From Lachnospiraceae bacterium M18-1 (lineage in GTDB: Bacteria; Bacillota; Clostridia; Lachnospirales; Lachnospiraceae): DNA of 64,000 nucleotides. The stretch is taken from contig KE159605.1 of the NCBI GenBank assembly GCA_000403295.2, positions 1,087,409-1,151,408 on the forward strand. Direction: 5' to 3'. Below are positions 1-64,000 of the stretch, one piece after another. The notes below the pieces were generated by a model, which was not told the DNA's origin, searched no databases, and saw only the letters and a program-made list of their open reading frames with translations. Numbering within the stretch: the stretch's first letter is position 1; every line of letters begins with the position of its first letter. The position numbers and the translations under genes are program-made.

Positions 1-649
1 CTGCCACGCGTCCCATACAGCCCTCATGACAAGAGATACATGGCCGGATTTCTCCTGTACGCCCTGCTTTTAGCTTGTTACAATAATCCGGATCAGCAAG
101 CAAAGGCCGTCCCAGATCAATCACGTCACATACGCCTTCTTCAATAGCAGACAATGCCATATCCGGATCATCCATACGTCCCGCTCAGAATACCGGAATA
201 CCAACCACTTCTTTCACCATTTTACAATAGGTACGGTACAGTCCTTTTTCCTGATACATTGGCGGATGATTCCACCACCATGCATCATATGTTCCAACAT
301 CCGTATCCAAGGCGTCATAACCATGTGCCTCTAACAACTTGGCTGCCTCCAGGCCTTCCTCTGTGTCACGTCCCATTTAAACAAATTCTTCCCCTGGAAG
401 CGCCCCTATTCTCCAATCTTTTATCATACTCTTTACACTGAACCGCAACGTAACCAGGAAGTCCTGTCCGCAGCGTACCTTAATCTCTTCCACCACTTCT
501 CTGGCGAAACGAAGCCTGTTTTCCAGTGAACCGCCATATTCATCCGTCCTCTGATTAAACATGGAAATGGCAAATTGATCTAGCAAGTACCCCTCATGTA
601 CCGCATGAATCTGCACACCGTCAAAACCGGCGCGTTTTGCGTGAAACCC
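1..649 (-). pseudogene. Old yellow enzyme family NADH:flavin oxidoreductase, degenerate, runs off the window
   Basis: Relative of the flavin-dependent enoate/dienoate reductases. The reading contains the family stretches GFDGVQIHAVHEGYLLDQF, EYGGSLENRLRFAREV and AWWWNHPPMYQEKG, and near the window edge a Cys-rich CISCHEGCMGRV segment typical of the iron-sulfur-containing branch. Two in-frame stops break it, TAA at 377-379 and TGA at 185-187; both sit where the family has an ordinary residue, so they are point nonsense changes and the frame is otherwise kept. The N-terminal FMN half is missing and is replaced by a piece of a SIR2 gene joined in frame at about 649/650. The gene continues beyond base 1. 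It is not functional as seen. Confidence 0.8.
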
Positions 650-1035
650 CGCTTTCTGAAAACAATGGTCTACGTTCGTAGTGATGACAAAATAATCCTT
701 ATCCTTTACCAGTCCAAGCAGTTCCTGATATACCGGCTTCGGCGCCTCCTATAACGGTTGACATAGATATAGCGGCTCCAATAAGCTCAATGTTCTTCCA
801 ATGTCTGGTAAGGATAAAACCCTCCTGTATACATATCATGGAAGCCGTACTTCTCTTCAAAATCCGAAAAATACTGCCGGAAACGCTCCCCCGTATACAC
901 AAATCCCGCCGATGTGGAAAGCCCTGCGCCCGCTCCGATCACCACTGCGTCAGCAGCTTGTAATTCCTCTTTCAGCCTTTCCATTTCTGATAAGCGTTTT
1001 TTTGCAGATTTCATGCCCGACATCCTTGAAAACAT
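650..1035 (-). pseudogene. SIR2-family NAD-dependent deacetylase, N-terminal remnant fused to the next pseudogene
   Basis: The N-terminus carries the NAD-binding GAGAGLSTSAG motif and GFHDMYTGGFYPY, typical of the SIR2 proteins of Clostridia. A good GGAGGAG ribosome site precedes the ATG at 1035. The frame stops at TGA 787-789, where the family has Trp (EEH-stop-AYWSRYIYVNRY), so this is a TGG to TGA change. A frameshift near 745 follows, after which PKPVYQELLGLVKDKDY and TTNVDHCFQKAGF are readable. At AGF the sequence passes directly into the old-yellow-enzyme reading. The SIR2 C-terminal half, including the zinc site, is absent. Confidence 0.75.
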
Positions 1036-1123
1036 TGAATATCTCCTCCTTTTATGTCTTCAGCGTGTTGAATTTTCATCATATCCATAGTATAATCTAT
1101 ATGTAACATTCAAATCAAATGCT

Positions 1124-3047
1124 GGGGCTGTTGCACCAGAGATCAAAAAATCTCGGATGTAACAGCCCCTTCTTCTAAAAAGAGTAGTTTTTTTATTGAA
1201 ATTAGAGAGGTACTCCCCGTTGTTTTTTTAGATGGACGCACTTTCCCAGGCCCTGTCACCAGACAGGGCCTGAGTCTTTTGAACGGTCTATTTTTATGCG
1301 CTTTTCTTTAAAGGAAACAGGTGATTCCCGGTTCTGTCTCCCTGAATCTTATGGTGCAGCTTATTGATGTTATGTGCAAATGCCAAAAGTATCGCTTCTG
1401 CTTTCACATTCTGGCTCCCACGGCACAAAAATCTACGGAATCCACTGTTCTGTTTTAGTTCCCCGAAGGATCCTTCCACCTGGATACTTCGATTCATCCG
1501 GAGTTTTATCCCTTCTTCGCTTTCGATCCGCTCCAGGTCTGCTTCCCGGTATTCGAGCAACTTTTTTGATACATACAGGTTCTTGTTCCGATCCTCCAAG
1601 GGGGTCTTACAGTGGTTCCCCTTGATGCATTCCTTCTTATATGGACATCCACCGCATTCCTGGCAGGTATAAACTGTTGTCTCCCGTTCATATCCAGTCC
1701 GGGTTTTCTCTTTTTTTATGCTTTCCTTATGTAATTTTTTCCCATTATGGCACGTGTAGGTATCCGTTGCTTCGTCATACTCCATGTTTTCTACCCGGCC
1801 GATGTCTTTTTTACATTTCCTTGTTTTTGAAATCTCATAATTTGCCGGTTTGATGTATGACAACATCCCACTGCCGTCCAGATACCCATAATTTTCTTCG
1901 CTTTCATATCCGGAATCCGTCACTACTTTTGAATAAGAAAAGCCAAGATTCCTTTCCATAGATTTCAAAAATGGAATCAATGTTGTGGTATCCGCTGGCT
2001 GTGGTCCCAGGGTCAGCCATGAAATATATTCACTGTCTACGCCATGCTGGAGATTATATCCGGCCTTGAGCTGTCCGTTCCCCATAGCGTCTTCTTTCAT
2101 CCTCATAAAAGTCGCGTCATGGTCGGTTTTGGAATAACTGTTGCGTGTTCCGCAAATATGCAGCTTTTTCGTATATTCTTTCAGTTTTTTCAGATGTCCT
2201 TCCAAAGTCTCAATGCTTTTCTGCAGGATATGTTTTCGTTTCCCAGTGCCATGGACGAATTCAATTCCTTCTGATTCTTTCAATGCATACAGTTTCTTCC
2301 GCAGCTTTTTTACATGCTTCATTTTCACCTGGTTCTGATACACCACCTTGATCCCGTAAGTCTCCTCACAGAGTTCTACAAAGGCAGCCAGTTTCTCCAA
2401 TAATTTTCCCAGGTTCTTACTGACCGCTTTCTTCCATACAAAAGTATATTTGTTGGCGCATGCTTCGATCTTTGTACCGTCTATGAAAATGGTTTCTCCG
2501 GACAATTCTCCCAGTTGATACAGGAACTGGGACACTTCTGCCATGATCGGCTCTGCGCAGGGACCGAAATGCAGGGTACGAAACCTGGCAATGGTGGAAT
2601 AATGGGGTGCCTTTGCCCCTTCCAGAAGCCACATGAAATTAATATCCCGGAGACAGGCCGCGGCAATCTCCCGACTGGAATAGAGATGATTCATGTAACC
2701 ATAAACCAAGATCTTGAGCAGTTGACGCGGTGTCGGTTCGTTTGCGTGCCCCTCCCGGCAGTAAGTCCGATATAAATCTCCTAAAAACATCCTTTCTATA
2801 AATTGACTTAACAAACGAACCGAATCATCATCTGGAATCAAATGTTCAATATCCAGTGGAAGAACTAGTTGATAATTTTGAGGAAAACGAGTATAATCTT
2901 TATGTAAAATAAAAGTATTAATTCGCATAATTTTTATTTTACAACAGGAGCCAGATTTTACAAGTATCTGGCTCTATTTTTTTGTATTTAGATGAAAAAA
3001 TTTCCATCAAAAATAGGGCTGAAGCACTATATTAGTGCAACAGCCCC
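1124..3047. mobile_element. IS1182-family insertion sequence, apparently complete
   Basis: The ends are perfect 13-bp inverted repeats, GGGGCTGTTGCAC at 1124-1136 and its complement at 3035-3047, enclosing one transposase gene. A small hairpin lies just inside the left end (about 1138-1170). No clear target duplication was found: ATG occurs on both flanks but is too short to count. It sits between two decayed genes, the SIR2 remnant and the HxlR remnant. The total length of 1924 bp suits the family. Confidence 0.85.
1294..2928 (-). CDS. IS1182-family DDE transposase
   Basis: Intact 544-residue transposase, the usual family length, that would cut and paste the surrounding IS. The N-terminal helical domain includes LVLPLDIEHLIPDDDSVRLL and PTPRQLLKILVYGYMNHLYSSREI. 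The DDE core shows IFIDGTKIEACANKYTFVWKK (first Asp) and VVTDSGYESEENYGYLD (second Asp). A Cys-rich stretch (CQECGGCPYKKECI, around residue 430) follows, and the C-terminal NRSIQVEGSFGELKQNSGFRRF carries the catalytic Glu. No stop or frameshift was seen, so the element may still be active. Confidence 0.93.
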   Translation of the reverse strand: MRINTFILHKDYTRFPQNYQLVLPLDIEHLIPDDDSVRLLSQFIERMFLGDLYRTYCREGHANEPTPRQLLKILVYGYMNHLYSSREIAAACLRDINFMWLLEGAKAPHYSTIARFRTLHFGPCAEPIMAEVSQFLYQLGELSGETIFIDGTKIEACANKYTFVWKKAVSKNLGKLLEKLAAFVELCEETYGIKVVYQNQVKMKHVKKLRKKLYALKESEGIEFVHGTGKRKHILQKSIETLEGHLKKLKEYTKKLHICGTRNSYSKTDHDATFMRMKEDAMGNGQLKAGYNLQHGVDSEYISWLTLGPQPADTTTLIPFLKSMERNLGFSYSKVVTDSGYESEENYGYLDGSGMLSYIKPANYEISKTRKCKKDIGRVENMEYDEATDTYTCHNGKKLHKESIKKEKTRTGYERETTVYTCQECGGCPYKKECIKGNHCKTPLEDRNKNLYVSKKLLEYREADLERIESEEGIKLRMNRSIQVEGSFGELKQNSGFRRFLCRGSQNVKAEAILLAFAHNINKLHHKIQGDRTGNHLFPLKKSA

Positions 3048-3061
3048 ATGAGGTGAATCTT

Positions 3062-3399
3062 ATGGTAAAAAAGAAAGAATTACCGGATTGCCCGGTGGCA
3101 ACCACCGTGCAAATGATCGGAAGCAAATGGTAACTGTTGATCATGCGTAATCTGCTCCAACGTCCCTGGCGTTTTAATGAACTGCAGAGAAACCTGGAGG
3201 GAATCAGCCAGAAAGTATTGACAGACAACCTGCGTTCTATGGAAGCAGACGGCATCATTACCCGTACCGTTTATCCGGAAGTTCCCCCAAGAGTTGAATA
3301 TGCTTTATCGGAATTAGGGAATCCATGTGTCCAATCATAGAATCCATGAAAGTGTGGGGATTGAATTATCAAAGTATCGCGGAAAGTGAAAATGCATGA
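3062..3399 (+). pseudogene. HxlR-family winged-helix regulator, inactivated
   Basis: Reads as a typical short HxlR DNA-binding protein: CPVATTVQMIGSKW, then RFNELQRNLEGISQKVL and RTVYPEVPPRVEYALSELG. Two lesions are visible. TAA at 3131-3133 replaces the conserved Lys after GSKW. A frameshift follows SELG near 3320; in the other frame the normal ending resumes (SMCPIIESMKVWG) to a TGA at 3397-3399. It starts 14 bp from the right end of the IS1182 element, so its promoter region has been displaced. Confidence 0.8.
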
Positions 3400-3422
3400 C
3401 GCCCGCGTGGTCTCCTCCCGGC

Positions 3423-3566
3423 TTATTCAATGATCTTCACCCTGCCCCATACATCCGCCTTATGCTTCACCACCGTATCAATGATATCCGGGATGTCTTT
3501 GATATTTGTGCCGGATACCGTAGTCATGATCACTGCACGGATGCGAAAAGCAAAATATTCTTTCAT
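3423..3566 (-). pseudogene. Fragment resembling a radical SAM maturase
   Basis: A 47-residue reading with IRAVIMTTVSGTNIKDIPDII and DTVVKHKADVWG. This resembles the inner strand-helix part of radical SAM/SPASM enzymes, where a Gly/Thr-x-Asn turn follows the strand. The CxxxCxxC cluster is absent, so at most it is a fragment of a maturase. It lies downstream of a Cys-containing micro-peptide in the order expected of a radical-SAM RiPP cluster. The family call is from memory of the motif pattern and needs a profile search. Confidence 0.4.
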
Positions 3567-3631
3567 GGGGTGTCCTTTCCTTTCAGCTTCTCTATTTTAT
3601 ATGAAACACATAAGCATAATAACCCAAAAAT

Positions 3632-3668
3632 CCCTGGCAGTCTTTCTATGTATCTAAAACTGCCAGGG
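3632..3668 (-). terminator. Intrinsic terminator after the micro-peptide
   Basis: Perfect 9-bp stem, CCCTGGCAG at 3632-3640 with CTGCCAGGG at 3660-3668, followed on the minus strand by ATTTTTG. It lies just downstream of the 28-residue peptide gene. Confidence 0.65.
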
Positions 3669-3689
3669 CGCAAAACACAGCCAGTCAGA

Positions 3690-3776
3690 CTATTTGTCCC
3701 CGGCGCCGCACGCTGAACCACATGAAGAAACCGGCTCTGCCATCTTCTTCCATGCCGCTAAATTAGAAAGCGCCAT
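3690..3776 (-). CDS. 28-residue Cys-containing peptide, possible RiPP precursor
   Basis: A short open frame with an excellent AGGAGG site 9 bases before the chosen ATG at 3776; a second ATG two codons upstream is too close to that site. The peptide has an amphipathic, leader-like N-terminus (MALSNLAAWKKMAEP) and a small-residue C-terminus with two Cys (SSCGSACGAGDK). TATAAT at about 3824-3829 (minus strand) is a candidate -10 box, and a strong terminator follows the gene. A radical-SAM-like fragment lies immediately downstream. The shape fits a ribosomally made, modified peptide whose maturase has decayed. It could also be an unrelated small protein. No family was assigned. Confidence 0.45.
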   Translation of the reverse strand: MALSNLAAWKKMAEPVSSCGSACGAGDK

Positions 3777-3866
3777 GCTCATTACCTCCTAGTTTTTTAC
3801 AGGCTTCTTATCCGCCTGCAGATATATTATAAGCGATATACGGCGTTCAAGACAGTACGCACTTTT

Positions 3867-4454
3867 TTATAACCCAGTTACTTTTTTGTAACCTCGCCTG
3901 ATATAGAATTCGCATTTTGCGGCCTGGCACTCTGAATTTCTCTTTGTATATTTACAGACCTGCAATGTAACCGGAAGGTTACACCCCATACACCTATTCA
4001 TTCCCCGTACAGCTTCGCTGACTGCGATCCAGACAGCTCTTTTACAACATCTAGGTCCTCCATACTTCGCCAAATGACTTTGAACTCCTGCAGTGATCAA
4101 ATTCACTCTCTGTAAATCTTCTTTTGAAAATGGATTCACAGACAACAAAATGCTGACAGCAGCTCCTGCCCCCATCACAGTACCACAACTTCCATACAGA
4201 GCACATACACCCACCGGAATCGTATTTACCCTGACATATGCCTTTACCAACATTTCCTTTTTTTCTATCTTGTATTCATTGCAATATGCAGTCAGCAATA
4301 CTGCTGATACCAGATAGTGATGTTCCGGCCCGCGCATCCGTACACATTCCATCTCCATCAGCTTATCAGCAATAGAAACCGCGTCTGTACTTTCACACTC
4401 CATGCAGAATTTTTTAATCAGATCCGCAGTCTCCTTTGGTATTACTCCTGCCAT
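3867..4454 (-). CDS. DUF5714-type cysteine-rich protein
   Basis: A 195-residue protein with family-like blocks: ALYGSCGTVMGAGAAVSIL, the twin-Cys GGPRCCKRAVWIAVSEA, and a C-terminal Cys set (CMGCNLPV, CKYTKRNSECQAAKCEFY) that could bind a metal or iron-sulfur cluster. DUF5714 domains often form the C-terminal part of larger anaerobe proteins; here the domain stands alone. Function is unknown. It reads intact, unlike its neighbours, and slightly overlaps a short upstream open frame. The assignment rests on the CCKR and Cys-spacing pattern. Confidence 0.6.
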   Translation of the reverse strand: MAGVIPKETADLIKKFCMECESTDAVSIADKLMEMECVRMRGPEHHYLVSAVLLTAYCNEYKIEKKEMLVKAYVRVNTIPVGVCALYGSCGTVMGAGAAVSILLSVNPFSKEDLQRVNLITAGVQSHLAKYGGPRCCKRAVWIAVSEAVRGMNRCMGCNLPVTLQVCKYTKRNSECQAAKCEFYIRRGYKKVTGL

Positions 4455-4552
4455 ATTTCTATCTCCTTCTCCACATCCTGAATATGCTTCTTCTCATAAC
4501 AGAATTTCTTTAACTTACCAGATTGCAGGAGCTCCACACGAGGACATTTCAT
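4442..4552 (-). CDS. 36-residue open frame between the sortase remnant and the DUF5714 gene
   Basis: The ATG at 4552 overlaps the stop of the truncated sortase frame as ATGA, and its end overlaps the start of the DUF5714 gene. It reads MKCPRVELLQSGKLKKF, then CYEKKHIQDVEKEIEIW. The charged helical ending looks like a protein C-terminus, so it may be the tail of a lost gene joined here by deletion. No function is proposed. Confidence 0.3.
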   Translation of the reverse strand: MKCPRVELLQSGKLKKFCYEKKHIQDVEKEIEIWQE

Positions 4553-5157
4553 TTTTGAGATCTCCGGGAGTCATACACCGAATCCCGCACAGGCACCTGT
4601 CGGCACTCCACAATCTCACATTTCAGCGTCTTATCCGGCAGGTATAGGATTACCCTGCCTTGCTCTTCTCTGAAATCTTTATCCTGATATTTCTCCAATT
4701 GACTGAACATACTCCCATCCTGCATATTGCGCCCGTACAGGATGACTTTCCTATCTGTGAAATCTGCTTTATTCCGAAAATCCAGAAAAATACTCCCGGC
4801 TATGTTCTCTTTCCCATCAAACATATAATGCAGGTAATGTTCATTGTCCTCCCCCTGCACCACAGGGTAGTCCACACCAATCCCTGGTATCTCTATCCAT
4901 GCCACGATATCCTTATTGATCGTCCGAAGCCCGTCAAAATCAATTTTTTGTACAAACTTCTCCTTAGAATCTGCTATCTGATCTTTCCCTTCCTCAACTT
5001 CGTCCTGATCGACTCCCTCTGCAATATACTGTTTCAATTTCTGGTATCCTTCCGCTGCTTCATAGTATACCGCCCATATCCGGAATACATACCTGCCTGC
5101 AGCCAAAAAAATGATGCTAAGTACAAACAGCAATACATATTCTTTTTTCCTCTTCAT
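4549..5157 (-). pseudogene. Class B sortase, truncated and lacking catalytic residues
   Basis: N-terminal membrane anchor (residues 8-28), then the sortase B core: AWIEIPGIGVDYPVVQGEDN, HYLHYMFDGKENIAGSIFLD and VILYGRNMQDGSMF. Class B sortases have His in YGH(N/H)M; here the codon is CGC (Arg, about residue 143), one transition from CAC. The reading ends at 202 residues, before the catalytic Cys motif (usually TLSTC) and the final Arg, and replacement sequence follows. The catalytic His, Cys and Arg are therefore all missing, and this copy should not be able to anchor the adjacent adhesin. It follows that adhesin gene by about 100 bp. Confidence 0.85.
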
Positions 5158-5260
5158 CGAAATCCCTCCATTTTTCTCACAAAAAAAGCTGCCATACCAA
5201 CGCTTTCGTCAGTACGGCAGCTTTCTATTACTTTGCTATTTTTATGAATTTACCCGGGGT

Positions 5261-8200
5261 TCACCTTCTTTTCCGATAAATCCGGATCACAACAGCCACA
5301 ATCCCTGCTAAAGCTGCTAATAATACCACAATCGGAATCCACAAGTTAGTCGTATCTCCGGTTTTCGGTGTAGGCGGTGTCTCCACGCTTGGCGGCGTTG
5401 GCGTTTCTGGCTCTTCCGGTACCTCGGTCAATTTTATGGTCTGGCTTTCTGCCGTGATATCTTCATGGCTGGTGACTTCCACCTCTTTTTCTTCCTTTCC
5501 GTCCTTGATCGTGATGTAAAGTTTTTCAAATACCACCACATCATGGCCGCCCAGTCCGGTGGCATCGAAGGTAAATGGGACATCCAAAAGCCCCTCGGCA
5601 GTTTCCGGCCGGAAAGTAGTCTCTGCTGTAACCGGCTTCCCATCCACCAGGACTTCTTTTCCGGTCTCCCTATCCATCAAGGTTCCTGCAAGCCTGTAGG
5701 AGAATCCTCCGGCCACCAGATCCTTATAAGACACCGTATCAATGAGCTGCGTCTCTTTTTCTGCCAACGCTTCCTGGTCCCCGTCTTTTGCGTCCTTTGC
5801 TGTGGTGCCGATCTCCGGGAAATAGATGCTCTGCTCCGGGGAATGGATGTCCGCATGGACAGCCACTTCCTTTTCCTCACAGGATACCGACTCGAAAGCA
5901 ACGATTGTTTTCCCCTTCAGGGCGCTGGCATCAAAGGTAAAGGGAAGTTCCACACTGCCTTCCGCTTCTTTTGGCGTAAATGTCAGTTCGGAGGTAACGG
6001 GCTTTTCATCCACCAACAGTGGTTCCCCAGTCTCTTTATCCATCAAGGTTCCGGTCAGTTTGTATTCCTTTCCAGGAACCAGATGATAGGATACCGTATC
6101 GATAATGGTCAGGTCTTTCTTTGGCAGCGCCATCTGGCTTCCGGTCTCCGGACAGCTTGCTTTTGTCCCGATCTCTGAAAAATAGATGCTTTGTGGAACG
6201 GACTCGATATCTGCATGGACGGCAATCTCCTTCTCTTCATAAGAAACAGATTCGAACGCCACCACAGTCTTCCCGGCCAGGGCACTGGCATCAAAGGTAA
6301 AGGAAAGCTCTACGCTTCCTTCGGATTCTTCTGGTGTAAAGGTTTTCTCAGAAGTAATCGGTTTTCCCTCTACCAGCAATGGTTCCCCGGTTTCTCTATC
6401 CATAAGTGTCCCGGTCAGCTTATACTCTTTTCCGGGAACTAAGCGGTAGGAAACCGTATCCGTGATGGTCAGGTCTTTCTTCGGCGGCGCCGTCTGGCTT
6501 TCCGTTTCCGGACAGGAGGCTTTTGTGCCGATCTCCGGGAAATAGATGGTCTGCGGCTCGTCCTCGATATCGGTATGGACCGCAACCTCCTTTCCCTGGT
6601 AGGATACGGATTCGAAAGCCACCAGTGTTTTCCCCTGCAGGGCGCTGGCATCAAAAGTGAAAGAAAGCTCTACCGTCCCTTCCGCTTCCTCCGGTGTAAA
6701 AGTCAATTCGGAAGTGACCGGTTTTTCGTCAACCAGCAGCGGCTCCCCGGTCTCTTTATCCATCAGGGTTCCGGTCAGCTTATATTCTTTTCCTGGAACC
6801 AGATGATAGGATACGGTATCAATAATAGTCAGGTCTTTCTTTGGCAGCGCCATCTGGCTTCCCGTTTCCGGGCAGGAAGCTTTCGTGCCGATCTCCGGGA
6901 AGAACATCTGTTGTTTTTCTTCAGACAGATCCGCATGGACAGCCACTTCCTTTTCCTCATAAGCTACAGATTCAAAGATGACCGTCTTTCTTCCCTTTAA
7001 TCCGCTTCCGTCAAATTCAAACACCACGTCTACGGTGCCGTCAATGGCATCCGGCGTAAAATCTGCCTGTGCCGTGACCGGCTTTTCATGGATCAGGATG
7101 GGTTCCCCGGTTTCCTGATCCATCAGAGTTCCCGTGGCTGTATATTCCTGGTCAGGAATCAGGCCCTTATAGGCAATGGTATCCGTAAGTATGACGGTTT
7201 CATCCGCATTTGCGATATTTTCCCCGGTGTCAGAATCAGCCGCCGTCGTGCCGATTTCCGGGAACGCAACCTGTTGGTCGGTATCCTCAATATCCGCATG
7301 GACAGCCAGCTTTAAGTCCTCCTGATAAAGCGTTTCAAATACGACCGTTGTCTTGCCTGCCAGGGATGTGGCGTCAAAGGTAAACGTCACTTCCACTTTG
7401 CCGTCAGATTTCTTTGCCTTGAAGGTCTTTTCCGAAATGACTTCTTTCCCGTCAATCAGGATCGGCGAGCCATCCTCCGCATCCATGAGCGTCCCCACGA
7501 CTTTATATTCCTGTCCCTTCTTTAACCCGGAATATTCCACCGTATCTACAATGGTGATCTTCTCCTTCGGGGCGCTCATATGGGTGTTGGATTCCTTGTC
7601 CAGAGCAGTCGTTCCAATCTCAATAATATCATCCGTGAGAGTTCCCAGGTCTACGGTCACGGAATCCCTGTAGACGCTGGCTTCGAATTTCAGAAGATCC
7701 ATGCCCTCATTCGTCTTGCAGGGCTGCTCTTCGATGGTATAGGTATCGTATAGGAGCGCGCCCTTCGCGTCATCTGGCTCCACAGTGCCAAACCAGATGC
7801 CGTCCTCACTTGTCTTCCCCTGATTGGTGTTCTGCGTATGTTTGTTCCATTCGGAAGACGTGCTGGCATAGCCGTTTTTGTCAGTGACGATGGTATGGCT
7901 CTCCCCGGTGGTTTTGGAGGTGATGGAAAACGGCACATCCGAAAGCCGCTTCATGTCGCCGTCCGAGATCTTGACAAATTCCAAATCCCCGCGGATGACC
8001 TGGTTGTAGATGGAGGATTCCTCCGAAACCAGCTCCACAAATTTCTCATTTTCCAGGATATCAAATTCCAGGACCTTCGCGCCGTCTTTCAAATACCCTT
8101 CCGGCGCTTTGATCTCCTCCACTTTATAGTGTCCGTATGGCAGGGTATCCTTTTCTGTGGATGCGAGCCCGTTTTCATCAGCCTTGATCGTGATCACGCT

Positions 8201-10414
8201 CTGGCCTTTGGAATAAGCCTTTCCGTCCACAACCACAGGATGTTCGCTCAGTGTGGTAATGGAAAACTCCGCACTTTCCAATGTGGCGCCGCCCTGTGCC
8301 TCTGGTTTTTTCGTCTCCAGATCCCGTTTCTGTATTTTTACACCGCCGCGGATAACCTGGTTATAAAAGGACGTTTCCTCGGAAGAAAGATCCACGATCC
8401 TGCCGTTTTCGGTGATGTCAAACTCTATTGGCTCCATGGTCGTATTAAGGTAGCCTTTCGGCGGTTTGGTCTCTTCTATTTTATAATGGCCGTATGGCAG
8501 CGCATTGTTTGCGGTAGAAACCGCGCCCGTCTGGTCTGTCTTGACCGTCAGGACGACCTGCCCTTTTTCATAGAGCTGATTGTTCACGAAAACAGGATGC
8601 GTGCTTAAATTGGTGATGGAAAATTCTGTGCCTTCCAATGTAGCTCCGCCCTGGGGCTGTGTTTCTTTCGTCTCCAAGTCCCGCTTCTGGATCTTCACGC
8701 CGCCACGGATCACCTGGTTGTGCATGGATACGGCATCGCCTGTCAGGTCTACGATCTTTTTATGTTCCGTGATGTCAAATTCCACGGCATGGGCGCCGTC
8801 TTTTAAATACCCTTTCGGCGGATTGGTCTCCTCAATCTTATAATGGCCGAAGGGCAGCGCATTGTCTGCCGTGGATGCAAGCCCGGATGCGTCCGCCGTG
8901 AGGCTCAGGACCGTCTGGCCGTTTGTATAGGATTTCCCGTTGACCAGCACCGGGTTGCTGTTTAAGGATACCACGGCATATTTTGTATTTTCCAAAGCGG
9001 CATTTCCCTGTGCTTCCGCAGCCTTGGTTTCCAGGTCCCGTTTCTGGATCTTCACGCCGCCACGGATCACTTTATCGGAAACCGAATACCGGTTTGCACC
9101 TGTAAGAGAGGCATTGTTCCCGCTCTCCGTGATCTGGGTTACGTATAATCCGGTCAGTTTCTGGGAAGCGCCGTTTTCCTGCAGATAGGCACCCTCTAAA
9201 AGATACCCCTGCGGAGCCTGCTTTTCTTCCACCGTGATTGTACCAAGGGGAAGGATCGCTTTTCCGCCCTGGGTATAGAATGCATCTCCGGACACCTTGT
9301 AGGCATCACTTAAAGCCGTCACATAATGGGTTTTCCCGGCGCTGTCTTTTTCCGCCTTTGTCTGTGTCACCCAGGTACGGGTGGGATTTGCGGGCAGGTT
9401 TTCCTTTGTGTAATATCCTGCATAATATTTCCACTCGAACCTTGCGCCTGCCAGGGAAGCTGCCCCCTGGGGGATGCCGTCCTTTAATTCCATGTCAATC
9501 TTCAAAAGCTCCAGAAGGGTGTTGGTGACTTTTGGCTGATCCTGGACATTTAAAACAGCCGTGCCGCCTGTGGTAACATTGAGAGTATGGATCTGCGTAT
9601 TCAGCTGGTATCCCTTCGGCGCAGTGGTCTCCTTTACATAATAGGAACCCTCGTTCAGTTCGATGGTTCCGCTGTTCCCGCTCCCATCGGTGGTGAGTGT
9701 CCCCACCCTTTGGGAGCACCCATGGTCAGAATACACGGTATAAACAGCCCCGCTTAAGGAATAACAGCCGTTGCCGTCTGTAATGGCGGGGGCGGCGCTT
9801 ACTTTTTTAAGCTTCCCTTTGCCGGGGAGCGGTTCTGCAAAGAACTGCCCCACGTCCTGCCCGTTTCCCTTATAAATATATCCGTAACAGCGGTATTTGC
9901 CGGCATTCTTTCTTGCAAAATCCGCTGCCTTCGCATAGACGTCCTCCTGTACATTCTGGGAAATGATCTCATATCCGGCATGGGTGTTGCTGCAGTTCCA
10001 GCCAAGATACGTGCTGAGCCGCCGCCAGAGGATGCACTGTTCCAAAAGATATTTCTGCTCCCTGGACAAAGGGTTGGAGGCCGCATACTGCCGGATGTAT
10101 TCCAGGCAGAGGGCAATGTCCGTGATCTGTTCCTGGGACATTTCCGTGGCCGCGTCATACTTTGTTTTATAACCGGATTCAAAGTCAATATTGATGTCAA
10201 TGCAGTAGACGGTTTCGCTCCCGGCTGTCATGATGCGCTCATTCAGATGGACAAGCTCCGCCCCGTTGTCCGCGACCTTGATCACGGTGCCTGCCAGGTC
10301 TGCGTCATCTACATACACCTGATCGGCTGCATAAGCAGTGGAACTGCCGGGCAGGGCCGTAATGGTCAAAATGAAAGCCAGAATGCTTGTAATCAGTTTT
10401 TTATACTTTTTCAT
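5261..10414 (-). CDS. Giant cell-wall-anchored adhesin with thioester, SpaA/Cna-B and VaFE ester-bond repeats
   Basis: 1717 residues. Signal peptide 1-29 (cleavage at AYA-A). An N-terminal thioester-type domain has Cys71 in VYCIDIN and Gln126 in EQCILW, the pair expected to form an internal Cys-Gln thioester that can bond to host ligands. SpaA/Cna-B prealbumin-like domains follow, joined by a recurring VIRGGVKIQKRDLETK linker (three exact copies and a variant). From about 930 to 1650 there are six repeats starting EIGT and containing GTLMD and (V/A)FE, the T-Q ester-bond (VaFE) type. The C-terminal sorting signal has PTPKTGD, a hydrophobic helix and RIYRKRR. It is a surface adhesin or pilus-like stalk. 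Several repeats are nearly identical in DNA, so repeat number may vary. Confidence 0.9.
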   Translation of the reverse strand: MKKYKKLITSILAFILTITALPGSSTAYAADQVYVDDADLAGTVIKVADNGAELVHLNERIMTAGSETVYCIDINIDFESGYKTKYDAATEMSQEQITDIALCLEYIRQYAASNPLSREQKYLLEQCILWRRLSTYLGWNCSNTHAGYEIISQNVQEDVYAKAADFARKNAGKYRCYGYIYKGNGQDVGQFFAEPLPGKGKLKKVSAAPAITDGNGCYSLSGAVYTVYSDHGCSQRVGTLTTDGSGNSGTIELNEGSYYVKETTAPKGYQLNTQIHTLNVTTGGTAVLNVQDQPKVTNTLLELLKIDMELKDGIPQGAASLAGARFEWKYYAGYYTKENLPANPTRTWVTQTKAEKDSAGKTHYVTALSDAYKVSGDAFYTQGGKAILPLGTITVEEKQAPQGYLLEGAYLQENGASQKLTGLYVTQITESGNNASLTGANRYSVSDKVIRGGVKIQKRDLETKAAEAQGNAALENTKYAVVSLNSNPVLVNGKSYTNGQTVLSLTADASGLASTADNALPFGHYKIEETNPPKGYLKDGAHAVEFDITEHKKIVDLTGDAVSMHNQVIRGGVKIQKRDLETKETQPQGGATLEGTEFSITNLSTHPVFVNNQLYEKGQVVLTVKTDQTGAVSTANNALPYGHYKIEETKPPKGYLNTTMEPIEFDITENGRIVDLSSEETSFYNQVIRGGVKIQKRDLETKKPEAQGGATLESAEFSITTLSEHPVVVDGKAYSKGQSVITIKADENGLASTEKDTLPYGHYKVEEIKAPEGYLKDGAKVLEFDILENEKFVELVSEESSIYNQVIRGDLEFVKISDGDMKRLSDVPFSITSKTTGESHTIVTDKNGYASTSSEWNKHTQNTNQGKTSEDGIWFGTVEPDDAKGALLYDTYTIEEQPCKTNEGMDLLKFEASVYRDSVTVDLGTLTDDIIEIGTTALDKESNTHMSAPKEKITIVDTVEYSGLKKGQEYKVVGTLMDAEDGSPILIDGKEVISEKTFKAKKSDGKVEVTFTFDATSLAGKTTVVFETLYQEDLKLAVHADIEDTDQQVAFPEIGTTAADSDTGENIANADETVILTDTIAYKGLIPDQEYTATGTLMDQETGEPILIHEKPVTAQADFTPDAIDGTVDVVFEFDGSGLKGRKTVIFESVAYEEKEVAVHADLSEEKQQMFFPEIGTKASCPETGSQMALPKKDLTIIDTVSYHLVPGKEYKLTGTLMDKETGEPLLVDEKPVTSELTFTPEEAEGTVELSFTFDASALQGKTLVAFESVSYQGKEVAVHTDIEDEPQTIYFPEIGTKASCPETESQTAPPKKDLTITDTVSYRLVPGKEYKLTGTLMDRETGEPLLVEGKPITSEKTFTPEESEGSVELSFTFDASALAGKTVVAFESVSYEEKEIAVHADIESVPQSIYFSEIGTKASCPETGSQMALPKKDLTIIDTVSYHLVPGKEYKLTGTLMDKETGEPLLVDEKPVTSELTFTPKEAEGSVELPFTFDASALKGKTIVAFESVSCEEKEVAVHADIHSPEQSIYFPEIGTTAKDAKDGDQEALAEKETQLIDTVSYKDLVAGGFSYRLAGTLMDRETGKEVLVDGKPVTAETTFRPETAEGLLDVPFTFDATGLGGHDVVVFEKLYITIKDGKEEKEVEVTSHEDITAESQTIKLTEVPEEPETPTPPSVETPPTPKTGDTTNLWIPIVVLLAALAGIVAVVIRIYRKRR

Positions 10415-10551
10415 AATGACGTTTTCCTTTCTTTACTTCCGCTTTTGGAAACCCGTAAAAAAACGGCTTCCAAAAGGCATTGCCTGTAACCTTGCTGCCG
10501 CAAAAGGAATGTCTGCAAACTGTTTTTTGCAGCAGCTCTTTTTCTGCCTTT

Positions 10552-10593
10552 TTAAAGATCCGGTCTTTTTTCCGGCGGATCCCGTATCCACAT
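10552..10593 (-). CDS. Possible 13-residue leader peptide before the adhesin gene
   Basis: ATG at 10593 has a very strong GGAAGGAGG site and reads MWIRDPPEKRPDL then stop. It lies between the leader terminator and the adhesin start, and a long hairpin (about 10441-10475) follows it. This could be an attenuation leader peptide or a chance open frame after a decayed gene start. Confidence 0.3.
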   Translation of the reverse strand: MWIRDPPEKRPDL

Positions 10594-10640
10594 GGTTTCT
10601 TCCTCCTTCCCCTGGCCCCCTCAACAGGCCATGCAAAAAA

Positions 10641-10662
10641 GGAGCTGCGCATCCGCAGCTCC
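10641..10662 (-). terminator. Strong intrinsic terminator between primase and adhesin
   Basis: Nine-bp GC-rich stem, GGAGCTGCG with CGCAGCTCC around a 4-base loop, followed by T6 on the minus strand. The pairing can extend outward through the A/T tracts to ATGC (10628-10674). It separates the primase gene from the adhesin leader. No clear promoter was found between it and the adhesin start, so the adhesin may depend on read-through. Confidence 0.8.
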
Positions 10663-10781
10663 CCTTTTGCATGGTCTGATCATTTCTGGCCTGAATTGTT
10701 GCATCCAAATATATAAAAAGTCTATCAGCGCCATTCCTTGTCGTTTCTGGGCGGCATATGGATTGTTCCGTTCCCGGCCGC

Positions 10782-12026
10782 CTATGCCGCCTCCTGTCCA
10801 TACTCCCGCGGGCATCCTGACAGTTCCCAGTCATCGATCCCTTTATAATTTCCCTGCCACATGCCGTCACCATCCAGATCCCATGCCGCGCGGCTGCAGG
10901 CCAGGGAAAGCTTCCTGCATATTTCATAGAGTTTGACGCATCCGCTCCTGATCTTATCTCGTTTTTCCTGCTTTTTCGGGCATTCCGGGCCGCCACAGGT
11001 ACATTTTCTGCATTCGTTCCCATAATCCTCGTGGCAGTCTACCCTCATGAATTTGTCCATGTCATATGCCTCCACGACTTCTTTTAATCCCCGTTCCTTC
11101 AAACTGCCCAGAAAGTGCTCCAATTCTTTGTAGTTTAGGACTCCCGGATTCCCGATATAGGTCTTTCCTGTCCGCTGGTGGGCGATCTCTGCCTTTAAAA
11201 TCCCTTCCGTCACATAGACTTTGCGGATATCCCGGCTTCCGGACAGGCCCACAGGGCTTCCCGGGGAACACCCCTTATCCAGCCTGGCGCTGCTTAGCCA
11301 CACATACTTCCGCTTTTGATAAGGAACGTCAAGCCGGATCTGAAAAGCCTCCAGCATTCCCTCTTCTGACCAGACCGGGCAGAGCAGGCCGCTGTTCTTC
11401 TTATAAAAGGCCGCTTCCCAGTCGCCGCTGCGGTTGACAAAGAAGCCGGGGACGCCTTCTAACCTGCAGCCCAGCTTTATAAGCCGTCTTGCGATTGATA
11501 CGGATTCCTCCGCGCAGGTGCTCCGGTAGCCAATTTTCTCCATCCTGGAAATCTCCGCTTTCGTAAGCCCTCGCTTGCGCAGGTTCCGCCGATGCCTGTC
11601 CGACAGCTTCAGCAGCTTTACCATCTCCCGGTAGGCAGCATCCCGCCTTTTCTGATCTGCGGGCCGTGGCAAATGCTCCCGGCTCCTTTTTTCGCGCCGC
11701 AGCACGTTCCCCTGCCGCATCCTGCCCTCCTGATAGCCGAAAGGCAGCTCTTCCTGGATCCGCCAATATGCCTCCCGGTAGCGGTCAGGCCCCTGGAGAC
11801 CGCCCAGATCCGCATAGAGGGTGAGCATATTTCCTCCTGCCCCGCAATGGAAGCAGTGGTAGACATTGGCGATCTTTCCGCCTTTTATGACATGAAAACT
11901 GCACTTTCCCCTCTGGTCACCGCAAAATGGGCAGACCACGTGATAGGAATCTGTGTCACCGCCAGGGAGCCTTTGTATCCCAAGGAGCGCGCCCACGTCT
12001 GTAATCGTAAATGGTTTTACTTTCAT
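10782..12026 (-). CDS. CHC2 zinc-finger DNA primase
   Basis: 414 residues. The N-terminal zinc finger has Cys32-x2-Cys35 and Cys58-x2-Cys61 (VCPFCGDQRG, YHCFHCGAGG), the CHC2-type primase finger. Middle and C-terminal parts contain a TOPRIM-like segment (KVYVTEGILKAEIAHQRTGK, then EAYDMDKF). A second Cys cluster (CRKCTCGGPECPKKQ, about residue 325) is an added metal site. It would prime DNA synthesis after transfer or during element replication. It follows the ERF gene by 144 bp with an intrinsic terminator in between. Confidence 0.8.
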   Translation of the reverse strand: MKVKPFTITDVGALLGIQRLPGGDTDSYHVVCPFCGDQRGKCSFHVIKGGKIANVYHCFHCGAGGNMLTLYADLGGLQGPDRYREAYWRIQEELPFGYQEGRMRQGNVLRREKRSREHLPRPADQKRRDAAYREMVKLLKLSDRHRRNLRKRGLTKAEISRMEKIGYRSTCAEESVSIARRLIKLGCRLEGVPGFFVNRSGDWEAAFYKKNSGLLCPVWSEEGMLEAFQIRLDVPYQKRKYVWLSSARLDKGCSPGSPVGLSGSRDIRKVYVTEGILKAEIAHQRTGKTYIGNPGVLNYKELEHFLGSLKERGLKEVVEAYDMDKFMRVDCHEDYGNECRKCTCGGPECPKKQEKRDKIRSGCVKLYEICRKLSLACSRAAWDLDGDGMWQGNYKGIDDWELSGCPREYGQEAA

Positions 12027-12131
12027 CCGTCCACCTCAAACAGCCGTTTCCAGGTTCATGCCAATGCAGCCGTCCGGCATAAATAATCATGAAGCTGTAT
12101 TTCCTGCTTTTCCCCAAAAACGGCTGTATTT

Positions 12132-12161
12132 AAAAAACATGGCCCAGTATAAGGGCCATGT
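12132..12161 (-). terminator. Intrinsic terminator between the ERF gene and primase
   Basis: Perfect stem ACATGGCCC / GGGCCATGT with a 7-base loop and a T6 tail on the minus strand. It begins about 10 bp after the ERF stop and lies about 105 bp before the primase start. Confidence 0.8.
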
Positions 12162-12170
12162 CCAATCTCA

Positions 12171-13538
12171 TCATGCTGCCTGTGGCTCTGCCACTGCATC
12201 CGCGTTCTCTACGAGAAGCTTCGCCGCATTGACCATCGCGGTATCCGGCCCGTGGAAGTGGTTGGCGATCCATTTCACCACCTCACGTTCCTTGAGCCCG
12301 GAATTCATCATATCTCCCAATGTCCGCCCGGCATAAACGCCAAACGGGCAGATATAGTTCTTTGCCTCCTCCAGGCCGGGCTCCGCCTCTTTGGATTCTT
12401 CCTCCATCTCCTGTTCCAGTTCATCTAAAAAGTCTGCATCTGGAAAGGGGACGTCCTCTTCCTTTACCGTCTGGAAACCGTCTTTTGCATCTTCGGCCCC
12501 ACCGGTGTCTTCTATCTGCAGTTCTTCTGCCTGCCGCACTTCTGTCTGTTTCTCTTCTGCCTGCTGCTTCTGGGTATCCTCTCGTTTGTCTGCCTGCATT
12601 TTCACAAGCTTCGGCCCTTCCGATTCCATCTGCCCGATACTCTCCTGCTTCTTTTCCGATATAGACCCATCGGAAACCCCTGCCGGTTTCTTCTGTCCTG
12701 TTTCTCCACGGCTTTCTGCATCCAGGCTGGGATTGGGGCTTTCAGGCGATTTTGTCCCTTTGCCGCTTTTTAAATTTCCGGCTATAGGTTTCCCTGCCGG
12801 TTTCTCTTCCGGGGATTTTTCCTCCGCAGCCTTTTCCTCTGCCTGCGGGCTCGCTCCAAGCCGTTGCGGATTCCTGCAGAGATTTCCGTCTATCCGGTTT
12901 TCTTTGGTGCCTGCAGCCTGTCCTACGTTCTTTTCGTCCTGCTGATTGCAGGCTGCGCTTTCGGATTTTTTCCGGCTGCTTTTCTCTGTGCTGGAAGAAG
13001 AACATTCCTTCCGGCTGTCCTTCCCTGTATTGGAAGGAGAACATTCCTTCCGTTTTTTTCCGCCGTCTTTTTCAGGATGTTCCATGCCGTCCGGGTCATC
13101 CGCCGCGCTGTCAATCTGGCGCATGCAGAATTTATTCCGGAAATAATATTTCAGGCTGTAGGTCATGGCCGTGCCATGCGCCTTATCCGGGATTTCATGG
13201 GTCCCGATGGCATGGATGATTACCCGCAGTTTTTCCTTCGGCCTGTCGATATTCGTCCAGCAGATCTCCAGATCTGACTCATACCTCCAGAAGCCATCCG
13301 GATCCTGTGTCAGATATACGGGCTTTCCCTGAGCGTCATACTGCGTCGGCTTCTCCCCGGTGATATCAAAGTTCACCCCGTATTTGTTGAGCGCCGGGGT
13401 CATGGATTCATAAATATCATCCAATGTCGCGAAATCATAGTCCGCCTCTTCGTTATGGAATTTCTTTAACAACGACGGCATCTTCTTCCGGATCTTTGCC
13501 ATTTTCTGTTCCAGGTTCATATACTGATAATTTTTCAT
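12171..13538 (-). CDS. ERF-family single-strand annealing protein with long variable middle
   Basis: 455 residues. The first 150 match the ERF recombinase pattern: FATLDDIYESMTPALNKYGV, then AIGTHEIPDKAHGTAMTYSLKYYFRNKF. ERF proteins anneal complementary single strands in phage and mobile-element recombination. Residues 155-390 are low-complexity, rich in Lys, Glu, Ser and Gln, and probably disordered. The C-terminus (YICPFGVYAGRTLGDMMNSG) is a compact conserved-looking block of the kind that follows the linker in ERF relatives. It sits in an operon with the primase and two unknown proteins, suggesting a replication/recombination module. Confidence 0.8.
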   Translation of the reverse strand: MKNYQYMNLEQKMAKIRKKMPSLLKKFHNEEADYDFATLDDIYESMTPALNKYGVNFDITGEKPTQYDAQGKPVYLTQDPDGFWRYESDLEICWTNIDRPKEKLRVIIHAIGTHEIPDKAHGTAMTYSLKYYFRNKFCMRQIDSAADDPDGMEHPEKDGGKKRKECSPSNTGKDSRKECSSSSTEKSSRKKSESAACNQQDEKNVGQAAGTKENRIDGNLCRNPQRLGASPQAEEKAAEEKSPEEKPAGKPIAGNLKSGKGTKSPESPNPSLDAESRGETGQKKPAGVSDGSISEKKQESIGQMESEGPKLVKMQADKREDTQKQQAEEKQTEVRQAEELQIEDTGGAEDAKDGFQTVKEEDVPFPDADFLDELEQEMEEESKEAEPGLEEAKNYICPFGVYAGRTLGDMMNSGLKEREVVKWIANHFHGPDTAMVNAAKLLVENADAVAEPQAA

Positions 13539-13558
13539 GGATTCTGTTCCTCCTCATC

Positions 13559-14281
13559 CTATCTTCCTGTCTTATGTTTCTTTTCCTCTGCCTTTTGGAT
13601 CTCCCTGTACTCATTTCTGATACAGCCGCAGCGGATACGCTGCCTTGACACCAATGCCGCATTTTTTATGAGCCACTGCCTTGCGATCCGTTCTGCCACC
13701 CAGTCCTTCTTTGTCAGGAACAACAGGTAGCAGCGGTCTGAAAAATAGTTTTCAGCCGGGATCTTTGGCTGGAAGCAGATCTCTTTTTCCGGCTTCCCTG
13801 CATGGTAATACTTCTCTGCATATCTGCGGATCTCACTTCTGGATATCTGCGGGATCAGATGGCTTTTTTCACAGCCGGATTCCAGAAGGATGTCATCCCA
13901 TTCCCTGTGGATGAGCCAGACAGATTCCCGGTCTGCCATGCGTGCGGCTTCTTTCAGCGCGTCCGCTTTTTCCGGGAAATACAGTTCTTCCCCGATCCCT
14001 AAGATTTTCCGGAGCGGTTCCTTCACGTCATAAAGCCCGCAGTGGAGCCTGTGGAACATCCCTGCAAACTCCAGGCCTTTTCCGATCTCCAGCACACCGC
14101 CGTTTCTCTGACCGCTGTACAGGTAAAAGCAGTTTCCCTGGGCTGCCTTTACGATGGAAGCGTCCCCATGTTCCCAGGGGGATGCGCCCTCTTCCATGAG
14201 CCATCCAAAAAAGGCAGCTGTACGGCTGTTTATGCCTACCCAGGCCGGCAGCATCTCCAGTGCTTCTTTTGTCAGCTTCAT
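13559..14281 (-). CDS. Uncharacterised 240-residue protein
   Basis: No family recognised. It is globular, with many Trp and Cys residues (GCEKSHLIPQ, RQRIRCGCIRNEY), and ends in a basic tail. Its ATG overlaps the stop of the upstream gene (ATGA at 14278-14281) and it ends 20 bp before the ERF start, so it is translated as part of the DNA-processing operon. It may be an accessory to recombination, but this is inferred only from position. Confidence 0.65.
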   Translation of the reverse strand: MKLTKEALEMLPAWVGINSRTAAFFGWLMEEGASPWEHGDASIVKAAQGNCFYLYSGQRNGGVLEIGKGLEFAGMFHRLHCGLYDVKEPLRKILGIGEELYFPEKADALKEAARMADRESVWLIHREWDDILLESGCEKSHLIPQISRSEIRRYAEKYYHAGKPEKEICFQPKIPAENYFSDRCYLLFLTKKDWVAERIARQWLIKNAALVSRQRIRCGCIRNEYREIQKAEEKKHKTGR

Positions 14282-15387
14282 CCTGCATTTCCTCCCGGGA
14301 TGTCATAATCATGCCACCGGGCAGACAGGCATCTTGCGATCTTCTCTTCCAGCTTCACAAGGCTTGCCGTGCCGCTCCCATTCTTCTTCGCAAAAAACAC
14401 GGATTCACACAGCCCGCAGTAGACCTCGTATGCGCTGCAAGGGCCTTCCCCGAAAACCGTCTTAAAGCGTTCCACGGTCTCGGCCGCCAGCTTTTTCCCA
14501 AAGCCCTGGCTTTTCATGAGTTCCGCCAGGGTGTTCACGGGATAACTGACCGGGATATCACAGAGCCGACCGACATTTTTCAGCTTCTGCCTGTAATACT
14601 GGAACAGGGATTCCATGTTGCCTGCGAACTCTTCAAGCCCCCGCTTATACTGGTGCTTGATCCGGAGGGCCTCGCCTAATATGATCCTGCAGCCGCCGTC
14701 GAGCATGGAGATAAAAATATTTGCCCCGGATGCCCCGACATCTGAACTGGTGACACGGACGAAGATCTGGATCTCTCCAAACGGCTTTTTCCCATGTTCC
14801 TCCATCAGTTCCCCATAGGCTTCTGCCAGTTCCCTGCTGCACAGCTGCCATGTGACCTGGGCCATAGAATGGTCGGCATATCCGGAAACGAACCTGGCAT
14901 TCTGGCCGGCATGGATGTAAGCCGATGCGATCATAAACAATTCCGGCATGGAGATGATCGCATAATCTGCTTCATCCCCTGAGAGCGTCCCCCTGATCTT
15001 GCCTTCGGAGAACCGAAGGAGCGCATTCCCCTTCGCCACTTTCAGGCATTCATTTAAGATACCGGCAAGCACAGGAGTCTTTATCTCCAACAGTGCAGTG
15101 CCCTTGATCCGCGCCCGGTCTTTTAACGTGCCGATGGCGGTTGTCCCAAGGGGATAGACCCCTTTCTTTGTCTGGAGCAGCAGCCCTGTATGCTTCCTGG
15201 TATCCGCAAGGATCTGCCGCTTCTCTTCCTCCGTTTCCAGGAATCCTGCTGCCTCTGCCATGGGCAGGACATACAGGCTCTTTGCCGGTACCCGTATCCA
15301 CTGGGCGCGCCCGTCTGTTTCGGCAAGGTATTCATGGAAACTCATTTCATTTTGAAACGCCTTACTAAAATCATCCTGATAATACAT
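14278..15387 (-). CDS. Uncharacterised 369-residue protein of the DNA-processing operon
   Basis: Start chosen at 15387 (MYYQDDFSKAF), which has GGAAAGGAG 5 bases upstream; a longer in-frame opening at 15423 lacks a site and overlaps the preceding small gene. The mixed alpha/beta protein contains a YPLGTTAIGTLKDRARIKG block and ends with a basic helix. Its size and position next to ERF recall phage/plasmid proteins of the DUF932 kind, but the motif match is weak and I do not assign it. Coupled to the next gene by ATGA. Confidence 0.65.
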   Translation of the reverse strand: MYYQDDFSKAFQNEMSFHEYLAETDGRAQWIRVPAKSLYVLPMAEAAGFLETEEEKRQILADTRKHTGLLLQTKKGVYPLGTTAIGTLKDRARIKGTALLEIKTPVLAGILNECLKVAKGNALLRFSEGKIRGTLSGDEADYAIISMPELFMIASAYIHAGQNARFVSGYADHSMAQVTWQLCSRELAEAYGELMEEHGKKPFGEIQIFVRVTSSDVGASGANIFISMLDGGCRIILGEALRIKHQYKRGLEEFAGNMESLFQYYRQKLKNVGRLCDIPVSYPVNTLAELMKSQGFGKKLAAETVERFKTVFGEGPCSAYEVYCGLCESVFFAKKNGSGTASLVKLEEKIARCLSARWHDYDIPGGNAG

Positions 15388-15410
15388 GGCACTCCTTTCC
15401 GGGATACATC

Positions 15411-15554
15411 CTAAACCGGGCATCCGCTGGACACCACGATATTGCGGATCCTCCCATCGCTGATCTCGAAAAAGTAGCCGTCCTCTCCCATGCTCTGGAT
15501 GGCCCAGAGGTCGAGCCTGTTGATATCATCCCACCTTACTTCCACTGTCTGCAT
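15411..15554 (-). CDS. 47-residue protein heading the DNA-processing operon
   Basis: AGGAGG lies 6 bases before the ATG at 15554. It reads MQTVEVRWDDINRLDLWAI, then GEDGYFFEISDGRIRNIVVS. A compact, acidic, probably beta-rich small protein, first gene after the leader terminator, with its stop 23 bp before the next start. Function unknown. The ribosome site and operon position support it as real. Confidence 0.6.
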   Translation of the reverse strand: MQTVEVRWDDINRLDLWAIQSMGEDGYFFEISDGRIRNIVVSSGCPV

Positions 15555-15612
15555 CGTTTTCCTCCTTCTTTTCCATTTTCTTCACTTGTGGTCCTCCTTT
15601 CCTGTCAGGGCA

Positions 15613-15654
15613 CAAAAAAAGACACAAAAAGAATCTTCTGCTTTTTGCGTCTTT
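15613..15654 (-). terminator. Leader terminator of the DNA-processing operon
   Basis: Stem AAGACGCAAAAAG / CTTTTTGTGTCTT (one G-T pair) with a 9-base loop, followed by T7 on the minus strand. It lies between the candidate promoter at 15787-15815 and the first gene at 15554. Two further hairpins precede it in the leader: one built on TTCCGG/CCGGAA (about 15709-15729) and one on AAGCGC/GGCGCTT (about 15681-15698). Confidence 0.75.
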
Positions 15655-15786
15655 CTGATCGATCTATGCCCATTTTCCAAAAGCGCCCCTGCGCTTAAAA
15701 GTAAGCTTCCGGTAAGAACTGCCGGAACAAAAATTAAAACCCTGCTTTTCCCGTCTCTGGGATCAGCATAAATTCAATTCACCATA

Positions 15787-15815
15787 AGGATAACACAAGA
15801 TATGGTTCTTGTCAA
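15787..15815 (-). promoter_or_regulatory. Vegetative promoter of the DNA-processing operon
   Basis: TTGACA (15810-15815) and TATCCT (15787-15792) separated by exactly 17 bp, in an AT-rich stretch with no gene. Transcription would start about 230 bp upstream of the first gene and pass through the structured leader and terminator. The region 15816-16016 holds no gene that I can see. Confidence 0.6.
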
Positions 15816-16016
15816 TCAGTTTTATACTATATATTGTATTTAATAGCAATTTGAAAGCTATATCTTGATATCGGATTTCAAAAAACATAATTGATCCGGT
15901 AACTCGAAACTGCGGCCACGGTGCATCCTCTGGGAATTTTTCACCTGTACATTTGAATCAGCAGACGCAAAAGTGCAATAACATGGATGATGCAAATGGA
16001 TAAGAAGGCTGGATTT

Positions 16017-16253
16017 TTACTCAGTCTCCTCTTCTGCTTCCCCTGGTTCCTGAATTACTTCTTTTGCGAGTTCTCTGCCCTGGCCGTCCACTGCGGTTTC
16101 AAATGTCACCTGCTGCCCGCTGCTGAGCTTTCTAAACCCTTCCGCCTGGATCTCTGAAAAGTGGACGAAATAATCCTTTTTCGTCTCATCACTGATAAAC
16201 CCATAGCCCCTCCTTGCGCTGAACCATTTGACTGTTCCTGTTTTTCTTGCCAT
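16017..16253 (-). CDS. Cold-shock-domain protein
   Basis: 78 residues, a single cold-shock OB-fold that binds single-stranded RNA or DNA. RNP1-like GYGFIS and RNP2-like YFVHFSEI are present, after the standard TGTVKWFSARRG opening. An acidic C-terminal tail (EPGEAEEETE) is added. A GGAGAG site precedes the ATG. It is the last gene before the 15613-15654 terminator and could be an RNA chaperone or antiterminator for the element's structured leaders, as CspA-family proteins can melt terminator hairpins; that role is inferred. Confidence 0.92.
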   Translation of the reverse strand: MARKTGTVKWFSARRGYGFISDETKKDYFVHFSEIQAEGFRKLSSGQQVTFETAVDGQGRELAKEVIQEPGEAEEETE

Positions 16254-16459
16254 AATCTGATCTCTCCTTTTTCTATTTTATTTTCGTGCTGGCATTCGGG
16301 GCTGCGCAAAAAAACTTCTGCATCTGGCTTGTCTCCATGTCCATCTGCACAAGTGATTGATCCACAGTTCCCTACACGAAAGGGGACGGCATGGACTCGG
16401 ACCATGCCATGGTTCTCCTTGCCCCCGGATGCCCTCGCAGTCTCTCCCGCTTCGCATCC

Positions 16460-16645
16460 CTATTCCAACTCTTCCGCCCCATAAAAGGAGCCTGTATTAA
16501 GTATTGCATCCAGCCCTTTGATCCCAGAGAAGACGTTCTGCCTTTTCGGATTAAAATAGAACCGGTATCTTCCGCCAATCCGGAACCGGTACTGTTTATC
16601 CATCAGAAGCTGTACCGCCTGTCCTTCCCTTAAGCGAACCCCCAC
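16460..16645 (-). CDS. Small basic protein, 61 residues
   Basis: GTG start at 16645, 33 bp after the upstream stop. It reads GVRLREGQAVQLLMDKQYRF, then IGGRYRFYFNPKRQNVFSG. Beta-rich with alternating basic and aromatic residues. No strong ribosome site was seen; translation may be coupled to the upstream gene. Function unknown, moderately likely to be real. Confidence 0.4.
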   Translation of the reverse strand: MGVRLREGQAVQLLMDKQYRFRIGGRYRFYFNPKRQNVFSGIKGLDAILNTGSFYGAEELE

Positions 16646-16678
16646 CTGGTATACCCGCCCGGGGGAATGCCTGCCTTT

Positions 16679-16984
16679 TTACTCATAAACCACACCTTCC
16701 ACAATCTCATAGTCCTGCCTTTCGCCGCAGCGCAGCAGATGGCCGGCGTGTACCATTCCAAACAGGCAGATTAGGGCGGACCAAAGGATCAGGCCTGGAG
16801 ATCCGGCCTGCCGCCCTGTATGGGCACCCAAAAGGAGCGCCAAAAAAGACAGCGCGCTTATTTTGCATGCCCTGTCCATCAGTACGGCCGGTATACTCTG
16901 GAAGCCTTCGATCCGTTGGCCCATATAGGACACCAGGCGTTTCCCTTTTTCGGTATGGATTCCCGCTTTTATATGCCGCTTCAT
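16679..16984 (-). CDS. Small membrane protein, 101 residues
   Basis: ATG at 16984 with GGGAG upstream, 4 bases after the stop of the preceding membrane protein. It has a basic N-terminus (MKRHIKAGIHTEKGKR) and two hydrophobic segments around residues 37-52 and 62-80. A longer reading of this frame upstream overlaps the preceding gene and is spurious. Probably works with the preceding membrane protein. No family recognised. Confidence 0.55.
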   Translation of the reverse strand: MKRHIKAGIHTEKGKRLVSYMGQRIEGFQSIPAVLMDRACKISALSFLALLLGAHTGRQAGSPGLILWSALICLFGMVHAGHLLRCGERQDYEIVEGVVYE

Positions 16985-16988
16985 AGAT

Positions 16989-17639
16989 TCAACTCCCAAG
17001 CCATAATAAAAAGAATTTTGGCAGAAGGTAACCCAGGATGATCCCCATGAAAAGATACGCCCCCGTATGGGATTTCTTTTTATCCCACGCAGTCTGGTAT
17101 TTGGTACCGAAAACCCGTACCTTTCCCGGGACCTCCCAGCGCAGCCTCCGATAGAACTTTTTGAACTCCCGGTCTCCATAGCCAAGAGAGCGGACGCAGA
17201 AGATCTGGCGCGCCTGTTCCTCGTCATCCAAAAGGATGAAGCTCTCCCTGCCCGGATCCGGGCAGACCACGACATAAAACTCCGGGATTCCTTTCCTGCT
17301 TCCCTCCACGATCTTCTCCACCTCGTTGTAAAAAAGCCGGCAGGACTCATACCTCCCGTCCTGCTCCGGCTGGCATACGGCCAGTGATTCCCCGTCCAGC
17401 TCCATATAGCAGCACCCTGCCTCCATGATCCGCCTGTTTTCCTTCCATGTATGCCAGGAAAGCAGGATGCTCCCAATCCCGGACACTGCCAGGAAGTAAA
17501 TGCGCTCCCAGGACAGCCCCTGCATCAGGAAATAGATGGAAACCGCCACTGCCGCAAGGCAGAACCCTGTACAGCACAGGGACTGGTCCCTCTGGTCCAT
17601 CAGCCTATAAATATCCTCTTCCCTTGCCATCAACCGCAT
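16989..17639 (-). CDS. Membrane protein, 216 residues
   Basis: Two hydrophobic helices near the N-terminus (about 24-42 and 48-64), a soluble alpha/beta middle of roughly 115 residues (CYMELDGESLAVCQPEQDG, FYVVVCPDPGRESFILLDD) and a third helix at the C-terminus (LFMGIILGYLLPKFFLLWLG). The middle resembles PH-like membrane-associated domains in general shape only. It lies in the operon of the S1-like protein. Function unknown. Confidence 0.65.
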   Translation of the reverse strand: MRLMAREEDIYRLMDQRDQSLCCTGFCLAAVAVSIYFLMQGLSWERIYFLAVSGIGSILLSWHTWKENRRIMEAGCCYMELDGESLAVCQPEQDGRYESCRLFYNEVEKIVEGSRKGIPEFYVVVCPDPGRESFILLDDEEQARQIFCVRSLGYGDREFKKFYRRLRWEVPGKVRVFGTKYQTAWDKKKSHTGAYLFMGIILGYLLPKFFLLWLGS

Positions 17640-17798
17640 GCCTCATGTCCTTTCTGATAGATTCTTTCATTCCCTTCATGCACAGGTTCCTCCTTTCCTG
17701 CCAAACAATCCGGATGTTCTGTATCAACAGAATCCCTGTCTCTATAAGTCTGAAATTTTTCCTCCTGACGGTTACAATCTGAAGTACAGGCGGAAATT

Positions 17799-18767
17799 TT
17801 ATACGGTGCCCCGTTTGATCAGCCGGGTGATGATCCCTTCCGCCACCTCGTACTTTTCATTGATCCTGGTAACAACAAAGCCCACCTCATCCCGTTTTGA
17901 TGGCAGGCTTGCCATGTTGCAGGAATGGGCCACCGCATTCACGCCGATGTTCAGCCGCAGAAAATAGGTTCCCTTATATACATCCGTGACCGTCCCCACA
18001 TATTTCCCCTGCCTGACGCACCGCTTTAAATTATCCTTATTGATATTGGCAGTAGCGCTTTTGGCGTCTACCGAGATCTCCAGTTCCTCCGCGGACTTGA
18101 CCTGCACTTTATTGACGGTCACCAGCGCCAGCTCCCCTACCTGGAACCTCTCGCTGGCATCCACCATCCATTCCCACGCCATGTCCCTCGCGCGGACGGA
18201 GACCTCCACGCCGAACACCTCCAGCCGGACGACTTTGGGGGCCACCGCGATCACACGCGCCTCCACGATCCGCCCCGGATACAGGAGGGGATTCTCCCCC
18301 TCGTTGTCCGCCATATAAAAAGTCTGCCTTTTTTTGAGCATGGCATCCTTCCTGGAGGCGACGACGCTCCTGCTCTGCTCATCCAGGTCCCGGATGATGA
18401 AGTCGATGTCACTGCCCAGCATGTTGTTGGCGATCCGGGTCTGGCGGTTTAAGGTATCCGCATGTTCCCTTCCGTCCCCGGAAAGGTTGATCATCATCTC
18501 ATCCATGGGGATGACGATGCGGAACCCATTATAATATGTCACCGCAACCACCCACCCGCTTTCCAGTTTCTCAATCCCTCCCAGCTGCCCGGTCAGGATC
18601 TTTCTGGTCCGGTGCGCGTTTAAGAGCTGATGCCACCTTGCATCCTCCTGTTCTTCCGGCGTCTCCACATGGGAATCCACCTCGATGGTCAGGATCCCTT
18701 CCGACAGCGCTGCCCTGGGAATATTTTGTTCCTTTTCTCCCTTTCCCGTTCTTTTCGTTTCTGCCAT
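17799..18767 (-). CDS. S1-like RNA-binding protein of the element
   Basis: 322 residues from the ATG at 18767, which follows GAGGAGG; a longer frame would begin inside the leader terminator. It contains two or three S1/OB-like segments: GQLGGIEKLESGWVVAVTYY, GRIVEARVIAVAPKVVRLEV and GKYVGTVTDVYKGTYFLRLN, the last followed by VNAVAHSCNMASLPSKRDEV. S1 domains bind RNA or single-stranded DNA. It is the first gene of an operon ending in the cold-shock gene, so two nucleic-acid-binding OB proteins sit together. A role in regulating structured transcripts is possible but inferred. Confidence 0.65.
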   Translation of the reverse strand: MAETKRTGKGEKEQNIPRAALSEGILTIEVDSHVETPEEQEDARWHQLLNAHRTRKILTGQLGGIEKLESGWVVAVTYYNGFRIVIPMDEMMINLSGDGREHADTLNRQTRIANNMLGSDIDFIIRDLDEQSRSVVASRKDAMLKKRQTFYMADNEGENPLLYPGRIVEARVIAVAPKVVRLEVFGVEVSVRARDMAWEWMVDASERFQVGELALVTVNKVQVKSAEELEISVDAKSATANINKDNLKRCVRQGKYVGTVTDVYKGTYFLRLNIGVNAVAHSCNMASLPSKRDEVGFVVTRINEKYEVAEGIITRLIKRGTV

Positions 18768-18792
18768 TGCAAACCTCCTCGTTATATTGAAA

Positions 18793-18835
18793 GGACACAA
18801 AAAAACAGCCATCCCCAGGCTGCTTCTTTGTGTCC
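18793..18835 (-). terminator. Leader terminator of the S1/cold-shock operon
   Basis: On the minus strand CAGCC-loop-GGCTG is followed by T7-8, and the stem extends outward so that GGACACAAA pairs with TTTGTGTCC. It lies only about 20 bp downstream of the predicted start point of the promoter at 18855-18883 and about 25 bp before the S1-like gene, so it acts on the operon's own transcript as well as ending transcription from upstream. Confidence 0.8.
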
Positions 18836-18854
18836 CGCACTATTTTACATTACC

Positions 18855-18923
18855 ATTGTAAACCGGACGGTATCCGATGTCAATTCCACCGCTGTTGCAA
18901 TATCGTCGCAATCTGGATGTAAT
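18855..18923 (-). promoter_or_regulatory. Promoter with 11-bp-phased ATTGC boxes
   Basis: TTGACA (18878-18883) and TACAAT (18855-18860) with 17-bp spacing. Upstream, 13 bp before the -35 box, lie ATTGC boxes at 18897-18901 and 18908-18912 and a variant ATTAC at 18919-18923, each one helical turn apart. The same arrangement with the same spacing occurs at 34548-34616, which makes an activator-binding array likely. Confidence 0.7.
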
Positions 18924-18998
18924 GTAATTTCAGTTACTTTTTCCATACCCTGCACTTTACCGAAAGACATTTTGGTAAAGCAGTAAATTGATCTGATT

Positions 18999-19295
18999 TT
19001 ACCCTTCCAGTTTTTTGAGCCCATCCTCATACCGGATCCGGGAGAAATACAGGAGCTTCCCCTGCACCAAAGCCACAATCTTATGCTCCAGAAGATACTC
19101 TGTCCCTGCCTCCTCCGGGTTATCCCGCCGCCATCCGGTCGCTTTATAAAATGCTTCCACGTTATCATAGATTTCGATGCTCTGCCTTGCCAGTTCGATC
19201 TTCTCCGTATCCTGTCCATCCAGGTGGAGCTGAAATTCCCGTTCCAATAATTCCAGGAACATGCATTTCACCAGCGTATTTTCTGCCATTGTCAT
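18999..19295 (-). CDS. Small acidic protein coupled to VirD4
   Basis: 98 residues. Its ATG overlaps the VirD4 stop (ATGA at 19292-19295), so it is translationally coupled. Helical N-terminus (LVKCMFLELLEREFQLHLDG) and a basic C-terminal part with LLYFSRIRYEDGLKKLEG. No family recognised. Last gene of the transfer operon, ahead of the promoter for the S1-like gene. Confidence 0.65.
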   Translation of the reverse strand: MTMAENTLVKCMFLELLEREFQLHLDGQDTEKIELARQSIEIYDNVEAFYKATGWRRDNPEEAGTEYLLEHKIVALVQGKLLYFSRIRYEDGLKKLEG

Positions 19296-21295
19296 AGGTC
19301 CTCCTCCCCGACGGGCGTCTGATCCGCAAACAGATCTTCCACCCTTGTAATGCGCGCTCCCTCCGGCTTTCTGCCTGCCGTTTTCATCCGCTCCCTCTTT
19401 TGGATCGGCGTATCCAGCGCAAGAGGAATCTGTTCTTCCTTTATATTCTCTTTGATTGGTGTGTCTTCTCCCTCTCCCACAGGCTTCTCCAAATCCGGCT
19501 CCATGAATGGTGGCGTATCCCTGATGCCCGTTCCCGCCGCCGATTCCGGAGAGCCTTTTGTTTCCTCTGCTTCTTTCCTTCCATTTGCACTCCGCCTTTC
19601 ATGGATCTGGAACTGCCGCTTCCCTTCCTGCCACTCCTGATACCACTGCGGGATATGTTCCTCCACCTTCTCCAATGTCATATGCCGGGAATCCGGATGC
19701 TCCAGATAATCCATTTTTCTGAACCTGCACACCTTCTGCCCCCGGATGATCAAAAGCCCCTGATCCAGGGGGTACCGCAGGATCTCATCCGGCAGGAGCA
19801 GCATCCGTTTCCCAAAGGAAGTGGATTCCGAATATTCCGGCACATAATCCGTGACCCGCATCGTCTGGTAATTTTTCCGGGTGGAGGACACCGACACCGT
19901 GATCTCCCCGGTACGGCCGCTGTAATAGCTGGCTGTCGTGATATCGTTGCAGCCTAAAAAGATGGAGAAATCGCAGCCGCCTAATATTTCCTCCCACTGG
20001 TTGTCCGGATACCGGTTCTGAAGCTGCGGGATGTTCTGGAACAGGATGCTCATCCCGATCCCCCGGCTGCGTGCCGTTGCCAGCTTTTTCTTGAAATCCG
20101 GGACGACCCCGAGATTCGGGAATTCATCCAAAATGAACTGGACCGGAACCGGCAGGCGGCGCTCCTCCGTCTGGTCTGCGAAGCGTACCAGCTTGATGCT
20201 TAAAAACGAGGTGAACAGCGTCGCCAGTACGTCATAGGTGCTGTCCTGATCCGAAGTGATACAAAAATAAGCGCATTTTTCCCGGCCCGGCAGGGACAGG
20301 TCGATCTCGTCATGGCTGGTGATCTGCTGCACCAGTTTGTTCTGCATGATCTGTAAGCGGGTTCCAAGCCCTAGGACCGCGTTCCCCTTCACCTTGTCCG
20401 CTTTTGCGAAAAGCTGGTACGGCCCCCGCGCCGGATGGTTCGTGGGAAGGCGCTCAAAAATGGCATCCAGCATGTCCACGCTCTTGTTGAGGAGAAGCTT
20501 ATAGGCTTCCGGGAACGTGCGCTTCTCCGGTGGGTAATCATGGAACACGTACAGGCATAATGCCTTTAACAGATCCATCTCCGTGTTGTCGTAGAAATGG
20601 TCGAATTTATCCGTCGTGTTTCGTATCACCACATCACAGAATACATCAATCAGGCTCCCGCCGTCTATCTCCCCCAGGCAGTCCCATGCATCGGAATGCT
20701 CCAGGTGGATCAGGTTCAGCTGCCGGACGGTGTAGCCGCAGGAGCGCAGGTACGCGCAGAGGTCCTCATACAGCTCCGACTTGGGATCTGTCAGATAAAT
20801 GCTCTCCCCCCGCCGGACGCACTGCAGCGCCATCACCCGGGCAAATGCCCTGGATTTCATGCTGCCCTGGGAGCCGCATACGGCAAAGTTCCGGTTCAGC
20901 CTGGAATCCACAGGCAGGCTCAGGATATGCCCGGCCTTCAAGTCCCTCCCGAAGATGACCCCTCTGACATGATCGATCTGCCTGTCCGCCTGGAGCACCT
21001 TTTCCCGCTCCTCCCCGGTCATGAAGCCTGCCGTCCCATAGGTCCCCTGCCTTGCGATCTCAAAATCCCGCTCATCATAATCCCCTTTCCCCTCGCCCCG
21101 CAGGATGATCAGCCCTGCAGCCACACCAAACAGGAAAATCACCAGCAGGGTGCATTTTAACCCCGCCCCAGATGAGATCCCGTCCCAGACATTTCTTACG
21201 GGGTTTAAGGATACCGCGGATTCTGTAAAGATCCGTTTCAGGAAGCCTCCTGTATAGCAGGCCAGCACCGCGAAGCCTGCGGCTGTGAATATCAT
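19292..21295 (-). CDS. VirD4/TraG-type coupling ATPase
   Basis: 667 residues. It would link the relaxosome to the type IV secretion channel and help pump DNA. Two N-terminal membrane helices (about 1-20 and 47-66), then Walker A GSQGSMKS near residue 140, Walker B FILDEFPNLG, and conserved GRTGEITVS and ILFQNIPQLQNRYPDNQWE segments. The C-terminal 130 residues are charged and likely disordered. Key ATPase residues are present, so it should be functional. Seven kb separate it from VirB4. Confidence 0.93.
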   Translation of the reverse strand: MIFTAAGFAVLACYTGGFLKRIFTESAVSLNPVRNVWDGISSGAGLKCTLLVIFLFGVAAGLIILRGEGKGDYDERDFEIARQGTYGTAGFMTGEEREKVLQADRQIDHVRGVIFGRDLKAGHILSLPVDSRLNRNFAVCGSQGSMKSRAFARVMALQCVRRGESIYLTDPKSELYEDLCAYLRSCGYTVRQLNLIHLEHSDAWDCLGEIDGGSLIDVFCDVVIRNTTDKFDHFYDNTEMDLLKALCLYVFHDYPPEKRTFPEAYKLLLNKSVDMLDAIFERLPTNHPARGPYQLFAKADKVKGNAVLGLGTRLQIMQNKLVQQITSHDEIDLSLPGREKCAYFCITSDQDSTYDVLATLFTSFLSIKLVRFADQTEERRLPVPVQFILDEFPNLGVVPDFKKKLATARSRGIGMSILFQNIPQLQNRYPDNQWEEILGGCDFSIFLGCNDITTASYYSGRTGEITVSVSSTRKNYQTMRVTDYVPEYSESTSFGKRMLLLPDEILRYPLDQGLLIIRGQKVCRFRKMDYLEHPDSRHMTLEKVEEHIPQWYQEWQEGKRQFQIHERRSANGRKEAEETKGSPESAAGTGIRDTPPFMEPDLEKPVGEGEDTPIKENIKEEQIPLALDTPIQKRERMKTAGRKPEGARITRVEDLFADQTPVGEEDL

Positions 21296-21321
21296 TTTTT
21301 TCTTCTTGCCTTTATCTGTTT

Positions 21322-22338
21322 CTATTGTTCCACCTTCTTTCCTCCCTCCGGGATATTCTCCATGAAACCGTTCGCCATGTGGTGCTGGACCAGGTTCCTG
21401 TAATAGCTGGACATGGTATGGACAGAATTGTAAAGCGCCGTGACCAGAACCGCGCGGATGTTGCGTGCCCTGACAGGGTTCTCATCCATGCAGCGCAGCA
21501 CATACTCCACATGCTGCTTCGTGATCTGGCCAAATTGGGCTTTGACCGTCCCTGCCGGTTTGTCCTCCCTGTTCACACGGATGGTTTCCGTCCGGGAATC
21601 CAGCACTTCCACCATGATCCCCAGCACCTCGTCTATCCGCCCATCGTAAGGGGCATCCGCCTTTAGCGCATCATACCCGATCTGCTCTTTTACCCGTTGT
21701 CTGGTTTCCTGATAAGACGGATAGGAATTCTTTGTATTGTATTCTCTTGTAGTATTCTTTGTATACGTCTCCCCGATTTGGGGGACACCTCCCACCGATT
21801 TCGGGGATACCCTCTCCCCGATTTCAGTGACACCTCTCCCCGATTTCGGGGACACCCCCGGCGGACGGCCCCCTTTTGCTTCCGGAGGCGCTTCTTCAGC
21901 CTGCTCCGGGTAAGTCAGCGCTTCAAGCACGTTTACATCCAGATCCAGAAACAGCACATTGGAACTGACCTGCCCGTTGATCTCCTGTGTCCGGAAGACC
22001 CGGCGGACAACGCCCAGCTTCTCCAGTTCCACAATGGCGTTTGTGGCGTCCCGCTTCGTGATGCCGAACTGCTCCGCCATCTGCTGGTAGCTCCGCTGTA
22101 ACAGGTCGGACTTAAATTTTTTCTTCAGGCCGATGAGCTGCCCGGTCTGTTCGTCCCGAACCTCCACCGCCCGGTACCAGTAGACGATATCCGCCAGGAT
22201 GACGATCGCCGTCAGGTTCGGTTTCCCGGTGGGCTTTCGGATCGTCTGGTACCAGCTTATGGGGATCACGTTGCCTGTGATCTGCAGGCGGCTCATTTGG
22301 TCCACCGTTGGGCTGCCTGTCTCAAACGGACTGTTCAT
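21322..22338 (-). CDS. DUF6017-type replication-initiator-like protein
   Basis: 338 residues. The N-terminal winged-helix region (YQQMAEQFGITKRDATNAIVELEKLGVVRRVFR) is like RepA_N/DnaD-type initiators of mobile elements. The middle has repeated SPKxG(x)GV/TEIGE units, and the C-terminal part from about residue 215 (GYDALKADAPYDGRIDEVLG, then VEYVLRCMDENP) fits DUF6017, common in Firmicutes conjugative elements. It could start plasmid-like replication of the excised element. It ends 26 bp before VirD4. Confidence 0.7.
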   Translation of the reverse strand: MNSPFETGSPTVDQMSRLQITGNVIPISWYQTIRKPTGKPNLTAIVILADIVYWYRAVEVRDEQTGQLIGLKKKFKSDLLQRSYQQMAEQFGITKRDATNAIVELEKLGVVRRVFRTQEINGQVSSNVLFLDLDVNVLEALTYPEQAEEAPPEAKGGRPPGVSPKSGRGVTEIGERVSPKSVGGVPQIGETYTKNTTREYNTKNSYPSYQETRQRVKEQIGYDALKADAPYDGRIDEVLGIMVEVLDSRTETIRVNREDKPAGTVKAQFGQITKQHVEYVLRCMDENPVRARNIRAVLVTALYNSVHTMSSYYRNLVQHHMANGFMENIPEGGKKVEQ

Positions 22339-22380
22339 GCCCCACCTCCCAGCCCCATGATGCTCGTTTTGCCAGAACGC

Positions 22381-23448
22381 TCAATTCTCTTCCTGGCATA
22401 GATATTCCATCACTTTTTTCGTTACGATCTCACAGTATCTGGCCTCCTTTCCAAAAAATGACTCCAGCACGGCACGCTGGTATGGGAAACAGAAAATACT
22501 TCCCTGCCCGTTCCAACCCAGTTCCTGCCTGACACGCAGAAGCTGGCGCATCTCCAGCTCATAACAGAAATAGGCCGGGTTCCCGGACTGGTCCGTGCCA
22601 GCGCTTGCCTGATACTCCGTATACTTTGTCTGTTTCAGCACCGTGCATAAAAACTCCCGGAGCCTGCTGCGTTTTTTAGTATCCGTCAGAAGGAGCACCT
22701 GGATCTGTGCTTCCTTTTGTACCGGGACATAAAAATAATGCTCATAGATATCGTCCACCTGGAACAGGTTCCCTTTGACGCCTCCGTCGCTGAGCAAAAG
22801 CTCCTCCATAAATTCCATGGTATCCCCCATCACGACTGCGTCAAATCTCTGGAGCCTTCCCTGTCCCATGCTTTCTTTCTCTGCCCAGCTCCGGACCGTG
22901 CGCTCCATTTTCTTTGCCCACCGCATCCGCTGGGAAAGGGAATGGTAGACAATATAACCGGATTCCCCGGCCAGCAGTATCCCACAGGCCCTGGAACCTT
23001 TGATGGCGTCCGTGCGCCCTTTAAATTCCAAGCTGCCGTAATATGTCGGTTTCCCCCTCCCGTCCCCGGAAGCCGTCCCAAATAGTTCCGGTTTTTCATT
23101 CCGGAAGACGGGAATGCCCGTTTTCCAAAGGAAAACCCATACCTTGCTCATCCGGTGCAGCCGAAGCCGCTTGTCGATCTCCCCCTTCACATGGCTGGTC
23201 TCCGCCGCCCCCTGCAAAAAGAACGCCGCCTCCTCCCCAAACTTTGAGAGGACATAGCGCTTTCCCTTTGCCCGTAGCACATATCCTTTACAGCCGGAAC
23301 TGTTGCGCACGAGTATATACCCTTCCTGCTTGAAGCGCGTAATGACCGCCGCCGTATAGGAGACAGAGCCAATGACCGCCTCTGCCATGTCCGCAGGCAG
23401 TTCTCCGCTGACTGCCATCAGCACCAACAATGCGTCCTGCTTATTCAT
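22381..23448 (-). CDS. Winged-helix protein, possibly of the replication-relaxation type
   Basis: 355 residues. The N-terminal 95 residues read like a winged helix (SVSYTAAVITRFKQEGYILV, YVLSKFGEEA), followed by a mixed domain with YYGSLEFKGRTDAIKGSRA and GNLFQVDDIYEHYFYVPVQK. Plasmid and ICE replication-relaxation proteins have this layout, but no diagnostic motif is seen. It sits between DUF6017 and DUF6100-like genes in the transfer operon. Confidence 0.55.
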   Translation of the reverse strand: MNKQDALLVLMAVSGELPADMAEAVIGSVSYTAAVITRFKQEGYILVRNSSGCKGYVLRAKGKRYVLSKFGEEAAFFLQGAAETSHVKGEIDKRLRLHRMSKVWVFLWKTGIPVFRNEKPELFGTASGDGRGKPTYYGSLEFKGRTDAIKGSRACGILLAGESGYIVYHSLSQRMRWAKKMERTVRSWAEKESMGQGRLQRFDAVVMGDTMEFMEELLLSDGGVKGNLFQVDDIYEHYFYVPVQKEAQIQVLLLTDTKKRSRLREFLCTVLKQTKYTEYQASAGTDQSGNPAYFCYELEMRQLLRVRQELGWNGQGSIFCFPYQRAVLESFFGKEARYCEIVTKKVMEYLCQEEN

Positions 23449-23672
23449 GTGGATCCATCCTTTCCGTTCCCTGATTTTAAAAAAAGCAGTACCCTATACG
23501 CGGATACTTGGGTACAAACAGAAGCCGCCGTTTTTGAAAAAACGCCGGTATTTCCTGGATTTGCAGCCTTTTTCCCACTATCGAAAATACCGCGCCCGTC
23601 CGTCCGGATTTTTCGATATGGATTCCGGCCGATACAGAACTGCTGCCAACGGCAAAATTTCTGTATTCTGCA

Positions 23673-24329
23673 CTAAAACCTGCCCACCCACCGTGGAAAT
23701 TTTTCTGCATCCATAACAAAGATCCGGGTAGCGTCCTGCTCTGAGAGCCGGCTGATATGGTAGGTGTCCGCATGCAGCCCTCCGTCAGATACAAGGAAAA
23801 AATTTGAGATGACATCCAGCGCATGCTTTTCCTCCACATTGTCATGGTCCCTGACCCTGCCAAGCGGCAGCTCCCGGTCATACAGATGCAGAAAGCAGAC
23901 CGTGCAGCGGTCATATTCCGGGATCTCCTGTCCCTCTTCCCTCCGGCTTTTACACCATCTCTGGAAAGCGGTATGTAAGGGCTTGTACAGATAATCCGTA
24001 TAGCTTTCCTTCCGGTGGGGCACCAGGACGGGAGCCGTGACTTCCAGAATCCCGTCCAGATACCGGATCTCGATGCCATGGATCCTGACCAGGTCGGACT
24101 GGTACTGCTCATATTTCATGGTATCCAGCACCACTTCCAGGGACAGCCTCCTTAACTTTTCCGTCAGCCGCTCCCCTGTTTTTGAGGCTCCCAGCACCAT
24201 ATCCGTCAGATTGGCATAGCCTGTCCCTGTATGGATCCTGTTGCATGAAGCCATAAGATTTCTTGCCTCTGCCAGAAGCTGCCCGGTCTCTGAAGCCATC
24301 CTCTGGGCATCGTCCAGCTGATTTTTCAT
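23673..24329 (-). CDS. DUF6100-like protein with a RusA-like DN motif
   Basis: 218 residues. The N-terminal third is helical. The rest has LTAPVLVPHRK-type strands, a DRCTVCFLHLYDR segment and GRVRDHDNVEEKHALDVISN with a D-x-DN motif resembling RusA-family Holliday-junction resolvases, followed by GGLHADTYHISRL. I place it in DUF6100 from memory of this pattern. If RusA-like, it would process branched DNA during transfer or replication. About 225 bp (23449-23672) separate it from the next gene without a clear open frame. Confidence 0.5.
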   Translation of the reverse strand: MKNQLDDAQRMASETGQLLAEARNLMASCNRIHTGTGYANLTDMVLGASKTGERLTEKLRRLSLEVVLDTMKYEQYQSDLVRIHGIEIRYLDGILEVTAPVLVPHRKESYTDYLYKPLHTAFQRWCKSRREEGQEIPEYDRCTVCFLHLYDRELPLGRVRDHDNVEEKHALDVISNFFLVSDGGLHADTYHISRLSEQDATRIFVMDAEKFPRWVGRF

Positions 24330-24348
24330 TTTCCAATATGTCTCTTTC

Positions 24349-24900
24349 CTACTGTACGTCTTTTCGATAGTATTCGATTTGACCCTCCTCCTTTACTGTG
24401 CAATATCCCACCACGTCCGGGATGTGGATCTCCGGGATTTCTTCCGTTTCTTCCACCACAACGATATGCCCGCAGCCGTCAATCTTCCGGCGCACGAACA
24501 GCTGGTTCGTCAGCTCCACATCCTCCGGCGCGACGTACAGGATATCGTAGATTTCCCCGTCGCCGACAAAGACAATACGGATCGGGTATTCCTCTTTGGA
24601 AGCCATGAAATGCTCCTCCACCTTCTTTTTGCCCATCACATCCAGAAGCACCCAGACACAGGTGCTCGTCCCCCGCTCCCAGGCCGCAAAAGCCTCCTCA
24701 CTTGATGCCACCTGTTTCATTTCCTGGCAGAGATAGATGGAGCGTTCCTTTTCCAGCGCTTTGAGCGCCCGCCCCACAAACTTGTCCCGCCCGTCTCTTT
24801 TGAAAAAAGCGTATATCTGGCCCTTATACAGCACGTTGTACCTCTGAACCAGGTTCTTTAATTCCCGCTCCACATCCCGCTGTTTATTCTGATATTCCAT
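24349..24900 (-). CDS. DUF5697-type protein
   Basis: 183 residues. The N-terminal winged-helix-like segment (NLVQRYNVLYKGQIYAFFKR, FVGRALKALEKERSIYL) is followed by a beta-rich half (YPIRIVFVGDGEIYDILYVA). The pattern fits DUF5697, small DNA-binding-like proteins of Firmicutes conjugative elements. It is the first gene after the tandem hairpin repeats at 24994-25239, so it could bind them; this is inferred from position. Confidence 0.55.
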   Translation of the reverse strand: MEYQNKQRDVERELKNLVQRYNVLYKGQIYAFFKRDGRDKFVGRALKALEKERSIYLCQEMKQVASSEEAFAAWERGTSTCVWVLLDVMGKKKVEEHFMASKEEYPIRIVFVGDGEIYDILYVAPEDVELTNQLFVRRKIDGCGHIVVVEETEEIPEIHIPDVVGYCTVKEEGQIEYYRKDVQ

Positions 24901-24993
24901 TGTTTAATACCATCCTCCTGTATCATAAATTCTTTTCTCCCGTTTCAATTCTGCTGAACATCTGCCCGAATCACAAGGACACATAAAAAGTGT

Positions 24994-25239
24994 CATAAAA
25001 AACGTCTTATGGGACGTTTTCTCCGTTTCCTTCACCCGGATATAGGATAAGGACGCATAAAAAACGTTTTGTAGGACGTTTTCCCATTTCCCGCCCCCGG
25101 ATACAGAATAAGGACGCATAAAAAACGTTTTATACGACGTTTATCCCATTTTCTTCACCCGGATTCAGGATAAGGACGCATAAAAAACGTCTTATAGAAC
25201 GCTTTCCCATTTCTTTCATCTGGATATAGGATAAGGACG
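24994..25239. repeat. Four tandem 61-62 bp repeats, each with a hairpin
   Basis: Units begin at 24994, 25056, 25117 and 25179 (62, 61, 62, 61 bp), each starting CATAAAAAACGT and ending GGATAAGGACG. Each unit contains AAAACGT-loop-ACGTTTT or a close variant. Partial half-units lie on both sides (24973-24991, 25230-25257). Lengths alternate, so the array does not keep a reading frame and is not coding. It fills the gap between VirB4 and the DUF5697 gene. Candidate roles are replication origin iterons, transfer origin, centromere-like site or a set of attenuating hairpins. Confidence 0.9.
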
Positions 25240-25257
25240 CTTTTTATACGTTTTATT

Positions 25258-27870
25258 TTATATTCCGCCCACCTGCCTTCCATATGCCTGATTCCCATAT
25301 TTCTGCAGCCGCTGTTTGAGTTCCTGCAGATCTCTCCGGTCTGTAGTGATCAAATCTTTTTCCAGCTGGCTCGCCTTAAAGTCCACGATCAGGTTGTTGC
25401 TGTTGGTAGAAATAAGCCCGGTGCCGCGTTCAAACCGGGTAATGGACATGGCCTCCGCTTCCGACAGATCCAGTTCCTCCCGGATGTTCCCGGCCTCACT
25501 GGTTTCCATGTTCAGTATGATCTTTGTCTTCGAGTTATTCAGGATGCCGCGCCCCAGCTTGCCGCCCTTTAAAGCAAAGAAGTCCACCAGGTCCTGGGTG
25601 GCGCAGATGGCAGAACCGCCATAGGCACGGATCACCTTGAAGATCTCCAGCAGGTACTCCCCGGCCATTTCATTGGATACCAGGAGCTTCCATGCCTCAT
25701 CAATAAAGATTGCTTTTTCCACCGTCCGGTCCTCTTTCGCCTTCGCCCAGACAAAATCCAATGCGACAAACATCCCAAGGAGCAGGTCGCCGGAAAGCTC
25801 TGAGATATCCAGCACCACATATTTATTGGATAAATCCACGTTGGTCTGCTGGTTAAATGTCGAAGCGGAACCATGCACCAGGCGGTTCAGGATGTTTGCC
25901 ATCCGCCGGCATTCCTGCTTGCGCAGGAGTACCTCATAGAGATCTCCTAAAATGGGCATCTCCCGATAGCGCCCCGGATGCCCTGGATCCGCAAGGCTGT
26001 GGTTGTCATGGGTAATCCCCTTTTCCCCGTAGGTCAGAACCAGCGCTTCGTCCAGAAGCTGTTTTTCCTCGTGGCTGAGGTCCGGGATCAGCAGGCTGAA
26101 AAAAATATGCAGGCTCTGGATCTTTAAGGCCAGCTCCGAGCGTTCCACCGTATACCCGTCCAGCAGTTCGCTGGCAGACGTATCCGCAGGCCGGATCTCC
26201 ATGACGTTGATACAGTTGGGGGAGGCCGGGGAAATCTGGATGAACGCTCCTCCGGTATTCGCGCACGCCCTTGCAAACTCATGGCCCTTGTCCGGCGCAA
26301 TGATGAATACCTGTACGTTTTTGCGCCGCAGCCTGAGCGCCATGAGCTGCATCGTAAATGTTTTTCCCGCACCGGACGTCCCCAGGATCGCGATGTTGGC
26401 ATTCTTATAAATCCTGGTATTGAAGATATCCACGATGACCAGGGAATTGTTCGCCTTGTTGACCCCCATCAGGATCCCGTCCTTATCGGACATCTCATAG
26501 GACGTGAACGGGTAGCAGCTTGCCACCCCGGAGGTCAGGATGTTCCGTTTCGACTGTTCATAGAGCTTCCCGTCCAGGTTTAAGAGCGGCAGGGACGACA
26601 AAAAAGCCTGTTCCTCCCGAAACAGACAGCTCACAGTGCCGATATCCTGGGAATTTAAAAGCTTTGTCATCTCCTTTGCCCGCCATTCCACTTCCTTTGC
26701 GCTGCGCCCGGTAATGGTGATCAGCGTACTCATATAATAAAAATCCTCACTGCCGCTGAGCCCCCGTTTCAGGTAATACCCGGCATGGATGGATTCACTC
26801 AGGTCGTCAAAATCACTGTTGGTGTCATAGGTATCCCTAATCTTGGAGCGGTTTAACCGGATGCGCCTGCCGATCCGCTCCATGGTTCTGCCCTTGTCCT
26901 GCCGGAAAAAGAACAGATCCACGTCAATCCCCTCCCCCGCGTTGATCAGCAGGGAAATCCACCCGGCCGGAACCCGGGTCCGGTATTTATGGGATGGGAT
27001 CATCAGGTAGCTGTAATACAGCCCGTCCATGACCAGATAATTCCGGTGGCTGAAATCAATGCTTCCGGGCGCGACCAGCTCCGTCACCGGGATGTGCCGG
27101 ATACTGTCCTCCCCGTTTTCCAGGCGGTAATGCCTCGTTACTTTGCGTATCCGCTCTTCCAGCGTTTCATAGGTACTGGTTTGCCGGTTTAAGATCTGGT
27201 AGAGCACATCCACAAGGAAACGGGTCTCATTTTCATGCTCCAACACCACATTTCCACACTGCAGCAGGTATTTTTTTGCGGTCTGCGTCACAGATCTCAT
27301 ATAAAGGATCACATCCCTCTCCGCAGGATTTTTGTTGTTATTATAGGACTGGTACTCAAACACCATGAAAAAACGCCGCGTGACCGCCTCCTTCCTCCCA
27401 AGCGTCTCAATCAGCCCCGCATAGTCCTCCTGCAGCAGCCGGACGCGCTCGTCACACTCCCGCGCCGCCTCATCCCGGATTTTTTCAATATACTCTGTGA
27501 TATCCGCCTTTTTGGAGATGACCTTAAACTGCATTTTCACAGGCGCGATCTTCAGATAGGACATAAAGGACATCATGATATTCCTCTGTTCGGCTGAAGA
27601 GCGCAGCAAGAAATTGATGGGCAGGATCTCAACCAGCTTTACATACCTGTGGTCTGCCGTAAGGATAATCCCGTTCTTGATCTGGCGGATCGGGAGATAC
27701 GGGGCTGCCCAGGTTACCGGGAGCAGGTCAGGCTCCGGCTCTTTTTCCTGCCTCACCTTCCTGCCGCCCGGCTCTTTTTTCTCCGCTGTTTTCACTTCTT
27801 CCTTTTCATGCCCTGATCTGGCAAGCTCCTTCCGGAGCTCCTTTTCCTCCCGGATCTGGAGTTTACGCAT
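25258..27870 (-). CDS. VirB4-type conjugation ATPase
   Basis: 870 residues, the energy-supplying ATPase of the type IV secretion channel. A charged N-terminal region (1-45) is followed by the VirB4 N-domain (PYLPIRQIKNGIILTADHRY). Walker A LGTSGAGKTFT lies near residue 500, Walker B AIFIDEAWKLL near 720, and AICATQDLVDFF follows. The upstream in-frame sequence is open for about 50 codons but has no ATG, GTG or TTG, so the ATG at 27870 is used although its ribosome site is weak. It overlaps no neighbour. Confidence 0.93.
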   Translation of the reverse strand: MRKLQIREEKELRKELARSGHEKEEVKTAEKKEPGGRKVRQEKEPEPDLLPVTWAAPYLPIRQIKNGIILTADHRYVKLVEILPINFLLRSSAEQRNIMMSFMSYLKIAPVKMQFKVISKKADITEYIEKIRDEAARECDERVRLLQEDYAGLIETLGRKEAVTRRFFMVFEYQSYNNNKNPAERDVILYMRSVTQTAKKYLLQCGNVVLEHENETRFLVDVLYQILNRQTSTYETLEERIRKVTRHYRLENGEDSIRHIPVTELVAPGSIDFSHRNYLVMDGLYYSYLMIPSHKYRTRVPAGWISLLINAGEGIDVDLFFFRQDKGRTMERIGRRIRLNRSKIRDTYDTNSDFDDLSESIHAGYYLKRGLSGSEDFYYMSTLITITGRSAKEVEWRAKEMTKLLNSQDIGTVSCLFREEQAFLSSLPLLNLDGKLYEQSKRNILTSGVASCYPFTSYEMSDKDGILMGVNKANNSLVIVDIFNTRIYKNANIAILGTSGAGKTFTMQLMALRLRRKNVQVFIIAPDKGHEFARACANTGGAFIQISPASPNCINVMEIRPADTSASELLDGYTVERSELALKIQSLHIFFSLLIPDLSHEEKQLLDEALVLTYGEKGITHDNHSLADPGHPGRYREMPILGDLYEVLLRKQECRRMANILNRLVHGSASTFNQQTNVDLSNKYVVLDISELSGDLLLGMFVALDFVWAKAKEDRTVEKAIFIDEAWKLLVSNEMAGEYLLEIFKVIRAYGGSAICATQDLVDFFALKGGKLGRGILNNSKTKIILNMETSEAGNIREELDLSEAEAMSITRFERGTGLISTNSNNLIVDFKASQLEKDLITTDRRDLQELKQRLQKYGNQAYGRQVGGI

Positions 27871-27916
27871 CTTTTGTTCTTCCCGGAAATCCTCCTGCTG
27901 CTGCCTCTTTTCTTCC

Positions 27917-28372
27917 TTACGGTTTTGCTTTTCTTCTTTCTGGCTCTGTTTTTCGGCCCTCTTTGCTTCCCGCAGCCTTTGCTTTAATTCCCTTACTTCG
28001 CTTCCGATGGTTTCCGCCTCCTTTCCCTTTTTGGCGTCTCTTTTCCTGCTTCTTCACCCTCCGGTTCCTTTTGAGCCGGTATCTCCCGTCCGGAGCTGTC
28101 AGGATCCTGCGCCTGTACAGATATTTCACAAACTGGAACAGAAAAGAAGTCAGGCTCTCCCCCTGTACTCCCAGCACGGCAAATATGACGACCGGGAGGA
28201 TCAGGATCACCCCGGCATAGATTTTCCCGCGTATGCCCCACTCCAGGGATACCAGGAGCCTCAATAAAATAAGGCCCAGAAAGCCTGCTTCAAATGCATT
28301 CCGAAACCTGACCCGCCCGGAAAATATGGTTCCCTCCTGGGCAAAATTTGGTGTGATGGTGTATACATCCAT
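27917..28372 (-). CDS. PrgI/VirB3-like membrane protein
   Basis: 151 residues. Opens MDVYTITPNFAQEGTIFSGR, then two hydrophobic helices (about 30-47 and 51-68), the layout of the small PrgI-type inner-membrane proteins encoded just before VirB4 in Gram-positive conjugation systems. The C-terminal half (residues 90-151) is strongly basic and likely disordered. It ends 46 bp before the VirB4 start. Confidence 0.7.
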   Translation of the reverse strand: MDVYTITPNFAQEGTIFSGRVRFRNAFEAGFLGLILLRLLVSLEWGIRGKIYAGVILILPVVIFAVLGVQGESLTSFLFQFVKYLYRRRILTAPDGRYRLKRNRRVKKQEKRRQKGKGGGNHRKRSKGIKAKAAGSKEGRKTEPERRKAKP

Positions 28373-28452
28373 CCGTTCTCTCTGTGCGATCTTCCGTCAC
28401 CTCCTTCCAAAAAACGCATAAAACAGTTTCGGATTCCTTTTCCTCAAAATGC

Positions 28453-29361
28453 TTATTGATAACGTTTTTTCCTGCCCCGGATCACAAGCCCTGCCGCAAG
28501 AGCCAGGACGATGCCGCCAAACAGAATCTTTCTTATATCCATATGCATTTTGCCTCTACCTCCTTTCCCCGTCGTATTCTTGCTGATGTCAATCTTTTCA
28601 TATAAAGCTTCCTCTTCTCTTCCGTTTTCTTCTTCCGACGAATCTGCGGTTTTTATTTTTCCGTCTGCCTGTGTCTCTGCTGTCGTTTCTTTCCCATCTA
28701 GCTGTATCTCTGCCGTCGTTTCTTCCCTATCTGGCTGTCCCTCTGCCATCGTTTCTTCCTCATCCGGCTGTATGGCTTGCGTTTTCCGGCCGTCCACTCT
28801 GATGCAGACTAAAACCAGCCCCTTCTCTTCCAGTAAAAGCGGCTCCTTCGGATATTCCGCCGCATAGACAGACCGCCCGTCCATTGCCTTCACTTCCTGG
28901 ATTCGATACGCTCCTTCGGGAGCCGGCACATTCCACTCATACAAGTTCTCCCGGGACAGGACAAATTCCCTGGAAACGTCGTTTTTGGATTCAACCGTAA
29001 CGGCAATTTCCCCATCAAACCCTGAAAACACCTCTGAACGCAGTGCGATGTTTCCATCCTTGTTTTCCGTAAATGTATAATATTCTTCGGCGTTGTCCCG
29101 GTCCTCCCAGCGGTCTGTCTTTTTCTGCACCATTCCGTCTCCGTCAAACAAAACGTATTTTCCTGCCTGCTCCGTCGTATCATAGGCCCAAACTCCTGTA
29201 ATCCGGTTCCCGTCACGGTCATATCCGCCTCCGCATTCCCACCGGATGATCTCAGGCAGCCCGTCCGGAACCCCTTCCTCTGCAGATGCACAGGTTCCAT
29301 ACAGGCACATCCAGAGACAGGACAGCAGGATGATGCCGCAGAGTTTCCATTTTTTATACAT
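28453..29361 (-). CDS. Secreted, membrane-anchored protein of the transfer operon
   Basis: 302 residues with a signal peptide (cleavage near CASA-EE), an extracellular domain with Cna-B-like phrasing (APEGAYRIQEVKAMDGRSVY), a repetitive acidic stalk (repeats of EETTAE/ETTAETQ, about 205-245) and a C-terminal membrane helix followed by RGRKKRYQ. No sortase motif was seen, so it is held by the helix. Probably an accessory surface part of the mating channel. No enzyme motif. Confidence 0.65.
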   Translation of the reverse strand: MYKKWKLCGIILLSCLWMCLYGTCASAEEGVPDGLPEIIRWECGGGYDRDGNRITGVWAYDTTEQAGKYVLFDGDGMVQKKTDRWEDRDNAEEYYTFTENKDGNIALRSEVFSGFDGEIAVTVESKNDVSREFVLSRENLYEWNVPAPEGAYRIQEVKAMDGRSVYAAEYPKEPLLLEEKGLVLVCIRVDGRKTQAIQPDEEETMAEGQPDREETTAEIQLDGKETTAETQADGKIKTADSSEEENGREEEALYEKIDISKNTTGKGGRGKMHMDIRKILFGGIVLALAAGLVIRGRKKRYQ

Positions 29362-29373
29362 TGTCTTTTCCTC

Positions 29374-31413
29374 CTACTTTCCTATGATCCAGAATGCCCC
29401 GTCGCTTAAATCCCGCCCATAGGAGCGGATCGTATCCACGCTGTAGACCTTTGCCGTCCGTTCCCTGCTGGCACAGTCCGCGATCGTGATATATCCGTCA
29501 CTTGTCACACCGGTCAGGACGATGAAATGCCCGTCACTTCCTCCGGTAATGGTATATGCCTCACAAATCTCCACCACCATTTTCCCGTCCTTCAATGCCT
29601 GGACGACCTCATCTATCCGGTCCTTCCCCACACGCTCGCAGGTCAGCCCCCAGTGCCGTGCCGCATTCGTCGGGAAGGAATGTGCTGTGCCTGCCCCGGA
29701 GACGTATTCCCCATTGTTGATGGCAAATGCGGCGGTTGTCTGCGGATTTACTGTCTGGCCTGTCAGTGTGGAGATCACGATCGCCAGCGAGGTGGGCCCA
29801 CATCCAGCTGCCCCTATGGTACTGTCGCCGTAGGGCAGGCTTCCCCAGGGTTCTTCCCCCTGGTTAAAATAGACCACTTTCTTCATGCCTTTGCCCACCG
29901 TATCATAAGCGATGATATCTCCGGTGGCATCAATATTCCCGATATAGGAATCCGTCCCTCCCCCGGTCACAAAGTCCGACCAGGAAAACAGGGTGAAGAA
30001 CGAATCCTTTAAGGAATCGATCCCTTCGCTCATCCGTTTTAAAACCTGCAGCACCAGTTCAAAGGTACTCTGGCTCGTAACATATTTGTAGCCATATCCG
30101 CCGCCTGTGATCTGCCTTGCATTTAGGAGCAGGGCAAGGGTATATTCTACCGTCTGCACCTTTGCCGGAAATGTATCCGCCGCGACCCGCTCCCCGTCTG
30201 CCTTTAATTGCTCATAGACGTCCTTTTCCACCTCCCTCTTCCCGGAATCTGAAAGCTGGTAATATACCGTCTTGATCTGGTCTGCTTCCCGCTCCCCGGT
30301 GACGGCCCAGGAAAAGATCCGGTCTGCGTTTTCCATGACCAGTTCCTTTAGCTGCCCATAAGGCCCGCTTAAGTCCTCTTCCGCTTCCTCTGTATCTGGC
30401 GGAGCCTCCGGCCTCTGCTCCTGTATGGTGAGATACCCCAGGACCTTCTTCACATAATCCTGGGTTTCTTTAAAAGGCGGGACCTGGTATCCATAGCTGA
30501 TCACATTTCCAGGCCCTGCATTATATGCGGCAATGGCCAGCTCCAGCCCGTTGGAATATGCCTGGAACTGCTGCAGGTTGTTGGCAATATACTTTGCCCC
30601 TCCCAGGATGTTTTCCCGGGCGTCATAAGGGTTGACTCCGAGGGATGCCGCGGTTCCAGGCATGAGCTGCATGATCCCAACCGCGCCCACGTAAGAAACG
30701 GCATTCTGGTTAAATCCGGACTCTGCCATCCCCACTGCCTTTAGCAGGGCCACCGGTACGCCGTATGTCTGGGAGGCTTCCTCAAAATAGCGGTCATACT
30801 GGCTGGTCAGGCTTGTTGACATATCCCCCCAGTCAGCGGAACGGCCCAGAAAGGAATTGAGGCTGCTTCTGTCCCACGACCCGGATGCCAGCATTGCGAA
30901 ATAATAGCTCATATTCCGTTTCAGCTTTGTTTCATATTCATCGATGACGGCAAGTTCATATTCTGCATAGTTTTCTTCCTTGTCTGCATGGATCTCCTGC
31001 AGGTTTTCATCCCTTGCCTGACGGATCAATTCCAGAAGCTCTTGCTCATAGTCCTCATTTTCCAAAATGTCCCCTATCCGTGCCTTGATGTCAGAGATTT
31101 CTGCAGACTGCGCCTCATTGACGAAAGAGTCTGCATCTGCAAACCCCAGATAAGTCAGGATGATCCCGATCATGTTTACGATCAGGAACATCCACAAAAA
31201 AATGGCTGCAAAAATTCCTGACACCACTTTCCAGAATGTCCGGTTGGTTGTCAGTGCCGCGACAGCCATTCCCAGCGGTCCTCCCAGCGCTGTACCTGCA
31301 GCGGCTCCGGCAACCGTACCTCCTCCCTTTATTGTGGCCGCCACTGCATAGGCCGCCTGGGATGCATAGGCTGCGGCCTGCCCCATGGGGGCGGTATCTG
31401 TCCTGTCCTTCAT
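29374..31413 (-). CDS. Cell-wall hydrolase: lytic transglycosylase plus C39-like peptidase
   Basis: 679 residues. One membrane helix (about 62-85), then an SLT transglycosylase domain (residues ~210-340: GVPVALLKAVGMAESGFNQN with the catalytic Glu, VGAVGIMQLMPGTAASLGV, LAIAAYNAGPGNV). The C-terminal domain from about 510 is a papain-like C39-type peptidase, with Cys in GAAGCGPTSLAIVIS and His in GGSDGHFIVLTG. It opens the peptidoglycan locally so the conjugation channel can cross, the standard VirB1/Orf14 role. Confidence 0.9.
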   Translation of the reverse strand: MKDRTDTAPMGQAAAYASQAAYAVAATIKGGGTVAGAAAGTALGGPLGMAVAALTTNRTFWKVVSGIFAAIFLWMFLIVNMIGIILTYLGFADADSFVNEAQSAEISDIKARIGDILENEDYEQELLELIRQARDENLQEIHADKEENYAEYELAVIDEYETKLKRNMSYYFAMLASGSWDRSSLNSFLGRSADWGDMSTSLTSQYDRYFEEASQTYGVPVALLKAVGMAESGFNQNAVSYVGAVGIMQLMPGTAASLGVNPYDARENILGGAKYIANNLQQFQAYSNGLELAIAAYNAGPGNVISYGYQVPPFKETQDYVKKVLGYLTIQEQRPEAPPDTEEAEEDLSGPYGQLKELVMENADRIFSWAVTGEREADQIKTVYYQLSDSGKREVEKDVYEQLKADGERVAADTFPAKVQTVEYTLALLLNARQITGGGYGYKYVTSQSTFELVLQVLKRMSEGIDSLKDSFFTLFSWSDFVTGGGTDSYIGNIDATGDIIAYDTVGKGMKKVVYFNQGEEPWGSLPYGDSTIGAAGCGPTSLAIVISTLTGQTVNPQTTAAFAINNGEYVSGAGTAHSFPTNAARHWGLTCERVGKDRIDEVVQALKDGKMVVEICEAYTITGGSDGHFIVLTGVTSDGYITIADCASRERTAKVYSVDTIRSYGRDLSDGAFWIIGK

Positions 31414-31428
31414 ACGCCCACCCCCTTC

Positions 31429-33708
31429 CTAACTCTGCGAATCCGGAGCTTCCTGCGGCGGATTCTTCTTTCGCTTCTTATTCAGTTCCTTCCTTGATTT
31501 TGGTACTTCCCGGAATTTGCGCTCCTCCGTAATCTTCCTGTACTCCTGTTTCTTTGCCTCCGATGATTGAATTCTGCCGTCTGCTTCCGGCCTGCCCTGT
31601 GGCTGCTTCCGGTCTGTGTCCCGGTTTTTTGCGGTCGGTTGCCGATCTGTATACTGGTTCTTTACAGTCAGCTGCCGATCTGTATTCCGGTTCTTTACGG
31701 CCGACTGCCGGTTTGGAACTGAATCCATCGGCATCGGTCTGGAACCTGTTGGATTTGTTGTAGCATTCTGTCGGCTGGCACCTCCATTGGTATCGGCCGG
31801 AATATGCCGGGAGCCTACACCTGCATTTGCATCTGACGGAAAACTACGGGAGCCTGTACCTGTATTTGCATCTGGCGGAGTATGCCGGGAACCTGCACCT
31901 GTGTTTGTTGCGGAATCCGTCTGACCTGGCATATCAAAATCATGGTAGCCAATGCCATTGACCTCCTCCCCTCCAACCCTCGGAAGAATTTGTGTATCAC
32001 CTGTCCCAATCTTAGAAAAGTCCTGGCCTGTAAGCCCTCCGGCAGAAACCTCCTTTTCTCCGCCTGATATATGGATATTTCCCGGATCCATGCTGCCGTC
32101 TGCGCTGTGGAACCCGGAAGTGCCGTCCATACCGGTTTCATAACCTATTTCCCCAAGGATTCCCTGTGCCCCGGCAGGAGCATCCGCCCTTGAAACTCCA
32201 CCGCTTCCGGAAAGGCTGCCATCTCTTCCAAAGGCATCCATACCGCTTCCAAGGCTGGCATCCTCCACGCTGCCGTCTCCAGTTACGGTGCCTCCCAGAT
32301 CCATATCCGGTTCTTTTAAATCGCCTGCGGCCAGATCCTCCTGCCCCGCCGGGTAATCTCCCATTTCTGCGGATACGCTGTCTCCTGATCCAAACGCGGC
32401 CTCCATGTATTCCCCTTCCATGCCTGCATCCAGTTCTTCCCCTTCCAATGTGGAAAGCTCTCCCGGCTCCAGATCCATGTCTGCCGTGTCTGCGAAATTC
32501 CCGCTTTCTGACAGTGGGTCTTCGGGCATCATGCCCATTTCTTCCAAAACGCTCCCGTCCTCCATGTCCGGCATTGTATCGAAATCGCCTGCCTGCATCT
32601 CCGGCTCCGCATCGGCCTCTTCCATATGGCTGCCAAAACCGGTTTCCTCCTCTGCCTGCATTTTGTCCATGCCAAACCCCATAGGGATCGGGCCTGCGGC
32701 TCCGGCCATTGCGGCATCCTCCGCGTAAGGATCTGTTCCCATGCCTGCATGAGATCCTGCTTCCTCTCCCTTTCCGGCAGGAGAAGCTGATCCAGCCGAC
32801 TGGCCGCTTTTCCCAACATGGGAAAAGATCCGTCCGGCTGCCATAATCAGACCCATACCGCCCATTCCGGTGCTTGTCCGGCCCAGGTTGACGCCCAGAG
32901 AAGACATATACGAATCCAGCTTGAAAGTAATTTTGCAGAAGCCCACCAGACACAGGGTCGCCACAAAAAACTTTGTGAACCCAAAGCTGCTCGCAGTCAG
33001 GTTCCCATATCCGGACAGGAACATTTTCAGGCACCAGGAATTGAGAAGGATCAGAACAATCTGTCCCCCGAACATCTTTGTCCAGGAAGCCAGGATATTG
33101 TTCGTCGCTTTCGAGCCGCCCGTTGAAAATGCCAGGGGCGCCGTATAGGAAAATACCCCCAGCAGCACATAACGCTCTGCGATGACAAACAGCATCTTTA
33201 AATAATTCCATGCCACAAAAAACTGCATCACCAGTTTCAGGATCAGGATATTCAGGCTCCCAATCCCGAGTACGGACGTGGCCGCCTCCAATGCAGACAC
33301 ATATTCGGAAAAGCCGCTTACCTGGATCTCCGTCCCGGCAATCCACTGATAGGGCGTCCCCGCCATGTCCAGGATATAATCCACCAGCGGCCTTGCCGTC
33401 ACAATGAAAAACATGCAGATGCCGCTCCGAAACACCAGTTCAACCGGATCCTCGCTGGCAGTCCCCGCTTTCCCAAACATGCTCTTTAGCAGCTGCCAGA
33501 CACAGATCAGGAGAAGGATCGCCATCCCAAGGGGCATGATCGCATTGGAATACAGATCCCCCGCTATGGAAAACAACTCTTCAAACAGGCTCAGGTCGCA
33601 GGACAGAAGCTCTGTGAACATATCGGTGATCAGGGACATCATATCCACGATGAACTGTGAACACTTCTCCCAGATGCTTTCAATCAATAAATCTAATAAC
33701 CAACCCAT
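31429..33708 (-). CDS. VirB6/TrbL-like channel protein with very long disordered tail
   Basis: 759 residues. The first ~290 contain six or more hydrophobic helices (for example IMPLGMAILLLICVWQLL, FFVATLCLVGF), as in VirB6/TrbL inner-membrane channel proteins. Residues ~300-600 are acidic and rich in Gly, Met and Asp. Residues ~600-759 are basic with repeats such as GSRHTPPDAN and NRDTDRQ. The tail probably lies in the cytoplasm. It starts the run of mating-pore genes after the TrbC-like gene, with an inverted-repeat element in between. Confidence 0.8.
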   Translation of the reverse strand: MGWLLDLLIESIWEKCSQFIVDMMSLITDMFTELLSCDLSLFEELFSIAGDLYSNAIMPLGMAILLLICVWQLLKSMFGKAGTASEDPVELVFRSGICMFFIVTARPLVDYILDMAGTPYQWIAGTEIQVSGFSEYVSALEAATSVLGIGSLNILILKLVMQFFVAWNYLKMLFVIAERYVLLGVFSYTAPLAFSTGGSKATNNILASWTKMFGGQIVLILLNSWCLKMFLSGYGNLTASSFGFTKFFVATLCLVGFCKITFKLDSYMSSLGVNLGRTSTGMGGMGLIMAAGRIFSHVGKSGQSAGSASPAGKGEEAGSHAGMGTDPYAEDAAMAGAAGPIPMGFGMDKMQAEEETGFGSHMEEADAEPEMQAGDFDTMPDMEDGSVLEEMGMMPEDPLSESGNFADTADMDLEPGELSTLEGEELDAGMEGEYMEAAFGSGDSVSAEMGDYPAGQEDLAAGDLKEPDMDLGGTVTGDGSVEDASLGSGMDAFGRDGSLSGSGGVSRADAPAGAQGILGEIGYETGMDGTSGFHSADGSMDPGNIHISGGEKEVSAGGLTGQDFSKIGTGDTQILPRVGGEEVNGIGYHDFDMPGQTDSATNTGAGSRHTPPDANTGTGSRSFPSDANAGVGSRHIPADTNGGASRQNATTNPTGSRPMPMDSVPNRQSAVKNRNTDRQLTVKNQYTDRQPTAKNRDTDRKQPQGRPEADGRIQSSEAKKQEYRKITEERKFREVPKSRKELNKKRKKNPPQEAPDSQS

Positions 33709-33727
33709 GTGTGATATTACCTGTTAA

Positions 33728-33880
33728 GGAGCTGTTAAGAATTAACTTTACATATGACGTCGGATAAATCTTTTTATGCAAGGCGGAGGAATGAGGCGTA
33801 CTGGGGTACGCCGATTGACAACAACGCAGCATAAGAAGATTTAGACAAGTCAGATGTAAAATTAATTGTTTAACAGTTCC
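33728..33880. repeat. MITE-like palindromic element
   Basis: Two 52-bp arms in inverted orientation, 33728-33779 and 33829-33880, matching at roughly 85% of positions. They enclose a core that itself contains a GGCGTAC/GTACGCC hairpin. No open frame. It lies between the TrbC-like and VirB6-like genes, so it would form a large cruciform-like hairpin in the transfer transcript. The arms, short length and lack of genes suggest a miniature inverted-repeat transposable element. Confidence 0.8.
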
Positions 33881-34028
33881 GAAGGCATCCCCCTTTCTGC
33901 CGGGAGAGCACCGGCACATTTTTTAATTTTAAAAAGCAGCGGGACAAATGAGAGGTCAAATGAAACCCTCCTGCCCGCTGCCAGGTACTTTTTCCAACCG
34001 TATAAATGGTATCTTTTGCTCCTCCGTA

Positions 34029-34421
34029 TCAGCCGCCGAACATGCTCTGCGGAATAATGCTCTCAAAATACGTGACGATCGCGCCGAGCGTCATCAGCGC
34101 CGCCCAGCATACGACGATCCTTTTCAGCCAGGATCTGGATTCATCCACCGTCCGGCCGGATTTTGAAAAATTCATCAACAGCAGGCAGACTGCCGCGCAT
34201 ACGACCGCCGCCACGGTTGCAATCCCCGCCACGTCTTTATAGACGGTCTGCATCGCATTTTTCGCAACCTCAAAGATTGTTGACGCAGACACGGGCATCA
34301 CGGATACTGCCAGTAAAGTGACTGTAAGAAACGCCGTAAACGCAAACCGGGGAATCAGCGCTGTATACTGATTCCCCGGTTTTGGGATCTTCTGATTCTC
34401 TTTTCTTAAATTTTCTGTCAA
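34029..34421 (-). CDS. TrbC/VirB2-like pilin subunit
   Basis: 130 residues from a TTG start at 34421, chosen because GGGAGGG lies 6 bases upstream; the longer frame would begin inside the promoter. N-terminal signal-type helix ending VMPVSAS, then two hydrophobic helices (IATVAAVVCAAVCLLLMNF and IVVCWAALMTLGAIVTYF) with a short basic loop, the TrbC/VirB2 hairpin topology. First gene of the transfer operon, directly after its leader terminator. Confidence 0.7.
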   Translation of the reverse strand: MTENLRKENQKIPKPGNQYTALIPRFAFTAFLTVTLLAVSVMPVSASTIFEVAKNAMQTVYKDVAGIATVAAVVCAAVCLLLMNFSKSGRTVDESRSWLKRIVVCWAALMTLGAIVTYFESIIPQSMFGG

Positions 34422-34452
34422 TGGGTTCCCTCCCTTCCTTATAGTAAGACAT

Positions 34453-34483
34453 AAAAAAGACAGCCTTCCAATCGCTGGCTGTC
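34453..34483 (-). terminator. Leader terminator of the transfer operon
   Basis: GACAGCC / GGCTGTC stem with an 11-base loop and T6 on the minus strand, 65 bp after the promoter's -10 box and 32 bp before the first gene. A TGCATG/CATGCA hairpin lies upstream in the leader (about 34513-34530). Confidence 0.8.
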
Positions 34484-34547
34484 GGTTCTCTGTAAGGTTC
34501 TGCGGCTCTCCATGCATGCTTACCCATGCACAAAACTTTACGTTACC

Positions 34548-34616
34548 ATTGTATATTGGCTGAAATTGAATGTCAATACTATGGCAGACGCAATACGGTC
34601 GCAATGTAGGTGCAAT
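34548..34616 (-). promoter_or_regulatory. Transfer operon promoter with three 11-bp-phased ATTGC boxes
   Basis: TTGACA (34571-34576) and TACAAT (34548-34553), spacer 17 bp. ATTGC boxes lie at 34590-34594, 34601-34605 and 34612-34616, exactly 11 bp apart, the nearest 13 bp upstream of the -35 box. The layout matches the 18855-18923 promoter base for base in spacing. Confidence 0.75.
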
Positions 34617-34639
34617 TTCGTCCGGTGCTTAGAGAAAGG

Positions 34640-35020
34640 GGGCACAGATTCCTCCGCGCCCCACAAATATAGTCTAAAAAGTAAAATTACATATTTTCTT
34701 ATCTTGCCGCAGATGCACCGGAAAGCCATTTTTGCACGATACCCAAACCTACATCCAGGACTCTCGCGATCATATCTTCCGGCAGTCCCTCTGCTTTCAT
34801 GTTTATGGCCGTTTCCATTTTTACCTCAAGTTTTCCTTCACGTCTTCCTTCAAGTTTTCCCTCAAGTCTTCCTTCTTCCTTCTTTTCATTCCCAAACTGC
34901 TCTATGGCCTTTTCCTGATCAAATAAACCCATCATGATGTTAATAACCAAACCTCCTCACATTCTGACAAATATTCTTTCAGCACATTTCTGTCCTTGCA
35001 GATCCGTATTGTTTCCAATA
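34640..35020 (-). pseudogene. Duplicated 3' end of an rpn gene
   Basis: This segment repeats 35109-35475 in the same orientation (offset about 469 bp, with a few internal insertions). It encodes only the Rpn C-terminal tail (GLFDQEKAIEQFGNEKKEEG, GLPEDMIARVLDVG). It has no catalytic part. A tandem duplication or a decayed second rpn copy explains it. Confidence 0.75.
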
Positions 35021-35167
35021 TGTTACTTTTCAGTGGGCTGAATATCAGTCATAGTGTTATTCTATCGATCCTCAGCGTATATAGAATTAAGTCCGGCGCT
35101 TCAAAATGGGGCACAGATTCCTCCGCGCCCCACAATTATAGTCTAAAAAGAAATATTTCACATTTTC

Positions 35168-35806
35168 TTATCTTGCCGCAGATGCGCCGGAAAGCCATTT
35201 TTGCACGATACCCAAACCCACATCCAGGACTCTCGCGATCATATCTTCCGGCAGTCCCTCTGCTTTCATATTTATGGCCGTTTCCATTTTTCCCTCAAGT
35301 TTTCCTTCACGTTTTCCCTCAAGTTTTCCTTCTTCCTTCTTTTCATTCCCAAACTGCTCTATGGCCTTTTCCTGATCAAATAAACCCATCATAATGCTAA
35401 TAACCTCCTTCTCACGTCCTGACAAATATTCTTTCAGCAAATTTTTATCCTTGCAGATCCGTATTGTTTCCAATACTGCCTCTCTGGTTTTACCATGCAG
35501 CTTCACCTGCTCATTGTATACTTTTGTAAAGTCTACATACTGGCTGATGATATCGTCTTTTCCTTCTCCATAAAGCACCTTTACGTTTACTTCAAGGAAC
35601 TCCTTATTTCCTTCAAAAAATTCCTCCGAAAGCCGGATCCATTCCGGCCTGGTTTTCCGGTCACCCGTATATATGACGTAGAGCTCTGGTCTGGGAACAA
35701 GCAGTTTTTTACTTCCATACCGATTTTGTTTGGTATTCTCAATATATTCATTCCATATGTGTGCCAGATAAAGAAAAATCCTGATGATGATATTCTTCGT
35801 CCAGCT
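35168..35806 (-). pseudogene. rpn nuclease gene, C-terminal half, cut off by the RIT element
   Basis: Reads SWTKNIIIRIFLYLAHIWNE, then ELYVIYTGDRKTRPEWIRLS and a Lys/Glu-rich tail ending WLSGASAAR. This is the part of a PD-(D/E)XK Rpn protein that follows the EAQS catalytic motif. The N-terminal half is at 39393-39761. The two halves join in frame if the RIT element and one copy of its 6-bp duplication are removed. Rpn proteins are recombination-promoting DNA endonucleases. Confidence 0.88.
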
Positions 35807-36065
35807 CGACTGTTATAAAAGGTAAATAGTTATGTAAATACAGGCTCTGTTTCTTAAAAAACAGGGCTTTTTCTTATGTCTTATCATAGCATAACTAATT
35901 CTCTAACTCAATAGATTTATCCATGCTCCATCGATGCGTAAAAGCCTCAACCTTTTATTATGTGTCTTTAAATTTTTCAAAAACAGACTCGAATTTCTTC
36001 CTATTTTACTATATCTTTAGCATGAAGGAAAGATATTTGGTTCCTGCCAAAGAAAGGAGATAAAT

Positions 36066-37283
36066 ATGTTGAAAAATGATTTAGAGCCTCTATCGGAAGC
36101 CCTTTTAGATAGGATGACAGACGATGGCTATAGCCAACAGATACTTGGAAAAAGCCGGTGGGTCTTAGGACTGTTCTGCCAGTACTGCAAAAGGAAAGGA
36201 ATTGAATCCATTTCACTTTCCAACGCAGCTGATTTTGTAGGAGAGCATTTTGATTTTGACCTGTATAACCCCTCTATTCCCATACAGTACGCAATCAGGT
36301 ATCCGCTCCTGACATTATTTGAATTTGATAAAAACGGAACATATGCCAAGACTCATAATAAGCCGAACAGCGTAGAAATCCCCAGGAATTATGATGCGCT
36401 TTTCCAGGAGTATAGGATGTATATTGAGGGATTGGAACTTAAAAGAAGCTCCCGGTTTAAACGCATCCTGACATTCGCAAAGTTTATCCATTATCTTGAC
36501 GGTATTGGAATAACAGAAATTCATGGAGCCGAAAGAAAAAATGTATATGACTTTATAGAAAGCCTGGACGGGTATGCACCAAAAACTCTACAAGGGCACA
36601 AAGTCATCCTGCGCATGATCCTGGACTGGCTTCATGAAGAAGGATACATCCATTTTTCAGGCTGGGATGCACTGCCGGTGATTCATGACGAAACACGGCG
36701 CAAGCTCATGTCGTATTATTCAAAAGAAGAAATTGGTCAGATTCTTTCTTCCATTGATACGGACAGCAGGTCTGGGAAGTTTGCATACTGCGCAGTATGT
36801 TTTTTTGCTTATCTTGGTATGCGTGCCGGGGATGTCATCCGTCTCCGATTTTCAGATATAGACTGGAACAGGGGCTCGATTCGGTTTAGCCAGCATAAGA
36901 CTGGGAACCCGCAGATGCTCCCTCTTCTGGATGAAATCCGTTATCCACTTATTGACTATATTAAAAATGCACGTTATCAGAGCAGCGATACAGAACATAT
37001 CTTTATTACCCTGCGTGCGCCCCATAAGGCCTATGCAAACGGAGGAGTCCTCTACAACGTTGTAGAAGCCTGTATTGAAAAGTCAGGCATTGACTCTGGA
37101 GGAAGACACCGGGGGCCGCACGCCTTAAGGCACAGCCTAGCAACAAACCTTATGTCCGGGGATGTCCCGGTCAGCGGGATATCAGATATCCTTGGGCATA
37201 CCAGTACCCTGACTACAGAAATATATCTTACGATTGATGAGAAACATCTGAAAGAAGTCTCATTGGAGGTGCCAAATGCGTGA
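36066..37283 (+). CDS. Tyrosine recombinase, first of the RIT trio
   Basis: 405 residues. The N-terminal SAM-like DNA-binding part spans about 1-200. The catalytic domain has Arg in YLGMRAGDVIRLR, His-x-x-Arg in PHALRHSLATN, His in LGHTSTLTTE and the nucleophile Tyr in EIYLTIDE. All key residues are present. The stop overlaps the start of the second gene by 8 bp. Plus strand, against the direction of the host element. AAAGGAG precedes the ATG. Confidence 0.9.
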   Translation: MLKNDLEPLSEALLDRMTDDGYSQQILGKSRWVLGLFCQYCKRKGIESISLSNAADFVGEHFDFDLYNPSIPIQYAIRYPLLTLFEFDKNGTYAKTHNKPNSVEIPRNYDALFQEYRMYIEGLELKRSSRFKRILTFAKFIHYLDGIGITEIHGAERKNVYDFIESLDGYAPKTLQGHKVILRMILDWLHEEGYIHFSGWDALPVIHDETRRKLMSYYSKEEIGQILSSIDTDSRSGKFAYCAVCFFAYLGMRAGDVIRLRFSDIDWNRGSIRFSQHKTGNPQMLPLLDEIRYPLIDYIKNARYQSSDTEHIFITLRAPHKAYANGGVLYNVVEACIEKSGIDSGGRHRGPHALRHSLATNLMSGDVPVSGISDILGHTSTLTTEIYLTIDEKHLKEVSLEVPNA

Positions 37284-38274
37284 TATAGATGATTTCAAAT
37301 TTACTGGCCCATTTTCAAAAGAGATTCCCCTCTATGTGCAGTATAAACGTTCCTGTGGCTATAAAGTGGCAGAAACCGACCTTTATCGGTTGCGGGAGAT
37401 GGACAGGCTCTTCAAGGAGATGGGCATATCAGAGCCTGTCATTACAAGGGAAATGTACGAAGTCTGGACAGCAGTAAAACCAGGTGAAAGAAAAGTGACT
37501 TCGTCCCGCAGGAGGAGCATACTATCTTCCTTTGGGAAATATCTGATATCTAATGGATACCAGGATGTTTATGTCGGGCATGACGACAGGCGTTCCTTCA
37601 ACAGCGACTATATCCCTTATGTGTTTTCAAAGGAGGAAATCTCCCGCATGTTTGCCCTGCTGGATGAAAACTGTTCCAAAGCTCCCTGCTATGAAAACGA
37701 AGCATTCCGTGCAATGATGTCTATGTATTACTGCTGCGGTTTCAGAAAATCGGAAGTTGTTATGCTCAGGCTCTGCGATGTCGATTTCCAGACAGGGAAA
37801 GTGACCGTGCTGGATGGAAAAAACCGTGTGAGCAGGATTGTCCTTGCATCAGACACCCTTCTTTCACGAATGGGATCATTCTGTAGTAAATACCATTCAC
37901 ACTCCAGCCCTGATACATTCCTTTTCCACGGAACAAAACATAAAGATAAGCCTTTTTGCAGGGCTTCCCTTTATAAAATGTACCACAGCCTCCTGAAAAA
38001 TGCCGGTATACCTGACAGGGAGGACGGAAGAGTGCACAGGCTGCATGATGTCAGGCATACCTTCTGTGTCTATGCACTTGAGCAGATGCAGGAAAAAGGG
38101 TTTGATACTTATACCTCTCTCCCGCTGCTGTCAGCTTATCTTGGCCATAAGCATATCCGGGAAACGGAATACTATCTCCGCCTGGTTGAAGACAGGCAGG
38201 AGAATGTCCTCGAAAAAACAGGGGAATACACACCGGGGTTATTCCCGGAGATTGGAGAAAAGACCCATGGGTAA
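37276..38274 (+). CDS. Tyrosine recombinase, second of the RIT trio
   Basis: 332 residues. Catalytic residues are visible: Arg in CCGFRKSEVVMLRL, His/Arg in RLHDVRHTFCVYAL, His in YLGHKHIRETE and Tyr in EYYLRLVEDR. An N-terminal helical arm (PLYVQYKRSCGYKVAETDLY) would contact DNA. It overlaps the first gene by 8 bp and the third by 8 bp, so the three are translated together. Confidence 0.9.
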   Translation: MRDIDDFKFTGPFSKEIPLYVQYKRSCGYKVAETDLYRLREMDRLFKEMGISEPVITREMYEVWTAVKPGERKVTSSRRRSILSSFGKYLISNGYQDVYVGHDDRRSFNSDYIPYVFSKEEISRMFALLDENCSKAPCYENEAFRAMMSMYYCCGFRKSEVVMLRLCDVDFQTGKVTVLDGKNRVSRIVLASDTLLSRMGSFCSKYHSHSSPDTFLFHGTKHKDKPFCRASLYKMYHSLLKNAGIPDREDGRVHRLHDVRHTFCVYALEQMQEKGFDTYTSLPLLSAYLGHKHIRETEYYLRLVEDRQENVLEKTGEYTPGLFPEIGEKTHG

Positions 38275-39271
38275 CACGTTTACTTACCATCTGACAAAAT
38301 ATTTTTCTGATTATCTTCCAAACCAGCTTGCTGCTTCCATCCATACCATCCGCTCGTACCGTGATACGTTTGTACAGCTTATGGAATTTTACAAGAAATC
38401 TTACCGTATTCCGCCAGAAAAGCTGGAATACAGTTCTTTTTCAGCACAGCGGATTGAAGAATTCCTCAAATGGCTGGAGGACACGCGTAAAATAAGCATC
38501 CGGACAAGAAACCAGCGGCTGGCAGCAATCCATGCTTTTTTCAGGTACCTGCAATACCGTGATCCGACAGGGTTCAGCCAGTGTGCCCAGGTGCTGTCCG
38601 TACCCTTTAAAAAAGCCCCTGCTGTTCCGGTAAGCTATATGACCCTTGAGGAAACCACTTTCCTGTTTTCCCTGCCAAACCAGAAAGATGACATGCAGCT
38701 TAGGGATCTGGCCGTCCTTGTCCTGCTTTATGAGAGCGGGGCAAGGGTGCAGGAATTAACAGACTTATGTCCGTGCCATATCCGTTTTGGAGCAACGAAT
38801 ACCATTACACTACACGGAAAAGGGAATAAAACAAGGCTGGTTCCAATCTGCGATAATGTTGCAAAGATCCTTAAAGTCTATATGAAGCGTTGCGGCAGGG
38901 ATGTGCCTGACTGTCCCCTGTTTGTAAACCGTAAAGGCGAAAAGCTGACACGTGCCGGGACGCAGTATATCATTGATAAATATATAAATATGGGAAAGAA
39001 ACAGAAACCGGATTATTTTAAAAGCAGGATTACGAACCACTCCTTCCGCCACAGTAAAGCCATGCATTTGTTGGAAGCGGGGGTCAACCTTGTCTATATT
39101 AGGGATCTGCTCGGCCATACATCTATACTGACTACAGAAATTTATGCAAGGACAAACCCTAAGATAAAAGAGGAGCAGCTTAAGAAAAACAGTACATCTA
39201 TCAATGCAACAGCAAAATATGGTAAAAAAGAAAAGGAAGATTTGATTGACTGGTTGAAAAAGGCCTTATAG
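38267..39271 (+). CDS. Tyrosine recombinase, third of the RIT trio
   Basis: 334 residues from the ATG at 38267, which overlaps the second gene's stop; an in-frame opening further upstream at 38000 lies inside gene two and is not used. XerC-like: Arg in YESGARVQELTDL, Lys in HGKGNKTRLVP, HxxR in NHSFRHSKAMHLL, His in LLGHTSILTTE and Tyr in EIYARTNPK. Complete catalytic set. Confidence 0.9.
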   Translation: MGNTFTYHLTKYFSDYLPNQLAASIHTIRSYRDTFVQLMEFYKKSYRIPPEKLEYSSFSAQRIEEFLKWLEDTRKISIRTRNQRLAAIHAFFRYLQYRDPTGFSQCAQVLSVPFKKAPAVPVSYMTLEETTFLFSLPNQKDDMQLRDLAVLVLLYESGARVQELTDLCPCHIRFGATNTITLHGKGNKTRLVPICDNVAKILKVYMKRCGRDVPDCPLFVNRKGEKLTRAGTQYIIDKYINMGKKQKPDYFKSRITNHSFRHSKAMHLLEAGVNLVYIRDLLGHTSILTTEIYARTNPKIKEEQLKKNSTSINATAKYGKKEKEDLIDWLKKAL

Positions 39272-39392
39272 CATTGTAAAATGTTATGTAAAGAAACAGC
39301 CGTCGCAAACCCTTGATATTTCAGGCCTGAGATGGCTAACTTTACATAACTATTTACCTTATATAACAATCCTTATGTTATGCATAACATAA

Positions 39393-39761
39393 CGACTGAG
39401 CCTCCAGCATCAAAAGTATTTTTTCACGAACCGTCATACTCAGATCATTGTATTCCTGGTCAGTAAATATATTCTTTATTGTTACATTCCCGATATCCGA
39501 CTCTGTCACATCTGAATCTTCCGGATGGATTGTCTGATATAGCTGCAGGGCATACTTTCGGTTTCCAAACAGATCACGGAACACAGAATCCTTAGATGTT
39601 GTTTTCACATCTGATTTTTTTGTTTCAGATTCTGGCATTTCTACTGCTTCAATTCCTTGTTCATCGAACCCTTCCTGCACATGGGCCTGATTTAAGCCTG
39701 TGGGATTGGTTGGTATCTCCCCTGTCCTGCTGTTTATATATGTTTCTTTTTTATCTGCCAT
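39393..39761 (-). pseudogene. rpn nuclease gene, N-terminal half
   Basis: Begins MADKKETYINSRTGEIPTN and carries KDSVFRDLFGNRKYALQLYQ with the first catalytic Asp, ending LMLEAQS, the E-x-Q motif of the PD-(D/E)XK fold. The next bases belong to the RIT element and give a premature stop after four codons. The bases before the gene (39842-39878) resemble 35019-35050, after the duplicated rpn 3' end, suggesting old edges of an rpn-carrying unit. Confidence 0.88.
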
Positions 39762-40095
39762 ATTTCTCCTCTTATTCCCCCAATCTCTCTAATGAATCTA
39801 ATATCTTTTCTGAATTTCTCTTTCCGTAACTTTATTATACTAAAAGCGTGTTTACTTTTCAATGGTTTGAATGTCAGTCGCACCTTTTTCCCAAAGAAAA
39901 GGAAATCCTGTCCGCAAGATACAGCGGAACCGTAAGCACCTTCCCATCCCTGGAAATTCCGCCTTTGGTATCTCCTTCCGCAGCATTTTTTATCTTTGTC
40001 ACCAATTTTCGCAAGAAAATTGATGACCTGCTTACGCATCAGAGCAATTCCATTATAACAGATTTCGATAAACCTGCAACCGCCAACAGTGGTAT

Positions 40096-41352
40096 TTAAT
40101 CCATAAGACCAAAGAGCGAGAGTTGGATCGGGCTGTTTTTCTCCTCCAGTTGCTTTTTCTCCCGCATCTCTTCCAATTCCCTGATCCGCTCCATCCCAAG
40201 CCACTTGTCGGCGTGGACGCGGTCCAGGGAATGCGGCTCCAGGCTTCCGTATCCGGTTTCCAGTATCTTCCCTTCCAATTTGCGGATTTTTTTCTCCCTT
40301 GCGGATTTCCGTCTCTCCTTCTTTTCTTCCGAGGCCCGTTTCTGGACATCCGATTCATGCACCACCGTGATCCCGGCCCTGATGTCCTCCAGATCCTGCA
40401 GCAAGTCCCGGCCTTCCCGCTGCGCTGCCCTGATGTTGGTGATCTCCACAGAATAATCACGTCCATACCATTTCGCGAAAAACAGCTTGTCATGGTACTG
40501 ATTGAGTTTTACAAACTGAACCAGATCATTTTTACACAATTGGACATACCGCTTACAGATATCCATGCTGACGGTACGCTCAAACACATGCTTACCCTTT
40601 TTGACAACCGTAAACCGCTGGCCTTCAAACAGGGTCCCGTCAAGGCTGTAATCCCTTCCGAATTCCCTGACATCATAGAATACGTTCCCTTTCTTTTTAT
40701 CCAGTTCCCTCCCCAGCACCGGGCAGTACCCGGTGCATCGGATCCGCGCACAATCTCCCGGGTCATAACGCATTTCCCATTCCTGCGTCTCTTTGTTGAA
40801 ATACATATGCTTCTCACAGACCCGGTTATGTTTCTGCAGCCGGAAACTAATCTTCTTCCGCAGAATCTCATCGTCATACAGCTTCAGGATATGCTCTACG
40901 CTGTTTTCATATTGGTATTCGTCCTCCACCATATGCACATTACATTTCCTTTGCAGGGCGATTTGTCCTGTACTTTGCAGGATTTCGTGCTTCAGCCTGC
41001 ATTCCGCCTTTTCATAGGGGCAGATGATCAAAGCCAGATCGTTTTCAAATGTCCAGCTGACCCCTTCATACTGCAGCCCCGTCTGGCACTGCAGCCCTTT
41101 ACACCACAGGCCGCATGGCGTTTGAAACGTCTGTTCATAGGCATACCAGCGCTGGTAGGCAAAGCCCCCATAAAAATTGTCCAGTCCATCCCCTGCGCTG
41201 AAACGGGAATGCTCTGGAAGATTTACGTAGTACGGGTAGTTTTCTGCCGTATATCCCTCCGCTAAAAGACGCTGGGTCAGCAGGTTATACCCAGGGGCAT
41301 CCCGATATGGCCGTTCAGACATTTCTAAGGTATTTTTTTCATCCATATCCAT
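40096..41352 (-). CDS. Uncharacterised 418-residue protein with C-terminal sliding-clamp motif
   Basis: No family recognised. Many Cys and aromatic residues in the first half (PCGLWCKGLQCQTGLQYEGV, then CARIRCTGYCPVLGRELDKK) suggest a metal-binding fold. Residues ~330-400 form a charged helix. It ends IQLSLFGLMD, where QLSLF is the canonical bacterial beta-clamp-binding pentapeptide. It follows a 66-residue zinc-ribbon-like protein by 3 bp. A role at the replication fork or in DNA repair of the element is likely from the motif; the reaction is unknown. Confidence 0.65.
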   Translation of the reverse strand: MDMDEKNTLEMSERPYRDAPGYNLLTQRLLAEGYTAENYPYYVNLPEHSRFSAGDGLDNFYGGFAYQRWYAYEQTFQTPCGLWCKGLQCQTGLQYEGVSWTFENDLALIICPYEKAECRLKHEILQSTGQIALQRKCNVHMVEDEYQYENSVEHILKLYDDEILRKKISFRLQKHNRVCEKHMYFNKETQEWEMRYDPGDCARIRCTGYCPVLGRELDKKKGNVFYDVREFGRDYSLDGTLFEGQRFTVVKKGKHVFERTVSMDICKRYVQLCKNDLVQFVKLNQYHDKLFFAKWYGRDYSVEITNIRAAQREGRDLLQDLEDIRAGITVVHESDVQKRASEEKKERRKSAREKKIRKLEGKILETGYGSLEPHSLDRVHADKWLGMERIRELEEMREKKQLEEKNSPIQLSLFGLMD

Positions 41353-41355
41353 TCC

Positions 41356-41556
41356 TCACAATCCGATGCATGGGCGCATGTCAAAATAATGTTCAAACCT
41401 CCGCCTCAGCTGCTCCACATCCTCATCATATTCTTTTGCAACGCACTTCTCACAGACGGGATATTGATATGCCAATGTCTTTGAAATCCTTTTATCCCAG
41501 CTGTTCAGCCGGCACCCGCAGGAATTGCAGTATTCGTCCAGCCATTTCACCTTCAT
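41356..41556 (-). CDS. 66-residue zinc-ribbon-like protein
   Basis: Four-Cys pattern CNSCGC ... CEKC (residues ~10-38) suggests one zinc site, followed by an acidic helix. An AGGTGG site precedes the ATG at 41556. It ends 3 bp before the next gene. Function unknown. Confidence 0.6.
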   Translation of the reverse strand: MKVKWLDEYCNSCGCRLNSWDKRISKTLAYQYPVCEKCVAKEYDEDVEQLRRRFEHYFDMRPCIGL

Positions 41557-41565
41557 CTTTCCACC

Positions 41566-41673
41566 TCACAGTCCTTTGAAAATATACGTTGTCCCGGTGA
41601 TTGTCCGCACCCGCTGTAGTAACCCACAGGTAGATTTACAACGGACGCATACCCATTTCCACAAAACATTCAT
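41566..41673 (-). CDS. 35-residue basic peptide with Cys pair
   Basis: Its ATG overlaps the stop of the DUF3846 gene (ATGA at 41670-41673) and its stop is 9 bp before the next start, so it fits neatly in the operon. Contains CVRCKSTCG and ends YIFKGL. Probably real, a possible small metal-binding protein. No known family. Confidence 0.5.
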   Translation of the reverse strand: MNVLWKWVCVRCKSTCGLLQRVRTITGTTYIFKGL

Positions 41674-42029
41674 CTGCCCTTTTGGAGCGCGGGAAACCGC
41701 TCCGTTAGAAACCGGAGCATCCCCTCCGGGTCATCAGGCGGGAGGATATCCGGGCCTTTTTGTATCCCCAGCAGCACGTCTCCGGCAATGATGCCGCCAT
41801 ACTCTGCATATAAAAATGACGCGAACGGGTTTACAGGCTTATTCCGTATGAGGCCGGAATCGTCCACCATCATCACGACCGGATTCCTGAAAAGGTCATA
41901 CATTCGCTTTGTCCTTACGATTTCGATAAATTCCGCATCCAGTTCCTTTGCCCGTTCTTTTAAATCCCAATCCGGAAGCTCCGTTACTGATACCCGGCAT
42001 CCGGTTGTAATCTTGATCGTCCTTACCAT
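41670..42029 (-). CDS. DUF3846-type protein
   Basis: 119 residues from the ATG at 42029 (GAGGGG site). Contains VNPFASFLYAEYGGIIAGDV and GIQKGPDILPPDDPEGMLRF, the pattern of DUF3846 proteins common on Firmicutes plasmids and phages. Function unknown. Overlaps the next small gene by 4 bp. Confidence 0.65.
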   Translation of the reverse strand: MVRTIKITTGCRVSVTELPDWDLKERAKELDAEFIEIVRTKRMYDLFRNPVVMMVDDSGLIRNKPVNPFASFLYAEYGGIIAGDVLLGIQKGPDILPPDDPEGMLRFLTERFPALQKGR

Positions 42030-42042
42030 TTCTGATCCCCTC

Positions 42043-42264
42043 CTATGCCGCAGCAGACAGGACTCCTGCGTCTTCCTTCCCAAATTCAATGCAGTACAGG
42101 AGACGGTCCGTCTCAAACTTGACATGTTCCTCCGTCACCTCCACCACACGCCTTACCCTTGCGGTTTCTTTCCATGTTCCATTGCTGAAATACTTTGCGG
42201 TCATCCCCTTCAAGATTGGATGCATCACTTTCCCATAGATCAATATCAATGTTTTCCTCTTCAT
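42043..42264 (-). CDS. Small protein heading the small-protein operon
   Basis: 73 residues, beta-rich: MKRKTLILIYGKVMHPILKG, then ARVRRVVEVTEEHVKFETDR. First gene after the leader terminator at 42394-42434, with GGAGGG upstream. It ends 13 bp before DUF3846. No family recognised. Confidence 0.6.
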   Translation of the reverse strand: MKRKTLILIYGKVMHPILKGMTAKYFSNGTWKETARVRRVVEVTEEHVKFETDRLLYCIEFGKEDAGVLSAAA

Positions 42265-42393
42265 TCGTATCCCTCCTTCTGCTCTTGTTTTTCCCTGCTA
42301 CAGATTATTTTTCTTGTATCCGTCCTCTCCTTTCTTCCATCTGTTCCAGGCCTGCCTGATTGAAAAAGCCATAATCCTACATTTACGGCAAAC

Positions 42394-42434
42394 AAAAAAG
42401 ACACTGACTATCCCTTAAAAATAATCAATGTCTT
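42394..42434 (-). terminator. Leader terminator of the small-protein operon
   Basis: AGACATTGATTAT / ATAGTCAGTGTCT stem (mostly paired) with T6 on the minus strand. Two more hairpins precede it in the leader: GCAGGA/TCCTGC near 42450 and TTTTCAGT/ACTGAAAA at about 42505-42526. Confidence 0.75.
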
Positions 42435-42541
42435 TCTATCCGTCTGCGCGCAGGAATCCTGCCTAAATTTTAGTCTTGTCTATTGCCAAAACAAAAGTTG
42501 GTTTTTCAGTCATTTTTACTGAAAATAAATCTATCACTTTT

Positions 42542-42570
42542 ATTCTATATCAATATATTGTGTTTGTCAA
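42542..42570 (-). promoter_or_regulatory. Promoter of the small-protein operon
   Basis: TTGACA (42565-42570), 17 bp, TAGAAT (42542-42547), in an AT-rich gap of about 380 bp that holds no gene. The first gene is about 280 bp downstream, beyond three hairpins including the terminator. Confidence 0.65.
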
Positions 42571-42643
42571 TTCCATTTTAACTATATGTTGTTTTTCCTA
42601 TTTCTTTCTTGATACAACTTTTTTGTTTTAACAAACACTGGCA

Positions 42644-42859
42644 TCAAACATCGTCCGAATACTCGCCTTTGTATTTTTCCAATGGGAATTTCAGGATACA
42701 GCGCAGCATGGTATATACAAATTCCTGGTACAGGTCTTCATCAAACTTCCCGCATACGACCGCATATTTCACCATCAGCGGGCGGTACATCTCGATGATC
42801 TGCAGCATGGCTTTCTTATCATTTCCCCTGGCATGACTTAAAATCTCCCTAAACTCCAT
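42644..42859 (-). CDS. HTH_16-type regulator (Tn916 Orf8-like)
   Basis: 71 residues: MEFREILSHARGNDKKAMLQ, then KFDEDLYQEFVYTMLRCILK. This matches the short helix-turn-helix proteins encoded next to the sigma-like regulator in Tn916-type elements. Its start overlaps the sigma-like gene's end by 11 bp. Likely a regulator of element genes. Confidence 0.75.
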   Translation of the reverse strand: MEFREILSHARGNDKKAMLQIIEMYRPLMVKYAVVCGKFDEDLYQEFVYTMLRCILKFPLEKYKGEYSDDV

Positions 42860-43289
42860 CCTTCCTGCCTCCCAAAATCCTGCGGATTTTCTTCACCGCG
42901 TTGTAGTAAGTATTTTCGGACTTCTTTTCTGCCATTCCCAGGATCCATCCGATCTCCCGGAATGACTTCTCATAGAAAATCCGTAGCACAAGCACGTTCC
43001 TCTGCTCGTCCGACAATGCAGTGATCGCCTGGAAGAGCCGCCGGTCCTCTATCTGGTCCAGGAGCATCCTGCTTTCCACGACACCATGGAAGATTCTCTC
43101 GGAGAGCATGTCCATCTCCTGTAGCAGCTCTTCCATATCCCGCCCCGGGACTGTCAGTTCCCCTTCATATTCCGTCTCATTTTGTTCTATATGATATTTC
43201 CTGTCCAGATAATGCCCTTTTGTATTTTTAACCGCCTGCTTCACATAAGCACTGAAGCGGTTTTTCAGTTCATCCTTTTTATATTCCAT
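42849..43289 (-). CDS. Sigma-70-like regulator (Tn916 Orf7-like)
   Basis: 146 residues from the ATG at 43289, which follows AGGAGG; the same frame is open up to 43541 but the extra part has no good ribosome site. The C-terminal region-4-like helix-turn-helix reads ALSDEQRNVLVLRIFYEKSF, REIGWILGMAEKKSENTYYN, AVKKIRRIL. Such small sigma-like factors drive excision or transfer promoters in conjugative transposons. An N-terminal fusion is possible if the long frame is used. Confidence 0.75.
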   Translation of the reverse strand: MEYKKDELKNRFSAYVKQAVKNTKGHYLDRKYHIEQNETEYEGELTVPGRDMEELLQEMDMLSERIFHGVVESRMLLDQIEDRRLFQAITALSDEQRNVLVLRIFYEKSFREIGWILGMAEKKSENTYYNAVKKIRRILGGRKDGV

Positions 43290-43687
43290 TTTTTCCTCCT
43301 GACCGTTTTCCCGAAAATCATCTGTTTCACCGAAAAACTCAGGCGGTGGACGCACAGGGGGAATCCCCCGATGCTCTCCCTTGAAATATAAAATTTCCTC
43401 AAAATCACTCTCCGGACTGCCGCCGGCAGCAATCCGGTACAGGGCAATACAGGAAACCTGCCCCCGGCGGATTTCCTGTATATGCTGGTATGAAAAAAGG
43501 CTGTCAGGAAATGCCCCCGACAGCCTGGTAATACGATGCATATTCTATTACTCTTTTCATGTTACGAAGCATAAGACCAGAGAATAATAGATATGCCTGC
43601 TTCCTAAAATTGCGCCCTTCCTTTGTGCTTTATCGTAGTAAAATCTTTCCTCTGCCCCATCTTAACTCTGGAAAGGAGCATGAATTC

Positions 43688-44143
43688 TTACATTCTGCTT
43701 ACTTTTCCCCACCTGGAAAGACTGACGATGTTTTCCCCTGATTCCCTCCGGTCCAGGAATTCCTGGATATCCCCGTCAAAGGATGTCGCTTCATCCAGAA
43801 CAAACTGTTCCATCTTTTCAAAGTTATAATCAATCTCCGCAGGAGTCATGGCATCCACTTCTGACCTCTCCTGTTCGATATAATCCATAAGCTCACATTC
43901 TTCCAGGCCCTTCTTGAACTGGTACCCGCATTCCGGGCAGATCCGGAGCCTCCGCATCACAGAAGCCCCACAGTTTGGGCAGGGCTTGAACTTTCTTCTT
44001 TCCAGTATCTCGTTGCTGATAAAGACAATCTGTCCCAGGCACCCTCCCAGGATCATCACGCCTCCTGCGTCCTGATGCCAGCACTGTAAGCCTAAACCTA
44101 TTAATTCAAAAATGCTAAAAGCATAGAGTATTCCTGCTTTCAT
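43688..44143 (-). CDS. Membrane protein with zinc ribbon
   Basis: 151 residues. Two hydrophobic segments in the first 45, then a four-Cys zinc ribbon (PCPNCGASV ... ICPECGYQF, residues ~55-74) and an acidic helical tail. Typical of small element-encoded membrane proteins of unknown role. No enzyme motif. Confidence 0.6.
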   Translation of the reverse strand: MKAGILYAFSIFELIGLGLQCWHQDAGGVMILGGCLGQIVFISNEILERRKFKPCPNCGASVMRRLRICPECGYQFKKGLEECELMDYIEQERSEVDAMTPAEIDYNFEKMEQFVLDEATSFDGDIQEFLDRRESGENIVSLSRWGKVSRM

Positions 44144-44322
44144 TCCTGCACACCTCCACTAAAATAATCCATTTCCGTCCTATTGCCACAAACATATTTC
44201 TAAGCTTGAAAAATCACCTATGGTGATCCTGTTTGCCATTTATGTTTGCTATTTACGCTTGCTATTTTGCATCTTCATATAGACAACGCACCGCATGCCA
44301 TGCATAATCCTGTCCGGAGCAG

Positions 44323-44886
44323 TTATATCAATTTACAGATCACAATCCCATAAACCGCATCCCTGCCTATGCAGCCAAATGTCCTGGAATCCAGCGATAC
44401 GTCCTGGTTATCCCCGATCAGGAAATACTGATCCGGAGGCAAATGGATTTCCGGGCAATCCGGCTTCCCGGCGGCAGCTTTTGCGGTCTCCTTGCCATTC
44501 AGATAAAGCTTCCCCTGATGGATTGTAATGTGGTCTCCCTCTGCCGCCAGGATTCTTTTGACTACCATACAGTCCAAATCTTCTATGTATGCCGTCACAA
44601 TTTCACCCTTTTCGGGAGTCCCCCATTTCCTGAATAAAATGATATCCCCTTCCCGAAAAACAGGCTCCATTGATTCGCCGCTCACATATGCGATTCCAAA
44701 AAATGTCTTAAATAGCGCAAGCATCAGAACTGCGATCATGAACGGCTCCAAAATTTTCCTGATATCTCGCTTTCTGTCTCTATCCAGCCATCCCACACCA
44801 TCTAACCGTGTGGGACGGCATTCTTTATTCAATAAAATATCTGTATCACTCCTTCCTACTCCGCAATATAGTACATAAAATTTCAT
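44323..44886 (-). CDS. Type I signal peptidase
   Basis: 187 residues. One membrane helix (about 47-66), catalytic Ser in SGESMEP, catalytic Lys in VVKRILAAEGD, and the later blocks YFLIGDNQDVSLDSR and FGCIGRDAVYG. It removes signal peptides from exported proteins; substrates here could include the adhesin, the stalk protein and the pilin. Its start overlaps the ParR-like gene by 4 bp, an unusual neighbour for a peptidase. Confidence 0.9.
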   Translation of the reverse strand: MKFYVLYCGVGRSDTDILLNKECRPTRLDGVGWLDRDRKRDIRKILEPFMIAVLMLALFKTFFGIAYVSGESMEPVFREGDIILFRKWGTPEKGEIVTAYIEDLDCMVVKRILAAEGDHITIHQGKLYLNGKETAKAAAGKPDCPEIHLPPDQYFLIGDNQDVSLDSRTFGCIGRDAVYGIVICKLI

Positions 44887-45233
44887 TCCATATCATCAAA
44901 CATTGCATAGTTCTGCATCATCAGCTCCGCCTCTTCCTGATCCATTTCCTCCGTTCCCCCGCTGCCCACCTGGACCAGCCTGTCACTTTTTTTCTCCGGT
45001 ATGCCCTCCCCCGCATTTGCCCGGGCATCTTCTTTTTTTCTCATTTCCCTTTCCGCAGGCTGCGCGGCGGCAGGGCACTCTCCATCCTGTAATGCCCAGT
45101 AAGCCAGCATTGCCTTCACCACATATCTTGCCTTTTTCCTTCCGCAGCTGTTCAGAAATTCACTGACACGACGGTGGTCTTCATCGGTTTCATCAAATTT
45201 CAGGTTAAAACGGTATTCATTCTGTTTTCCCAT
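44883..45233 (-). CDS. ParR-like partner of the actin-like segregation protein
   Basis: 116 residues from the ATG at 45233 (GGAGG 7 bases upstream). N-terminal FNLKFDETDEDHRRVSEFLN and KARYVVKAMLAYW fit the ribbon-helix-helix adaptor proteins encoded just after ParM-like genes. The C-terminal half is acidic and disordered, suited to binding filaments. The partner gene ends 17 bp upstream. Confidence 0.65.
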   Translation of the reverse strand: MGKQNEYRFNLKFDETDEDHRRVSEFLNSCGRKKARYVVKAMLAYWALQDGECPAAAQPAEREMRKKEDARANAGEGIPEKKSDRLVQVGSGGTEEMDQEEAELMMQNYAMFDDME

Positions 45234-45250
45234 AAAACCGCCTCCCCGGA

Positions 45251-46195
45251 TCATTGCATGCTTTTGTCATACAGATACTTTTTCTTATATCCCAACACAT
45301 TTACTTTGGAATCATTAATCACATAATACTCTCCCCGGTATCTTTGCCACACCTTTTCAATGATTTTGGACAGCAGGATCGAGCCACCGCCGACAAAGAC
45401 CGTCACGCACATCCGCAGGTCAATCCCGCATTCCCTGAGCATCCCCAGCGCATCTGCCACGTGTTCCTTTGCAAGCTCTGTCACCCGCTCTTCAATCCCG
45501 CTGTCATACAGGGAAGTTTCCCCAAGAATGATCGCGTCCATATCATTTTCCTTTAAATCCAGGTCGTATTTCTCCCGGATCCCCTTGTTGATACGCTGGT
45601 ACATGGAAATCACCCCTCTCCCTGTTGAATCCGTGTACTCCCATGAGATCATCCCTTTTTCCAAAAGCATGTAATCCAGAGTAAATCCACCTATATCAAG
45701 CAAGAGGACTTTCTTCCTGAACAGGTTGAGTTCCTTTGCGACATACAGATATGCAGCGTATGTCTGCATATGGACGTATACTTCTGAAAAAGAAATACGG
45801 TAGGCGATTCCCATATACTCAAAATCTACCGTCTGCCCGCCGCGGAAAAAGTATTCCCGGAATTTTTTATACTGCCCCCGGTAGTATAGCGGCGGAAGCC
45901 CTACAACCAAATCGATTTCCATAGCTTCGCCCTGCAGAAATAATCTGGACGGCTTCAGTTCCCTCAGTTCCTTTGCCACGGCAAACAGCGTCAGGATATA
46001 GTAACGCTCGTCCACGGCTTTATCCGGAAGATAGACATTCCTCTCCGGGCTCAGGCGGTAATACCTGCCCTGGTACCTGATCGCCTCCTCTCCTTCCCCC
46101 GGCACGTCCTCCAAAACGGATATCCCTGAATGGAACTCAAAATGCTCCGTCTTGATCGCTTTGTTCCCTGTGTCAATCGGCATCACCAACATCAT
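45251..46195 (-). CDS. ParM/StbA-like actin-family ATPase
   Basis: 314 residues. Actin-fold motifs: MPIDTGNKAIKT (phosphate 1), LLLDIGGFTLDYMLLEKG (phosphate 2) and VTVFVGGGSILLSKII (adenosine). ParM filaments push sister plasmids apart; in conjugative elements they stabilise the excised circle. Followed by a ParR-like gene. The upstream region has 11-bp direct repeats that could be the ParR-binding site. Confidence 0.88.
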   Translation of the reverse strand: MMLVMPIDTGNKAIKTEHFEFHSGISVLEDVPGEGEEAIRYQGRYYRLSPERNVYLPDKAVDERYYILTLFAVAKELRELKPSRLFLQGEAMEIDLVVGLPPLYYRGQYKKFREYFFRGGQTVDFEYMGIAYRISFSEVYVHMQTYAAYLYVAKELNLFRKKVLLLDIGGFTLDYMLLEKGMISWEYTDSTGRGVISMYQRINKGIREKYDLDLKENDMDAIILGETSLYDSGIEERVTELAKEHVADALGMLRECGIDLRMCVTVFVGGGSILLSKIIEKVWQRYRGEYYVINDSKVNVLGYKKKYLYDKSMQ

Positions 46196-46236
46196 AAATC
46201 TCCTTTCCGGTCTGAAACCTTGTATGATTTCCTATT

Positions 46237-46297
46237 GCGCATTGTAGGCGCATTAAGGTTAGCACCTAATATAAAATTTTTGCGGTTTCCAAGTCAA
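46237..46297 (-). promoter_or_regulatory. Promoter and repeat region before the ParM-like gene
   Basis: TTGACT (46292-46297), 17 bp, TTATAT (46269-46274). Downstream of it GCGCATT (plus strand) occurs at 46237-46243 and 46248-46254, 11 bp apart. This is a candidate ParR-binding centromere or autoregulatory operator. Confidence 0.5.
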
Positions 46298-46305
46298 CAG
46301 AATTT

Positions 46306-46863
46306 CTAATCCGGTTCATAATTATTTTTAAAATATTCCATGATCCTCCTGCTCTCATCCTCGTATCCCCACAAAATCCCGCCGACTGCTTCAAATGCCT
46401 GCTCCCGCCACCGGAAATAGGTTGCCCTGTGAATCCGAGTGATCTTCGTAAAATGCGGCTCCAGCTTGTCCAGGATCTCCTCAATATTTTCTGCTTTGTA
46501 GGCAGACATGTAGCTGTAGTATAAAACCCAGTAGTACCGCTCCCCCTGGGGGTGGAATTTCCGCATCAGGTCCACAGCCTCATCGATCAGCTTCAGGAAT
46601 TTGTTGGAACGGTTGATTGCTTCGATCCGCTCCTTCATATCCGCCAGGTCCTGGTTGATGTCCATGCCGGCCTGATAGATGCTGTCTAAAAACGTGTCGA
46701 TATCCGTACCATACTCCCGCTGGATCCGGTGCTTTACCTGGTTAACCTTCACCTGCATCCGCCAGTTCACGGAACGGTATATTTTAAAAAGCGCTGCAAC
46801 ATCGTGGTATCTCTCGTTTTCCTCCCCGGCATACCGTTGGCTGATTACTCCTGATCTTCCCAT
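46306..46863 (-). CDS. ArpU-like helix-turn-helix protein
   Basis: 185 residues from the ATG at 46863. Mostly helical: VNWRMQVKVNQVKHRI, then ITRIHRATYFRWREQAFEAV, which reads as a recognition-helix region near the C-terminus, as in phage ArpU-type late regulators. Its start overlaps the upstream 56-residue gene by 19 bp. Likely a DNA-binding regulator; the family is tentative. Confidence 0.55.
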   Translation of the reverse strand: MGRSGVISQRYAGEENERYHDVAALFKIYRSVNWRMQVKVNQVKHRIQREYGTDIDTFLDSIYQAGMDINQDLADMKERIEAINRSNKFLKLIDEAVDLMRKFHPQGERYYWVLYYSYMSAYKAENIEEILDKLEPHFTKITRIHRATYFRWREQAFEAVGGILWGYEDESRRIMEYFKNNYEPD

Positions 46864-47015
46864 TTTTCCTTTTCCTCTTCTTTCTGATGAACGGCAATGT
46901 ACTCCTCCCACAAACGCCGGTATTCCCGGTCGCTTCGCTTCCCAGACGTTATGCAGCCATACAAAAGCACTGCGCATAACAGCGCTGCCATTCCTGTAAT
47001 TCCTAAAATCAACAT
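46845..47015 (-). CDS. 56-residue membrane protein
   Basis: ATG at 47015 with AAGGGA upstream. One hydrophobic helix (MLILGITGMAALLCAVLLYG) and a charged tail ending in KEKWEDQE. It overlaps the next gene. Small single-pass protein of unknown role heading the segregation operon. Confidence 0.5.
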   Translation of the reverse strand: MLILGITGMAALLCAVLLYGCITSGKRSDREYRRLWEEYIAVHQKEEEKEKWEDQE

Positions 47016-47220
47016 ACAATCCCTTTCCTTCTTCTGTGTATCCGTATTCCATCCGCCGCGTGTGCCACAGCCTGCATGATTCGGTTTCCGTATTCTGTTG
47101 TCAATGTGCCAAACTTCAATTAATAGGAAGTATGTTCTGCCCAGGATTCTGTAAAAAAGAGAGAATTTTCTAACTTCTACCGAATTATGCAAAGTAAAAT
47201 GAGTCTGATAAAGTATGAAC

Positions 47221-47388
47221 TCAACTTTTCATAATAACTTGCTTTCCATAACCAGTACCGTCCTTTGGGTTTGCAATCGCAATCACTTTGCATTTTGATG
47301 TCATACCTTGTTGTTGCATTTCGGTTTCCCTTAAAAATTTAATAGCCACTCCTTTGTAGGGAATTGCTATGTACGGAAATTTAGGCAT
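47221..47388 (-). pseudogene. ParA-like remnant
   Basis: A 55-residue frame whose second half reads KVIAIANPKDGTGYGKQVIM, clearly akin to the ParA opening KVIAIANQKGGTGKTT with the deviant Walker A destroyed. The first half (MPKFPYIAIPYKGVAIKF) is unrelated. The rest of ParA is absent. It may mark one end of the conjugative element. Confidence 0.55.
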
Positions 47389-47428
47389 AAAAAAACCGAT
47401 TGATTCTCGTATTGAAAACCAATCGGGG
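47388..47428 (-). terminator. Terminator after AbiH
   Basis: CCGATTG / CAATCGG stem with a long loop, followed by T7 on the minus strand, about 30 bp past the AbiH stop. Confidence 0.7.
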
Positions 47429-47457
47429 TATGTAACTTTATATGCAGAAAAACTTCT

Positions 47458-48711
47458 TTAAACAATTTCTCCTACTTCATTTAAAATCATGTCTTGTTGT
47501 AACTTGAATTCTATTGTCTTTGTTCGTCCTCCTGTTCTTCTAATTAATTCTTCTTCTCCAATTACTTTAACTAAATTCGCAATTTGTTGTCCCATTGTTT
47601 CTTTGTTATGATAAAAAATGGTTGTATATATATTATCATTTAATATCAAATCTCTTAAAATATCTTTATCTGTAATATCTAAAGAATGTCCAAAAATATA
47701 AAGATTATGTTGTTTACATTTTTCACGCTTTATTGTTGCCTCAGCCAATCTATTAAATTTTGATTGAACATTATCCATATTTCTATTTAATTCTCTTGTT
47801 TGCTTATGCACATATGATAAATATTCTTCCTTAATCTCATCAACCCACTCTTTGTATTTACATCCAGTTTGCTTATATATTCTTTGATAAAATTTTTTAA
47901 AGGCAATAAACTCTGTATGTATATTTTGCCTGTCCATTGGAAGAAACTCATCTATACCAAGTACCATATTATTAGGTTCATTTGTATTTTCTGTATCAGC
48001 TTTTCCATGTATGTAATCTATATCATTAGAAATCTTTTTGGTATAAACTCGTTCAAAAGTATTTGTATAATTAAAACATAATATTTTATTCAGTATAACA
48101 CCCTTTATTATTTCCTTTTCATCTTTTCTCCGTTCTATCATAGTTTCAATAATGTCTGGCGATTGACTTGTACAATCAATTACATTAACATACTCCACCA
48201 AATAAATTTCTAATGCAAGAATCAATTTATCTAAATCATTTTGCAAAACATCTTTAATTTCTTTAAAAGATTCCAACTCATTTATTCGTTCATGGCAATC
48301 CAAAAACTCATTAGATAAATTTTTCACCACTTCATCATACAATCCAAAATTGTTGTCTCCACCATGCATATCATAATCCAATGACTGAATAACATCTGAT
48401 ATCTCACTTTCAAAATCTATCCAATTTTCTTTACCATGCATATTATTTTGTAAAAAATATTCTATCCAAATGTTACCATCTATCAGATCTTTCCACTTCT
48501 GTTTTTTTGAAAACAGATTCTTTTGTACATTTCCCTTATTTGTTACAAGCAAATCTTTCACCTTTGAGCTTATATTTCCCCAATCTATTCCACTCAATTT
48601 TTCCTTATTTAATATTTGCCTAATCACTTTTATAAACTCTAAAAAATCCACATATTTCGTAGGTAGTCCATGTGCAATATCAAATCCATTCCCTATAATC
48701 AAAATATTCAT
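47458..48711 (-). CDS. abiH: AbiH-family abortive infection protein
   Basis: 417 residues. Opens with the family signature MNILIIGNGFDIAHGLPTKY (GNGFDxxHGxPT), and later has LCFNYTNTFERVY, YIHGKADTENTNEPNNMVLG and LYIFGHSLDITDKDIL, the other AbiH blocks. AbiH gives phage resistance by abortive infection in lactococci; the mechanism is not settled. AT-rich compared with the conjugative element, monocistronic, with its own terminator. A transferred defence gene. Confidence 0.9.
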   Translation of the reverse strand: MNILIIGNGFDIAHGLPTKYVDFLEFIKVIRQILNKEKLSGIDWGNISSKVKDLLVTNKGNVQKNLFSKKQKWKDLIDGNIWIEYFLQNNMHGKENWIDFESEISDVIQSLDYDMHGGDNNFGLYDEVVKNLSNEFLDCHERINELESFKEIKDVLQNDLDKLILALEIYLVEYVNVIDCTSQSPDIIETMIERRKDEKEIIKGVILNKILCFNYTNTFERVYTKKISNDIDYIHGKADTENTNEPNNMVLGIDEFLPMDRQNIHTEFIAFKKFYQRIYKQTGCKYKEWVDEIKEEYLSYVHKQTRELNRNMDNVQSKFNRLAEATIKREKCKQHNLYIFGHSLDITDKDILRDLILNDNIYTTIFYHNKETMGQQIANLVKVIGEEELIRRTGGRTKTIEFKLQQDMILNEVGEIV

Positions 48712-49299
48712 CGTTACGTTTCTCCATTCTCATTACGAATTCTTCATGCTAAAAGTCACAAATTCCGTTTGTCCGTCTAGTATCACTTAATTCATTTCAT
48801 GCTATTTCGCCCGCAAAATCCGTACCAAACAGCACTAACAAGTACCAAATATCAGGCTTTTTAACGCCCAAACACTCTAGGACACAAAATATTATGCTAC
48901 ATTCTCTCTACCTTCCATAGCATTTTAAAGTGTTACATCTAATGAAATTTTTCAGCTATGCTTAACTATCTGCAAAAAGCAATACCTATTTCATAAAGAA
49001 TAAGTACTGCCATTTGCCAATGGTCTGCCTCCAGATCGACAATAGTAGAAATGTCAATACTCTCCTATTTGTTTCCATAATTTCCTTACACATATTGAAA
49101 ACATCTTTGAGTCCTGTTTTATACAGAATTTTAGAATATGTTGCATACAGTTACTTTAATATCATTAAAAAAATGGTCACAAATCGTCGTTGGTCACAGT
49201 ATCAAACCATATCGTACAATCTTGTTTGATATTACAAACCCCTATATATAGTATTGTACAGAACAATCTAATACTATATATAACCAGAAGTATTTATAC
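48712..49299. other. Gap without a recognisable gene
   Basis: About 590 bp of AT-rich sequence between AbiH and the IS21 remnant. No open frame with a ribosome site and no clear repeat were seen. It presumably contains the AbiH promoter. Confidence 0.5.
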
Positions 49300-49725
49300 A
49301 AGAACATACGTTCCTAAGCAGTAGGAAAACATATCTGAGTAATGCTTTGTGTATTTCTGCAATCCGTCAGTTTAAAACTGTGCGGTACATCAGGGCCAGT
49401 ATCCTTATGGGCGAGTTAGGGCAATCGCGGATCAAAGGCTGCTATCTGGAATACATCCAGAAGCTGGCAAAGATAGATTTGCTGGCAGTGGATGACTTTG
49501 GGCTTATGCCGCTTGATCTGGATAAATGCCGGGATTTTTTCGAAGTAATAGATGCAAGGGGATGGACGTAAATCTACAATCCTTATTTCACAGTTTCCGA
49601 TCAAGTCCTGGTTTGATATGTTTTCAGATGGAACCAATGCAGATGCCTGCCTTGCCCGTATCACTGACAAAAAGCATTCTAACCGTCTTGAAAGGAATGG
49701 ACGGAGTATGCGTGAGCCAGTGTGA
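49300..49725 (+). pseudogene. IS21-type IstB helper ATPase, remnant
   Basis: Reads KTYLSNALCISAIRQF, then KIDLLAVDDFGLMPLD (Walker B), and after a one-base frameshift near 49558 continues RKSTILISQFPIKSWFDMF, NADACLARITDK, RNGRSMREPV. The Walker A glycine motif is lost (SSRKT) and IstA is absent. Confidence 0.8.
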
Positions 49726-49809
49726 CAAAGTCGATAAATAGAGAGCGGCGCTGACGCGCCGTTGGGAACGGAACTGCCGTTCCGATTTAGCGTAATCTAC
49801 AATTGATAC

Positions 49810-50052
49810 TTATCCCTCATCCTCCCCAACATTGTCAGAAATAAAATGGAGAATCTCATCGTATGATTTACTACTTTTGATGATAGCTTTCCATATCCCA
49901 TCCTTACGCTGGGCATCTCTCTTATCAAGCAGTTTCTGTAATGCGTCTACCGCGCTGTCATACGCCGCTTTTGTTTTTACGACTCTCACCTGCGCTTTTT
50001 CAATCTGCTGTTCCATTGTCCCTCTCGTCCCATTTCTTCTGACTCCTGACAT
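49810..50052 (-). CDS. Small open frame overlapping the transposase 3' end
   Basis: 80 residues, starting inside the end of the transposase reading. Helical and basic (QIEKAQVRVVKTKAAYDSAV) with an acidic end. Such small frames accompany some IS1634-like transposases. Function unknown. Confidence 0.4.
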   Translation of the reverse strand: MSGVRRNGTRGTMEQQIEKAQVRVVKTKAAYDSAVDALQKLLDKRDAQRKDGIWKAIIKSSKSYDEILHFISDNVGEDEG

Positions 50053-51671
50053 TTACTTTGCCTCCTTAAGAATTCTGGTAGTGTCAAGTCTACTACCTTA
50101 TTTCTTGTAACAAACCTTATTATTTCAATTTTTTCCAATTCCCTGAGCGCTGCTGGGACGGTCATATAATTCGGCCGTTTTTCAAGCTTCAGCATTTCTT
50201 CCTTCAGATCCCGATAGATCCGATTCCGGATGACCAGGACAATGAATTCTATAAATATTTTGGATCCCGCTGCTGAATCGCCATATACCCGCAGGCTTTT
50301 ATCCCCGAGATACGATTTATCCCCACGGAACAGCTTTTCCGAAATATCCCGGCTCTTATACAGGTTAAGGGCCTCTTTTGCCGTCATGTTTTCTGATGTT
50401 ATGATACAGAAATATCCGCTCAGGTCATTTTCTCTCTCAATCACATCCGTACGGTCTTCCGGAAACAGGAACTTTCCATTCGTTTCATTATAATGAAGGA
50501 TATAATACTTATGGAATCCCGGTCCAAACGTAACCGCTTCATTCTCGTGTCTGTTCAGATATTATCTCATCTGACGGAGCCTTTTTGCCAGAAGCGTCCT
50601 TTCACTCCCTTCTTTTACGATGCTGTGATAAATATGGATATACCGTTCCTTTTCGTCTGTTTCATATAGTTTCCTTTTTACGGTCATCCCATAGACATCA
50701 TACGCATCCATATGCTTTGCCCATTTATTTTCAAAGGTCCCTTTCTGCTCCAGCACAATTGAATTGACCAGGCCATACATCCCTTTTACCATGATCACAA
50801 AAGGATAACCATGGGCATCCATATATTTGATGTTTCCCTTGCTGAAATATCCCCTGTCCAGGATAAAACCTATTTTTTTATACCCATATCCTGCGGCCTT
50901 TTCCAACATGATCTGAAGTTGGGAAACATCATTGATACTTCCAGGATATGCTTCATAAAATAAAGGCTCTCTGTTATTTGTATCATAAGCTACCGCATAG
51001 TTGAATACAGGAAGGCCTGTGTCCACTTTGGGATGGCCGTACTCCACAATCTCGATCTCCCCTGCTTGGCAGTTCTTATTTGTGGAATCATAGGAAATAT
51101 ATATTTTTTCACGGTGGTTCCTGGAAGAATTCCAGTCGTTTAAAAAACCGGCGCTTTGTTCTTCCGTCATGGACTGCAGCAGATCTGACACTTTCGAATC
51201 GCTGTATATCTTCATGTTATGGGAGAACAATGGATGATTAAAAGCGTAATCCGGATAATACTGTCCCGCATTATTTTCCGTGATAATGCTGTAAGCCGCC
51301 AGGTCGAGTACAAGTCCCACGTCTTTTTTGTTGATATATTGTTCCAGGATCTCTGTCAGTTTATATTCTTCGATGATCTTTCTAATCACAATCCATGCCC
51401 CGATCTTCAGACAGCTGCTCCTATTAGACCGTGTACGAAGTTCTGGTATTTCCTCATCAGGGAAATATATCAGGTACTTTTCATTTGGGAGCATCATGGA
51501 CGGGTCTTCTTCAGCCCGTTTTCCAATCGTGACCCTTTTGGGGTTTATTTTTCGAGTCGATCTGTCATAAATGCGGTCGTATTCGTAATAAATATAGTCT
51601 GTACCAGCCTTGTTTCGATAAGTGATTTTTCCTTTTACATTCGGTATTTCCACCAAAAAATCAAGATACAT
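49986..51671 (-). pseudogene. IS1634/IS4-superfamily transposase with one in-frame stop
   Basis: A long single frame: YISYDSTNKNCQAGEIEIVE (first Asp), IGFILDRGYFSKGNIKYMD (second Asp), and after the stop YKSRDISEKLFRGDKSYLGD carrying the expected Tyr-x-x-Arg-x3-Glu. The only lesion seen is TAA at 50562-50564, after RLRQMR; the frame resumes at once and stays open. The gene is otherwise complete. IS ends were not identified. Confidence 0.8.
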
Positions 51672-51772
51672 ATCGCCCTCCTATTAAGGCATAATTGCAC
51701 CTAATAAAAGTATAACAGAAAACCCGAAATAATGTAACAGAAAGTGCACTATTTCGAGCTTTTTCGAAATTT

Positions 51773-54298
51773 TTATATTTCTTCCACCTCACAGAATATC
51801 GCTATATCATCCAAGGTTTCATTTACTTTTTCAATTACCATCTCGCGTTTTTCTGTATCCTGTATATGCCCAACAAACTCAACTGCTAAGCCTGTTAGGA
51901 ATTGAGTCCTTGTAGCCAATTCAGGATTGGTTATATACTCAGAATCCCGTTCATCTAAAGAAATTGACAGCAATAGTTGAACAAGCTCTATACCCATATA
52001 TGCTACCTGTTCCGTGTCTTCTTGATTATCTATAGAAACAGATACAGATTTTACAAAATCTCGAATTAATTTATAATTTCCAGAAATGACAGAAACATTA
52101 TCCAACAAATAAGTACTCATGGATTTTATCAGTATCTGTTCGTTCTGGAATATCTGAGTATTTGCTTCGTAAATCCTAATCTTTTCGTTAGACAAAGCAA
52201 AGAGCTTATTAATAGCTTCTATCTTTACTTTCTCATTATTCTGCGAAAAATCAACAATTCTGCGAAGAATTCGACATTTTATTGTATCTTCCAGAAATTC
52301 TGCAGATTCTATAACCGCATACAGGCCTTGATACTTCTCCTCATTCAATTGTGTTAATACTTTCAATGCATCATCCTGATACTGCTCCTTGGGTTCCTGT
52401 TTCTTTGTTGATTTATCCATATATATCATCAATGGTGAAAAATCAACAGTCCTTGTAGATTGATTGATTGATATCAACTTAAGATCAGCCAACTCCTGAA
52501 AATAGAATTCCTCGTCTTCAAGCTTGTATTCCTTTGGTTCTTTTAAGCATAAAAATACTGCTGTTTTTTTAGATATCTGTAAAACATTATTTAATTCATA
52601 ATATCTTGTAGCTACCATAAGAAAGTTCTTAGTAAATATATCTTCAAAGCATTGAACAAAATTATCATACAAATAGCCTTCTAAACCTTCAGCAGGACCA
52701 GAGAAGTTACTTTTAAGCCTCTTACTTGACAATTGCCCCATCTTAAAATATGCCTTTGCATACCAAATGAGTAACGGTAAACCGCTTGTAAGACTATGCA
52801 TTTCAGATATGGTAATATCTGTTTTCCATTTTGAGCTATCAAAAATGTGATCCGTCATCCTTGAACAATCCTTCTCATCCAAACGCTCTACAATAATATC
52901 CTTGGATTCCTTTGAAGCAAATCTTGTAGTTATAAGCATCTTTATGACATTTGGTTTCAGAAAATCTTTGAGGAACTGTATATCTTCTCTTGACTTAGCC
53001 GGAAGACTTTCATAATCATCTATAATAATTAAAATTCCATGAGCTTGATTCGAATAATCCTTAATCCATTTTACCTTATCCTCAAAGCTTGTCCTTATTT
53101 TTTCAGATGGGTGAAATATAGCATAAAGTATATCCACTACATCATGATAATTATGAACATCGCTTTCCATCTCATAAAAATTACTAAGGTTTTCTTCATT
53201 TAGATCCCTAGAATAAATTTTCGTTTTAGCTGACAAGAAGATTATTCTTCTTAAATTAAAGTGCTGACGAATAGTATCCAAAATGCCATCTTCATTATTG
53301 AGGATTCGATTCATCCACATAAATACAGCACTTGTTTTTCCAACTCCTCCTACACCTCTTACAGCACCATATGCCATATTACCAGTAATAAATTGATCGA
53401 GTTTAGTTTGGACACACTTATGTATTCCCTTATAATATTCCTGCTCAAATAATTCATACTGAGAGAATTTATTAAGGGCTATTCCATTTTTTCCTAACTT
53501 TTTAGTTTCTTCCGGAAAGAAGCCTTTCAGTTCTGCCGGAAATTCATCAAGGTATTTAACAGAATCACTTGCATATTGTGTCCTGTATACATACGCCATC
53601 TTAAATGCTAGTGGTGCAGTTTCCACATCCATCAGCATCATAAATAATTCTTCTTTATCATTAAACTGAATAAATGGCGATATTTTGATGTATTTGTCAT
53701 CTACGGCAATGAACAAATCACCTTCTTGAATATCATTATTTATGTTACTAAGCCGAGCCTTTATCGCAAGTTTTGGGAATTTTACAAATCCATTTTTATT
53801 TCCGCACTGCTTAACCAACATTTCACCATTTTGCTTCACTCTAGCCACATAATAGAAATCATTCTCCTCTTGGTAAAGTTTCCTGATAAGATCACTATCT
53901 TTGTCTGCTAATGATTCTAATTCCATCAATGCATGCCAACACTGTTCACATTCCCCATTCAGTCTCATTGCTTCAAATTCATCAAAGGTTGTATGACCAA
54001 AGAGTAAATTTCTACCTTCCTTGTATAAATCAAAAATATTCACAATAGATTTGCTAAGATTAAGCCTAGAATCAATTAGTCTGATTAGTTTTCCTGTCTG
54101 CGGTCTTTGAAGGCACTTCATAACAGCCTTAATTCCTGCCTTATCCATAGATGAATGCTTTATATCCCAAGTTGCGGCAACAGTAAGCATCAAAAAATAG
54201 TCCATTTTAATTTTATTATAGCATGCCACATCTGTCGTCTTTCCATCAAAATCATATCTCAGTATAAGATTATCCAATTCTCTTGTAATATTATCCAT
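51773..54298 (-). CDS. STAND-type P-loop NTPase of the chaperone operon
   Basis: 841 residues. An N-terminal ~280-residue helical/mixed region, then a STAND/NB-ARC-like ATPase: Walker A GVGGVGKTSAVF near residue 318, Walker B GILIIIDDYESLP near 425, and sensor KMLITTRFASKE near 453. About 350 helical residues follow and may be repeats that sense or hold a partner. STAND proteins are switch ATPases in immunity and cell death. The start overlaps the upstream stop by one base (TAATG). No effector domain was recognised, so the effector could be the N-terminal region or another gene of the operon. Confidence 0.75.
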   Translation of the reverse strand: MDNITRELDNLILRYDFDGKTTDVACYNKIKMDYFLMLTVAATWDIKHSSMDKAGIKAVMKCLQRPQTGKLIRLIDSRLNLSKSIVNIFDLYKEGRNLLFGHTTFDEFEAMRLNGECEQCWHALMELESLADKDSDLIRKLYQEENDFYYVARVKQNGEMLVKQCGNKNGFVKFPKLAIKARLSNINNDIQEGDLFIAVDDKYIKISPFIQFNDKEELFMMLMDVETAPLAFKMAYVYRTQYASDSVKYLDEFPAELKGFFPEETKKLGKNGIALNKFSQYELFEQEYYKGIHKCVQTKLDQFITGNMAYGAVRGVGGVGKTSAVFMWMNRILNNEDGILDTIRQHFNLRRIIFLSAKTKIYSRDLNEENLSNFYEMESDVHNYHDVVDILYAIFHPSEKIRTSFEDKVKWIKDYSNQAHGILIIIDDYESLPAKSREDIQFLKDFLKPNVIKMLITTRFASKESKDIIVERLDEKDCSRMTDHIFDSSKWKTDITISEMHSLTSGLPLLIWYAKAYFKMGQLSSKRLKSNFSGPAEGLEGYLYDNFVQCFEDIFTKNFLMVATRYYELNNVLQISKKTAVFLCLKEPKEYKLEDEEFYFQELADLKLISINQSTRTVDFSPLMIYMDKSTKKQEPKEQYQDDALKVLTQLNEEKYQGLYAVIESAEFLEDTIKCRILRRIVDFSQNNEKVKIEAINKLFALSNEKIRIYEANTQIFQNEQILIKSMSTYLLDNVSVISGNYKLIRDFVKSVSVSIDNQEDTEQVAYMGIELVQLLLSISLDERDSEYITNPELATRTQFLTGLAVEFVGHIQDTEKREMVIEKVNETLDDIAIFCEVEEI

Positions 54299-56019
54299 TA
54301 GATTTCTCCCTGCATTGGAATACCTTTGCCTGTAAGTGGCTTAACATTTTCATCAATTCTATTGGCTATATCCAAATTTGTATTTTTAAAGAATGCATGC
54401 ATATCCCACATAAATTTCATATAACGACCTTGATAATTATTCCTATCCATTACATTTTCAAGAATTCCTAACACAAGTCCAGCATTTCTTGCAGAACACT
54501 TCTGCTTTTCTATGTTACTATCCGCTTTATTGTATCCAAGAAATTCAAATAACAACTGGTCAAATTTTGTATCATATACGCCAGCTGCATATCCTCCTTG
54601 GAGGAACTCCCCAATATTCCTTAAAGCAGTTTTTAATTCTCTTGAATTCAAGCCATGTTTTTCCTTTATTTTCAAACAGTTTGCATACAAATACTGTCTT
54701 ACAATCGGATTTTTTCCTTGCCTGTTCAGCTTTCTAACAGAGTTCAAAAGTGAATGAACACTATTGCCGTCATACCTAAGAATAGTGTCAATAAACATAT
54801 CAATATGTGCATCTGAAAGTATTGCCAAAACATAAGCGAACATCACCTGTTTTGCATCATCATTATACATTGACATCTGCTCTTCCAGAAATGGAATTGC
54901 TCTTCCATCAATATCAAGATCACCTATGGCCAAACCATATGTTTTTATATCCTCGATACTAACGCTTGTTTTATCAATCTTTTGCATAAACATTTCTTGA
55001 ATCTCCGTTCTATAAATCTTAATACTTTTAGCTTGTGATGCAACCTCACGATAGTCTTTCTGAGAACCATATACCATACTATGTATTTCCTTAAGAATAG
55101 CATCTTTCTGATCCGGTCTTGATTCATTAATCTTTTTAGCTAGTTTGTCCTCCTCCTTTTCAAAAAGACGTTCTATTCTTTTACGCTTAGCCCCATTAAA
55201 GCCTTGCGCTCCTCTAAACGCTGCATAAAGCGCTTCCTTTTCTTTAGGAGTTGATTTTTCAATCTTTTTCTTTAGGGCATTAAAATACTTTCTATCTGTA
55301 TCAGCGCCAATAAAATCGGTCTTTTTAAGCATAATAAAAGCAGTCTGATAATTTTCTACATTTAACCCATGAAGAAGTCGCTTCATTACGGTATATCTTA
55401 CCCTGTCATCTTCATAATCAAAATATAAGTCCCTAATAACTTCATCAAGCTTCTCATTTTGCTTGATATATCCACAAGCGGTTATTAGCATGGTTATCTG
55501 ATACTTCCATATCCCCCAGTTGACCAACATATGATTGATGCTCAATGCGTAATCCGAATTAGAATTAACAAAATTCGCTATTGCTTGAGCCCAAATAGTA
55601 ACCTTCTTTTCATTATTATAAAAAATCTTCTCATTCTGTTTAGTGGCATAAACCATACACTGAAGCGGTTGCTTTCCATCCTTATTCATTGAACTCATTT
55701 TCCTTTTCAATTCTCCGTCTACAACCTCGTCCTCCATCATTGATGACATTTCTGCCAAGTCCATAAAATCCTTGACATCTTGCTCATCAAAAATTTCAGT
55801 AAATAAATTTTTAGTCTTATACTTCACGGAAGAACCTGAAACCTGTAACTTCGGCTCATAACTACCTATTACCAATCGAATGCTTTCCTTCTTGTTATTC
55901 AATTTAGCAATTGCCTCATCCGTAGTTTTACAATTTAGGACATCTGCTTGATCTGCTTTACTCAACATTCCATATTTTATCTGATTGCCAAAAGATAATT
56001 GATTTATCCTAATCGCCAT
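54298..56019 (-). CDS. Uncharacterised all-helical protein of the chaperone operon
   Basis: 573 residues from the ATG at 56019, placed after GAGGAGG; a TTG six bases earlier is possible. Mostly helical, with many short helices in the second half that look like solenoid repeats (for example FMQKIDKTSVSIEDIKTYG, VRKLNRQGKNPIVRQYLYAN) and a highly charged middle (RKRIERLFEKEEDKLAKKI). No catalytic motif or known family recognised. Located between the Hsp70-like and STAND genes, it may be the client, adaptor or scaffold. Confidence 0.65.
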   Translation of the reverse strand: MAIRINQLSFGNQIKYGMLSKADQADVLNCKTTDEAIAKLNNKKESIRLVIGSYEPKLQVSGSSVKYKTKNLFTEIFDEQDVKDFMDLAEMSSMMEDEVVDGELKRKMSSMNKDGKQPLQCMVYATKQNEKIFYNNEKKVTIWAQAIANFVNSNSDYALSINHMLVNWGIWKYQITMLITACGYIKQNEKLDEVIRDLYFDYEDDRVRYTVMKRLLHGLNVENYQTAFIMLKKTDFIGADTDRKYFNALKKKIEKSTPKEKEALYAAFRGAQGFNGAKRKRIERLFEKEEDKLAKKINESRPDQKDAILKEIHSMVYGSQKDYREVASQAKSIKIYRTEIQEMFMQKIDKTSVSIEDIKTYGLAIGDLDIDGRAIPFLEEQMSMYNDDAKQVMFAYVLAILSDAHIDMFIDTILRYDGNSVHSLLNSVRKLNRQGKNPIVRQYLYANCLKIKEKHGLNSRELKTALRNIGEFLQGGYAAGVYDTKFDQLLFEFLGYNKADSNIEKQKCSARNAGLVLGILENVMDRNNYQGRYMKFMWDMHAFFKNTNLDIANRIDENVKPLTGKGIPMQGEI

Positions 56020-56021
56020 AA

Positions 56022-57776
56022 TCAATCTTCCTCCTCAGTGTTAAATTCAAATGGTACTTCTCCATCTATTGATGCATATATCGTGATAATCTTATTAGCA
56101 TCAATTTTATATGAAATATCTATAGTTGTTCCAACATTCACCATTTCACTAAACTCTACTGTTTTCTTTCTCAGCAACCGCATGTTGCAGTCATAAATAC
56201 TATGACCCTCATAAAGAATCAGACTCATTCTACTCTGAGAGGATGTTTTTAATTGAATGTCAGACTTTTTCATAAAACACGGATAAGTCTCATCCTTTGA
56301 AATAATTTCAACTGGCATTCTATCTTCAACATCAATATAGTAAGACATGCCCATTCTCTTTGTTTCAGATATATCAATACTAAAACTTTCTACAATTTCA
56401 GCTGAATCGTTGGAAGAGGCCTCTTGGAAAGAATCCTCTTCCTTTGAAACCAATCCATTCGTAGAGTACTCTAAATCAGCAACCTTTTCCCTCTTCTTCA
56501 ATTGTTGTTTAAGTACTTTAGTTATTTCGGATGTTCCCTCCGGTGTCTGAATTACCAACGATAACGCAACCCCCGTTGCTGTACAAAACAGCGGTTCTTC
56601 TGCAACAATTACAGGTTTCTGAATGACCGCTTTAATTGTATTAGAAATCTGATTATAATTTGCCATTCCGCCAGTAAGATAAATACAATCTATATCATTC
56701 GGTGTCATATTATTATCAGCAAGAGTTTTCCTAATAATCCTCTTTATTGATTGATGTGTTCCATACTCCTCCTTACTATTGAGTAAACCATCCAAGGCAA
56801 TATCCATTTGCTTCTTTGTCAAGGAAATCTTGAACGGAACTTTTCCACTAAGATTTATACAAAGTCCTTCAAAATCACAGGTGAACTCATATACTCTAGA
56901 TGTATTTTCCTTATTGCACAAGAACTTCTTAGCATCTTCCGCAATCAGAAGCATTCTCTTTTCTAATATTATCCTGTCAAAGTCTGAAACCTCATGCTCG
57001 TACAACTCATAATGGTTAAGGAAATCCTTCATGAACTTTTTCATAAGTTCATAATCAAATTTTGCACCTGCAAATTCATCATGCTTAGCCGGCTCATAGG
57101 GAGTACTTGCTTGGAGGATATTACTTCCCTGATACGATATATCACTAATAATAATATCCATCGTACCACCGCCAATGTCTATTAGCATAATCGTATTCTT
57201 CTTGCTTTTAATCATATTGATAAACTGACTTTCGTTTACCACCAAATTAATAAGTGCAGCAAATGGTTCCTCGGTTGTTCTAACTAGCTTCAAATCTTTA
57301 TAGCCCAAATCGAATAACGCTTGTTTTGCAGCATTCTCAGTATCACTTCGTTTATCTTGGCTGAATGCTGCCGGTACAGAAATTCGTACACTTGCATTTG
57401 CCCCACCGTCTTCGACGATTCTCGCAAAACAGACTTTCAAAATTTCTGTTGAAACTTCTTGGGGTGTATGCTCATTATATTCATCTTTTCTAAGGCTTCC
57501 ACCAAGATCGATTTTTGCATTGATATATACTCTTTCAGGGTCAAAATGAATAGCTTCTTTAGCATATTCTCCCACAATGACCCTCCCATCCTTAGCAAAA
57601 TAAACTGCTGATGGAAGCAATTCAGTTTCCTTTATGTCATCCAATTCACTGATAGGCATATTAGCCAATTTAAGCTTAGTATATTTCCAAGAATTACCTT
57701 CTTTTGTAGCCTTCACAACTACAGTGTGTGTAGTTCCAAGATCTATGCCATAAAAAGCCCTCCTTGCACCTGCCAT
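56022..57776 (-). CDS. Divergent Hsp70/DnaK-like chaperone lacking the lid
   Basis: 584 residues. Actin-type ATPase with GIDLGTTHTVV (residues ~10-20), LIDIGGGTMDIIISD (~198-212) and YLTGGMANYNQI (~366-377). A substrate-binding-type beta domain follows (about 475-575: PVEIISKDETYPCFMKKSDI, MSLILYEGHSIYDC). The interdomain linker is long and acidic and the DnaK DVLLLDV linker is not recognisable. The alpha-helical lid is missing. It follows the GrpE-domain gene by 2 bp, suggesting they work as a chaperone and exchange factor pair separate from the housekeeping DnaK. Confidence 0.88.
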   Translation of the reverse strand: MAGARRAFYGIDLGTTHTVVVKATKEGNSWKYTKLKLANMPISELDDIKETELLPSAVYFAKDGRVIVGEYAKEAIHFDPERVYINAKIDLGGSLRKDEYNEHTPQEVSTEILKVCFARIVEDGGANASVRISVPAAFSQDKRSDTENAAKQALFDLGYKDLKLVRTTEEPFAALINLVVNESQFINMIKSKKNTIMLIDIGGGTMDIIISDISYQGSNILQASTPYEPAKHDEFAGAKFDYELMKKFMKDFLNHYELYEHEVSDFDRIILEKRMLLIAEDAKKFLCNKENTSRVYEFTCDFEGLCINLSGKVPFKISLTKKQMDIALDGLLNSKEEYGTHQSIKRIIRKTLADNNMTPNDIDCIYLTGGMANYNQISNTIKAVIQKPVIVAEEPLFCTATGVALSLVIQTPEGTSEITKVLKQQLKKREKVADLEYSTNGLVSKEEDSFQEASSNDSAEIVESFSIDISETKRMGMSYYIDVEDRMPVEIISKDETYPCFMKKSDIQLKTSSQSRMSLILYEGHSIYDCNMRLLRKKTVEFSEMVNVGTTIDISYKIDANKIITIYASIDGEVPFEFNTEEED

Positions 57777-57778
57777 AG

Positions 57779-59353
57779 TTACACCTCCTCTGCTACAGGA
57801 TGGAGAATCACAGAATTACCGACTCTATATCCAGGATACTTGACTTCAGCTTTCCCAGAGATTTCTCTATCTACACGATACTTTCCCCTCTTTATTTCTT
57901 CAATGTTTACCCTTGTTCCTATCTCTCCATAAACATCTATACCGCTGATATTCATAATTTCAAAAAGATTTTTCAAAATGCGCTGTATATCTTTCATTTT
58001 CATTGCATCAGCTGCATAAGCTGTCCGATACAGCTTTCCCAACACATGATCATATTTTTTGCTATCTAAAAGAGAAATGAACTGTGATAATACTTTCTTT
58101 TCCGTATTATCAACCTTTTCTTCAAGCTCAATTACTCTTTCCTGAAGTTCCTCAATTTGTCGATCTTTCTCGCTTAATGCCACATGATCCATTTCGGATG
58201 CAGTATTCCTGCGTTCTTTCGTAGCTGTATTCGTATTTGAAGTACTACGTGTTGAAAAATCAGCCGTTTTAATTTTCTCCAAAATCAAATCATGAAAATC
58301 CAAAATGTCCTGTTTATGAGCTAACAAAATCCGAGAATTAAAGCCTATCTTCATTCTCTCGAATTCATCATCGAAGAAATATCCTCTGGCAAAATGCATA
58401 CCATCATTCTTCCAGAATTCATTAACTTCTCTGAGTCCATATCGCGAATTTCCCTTCTCTACAGCTCGCAAAACCGCACATAAAATCACAGCATCCTTAT
58501 ATAACTGGCGAATCACTTTACCATCTTTGATATTTTTAATGCCAAAACACGCCGCATTCATATAAGGCTTCTCATATTTTTCGATAAATGTGTAAATCTT
58601 TTCATTATATGGTATTGCAGAAATTGTCAGCCCCCATGCATTCTCCAATACATCAGAAAACCTTTTTTCTCCATCAGCCATCGCTATCCTACAAAGCAGA
58701 ATGTTAATCATGGCTTGAAACTCTTCTTCATTTTGACCATGAGTTTTCACTGATGCAAAAAGGTTATGCCGTGCGCTTAAAGCTTGCTCCTTTTGCTCAT
58801 GAATATCTGTAAGCCTTTCAAGGATATCAATATACGGTTGCACTGTATAATCCTGAAATCGCTTCAAAAACATTGCACTATACTGTTCAACCTCTCCATT
58901 AGGAAAATAATTTTCTATAATTTGGTTGATTACGTCATACAATTTTGTACGATCAGAGACATCTTTCAGTAGATTAAAGCCCTCTTTAACCAATGTCATC
59001 CGATTGGTCTCTCCCTGCGATATGCAGCATTTTATATAGTTTTTTATCGCACACTCCTGCATAATCTTTGTCGAATTAAACTGATGCGTCTCCCCATCAT
59101 GCACGTATCTTAAGACCGGAAAATACTTCTTTGAATAATCAAGTACAATTCTATCAAATTCATACCCTGGCATATAAACATTCCAAAGATCCATAAGATT
59201 TTCGGCATAGGTAGATTCCAATGGATACACAGCATTCTCTAGAAGCCAATCCACCTGTAGAAAGAAAACTCCCCTAGTTGCATCCTCAATTTTGTAGAAT
59301 TTAACCATCTTTTCCCGAATGGAAAATCCTTCGTTTCTCGTTCTTTCACTCAT
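57779..59353 (-). CDS. Protein with C-terminal GrpE-like domain
   Basis: 524 residues. Residues 1-380 are an unrecognised mixed/helical region (VFFLQVDWLLENAVYPLEST, LLCRIAMADGEKRFSDVLEN). Residues ~395-430 form a coiled coil (EKDRQIEELQERVIELEEKV) and the last ~95 read like GrpE: a four-helix part (VLSQFISLLDSKKYDHVLGK), then beta strands ending KYPGYRVGNSVILHPVAEEV, comparable to the GrpE ending xxxGYxLxDRVIRPAxVxV. GrpE frees ADP from Hsp70. AGGAGG precedes the ATG. Directly upstream of the Hsp70-like gene. Confidence 0.7.
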   Translation of the reverse strand: MSERTRNEGFSIREKMVKFYKIEDATRGVFFLQVDWLLENAVYPLESTYAENLMDLWNVYMPGYEFDRIVLDYSKKYFPVLRYVHDGETHQFNSTKIMQECAIKNYIKCCISQGETNRMTLVKEGFNLLKDVSDRTKLYDVINQIIENYFPNGEVEQYSAMFLKRFQDYTVQPYIDILERLTDIHEQKEQALSARHNLFASVKTHGQNEEEFQAMINILLCRIAMADGEKRFSDVLENAWGLTISAIPYNEKIYTFIEKYEKPYMNAACFGIKNIKDGKVIRQLYKDAVILCAVLRAVEKGNSRYGLREVNEFWKNDGMHFARGYFFDDEFERMKIGFNSRILLAHKQDILDFHDLILEKIKTADFSTRSTSNTNTATKERRNTASEMDHVALSEKDRQIEELQERVIELEEKVDNTEKKVLSQFISLLDSKKYDHVLGKLYRTAYAADAMKMKDIQRILKNLFEIMNISGIDVYGEIGTRVNIEEIKRGKYRVDREISGKAEVKYPGYRVGNSVILHPVAEEV

Positions 59354-59367
59354 TTTAGCCTCCTAAA

Positions 59368-60597
59368 TCAAATTATATCTACTGCTTGGACTTTTTTATT
59401 TGTACTTTCACATCTAAATTGAACATATATCTTATCTTCATCGGCAATTTTCTTATCAGAATAGATATTGTCCATTATTCGTTTTTTCAAATTTTGCGTT
59501 ATAGAATCCCAATGGTAAAAATACTTTTGAAAGTCAAACCCTATAATAAAACCATAATTTCTCGACTTAACATATTCATATATATAACCTTCTTTGTCAT
59601 CGCTTAAGGAATTAACCTTTCCTACAGCATATGCTTCAAGAATCCTCTCCATACAGGCTTCAAATCGAAAATAATAACCCTCTGCTGTTGCTGGCAAGTA
59701 ATTTTTACAGAGATTCAATTCATCAACTACATTGTCAACATCTCCGAAATCCTCATTATTTCTCTGAAGGATTGTATTGTTTCCATCTGAAAATAAGTTC
59801 GTAAGCCCATCAGCAAGATGTTCTAAATTATACATGTGAAAAATATAAATAAATGAATCAATTAAAACTCTTGCATTCCTCTCAGTAATCGTAATCTCCT
59901 TCAAAAAATCAAAGTTATTGTATTTGACTGCGTAGTATAAGCACTTCCACCAGAGATTTACATAATACTTATCGTCTATATATCTACTGTTGATCCTAAA
60001 AAAATACTTTAAAAGAAAGAAGCAAAGTACATCATTATCAAATTCATCCGCCACAAGAATAAAATCGCGACATAAATCTGAATCTATTTTATTTTGTAGC
60101 CATTTACCGCTAAAAATCCTGTATGCCTCTCTATAGTCATGTTGCTTATAAGCGATAATGCCACAGATAATTTCTTTTTCATCATATGACAAATTCTGAT
60201 TGCGAACCAGCCTATAAATCTCATCACAGTTTTCTAGTCGAACACTTATATCAAAACTACAAATTATTTGATTTCTCTTACTCTCATTTTGTACTTTTTG
60301 AAGGCTATCAATTATTTCATCTTTTCTATATTCGCCCAAATCAAACTTAAAGGAATTAATATCCCGATTAACTAATTTAATAATTTGTTTAGTTAAATTT
60401 TTCTGACTGCCTTTATTGGTAATAATGGTAATCCTATTTAACTCATATTCTTCAATAAAACCATTTTCATCTATTCCAACCAACATTCGCTCACTAGGAT
60501 CTATACGTACTTGAACCAAGCGTCCTAGCCTCTCTTCTTTTCCAATTGTATAGCTAATATACTTACCAAGTAACTTAAAACAAACATCTGCCCTCAT
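59368..60597 (-). CDS. First gene of the chaperone operon, C-terminal cold-shock-like domain
   Basis: 409 residues from the ATG at 60597, which follows GAGGTGG. The N-terminus is beta-rich (KYISYTIGKEERLGRLVQVR), the middle is helical and TPR-like (IICGIIAYKQHDYREAYRIF), and the C-terminal ~70 residues resemble a cold-shock OB-fold: GYIYEYVKSRNYGFIIGFDF then YFYHWDSI, and finally VQFRCES and VQAVDII. RNYGFI corresponds to RNP1 and YFYHWDSI to RNP2 (VFVHFSAI). This suggests nucleic-acid binding or sensing. A decayed IS begins about 20 bp upstream. Confidence 0.6.
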   Translation of the reverse strand: MRADVCFKLLGKYISYTIGKEERLGRLVQVRIDPSERMLVGIDENGFIEEYELNRITIITNKGSQKNLTKQIIKLVNRDINSFKFDLGEYRKDEIIDSLQKVQNESKRNQIICSFDISVRLENCDEIYRLVRNQNLSYDEKEIICGIIAYKQHDYREAYRIFSGKWLQNKIDSDLCRDFILVADEFDNDVLCFFLLKYFFRINSRYIDDKYYVNLWWKCLYYAVKYNNFDFLKEITITERNARVLIDSFIYIFHMYNLEHLADGLTNLFSDGNNTILQRNNEDFGDVDNVVDELNLCKNYLPATAEGYYFRFEACMERILEAYAVGKVNSLSDDKEGYIYEYVKSRNYGFIIGFDFQKYFYHWDSITQNLKKRIMDNIYSDKKIADEDKIYVQFRCESTNKKVQAVDII

Positions 60598-60618
60598 TTT
60601 TCCACCTCTCATATTTTA

Positions 60619-61903
60619 GAGTACTCTCGGAAAGTGGCAGTCCATGAAAACACAGCGCTTCAAAAGCACTCCATTTTTCTTCACCTCCACTTTCCAGCGG
60701 ATTTCCATTTTTTCTTTTATTTTTTCAAAAATTTTTCAAAAAATCCCAAAAAAACTATTGACAAATCTGCCAGTTTGTGCAACCGTGTTGATTTTATTGG
60801 GGGGGGGCATATCAATCAACGCGTCCCTTTGGTTAAGGCGATATTATCGTTTTTCACACTTACCAAAGGAGGATACACATATGTTAATTCACTGGCAGTT
60901 CCATCAGGAGTATCTGCATTTCCTGCATGAGACAAAAATTCACCTTGACTCTTCCCAGCGCACGAGACTCCGTTCGGCGTCACCCTTTCCGGCGGGCGCA
61001 AAGGCTGTAAATGCAAGGAACATGGCATTCCCCACTGTTCCTGCAGGTGCCATTTCTCCGACCCGGATGCGGACTAGGGCTGGGACAGCGACCTGAATGC
61101 CTTTTATTTCGGGCATACGCTCTACATGCTCTGCTCCCATAATGCACAGACCGGCGTGAACCTTCCACTGTATATCCGCTTCCTCAATACCAGAAGGAAT
61201 GACAGCGTTGCCCTGCGCGAATTTAAGACCCTTAACCCAGACATCTCCATCCGGGACATCTGCCTAGACTCCGCCCATGACAACTATGCCACCTATGGGC
61301 TCTGCCAAAAGTGGGAAATCCGCCCTTTCATTGACCTCAATGAAAACCGCGACAAGCCTGCGTCCATCCCGGATTCTATTACCATTGACAGTGACGGCCC
61401 CCCTGTGCATGGCTGGTCTGCGTATGGTCAACCTGCCCCCTTGCCTGCTGCAAAACCGACTCCTGCCACTGCAAGGAGAAATGTTCCCTTTCTGCCTATG
61501 ACCGCTAGCCGGACTGGGACATCCAGCTCTATCCCCCGTGCCTAGAGGCACCCGGGAATATCAGGAGATTTGCAACAACCGGGTTCTTAACGACTACCAT
61601 CTGCACGACATGGACATCCATACCAAAAAGTGGTATTCGTTCTTTACTATAATCATCGGCATCAATATCCATTTGGATGTACAGATGAAAAAACGCACAG
61701 CATCGGCATCCTAAATCTGGTGTCCCGACCTAATTAAAGCCTTTTTCAAAACCTGCCATACGGGAGATTTTAGAGTCATGTCTTCCACTCATCATTTCCG
61801 CCTCAATATCAGGCATGCCATCTCCACATTCACTTTTTCTTCAGATTGGGTCTGCCATAGCCTACCTATTTCCTGCTTACCTGTCTACTTTCCGAGAGTG
61901 CTC
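60619..61903. mobile_element. Decayed insertion sequence with matching inverted repeats
   Basis: Ends 60619-60640 and 61881-61903 are inverted copies sharing ACTCTCGGAAAGT with few mismatches. They enclose a broken transposase. The left end lies directly before the first gene of the chaperone operon. Confidence 0.75.
60881..61714 (+). pseudogene. IS1182/IS5-like transposase, broken
   Basis: AAAGGAGG precedes the ATG. After several frameshifts the readable blocks are SDPDAD, GWDSDLNAFYFGHTLYMLCS (catalytic Asp region), FLNTRRNDSVALREFKTLNP, CLDSAHDNYATYGLCQKWEI and near the end KKWYSFFTIIIGINIHLDVQ. Stops and shifts make it non-functional. Confidence 0.7.
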
Positions 61904-62149
61904 AACATTTTGTCTTTTTTCTTCTAATAAAATATTTTTTCCTTTTCCTCTTGGCAAACTGGCTGAAATGTGCGGTCGCATAAGGCATTTCAAACTTCAC
62001 TACGACAAAGGCGGCATATTTATGTTCAACCCTGATTCATGGCAGTCCCATGCAAAGTATCACAACATTTTTTAACATTTAAAAGCACGGTTCCCTTCTC
62101 AAAATGCGGATGCTTCTTTGGAGTCGCTACTCTAAAGAACGTGAAAACT

Positions 62150-62900
62150 GATGTCACTCAATCTGGATCCCGTTGTGGATTGTCTCTCCCAGTACTACTC
62201 CCACACCGGACGCCCTGCAAAGAACTAGGCACAGATCCTGTATTCTTTTATGCTCTTCAACCGTACTGATGCCAAACTCAGCCTCACTTCTTGGGTGGAA
62301 GATGTCCTGCCAAAAGTTCCTGTGCTGTTCGCTCTCATTGGATGCCCCAGCGTGAATTCCCTTCCGCCTCTGGGCTCCTATTTCGATTTTATGAACCGGT
62401 TTTGGGGCGACCCCGGGAAGCAATATGCCCGTTCTCTCTTCTCCCCAGGGGGAGAATGGAAAGAAACCAAAGAAGGAACTCGGGGATGACGGCTAACTGG
62501 TGGAATCTATTCTCAATGAAACAGCGCTTTCTAATGCTTATCAGGATGACCTCCAGAACATTTTTTATCTGGTCGCCGTCCTGCTTTCCTTCAGAAACGG
62601 GCTTCATCCCGAAAAAAAATCTCACAGTTTCTTGGGATAGGACTGCTGTGGCTGTCCATATGAATCCCTTTGGCTGCAAGCCAAAACATCCTAAAAATCC
62701 TGCCCAATCCATCAGCGGCATGTGACATTATTCCGACCCGGATGCCGAATGGGGGTAGGACAATTATGAAAAAACTGGTACTATAGGCATTGCTGTACTC
62801 TGAAATGCGGTCGGGTGTATTCCTGTCCTTACGCAGATACCTGCTCACCCAGTAGCTCTGGTCGTACCGTCTACGTAAAGAACCACGGCAATCAGCATTT
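62150..62900 (+). pseudogene. Second copy of the same transposase family, N-terminal remnant
   Basis: Readable blocks include LNPVVDCLSQYYSHTGRP, DAKLSLTSWVEDVLPKVP, LIGCPSVNSLPPLGSYFDFM and later a DPDAEWG stretch, equivalent to the N-terminal and middle part of the neighbouring transposase remnant. Many frameshifts. Confidence 0.6.
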
Positions 62901-63629
62901 TCTCCCCGTATCCCAAGGGATTTTTAAGATAAAACTCCCATGTATTTACACAAAATACTTAATATCTCCCGAACATCGTATTTCAACTGACCAAATAATT
63001 TCTTTTTTCAGTATTTTGGTATGAATACGATTTGATACTGACATTTCCATCCCATATGTAATAAACTTTTACAATTATAATCAAGAGTCTCTCTCCAAAA
63101 AGGCCTTGATTTTTAGGCCTTTTTCGGCTTCCCGTTTAGTCCTGCTATTAGTTATCGAGTATGAAAGCTTTCATGATCATTTGTTCGGAGCCGCCGCATG
63201 ACCACAAACATGAAAATCAGTCCCTGTTTTTGCGAAATTAACGTATAAAGAAACTCAAAAAGATAATAACTGAAATATGTACTGTATTACTACAAACCAT
63301 AGATTTACAATTTTCTCATATCGCGCTTCGCCCCCTCATAAAAGCTCATTTTTTTGACTACATAATGCTTCCCAGATATTTTTGCAAAATAAAAACAGGC
63401 AAAATAATCCTTTAATCATTTAAAGGATTGGATTACCTGTACTCATCATTTCAACGCCATATAGAAATAATACCATAATCGACACAATTCTACAATATTC
63501 TGTTTACTATTTTGAATTTTATTTATCGTGTTTCAAATTGAGTCAACAAACATTTGATAAACGGTAGATAGTCCGTATCTATACAAAACTGGAGCAAACC
63601 TGTATGATAGAGACAGATTTGCTCCAGCC
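62901..63629. other. Gap without a gene; hairpins only
   Basis: No coding frame seen. Hairpins: AAAAAGGCCT/AGGCCTTTTT at 63098-63123 (terminator-like on both strands), AATCCTTTAA/TTAAAGGATT at about 63408-63431, and CTGGAGCAAA/TTTGCTCCAG at 63591-63628, which would terminate the IS66 gene on the minus strand. Confidence 0.55.
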
Positions 63630-63911
63630 TTATTTCACTTCATCTTTACCGGGTTTCCGGCAGTTTGCTGGGAGGTTTGGTGACCAAGAGAGCAGGTCGT
63701 CCAGAAAACTGTAGTCAGCATCGTCCAAATGCTTTGGGATTTCGGTAAGCAGATATTCAAAATAATCATATGGTTTCAGATTGTTTGCCTTTGCAGTCTC
63801 GGCTATGCTGTAAATGATTGTGCTGGATTTTGCACCGGCAACCGTATCGATCATCACCCAGTTCTTCCTTCCGATACAGAACCCACGGATTGACTGTTCG
63901 GCCATTCGCAA
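63630..63911 (-). pseudogene. IS66-family transposase, C-terminal fragment
   Basis: 93 residues: AEQSIRGFCIGRKNWVMIDT, VAGAKSSTIIYSIAETAKAN, YFEYLLTEIPKHLDD, WSPNLPANCRKP. This is the typical end of the IS66 TnpC transposase with the conserved E-x-x-I and GRKNW. Upstream sequence (63912-64000) does not read as IS66, so the gene is cut, though its other part may lie beyond the window. Confidence 0.85.
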
Positions 63912-64000
63912 CTGGACGAAAGTCCTAGCTGTTTTTGGACACGCCGGAGGGAGCGAGATCCAGTGGGATCATCTATTCCCTAGTGGAATCAGCGAAGCAA

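Follow-up and report, generated by a model that had tools for sequence, protein, structure and literature searches.

A five-gene operon combining a lidless Hsp70, a GrpE-like protein and a predicted HEPN-STAND protein in Lachnospiraceae bacterium M18-1 is probably an undescribed anti-phage system

The described systems closest to the locus reported here are known from four sources, of which selected sections are used throughout. CoCoNuTs of types II and III, which belong to the type IV restriction systems, combine Hsp70 nucleotide-binding and substrate-binding domains (NBD/SBD), HEAT-like repeats, cold-shock domains, coiled coils and HEPN domains, and are predicted to target RNA (PMC11090510). 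The GAP1-N2 GTPase systems include HSP70 and GrpE in a predicted conflict operon, for which a chaperone-threshold idea was put forward (Kaur 2020, PMC7159879). Proteins in which an N-terminal HEPN domain is joined to a STAND NTPase, in some cases together with an OB domain of the cold-shock-like type, have also been described (Anantharaman 2013, PMC3710099). For bNACHT25, a STAND-type defence protein, the response to phages depends on a DnaJ that can cooperate with DnaK, and host chaperones are tied to STAND-type immune sensing in this way (PMC12169576).

The operon analyzed here comprises five genes, A to E, on the minus strand at positions 51773-60597 of the window, that is, the whole 64,000-nucleotide stretch of contig KE159605.1 that was analyzed; the preferred start of A, at 60597, agrees with the end coordinate given in the initial annotation. 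It resembles each of these systems without matching any of them. In contrast to the CoCoNuTs, it encodes a STAND NTPase, an Hsp70 with intact motifs and a GrpE-like partner, and in contrast to the GAP1-N2 systems, it has a probable HEPN-STAND effector and a D-type protein. The architecture of E has a precedent, but the OB domain of E separates HEPN from STAND and is not C-terminal, and chaperone partners are not mentioned in the sections of PMC3710099 used here. Whereas bNACHT25 depends on a host chaperone (PMC12169576, in part), this operon encodes its own Hsp70 and GrpE-like factor and no J-protein. Since a chaperone, a likely exchange factor and a probable effector are found in one mobile-looking operon, the question of how chaperone state reaches the effector can be addressed with one construct and point mutants.

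Membership in the CoCoNuTs was rejected, as both the McrB-like NxD GTPase and the McrC/DUF2357 homolog are missing in A-E according to Pfam. Membership in the GAP1-N2 systems was rejected as well, as Pfam and NCBIfam, which may lack a GAP1-N2 model, gave no GTPase family in A-E. In PADLOC-DB 2.0.0, B, D and E had no match at E-values up to 1, C matched PDC-M61B (E 0.0024) over 60 residues only, and A matched CSD_V (E 0.13) at its cold-shock end. No published description of the five-gene set was found in the literature searched, with one broad query covered in part. The initial annotation, made from the sequence alone, had likewise named no known defence system for this set.

The tight packing reported in that annotation is confirmed, with ORF calls for all five genes and spacings of 14, 2, -4 and -1 nt. 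The described AT-rich island is also present (GC 0.343 vs 0.494 for window positions 1-47000). It adjoins conjugation and recombinase genes and, as had been noted, an AbiH-family gene (47458..48711, minus strand; PF14253 E 1.5e-42), which is a separate neighbor. Of the IS remnants said to bracket the operon, one was recovered as a DDE transposase with a Pfam match (50562-51671); on the other flank, the single ORF examined (61126-61545) had no Pfam match at E 0.01. Repeats are present near the operon. Promoter and terminator scans of the operon gave signals near the shuffled expectation.

All five genes occur in the same order, but with other flanks, at locus L001 in an Oscillospiraceae metagenome-assembled genome (MAG), where the encoded proteins share 29-42 % identity with A-E. 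Since the order is kept in a genome whose five proteins differ by 58-71 %, the grouping is not due to chance, and the set is, on sequence grounds, an evolutionary unit inherited together. The annotation had stated that rare co-occurrence of the genes would speak against it; this condition was checked and did not refute it. In addition, the lengths of the longest contigs in the protein database coincide among homologs of B, C and E: 17 of 43 E homologs match a B or C homolog, compared to a mean of 0.17 and a maximum of 3 expected after jitter. This test covered 46 of 47 rows for B and 43 of 44 for E, leaving out the window's own entries, and for C 53 rows (P0002-P0054) from the best 120 of 169 matches, leaving out distant rows. 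Five unrelated genes that are neighbors by accident were therefore rejected on the synteny in L001; this explanation, which draws on the absence of known system models and on nothing more, is hardly conceivable in view of the order, the divergence, the differing flanks and the length coincidences.

Gene E (51773..54298, minus strand; 841 aa) encodes a predicted HEPN domain, an OB-fold/cold-shock-like domain, a STAND NTPase and a C-terminal region, and is proposed to be both switch and RNase effector. The predicted HEPN domain (residues 1-130; 53909..54298, minus strand) contains an RN-x4-H motif (RNLLFGH; 53993-54013) that had been overlooked before. Its R, N and H are present in 41 of 42 aligned rows including the window, and the motif region is missing in the 42nd; P0168 (the window's own entry), P0198, P0203 and P0206 were left out. 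HEPN domains are defined by Rx4-6H with a usually polar residue (N, D, H) after the R, located at the end of helix 3, and a helical insert between helices 2 and 3 is allowed (PMC3710099, in part). Both the motif and its helix position in E agree with this definition. In a model of residues 1-262 (pLDDT 92), built from 40 rows with P0188 and P0210 also left out, the helices span residues 3-17, 21-50, (53-64, 68-78), 83-101 and 107-125, and the motif lies where the third core helix ends, with R96 inside helix 83-101 and H102 just beyond it. Foldseek with this model gave OB-fold proteins as best rows, none reaching E 0.001. In hhalign, E scored 18.3 against 18 PF05168 rows, of which the four displayed lack Rx4-6H, and the best of 47 decoy windows scored 22.8. 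No Pfam HEPN was found for 25 rows of the E family among the Pfam families listed (25 of 36), and the E profile, when compared with PDB sequences, yielded nothing beyond chance matches. Motif and model point to a probable HEPN ribonuclease domain at the N-terminus of E, which is the likely effector of the operon.

The OB-fold/cold-shock-like domain follows at residues 139-207 (53678..53884, minus strand) and the STAND core at residues 300-520 (52739..53401, minus strand). STAND NTPases are recognized by Walker A, Walker B and a GxP-type motif. E has a Walker A (GVGGVGKTS), a Walker B (IIIDDYES) and a GLPL stretch, and residues G315, G318, G320, K321, T322, D427, D428, G506 and P508 are invariant in 25 rows, in line with the earlier assignment as a STAND-type NTPase. 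Among the matches listed at E up to 1, AAA_16 was found in 21/25 and AAA_22 in 19/25 family members, NB-ARC in 3/25 (best 3.3e-11) and NACHT in 2/25 (best 1e-6).

Gene B (57779..59353, minus strand; 524 aa) has a helical N-terminal region, a coiled coil and a GrpE-like C-terminus (approximately 57785-58204), which corresponds to the tail described previously. It shows the GrpE architecture of a long helix or coiled coil, a helical bundle and a C-terminal beta domain. Since the PF01025 cut-off of 25.8 bits was not reached, with no match for B of the window and 21 bits for the L001 relative, B is termed GrpE-like and not a GrpE. A profile-profile comparison with GrpE was weak (E 0.031, probability 1.6) and placed the match at the correct end, and a PDB sequence search with the B profile returned coiled-coil matches, GrpE being absent. 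B is proposed to be a dedicated nucleotide-exchange factor. The L001 genome also contains a separate grpE gene.

Gene C (56022..57776, minus strand; 584 aa) encodes an Hsp70 NBD and a beta substrate-binding domain, connected by a long variable linker (PF00012 E 2.4e-22). As the earlier description as a lidless Hsp70 implied, the alpha-helical lid is missing, the protein stopping right after the beta subdomain in an alignment judged by eye. The nucleotide motifs are intact in the alignment to DnaK 2v7y, and D12-T16, E170-P171, D200, G202-T205, D207 and G369-G370 are invariant in 19 rows. Together with the GrpE-like partner, these motifs point to a live nucleotide cycle. A J-protein was sought in the operon by its HPD signature, and the single HPD, located in the L001 Hsp70, was taken as chance.

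The earlier parts list is supported, as is the link of a dedicated Hsp70/GrpE-like pair to a STAND protein. The cold-shock-like (OB) C-terminus of gene A (59368..60597, minus strand; 409 aa; approximately 59374-59589), which follows an unassigned N-terminal part and middle, is weak (PF00313 E 0.014, below cut-off), and the L001 relative is without this domain. The ORF of A as called (59368-60612, 414 aa) begins at an upstream ATG at 60612. The start at 60597 was preferred on the basis of the alignment with the L001 relative and of an AGGTGG that ends 4 bases upstream of this start. Gene D (54298..56025, minus strand; 575 aa) is uncharacterized, helical by eye only and without a Pfam match above cut-off, and only two close sequences are available. 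Homology to the HEAT-repeat proteins (HEAT_2) of L043-L045 is not supported: the D signature PLQCMVYATK is absent in all three, and the L043 protein falls below shuffled controls by profile, its BLAST E-value of 5.5e-4 being computed, like all in the cassette comparisons, against a set of 21 proteins. The label 'HEAT' for D of the window is thus a guess.

Three genomes of the same phylum (L040, L041, L042) encode, in the same order, a GrpE-tailed coiled-coil protein, a lidless Hsp70 and a D-type protein, with a metallo-beta-lactamase/beta-CASP-type protein as the fourth gene. Beta-CASP metallo-enzymes are a family known for RNases. The D signature recurs there in a similar form, and the D relative in L042 was detected by profile at E 2.2e-12 vs 0.0046 for the best shuffled control. 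In a tree with 19 of 20 DnaK segments, one being too short, the Hsp70s of these cassettes group with C, apart from the 19 DnaKs found beside grpE genes, although the three are not shown to be a single clade; the Hsp70s of two extra DnaK/GrpE loci, L027 and L029, fall outside the clade of C. By homology, the GrpE-tailed/Hsp70/D-type core is common to the E-type operon and the beta-CASP cassettes. No relatives of A or E were found in these cassettes: the E profile had no match among the L040 proteins tested, and no E relative is evident among the ORFs listed for L040 and L041. An AAA gene lies over 3 kb upstream of the cassette in L041. CRISPR arrays adjoin two near-identical loci (G1094 and G956, counted as one case). 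The L042 cassette is preceded by two ATPase genes of the BrxC/BrxD type (PF10923 E 1.6e-24 and 5.1e-20; BrxD also matched in PADLOC), which supports a defence setting for L042 and qualifies the statement that no NTPase is present there. No published name was found for the cassette.

The distribution of the system is patchy in the genomes searched. In the phylum search for C-type Hsp70s, 10 of 398 genomes passed E 1e-70, with three candidates scored per listed genome and misses possible. These are the L001 genome, the three with beta-CASP cassettes and six others. In the three of these six whose neighborhoods were read, a wider-clade Hsp70 occupies a conserved position near dihydroxyacetone-kinase-like genes (names by eye). 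At E 1e-100, the order of G1094 gave the seeds alone (2/13 genomes) and the class of G942 the seed alone (1/63 genomes).

On balance, we slightly favor the view that the operon is mobile, probably directed against phages, and gates an RNase through the nucleotide cycle of its private Hsp70. In this reading, B would exchange nucleotide on C, and D, perhaps with A, may act as adaptor in place of a J-protein. C would bind a client or nucleoprotein whose state shifts on infection, candidate cues being a titrated chaperone, a phage protein that is misfolded or abundant, and foreign RNA on the cold-shock-like domains. If this engagement were lost or changed, E would be released, bind ATP and oligomerize, and the HEPN domains thereby paired could cut RNA and stop the cell or the phage. 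As for the core in general, we infer that it most likely gates exchangeable RNases in phage defence. A fuller version is offered tentatively, as possible but doubtful in its entirety: a dedicated engine of lidless Hsp70, GrpE-like and D-type protein would serve as sensor-transducer for exchangeable RNases of HEPN-OB-STAND or beta-CASP type, with the nucleotide cycle setting the infection threshold. The initial annotation had proposed that a dedicated chaperone may keep the STAND or the helical protein inactive until phage or foreign DNA/RNA is sensed. For the STAND protein this is not supported as it stands, the data giving no direction of control; since the beta-CASP cassettes have the core without an E relative, the core does not serve simply to guard this STAND protein. 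A common core with two RNase outputs, if true, would be a natural swap test in which the common part would stand for sensing and the differing part for killing.

The bNACHT25 requirement for DnaJ provides a precedent for chaperone gating (PMC12169576, in part). An alternative, considered unlikely, is that B-D merely fold or assemble E and that sensing resides in the C-terminal region of E, so that the operon would be a HEPN-STAND effector with assembly factors. STAND proteins usually sense via their C-terminal parts, B, C and E are linked by the length coincidences, and the BrxC/D-type genes preceding the L042 cassette suggest that this cassette, too, may require an NTPase partner. However, in L040 and L041 the core is accompanied by a beta-CASP-type enzyme while a relative of E is not evident, and a dedicated exchange factor would be needless for mere assembly, particularly as the L001 genome has its own grpE elsewhere.

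We regard as rather less likely a CoCoNuT-like mode of action in which Hsp70, the D-type protein and the cold-shock domains attach to ribosomes or RNA and thereby deliver the HEPN nuclease to translating phage RNA without a client-folding cycle. The CoCoNuT domain repertoire named above (PMC11090510, in part) and the OB/CSD-like domains in A and E agree with it, but the same source describes CoCoNuT Hsp70s as carrying degenerate Walker A-like motifs, whereas the nucleotide motifs of C are intact, and C has a GrpE-like partner, while GrpE is not mentioned in the main text of PMC11090510. More doubtful still is a reading without phage defence, in which the operon would serve stress response or proteostasis or would be a selfish addiction module belonging to the conjugative element. 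A plasmid or ICE could be maintained by a chaperone paired with a toxic RNase, and the conserved site near dihydroxyacetone-kinase-like genes also speaks for this reading; the patchy distribution, the AbiH neighbor and the location of the three beta-CASP cassettes next to CRISPR or BrxC/D-type genes argue against it.

Relatives of B and E were not found in IMG/VR by pattern scans, in phages or in plasmids, relatives of D were not found in plasmids, and a plasmid search with the DNA of the operon gave nothing close. C matched 11 plasmid records with distant Hsp70s.

On sequence evidence, the five genes at 51773-60597 are a unit. Their ORFs form a single minus-strand block in the window, read in the order A-B-C-D-E with intergenic gaps of 14, 2, -4 and -1 nt, and the tight packing proposed in the initial annotation (gaps of no more than 14 nt) was thereby borne out. 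They encode A (409 aa, cold-shock-like C-terminus), B (524 aa, GrpE-like tail), C (584 aa, lidless Hsp70), D (575 aa, uncharacterised, with a PLQCMVYATK signature) and E (841 aa, predicted HEPN, OB/cold-shock-like domain and STAND NTPase). The best start of gene A is 60597, which matches the start of its aligned relative in L001, an Oscillospiraceae MAG locus; an AGGTGG motif ends 4 bases before it.

L001 was the one locus returned when GTDB genome contigs were scanned with the B profile. The conserved five-gene order, for which a survey of homologues had been suggested, is present there with flanking genes unlike those of the window, at identities of 29.1% (A), 32.0% (B), 42.4% (C), 31.6% (D) and 35.9% (E). 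In the protein database, which gives no gene context, the length of the longest contig given for each protein served as a linkage proxy: 22 such lengths recur in two or more of the three families (B, C and E), five of them in all three. For 17 of the 43 E homologues this length matches that of a B or C homologue, compared with a chance expectation of 0.17 on average and 3 at most (2000 trials, lengths jittered by 5%). One Hsp70 cluster is labelled Leptotrichia trevisanii by its source. The unit is rare among the genomes searched, being found in one of 391 class genomes and one of 396 family genomes with the B profile, and in one of 197 genomes of the taxonomic order with the Hsp70 profile (E 1e-100), each time in the L001 genome.

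An Hsp70-profile search of 398 phylum genomes (E 1e-70) returned ten genomes. Besides L001, three of these carry a cassette in which a GrpE-tailed coiled-coil protein and an Hsp70 are encoded together with a D-type protein and a metallo-beta-lactamase protein (L040:693-12300, L041:1700-11698 and L042:1409-10509). B matches its L042 counterpart with a profile E-value of 2.2e-15 and that of L040 more weakly (BLAST 3.3e-7 using the B of L001; profile 0.0014). For D, the L042 match reached 2.2e-12, against 0.0046 for the best shuffled control, and the L040 match was weak (8.3e-5); an M[VL]YA[ST]K signature region occurs in D of the window and of L001 and in the D-type protein of each of the three cassettes. 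The fourth cassette protein has Lactamase_B, RMMBL and, below cut-off, beta-CASP matches, and its HxHxDH motif is intact, as in beta-CASP RNases. No relative of E was detected among the tested L040 and L042 proteins (E profile, best E 0.099). An NTPase partner is nevertheless possible in L042 and L041, because the L042 cassette follows a pair of BrxC/BrxD-type ATPase genes (PF10923, E 1.6e-24 and 5.1e-20; BrxD in PADLOC) and an AAA gene lies more than 3 kb upstream in L041. The L040 and L041 cassettes are near-identical, and about 200 bases from each lies an array, a CRISPR array judging by its form, in which a 30-nt repeat recurs every ~66 nt (L040, 24 copies; L041 family, 39). The L040 locus runs on into Cas8b-type (PF09484, E 1.6e-108) and Cas7 genes (PF05107, E 3e-63). 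A PADLOC scan (E 0.01) of eight L040 and L042 cassette proteins gave a single match, the L040 Hsp70 to a partial PDC-M61B (E 0.0033). Between the five-gene unit and the beta-CASP cassettes, the core is shared and the predicted RNase varies.

In the six other genomes the Hsp70 is more distant. Three of their neighbourhoods were examined (L043-L045), and there it is flanked by a HEAT-repeat gene and a metallo-beta-lactamase-type gene, the latter assigned in L045 from HxHxDH alone. These three genes, the Hsp70 being lidless, make up a conserved cluster with unknown genes, near genes that by eye resemble dihydroxyacetone kinase. In a tree of 45 Hsp70s, including 19 DnaKs encoded next to grpE genes, those of the five-gene unit form one clade relative to the other labelled groups (support 100/100). 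This clade nests with the beta-CASP and distant-locus Hsp70s (98/93), apart from the 19 DnaKs. Inner placements are unsure because of long branches, and this tree does not establish the beta-CASP Hsp70s as a single clade. Also encoded in the L001 genome (L027:8842-14273) are two Hsp70s together with a coiled-coil protein of 718 aa that matches GrpE; these Hsp70s fall outside the lidless clade. At L029:458-8828, kinase-like, Hsp70, second GrpE and FtsK/EssC-like genes, named by eye, occur together, possibly as another chaperone-linked conflict locus.

The domains, the synteny and the shared core are the established part of a model in which B would recharge C, and C with D (and A) would hold or present a client. 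Infection might alter this engagement through chaperone titration, a phage protein or foreign RNA on the cold-shock-like domains, after which E would bind ATP and oligomerise, and its predicted HEPN domains would cut RNA. The existence of the beta-CASP cassettes favours sensing or transduction by the chaperone core, with the RNase as the output. As for the direction of control, E may be released from inhibition, as the initial annotation had it, or activated by the loaded chaperone, as proposed for bNACHT25 with DnaJ (PMC12169576).

The most similar parts list is that of the CoCoNuTs (PMC11090510), whose Hsp70s are described as having degenerate Walker A-like motifs. However, CoCoNuTs have at their base McrC and a GTPase of the McrB type, neither of which was found in A-E. 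Kaur 2020 (PMC7159879) describes GAP1-N2 GTPases with HSP70 and GrpE; no GTPase family was found among A-E. HEPN-STAND-OB proteins are already known (PMC3710099). In the literature within reach, which mostly left out subscription papers and preprints, GrpE with HEPN came up in Kaur 2020 and in a genome report, and among the papers listed none described the A-E combination.

The operon has a GC content of 0.343, compared with 0.494 for window positions 1-47000; the AbiH gene close by (PF14253, E 1.5e-42) is at 0.271. Both the AT-rich island and the AbiH neighbour named initially hold. A DDE transposase with a Pfam match lies at 50562-51671. Conjugation-type genes span 5261-31413, including a large VaFE-repeat surface protein (5261-10414), a VirB4-like conjugation ATPase (25258-27870) and a lytic transglycosylase-like protein (29374-31413). 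Three adjacent plus-strand tyrosine recombinase ORFs (36066-39271) are possibly the recombinase trio of a mobile element, and an actin-like (MreB/ParM-type) protein is encoded at 45251-46195. The operon may be cargo of, or neighbour to, an integrative conjugative element, the ends of which were not found. Immediately before gene A, a GAGAGTACTCT-type palindrome occupies 60610-60635, with similar copies 1.25 kb away (61887-61912) and within gene C (56458-56475); it might serve as an operator or be left over from an IS.
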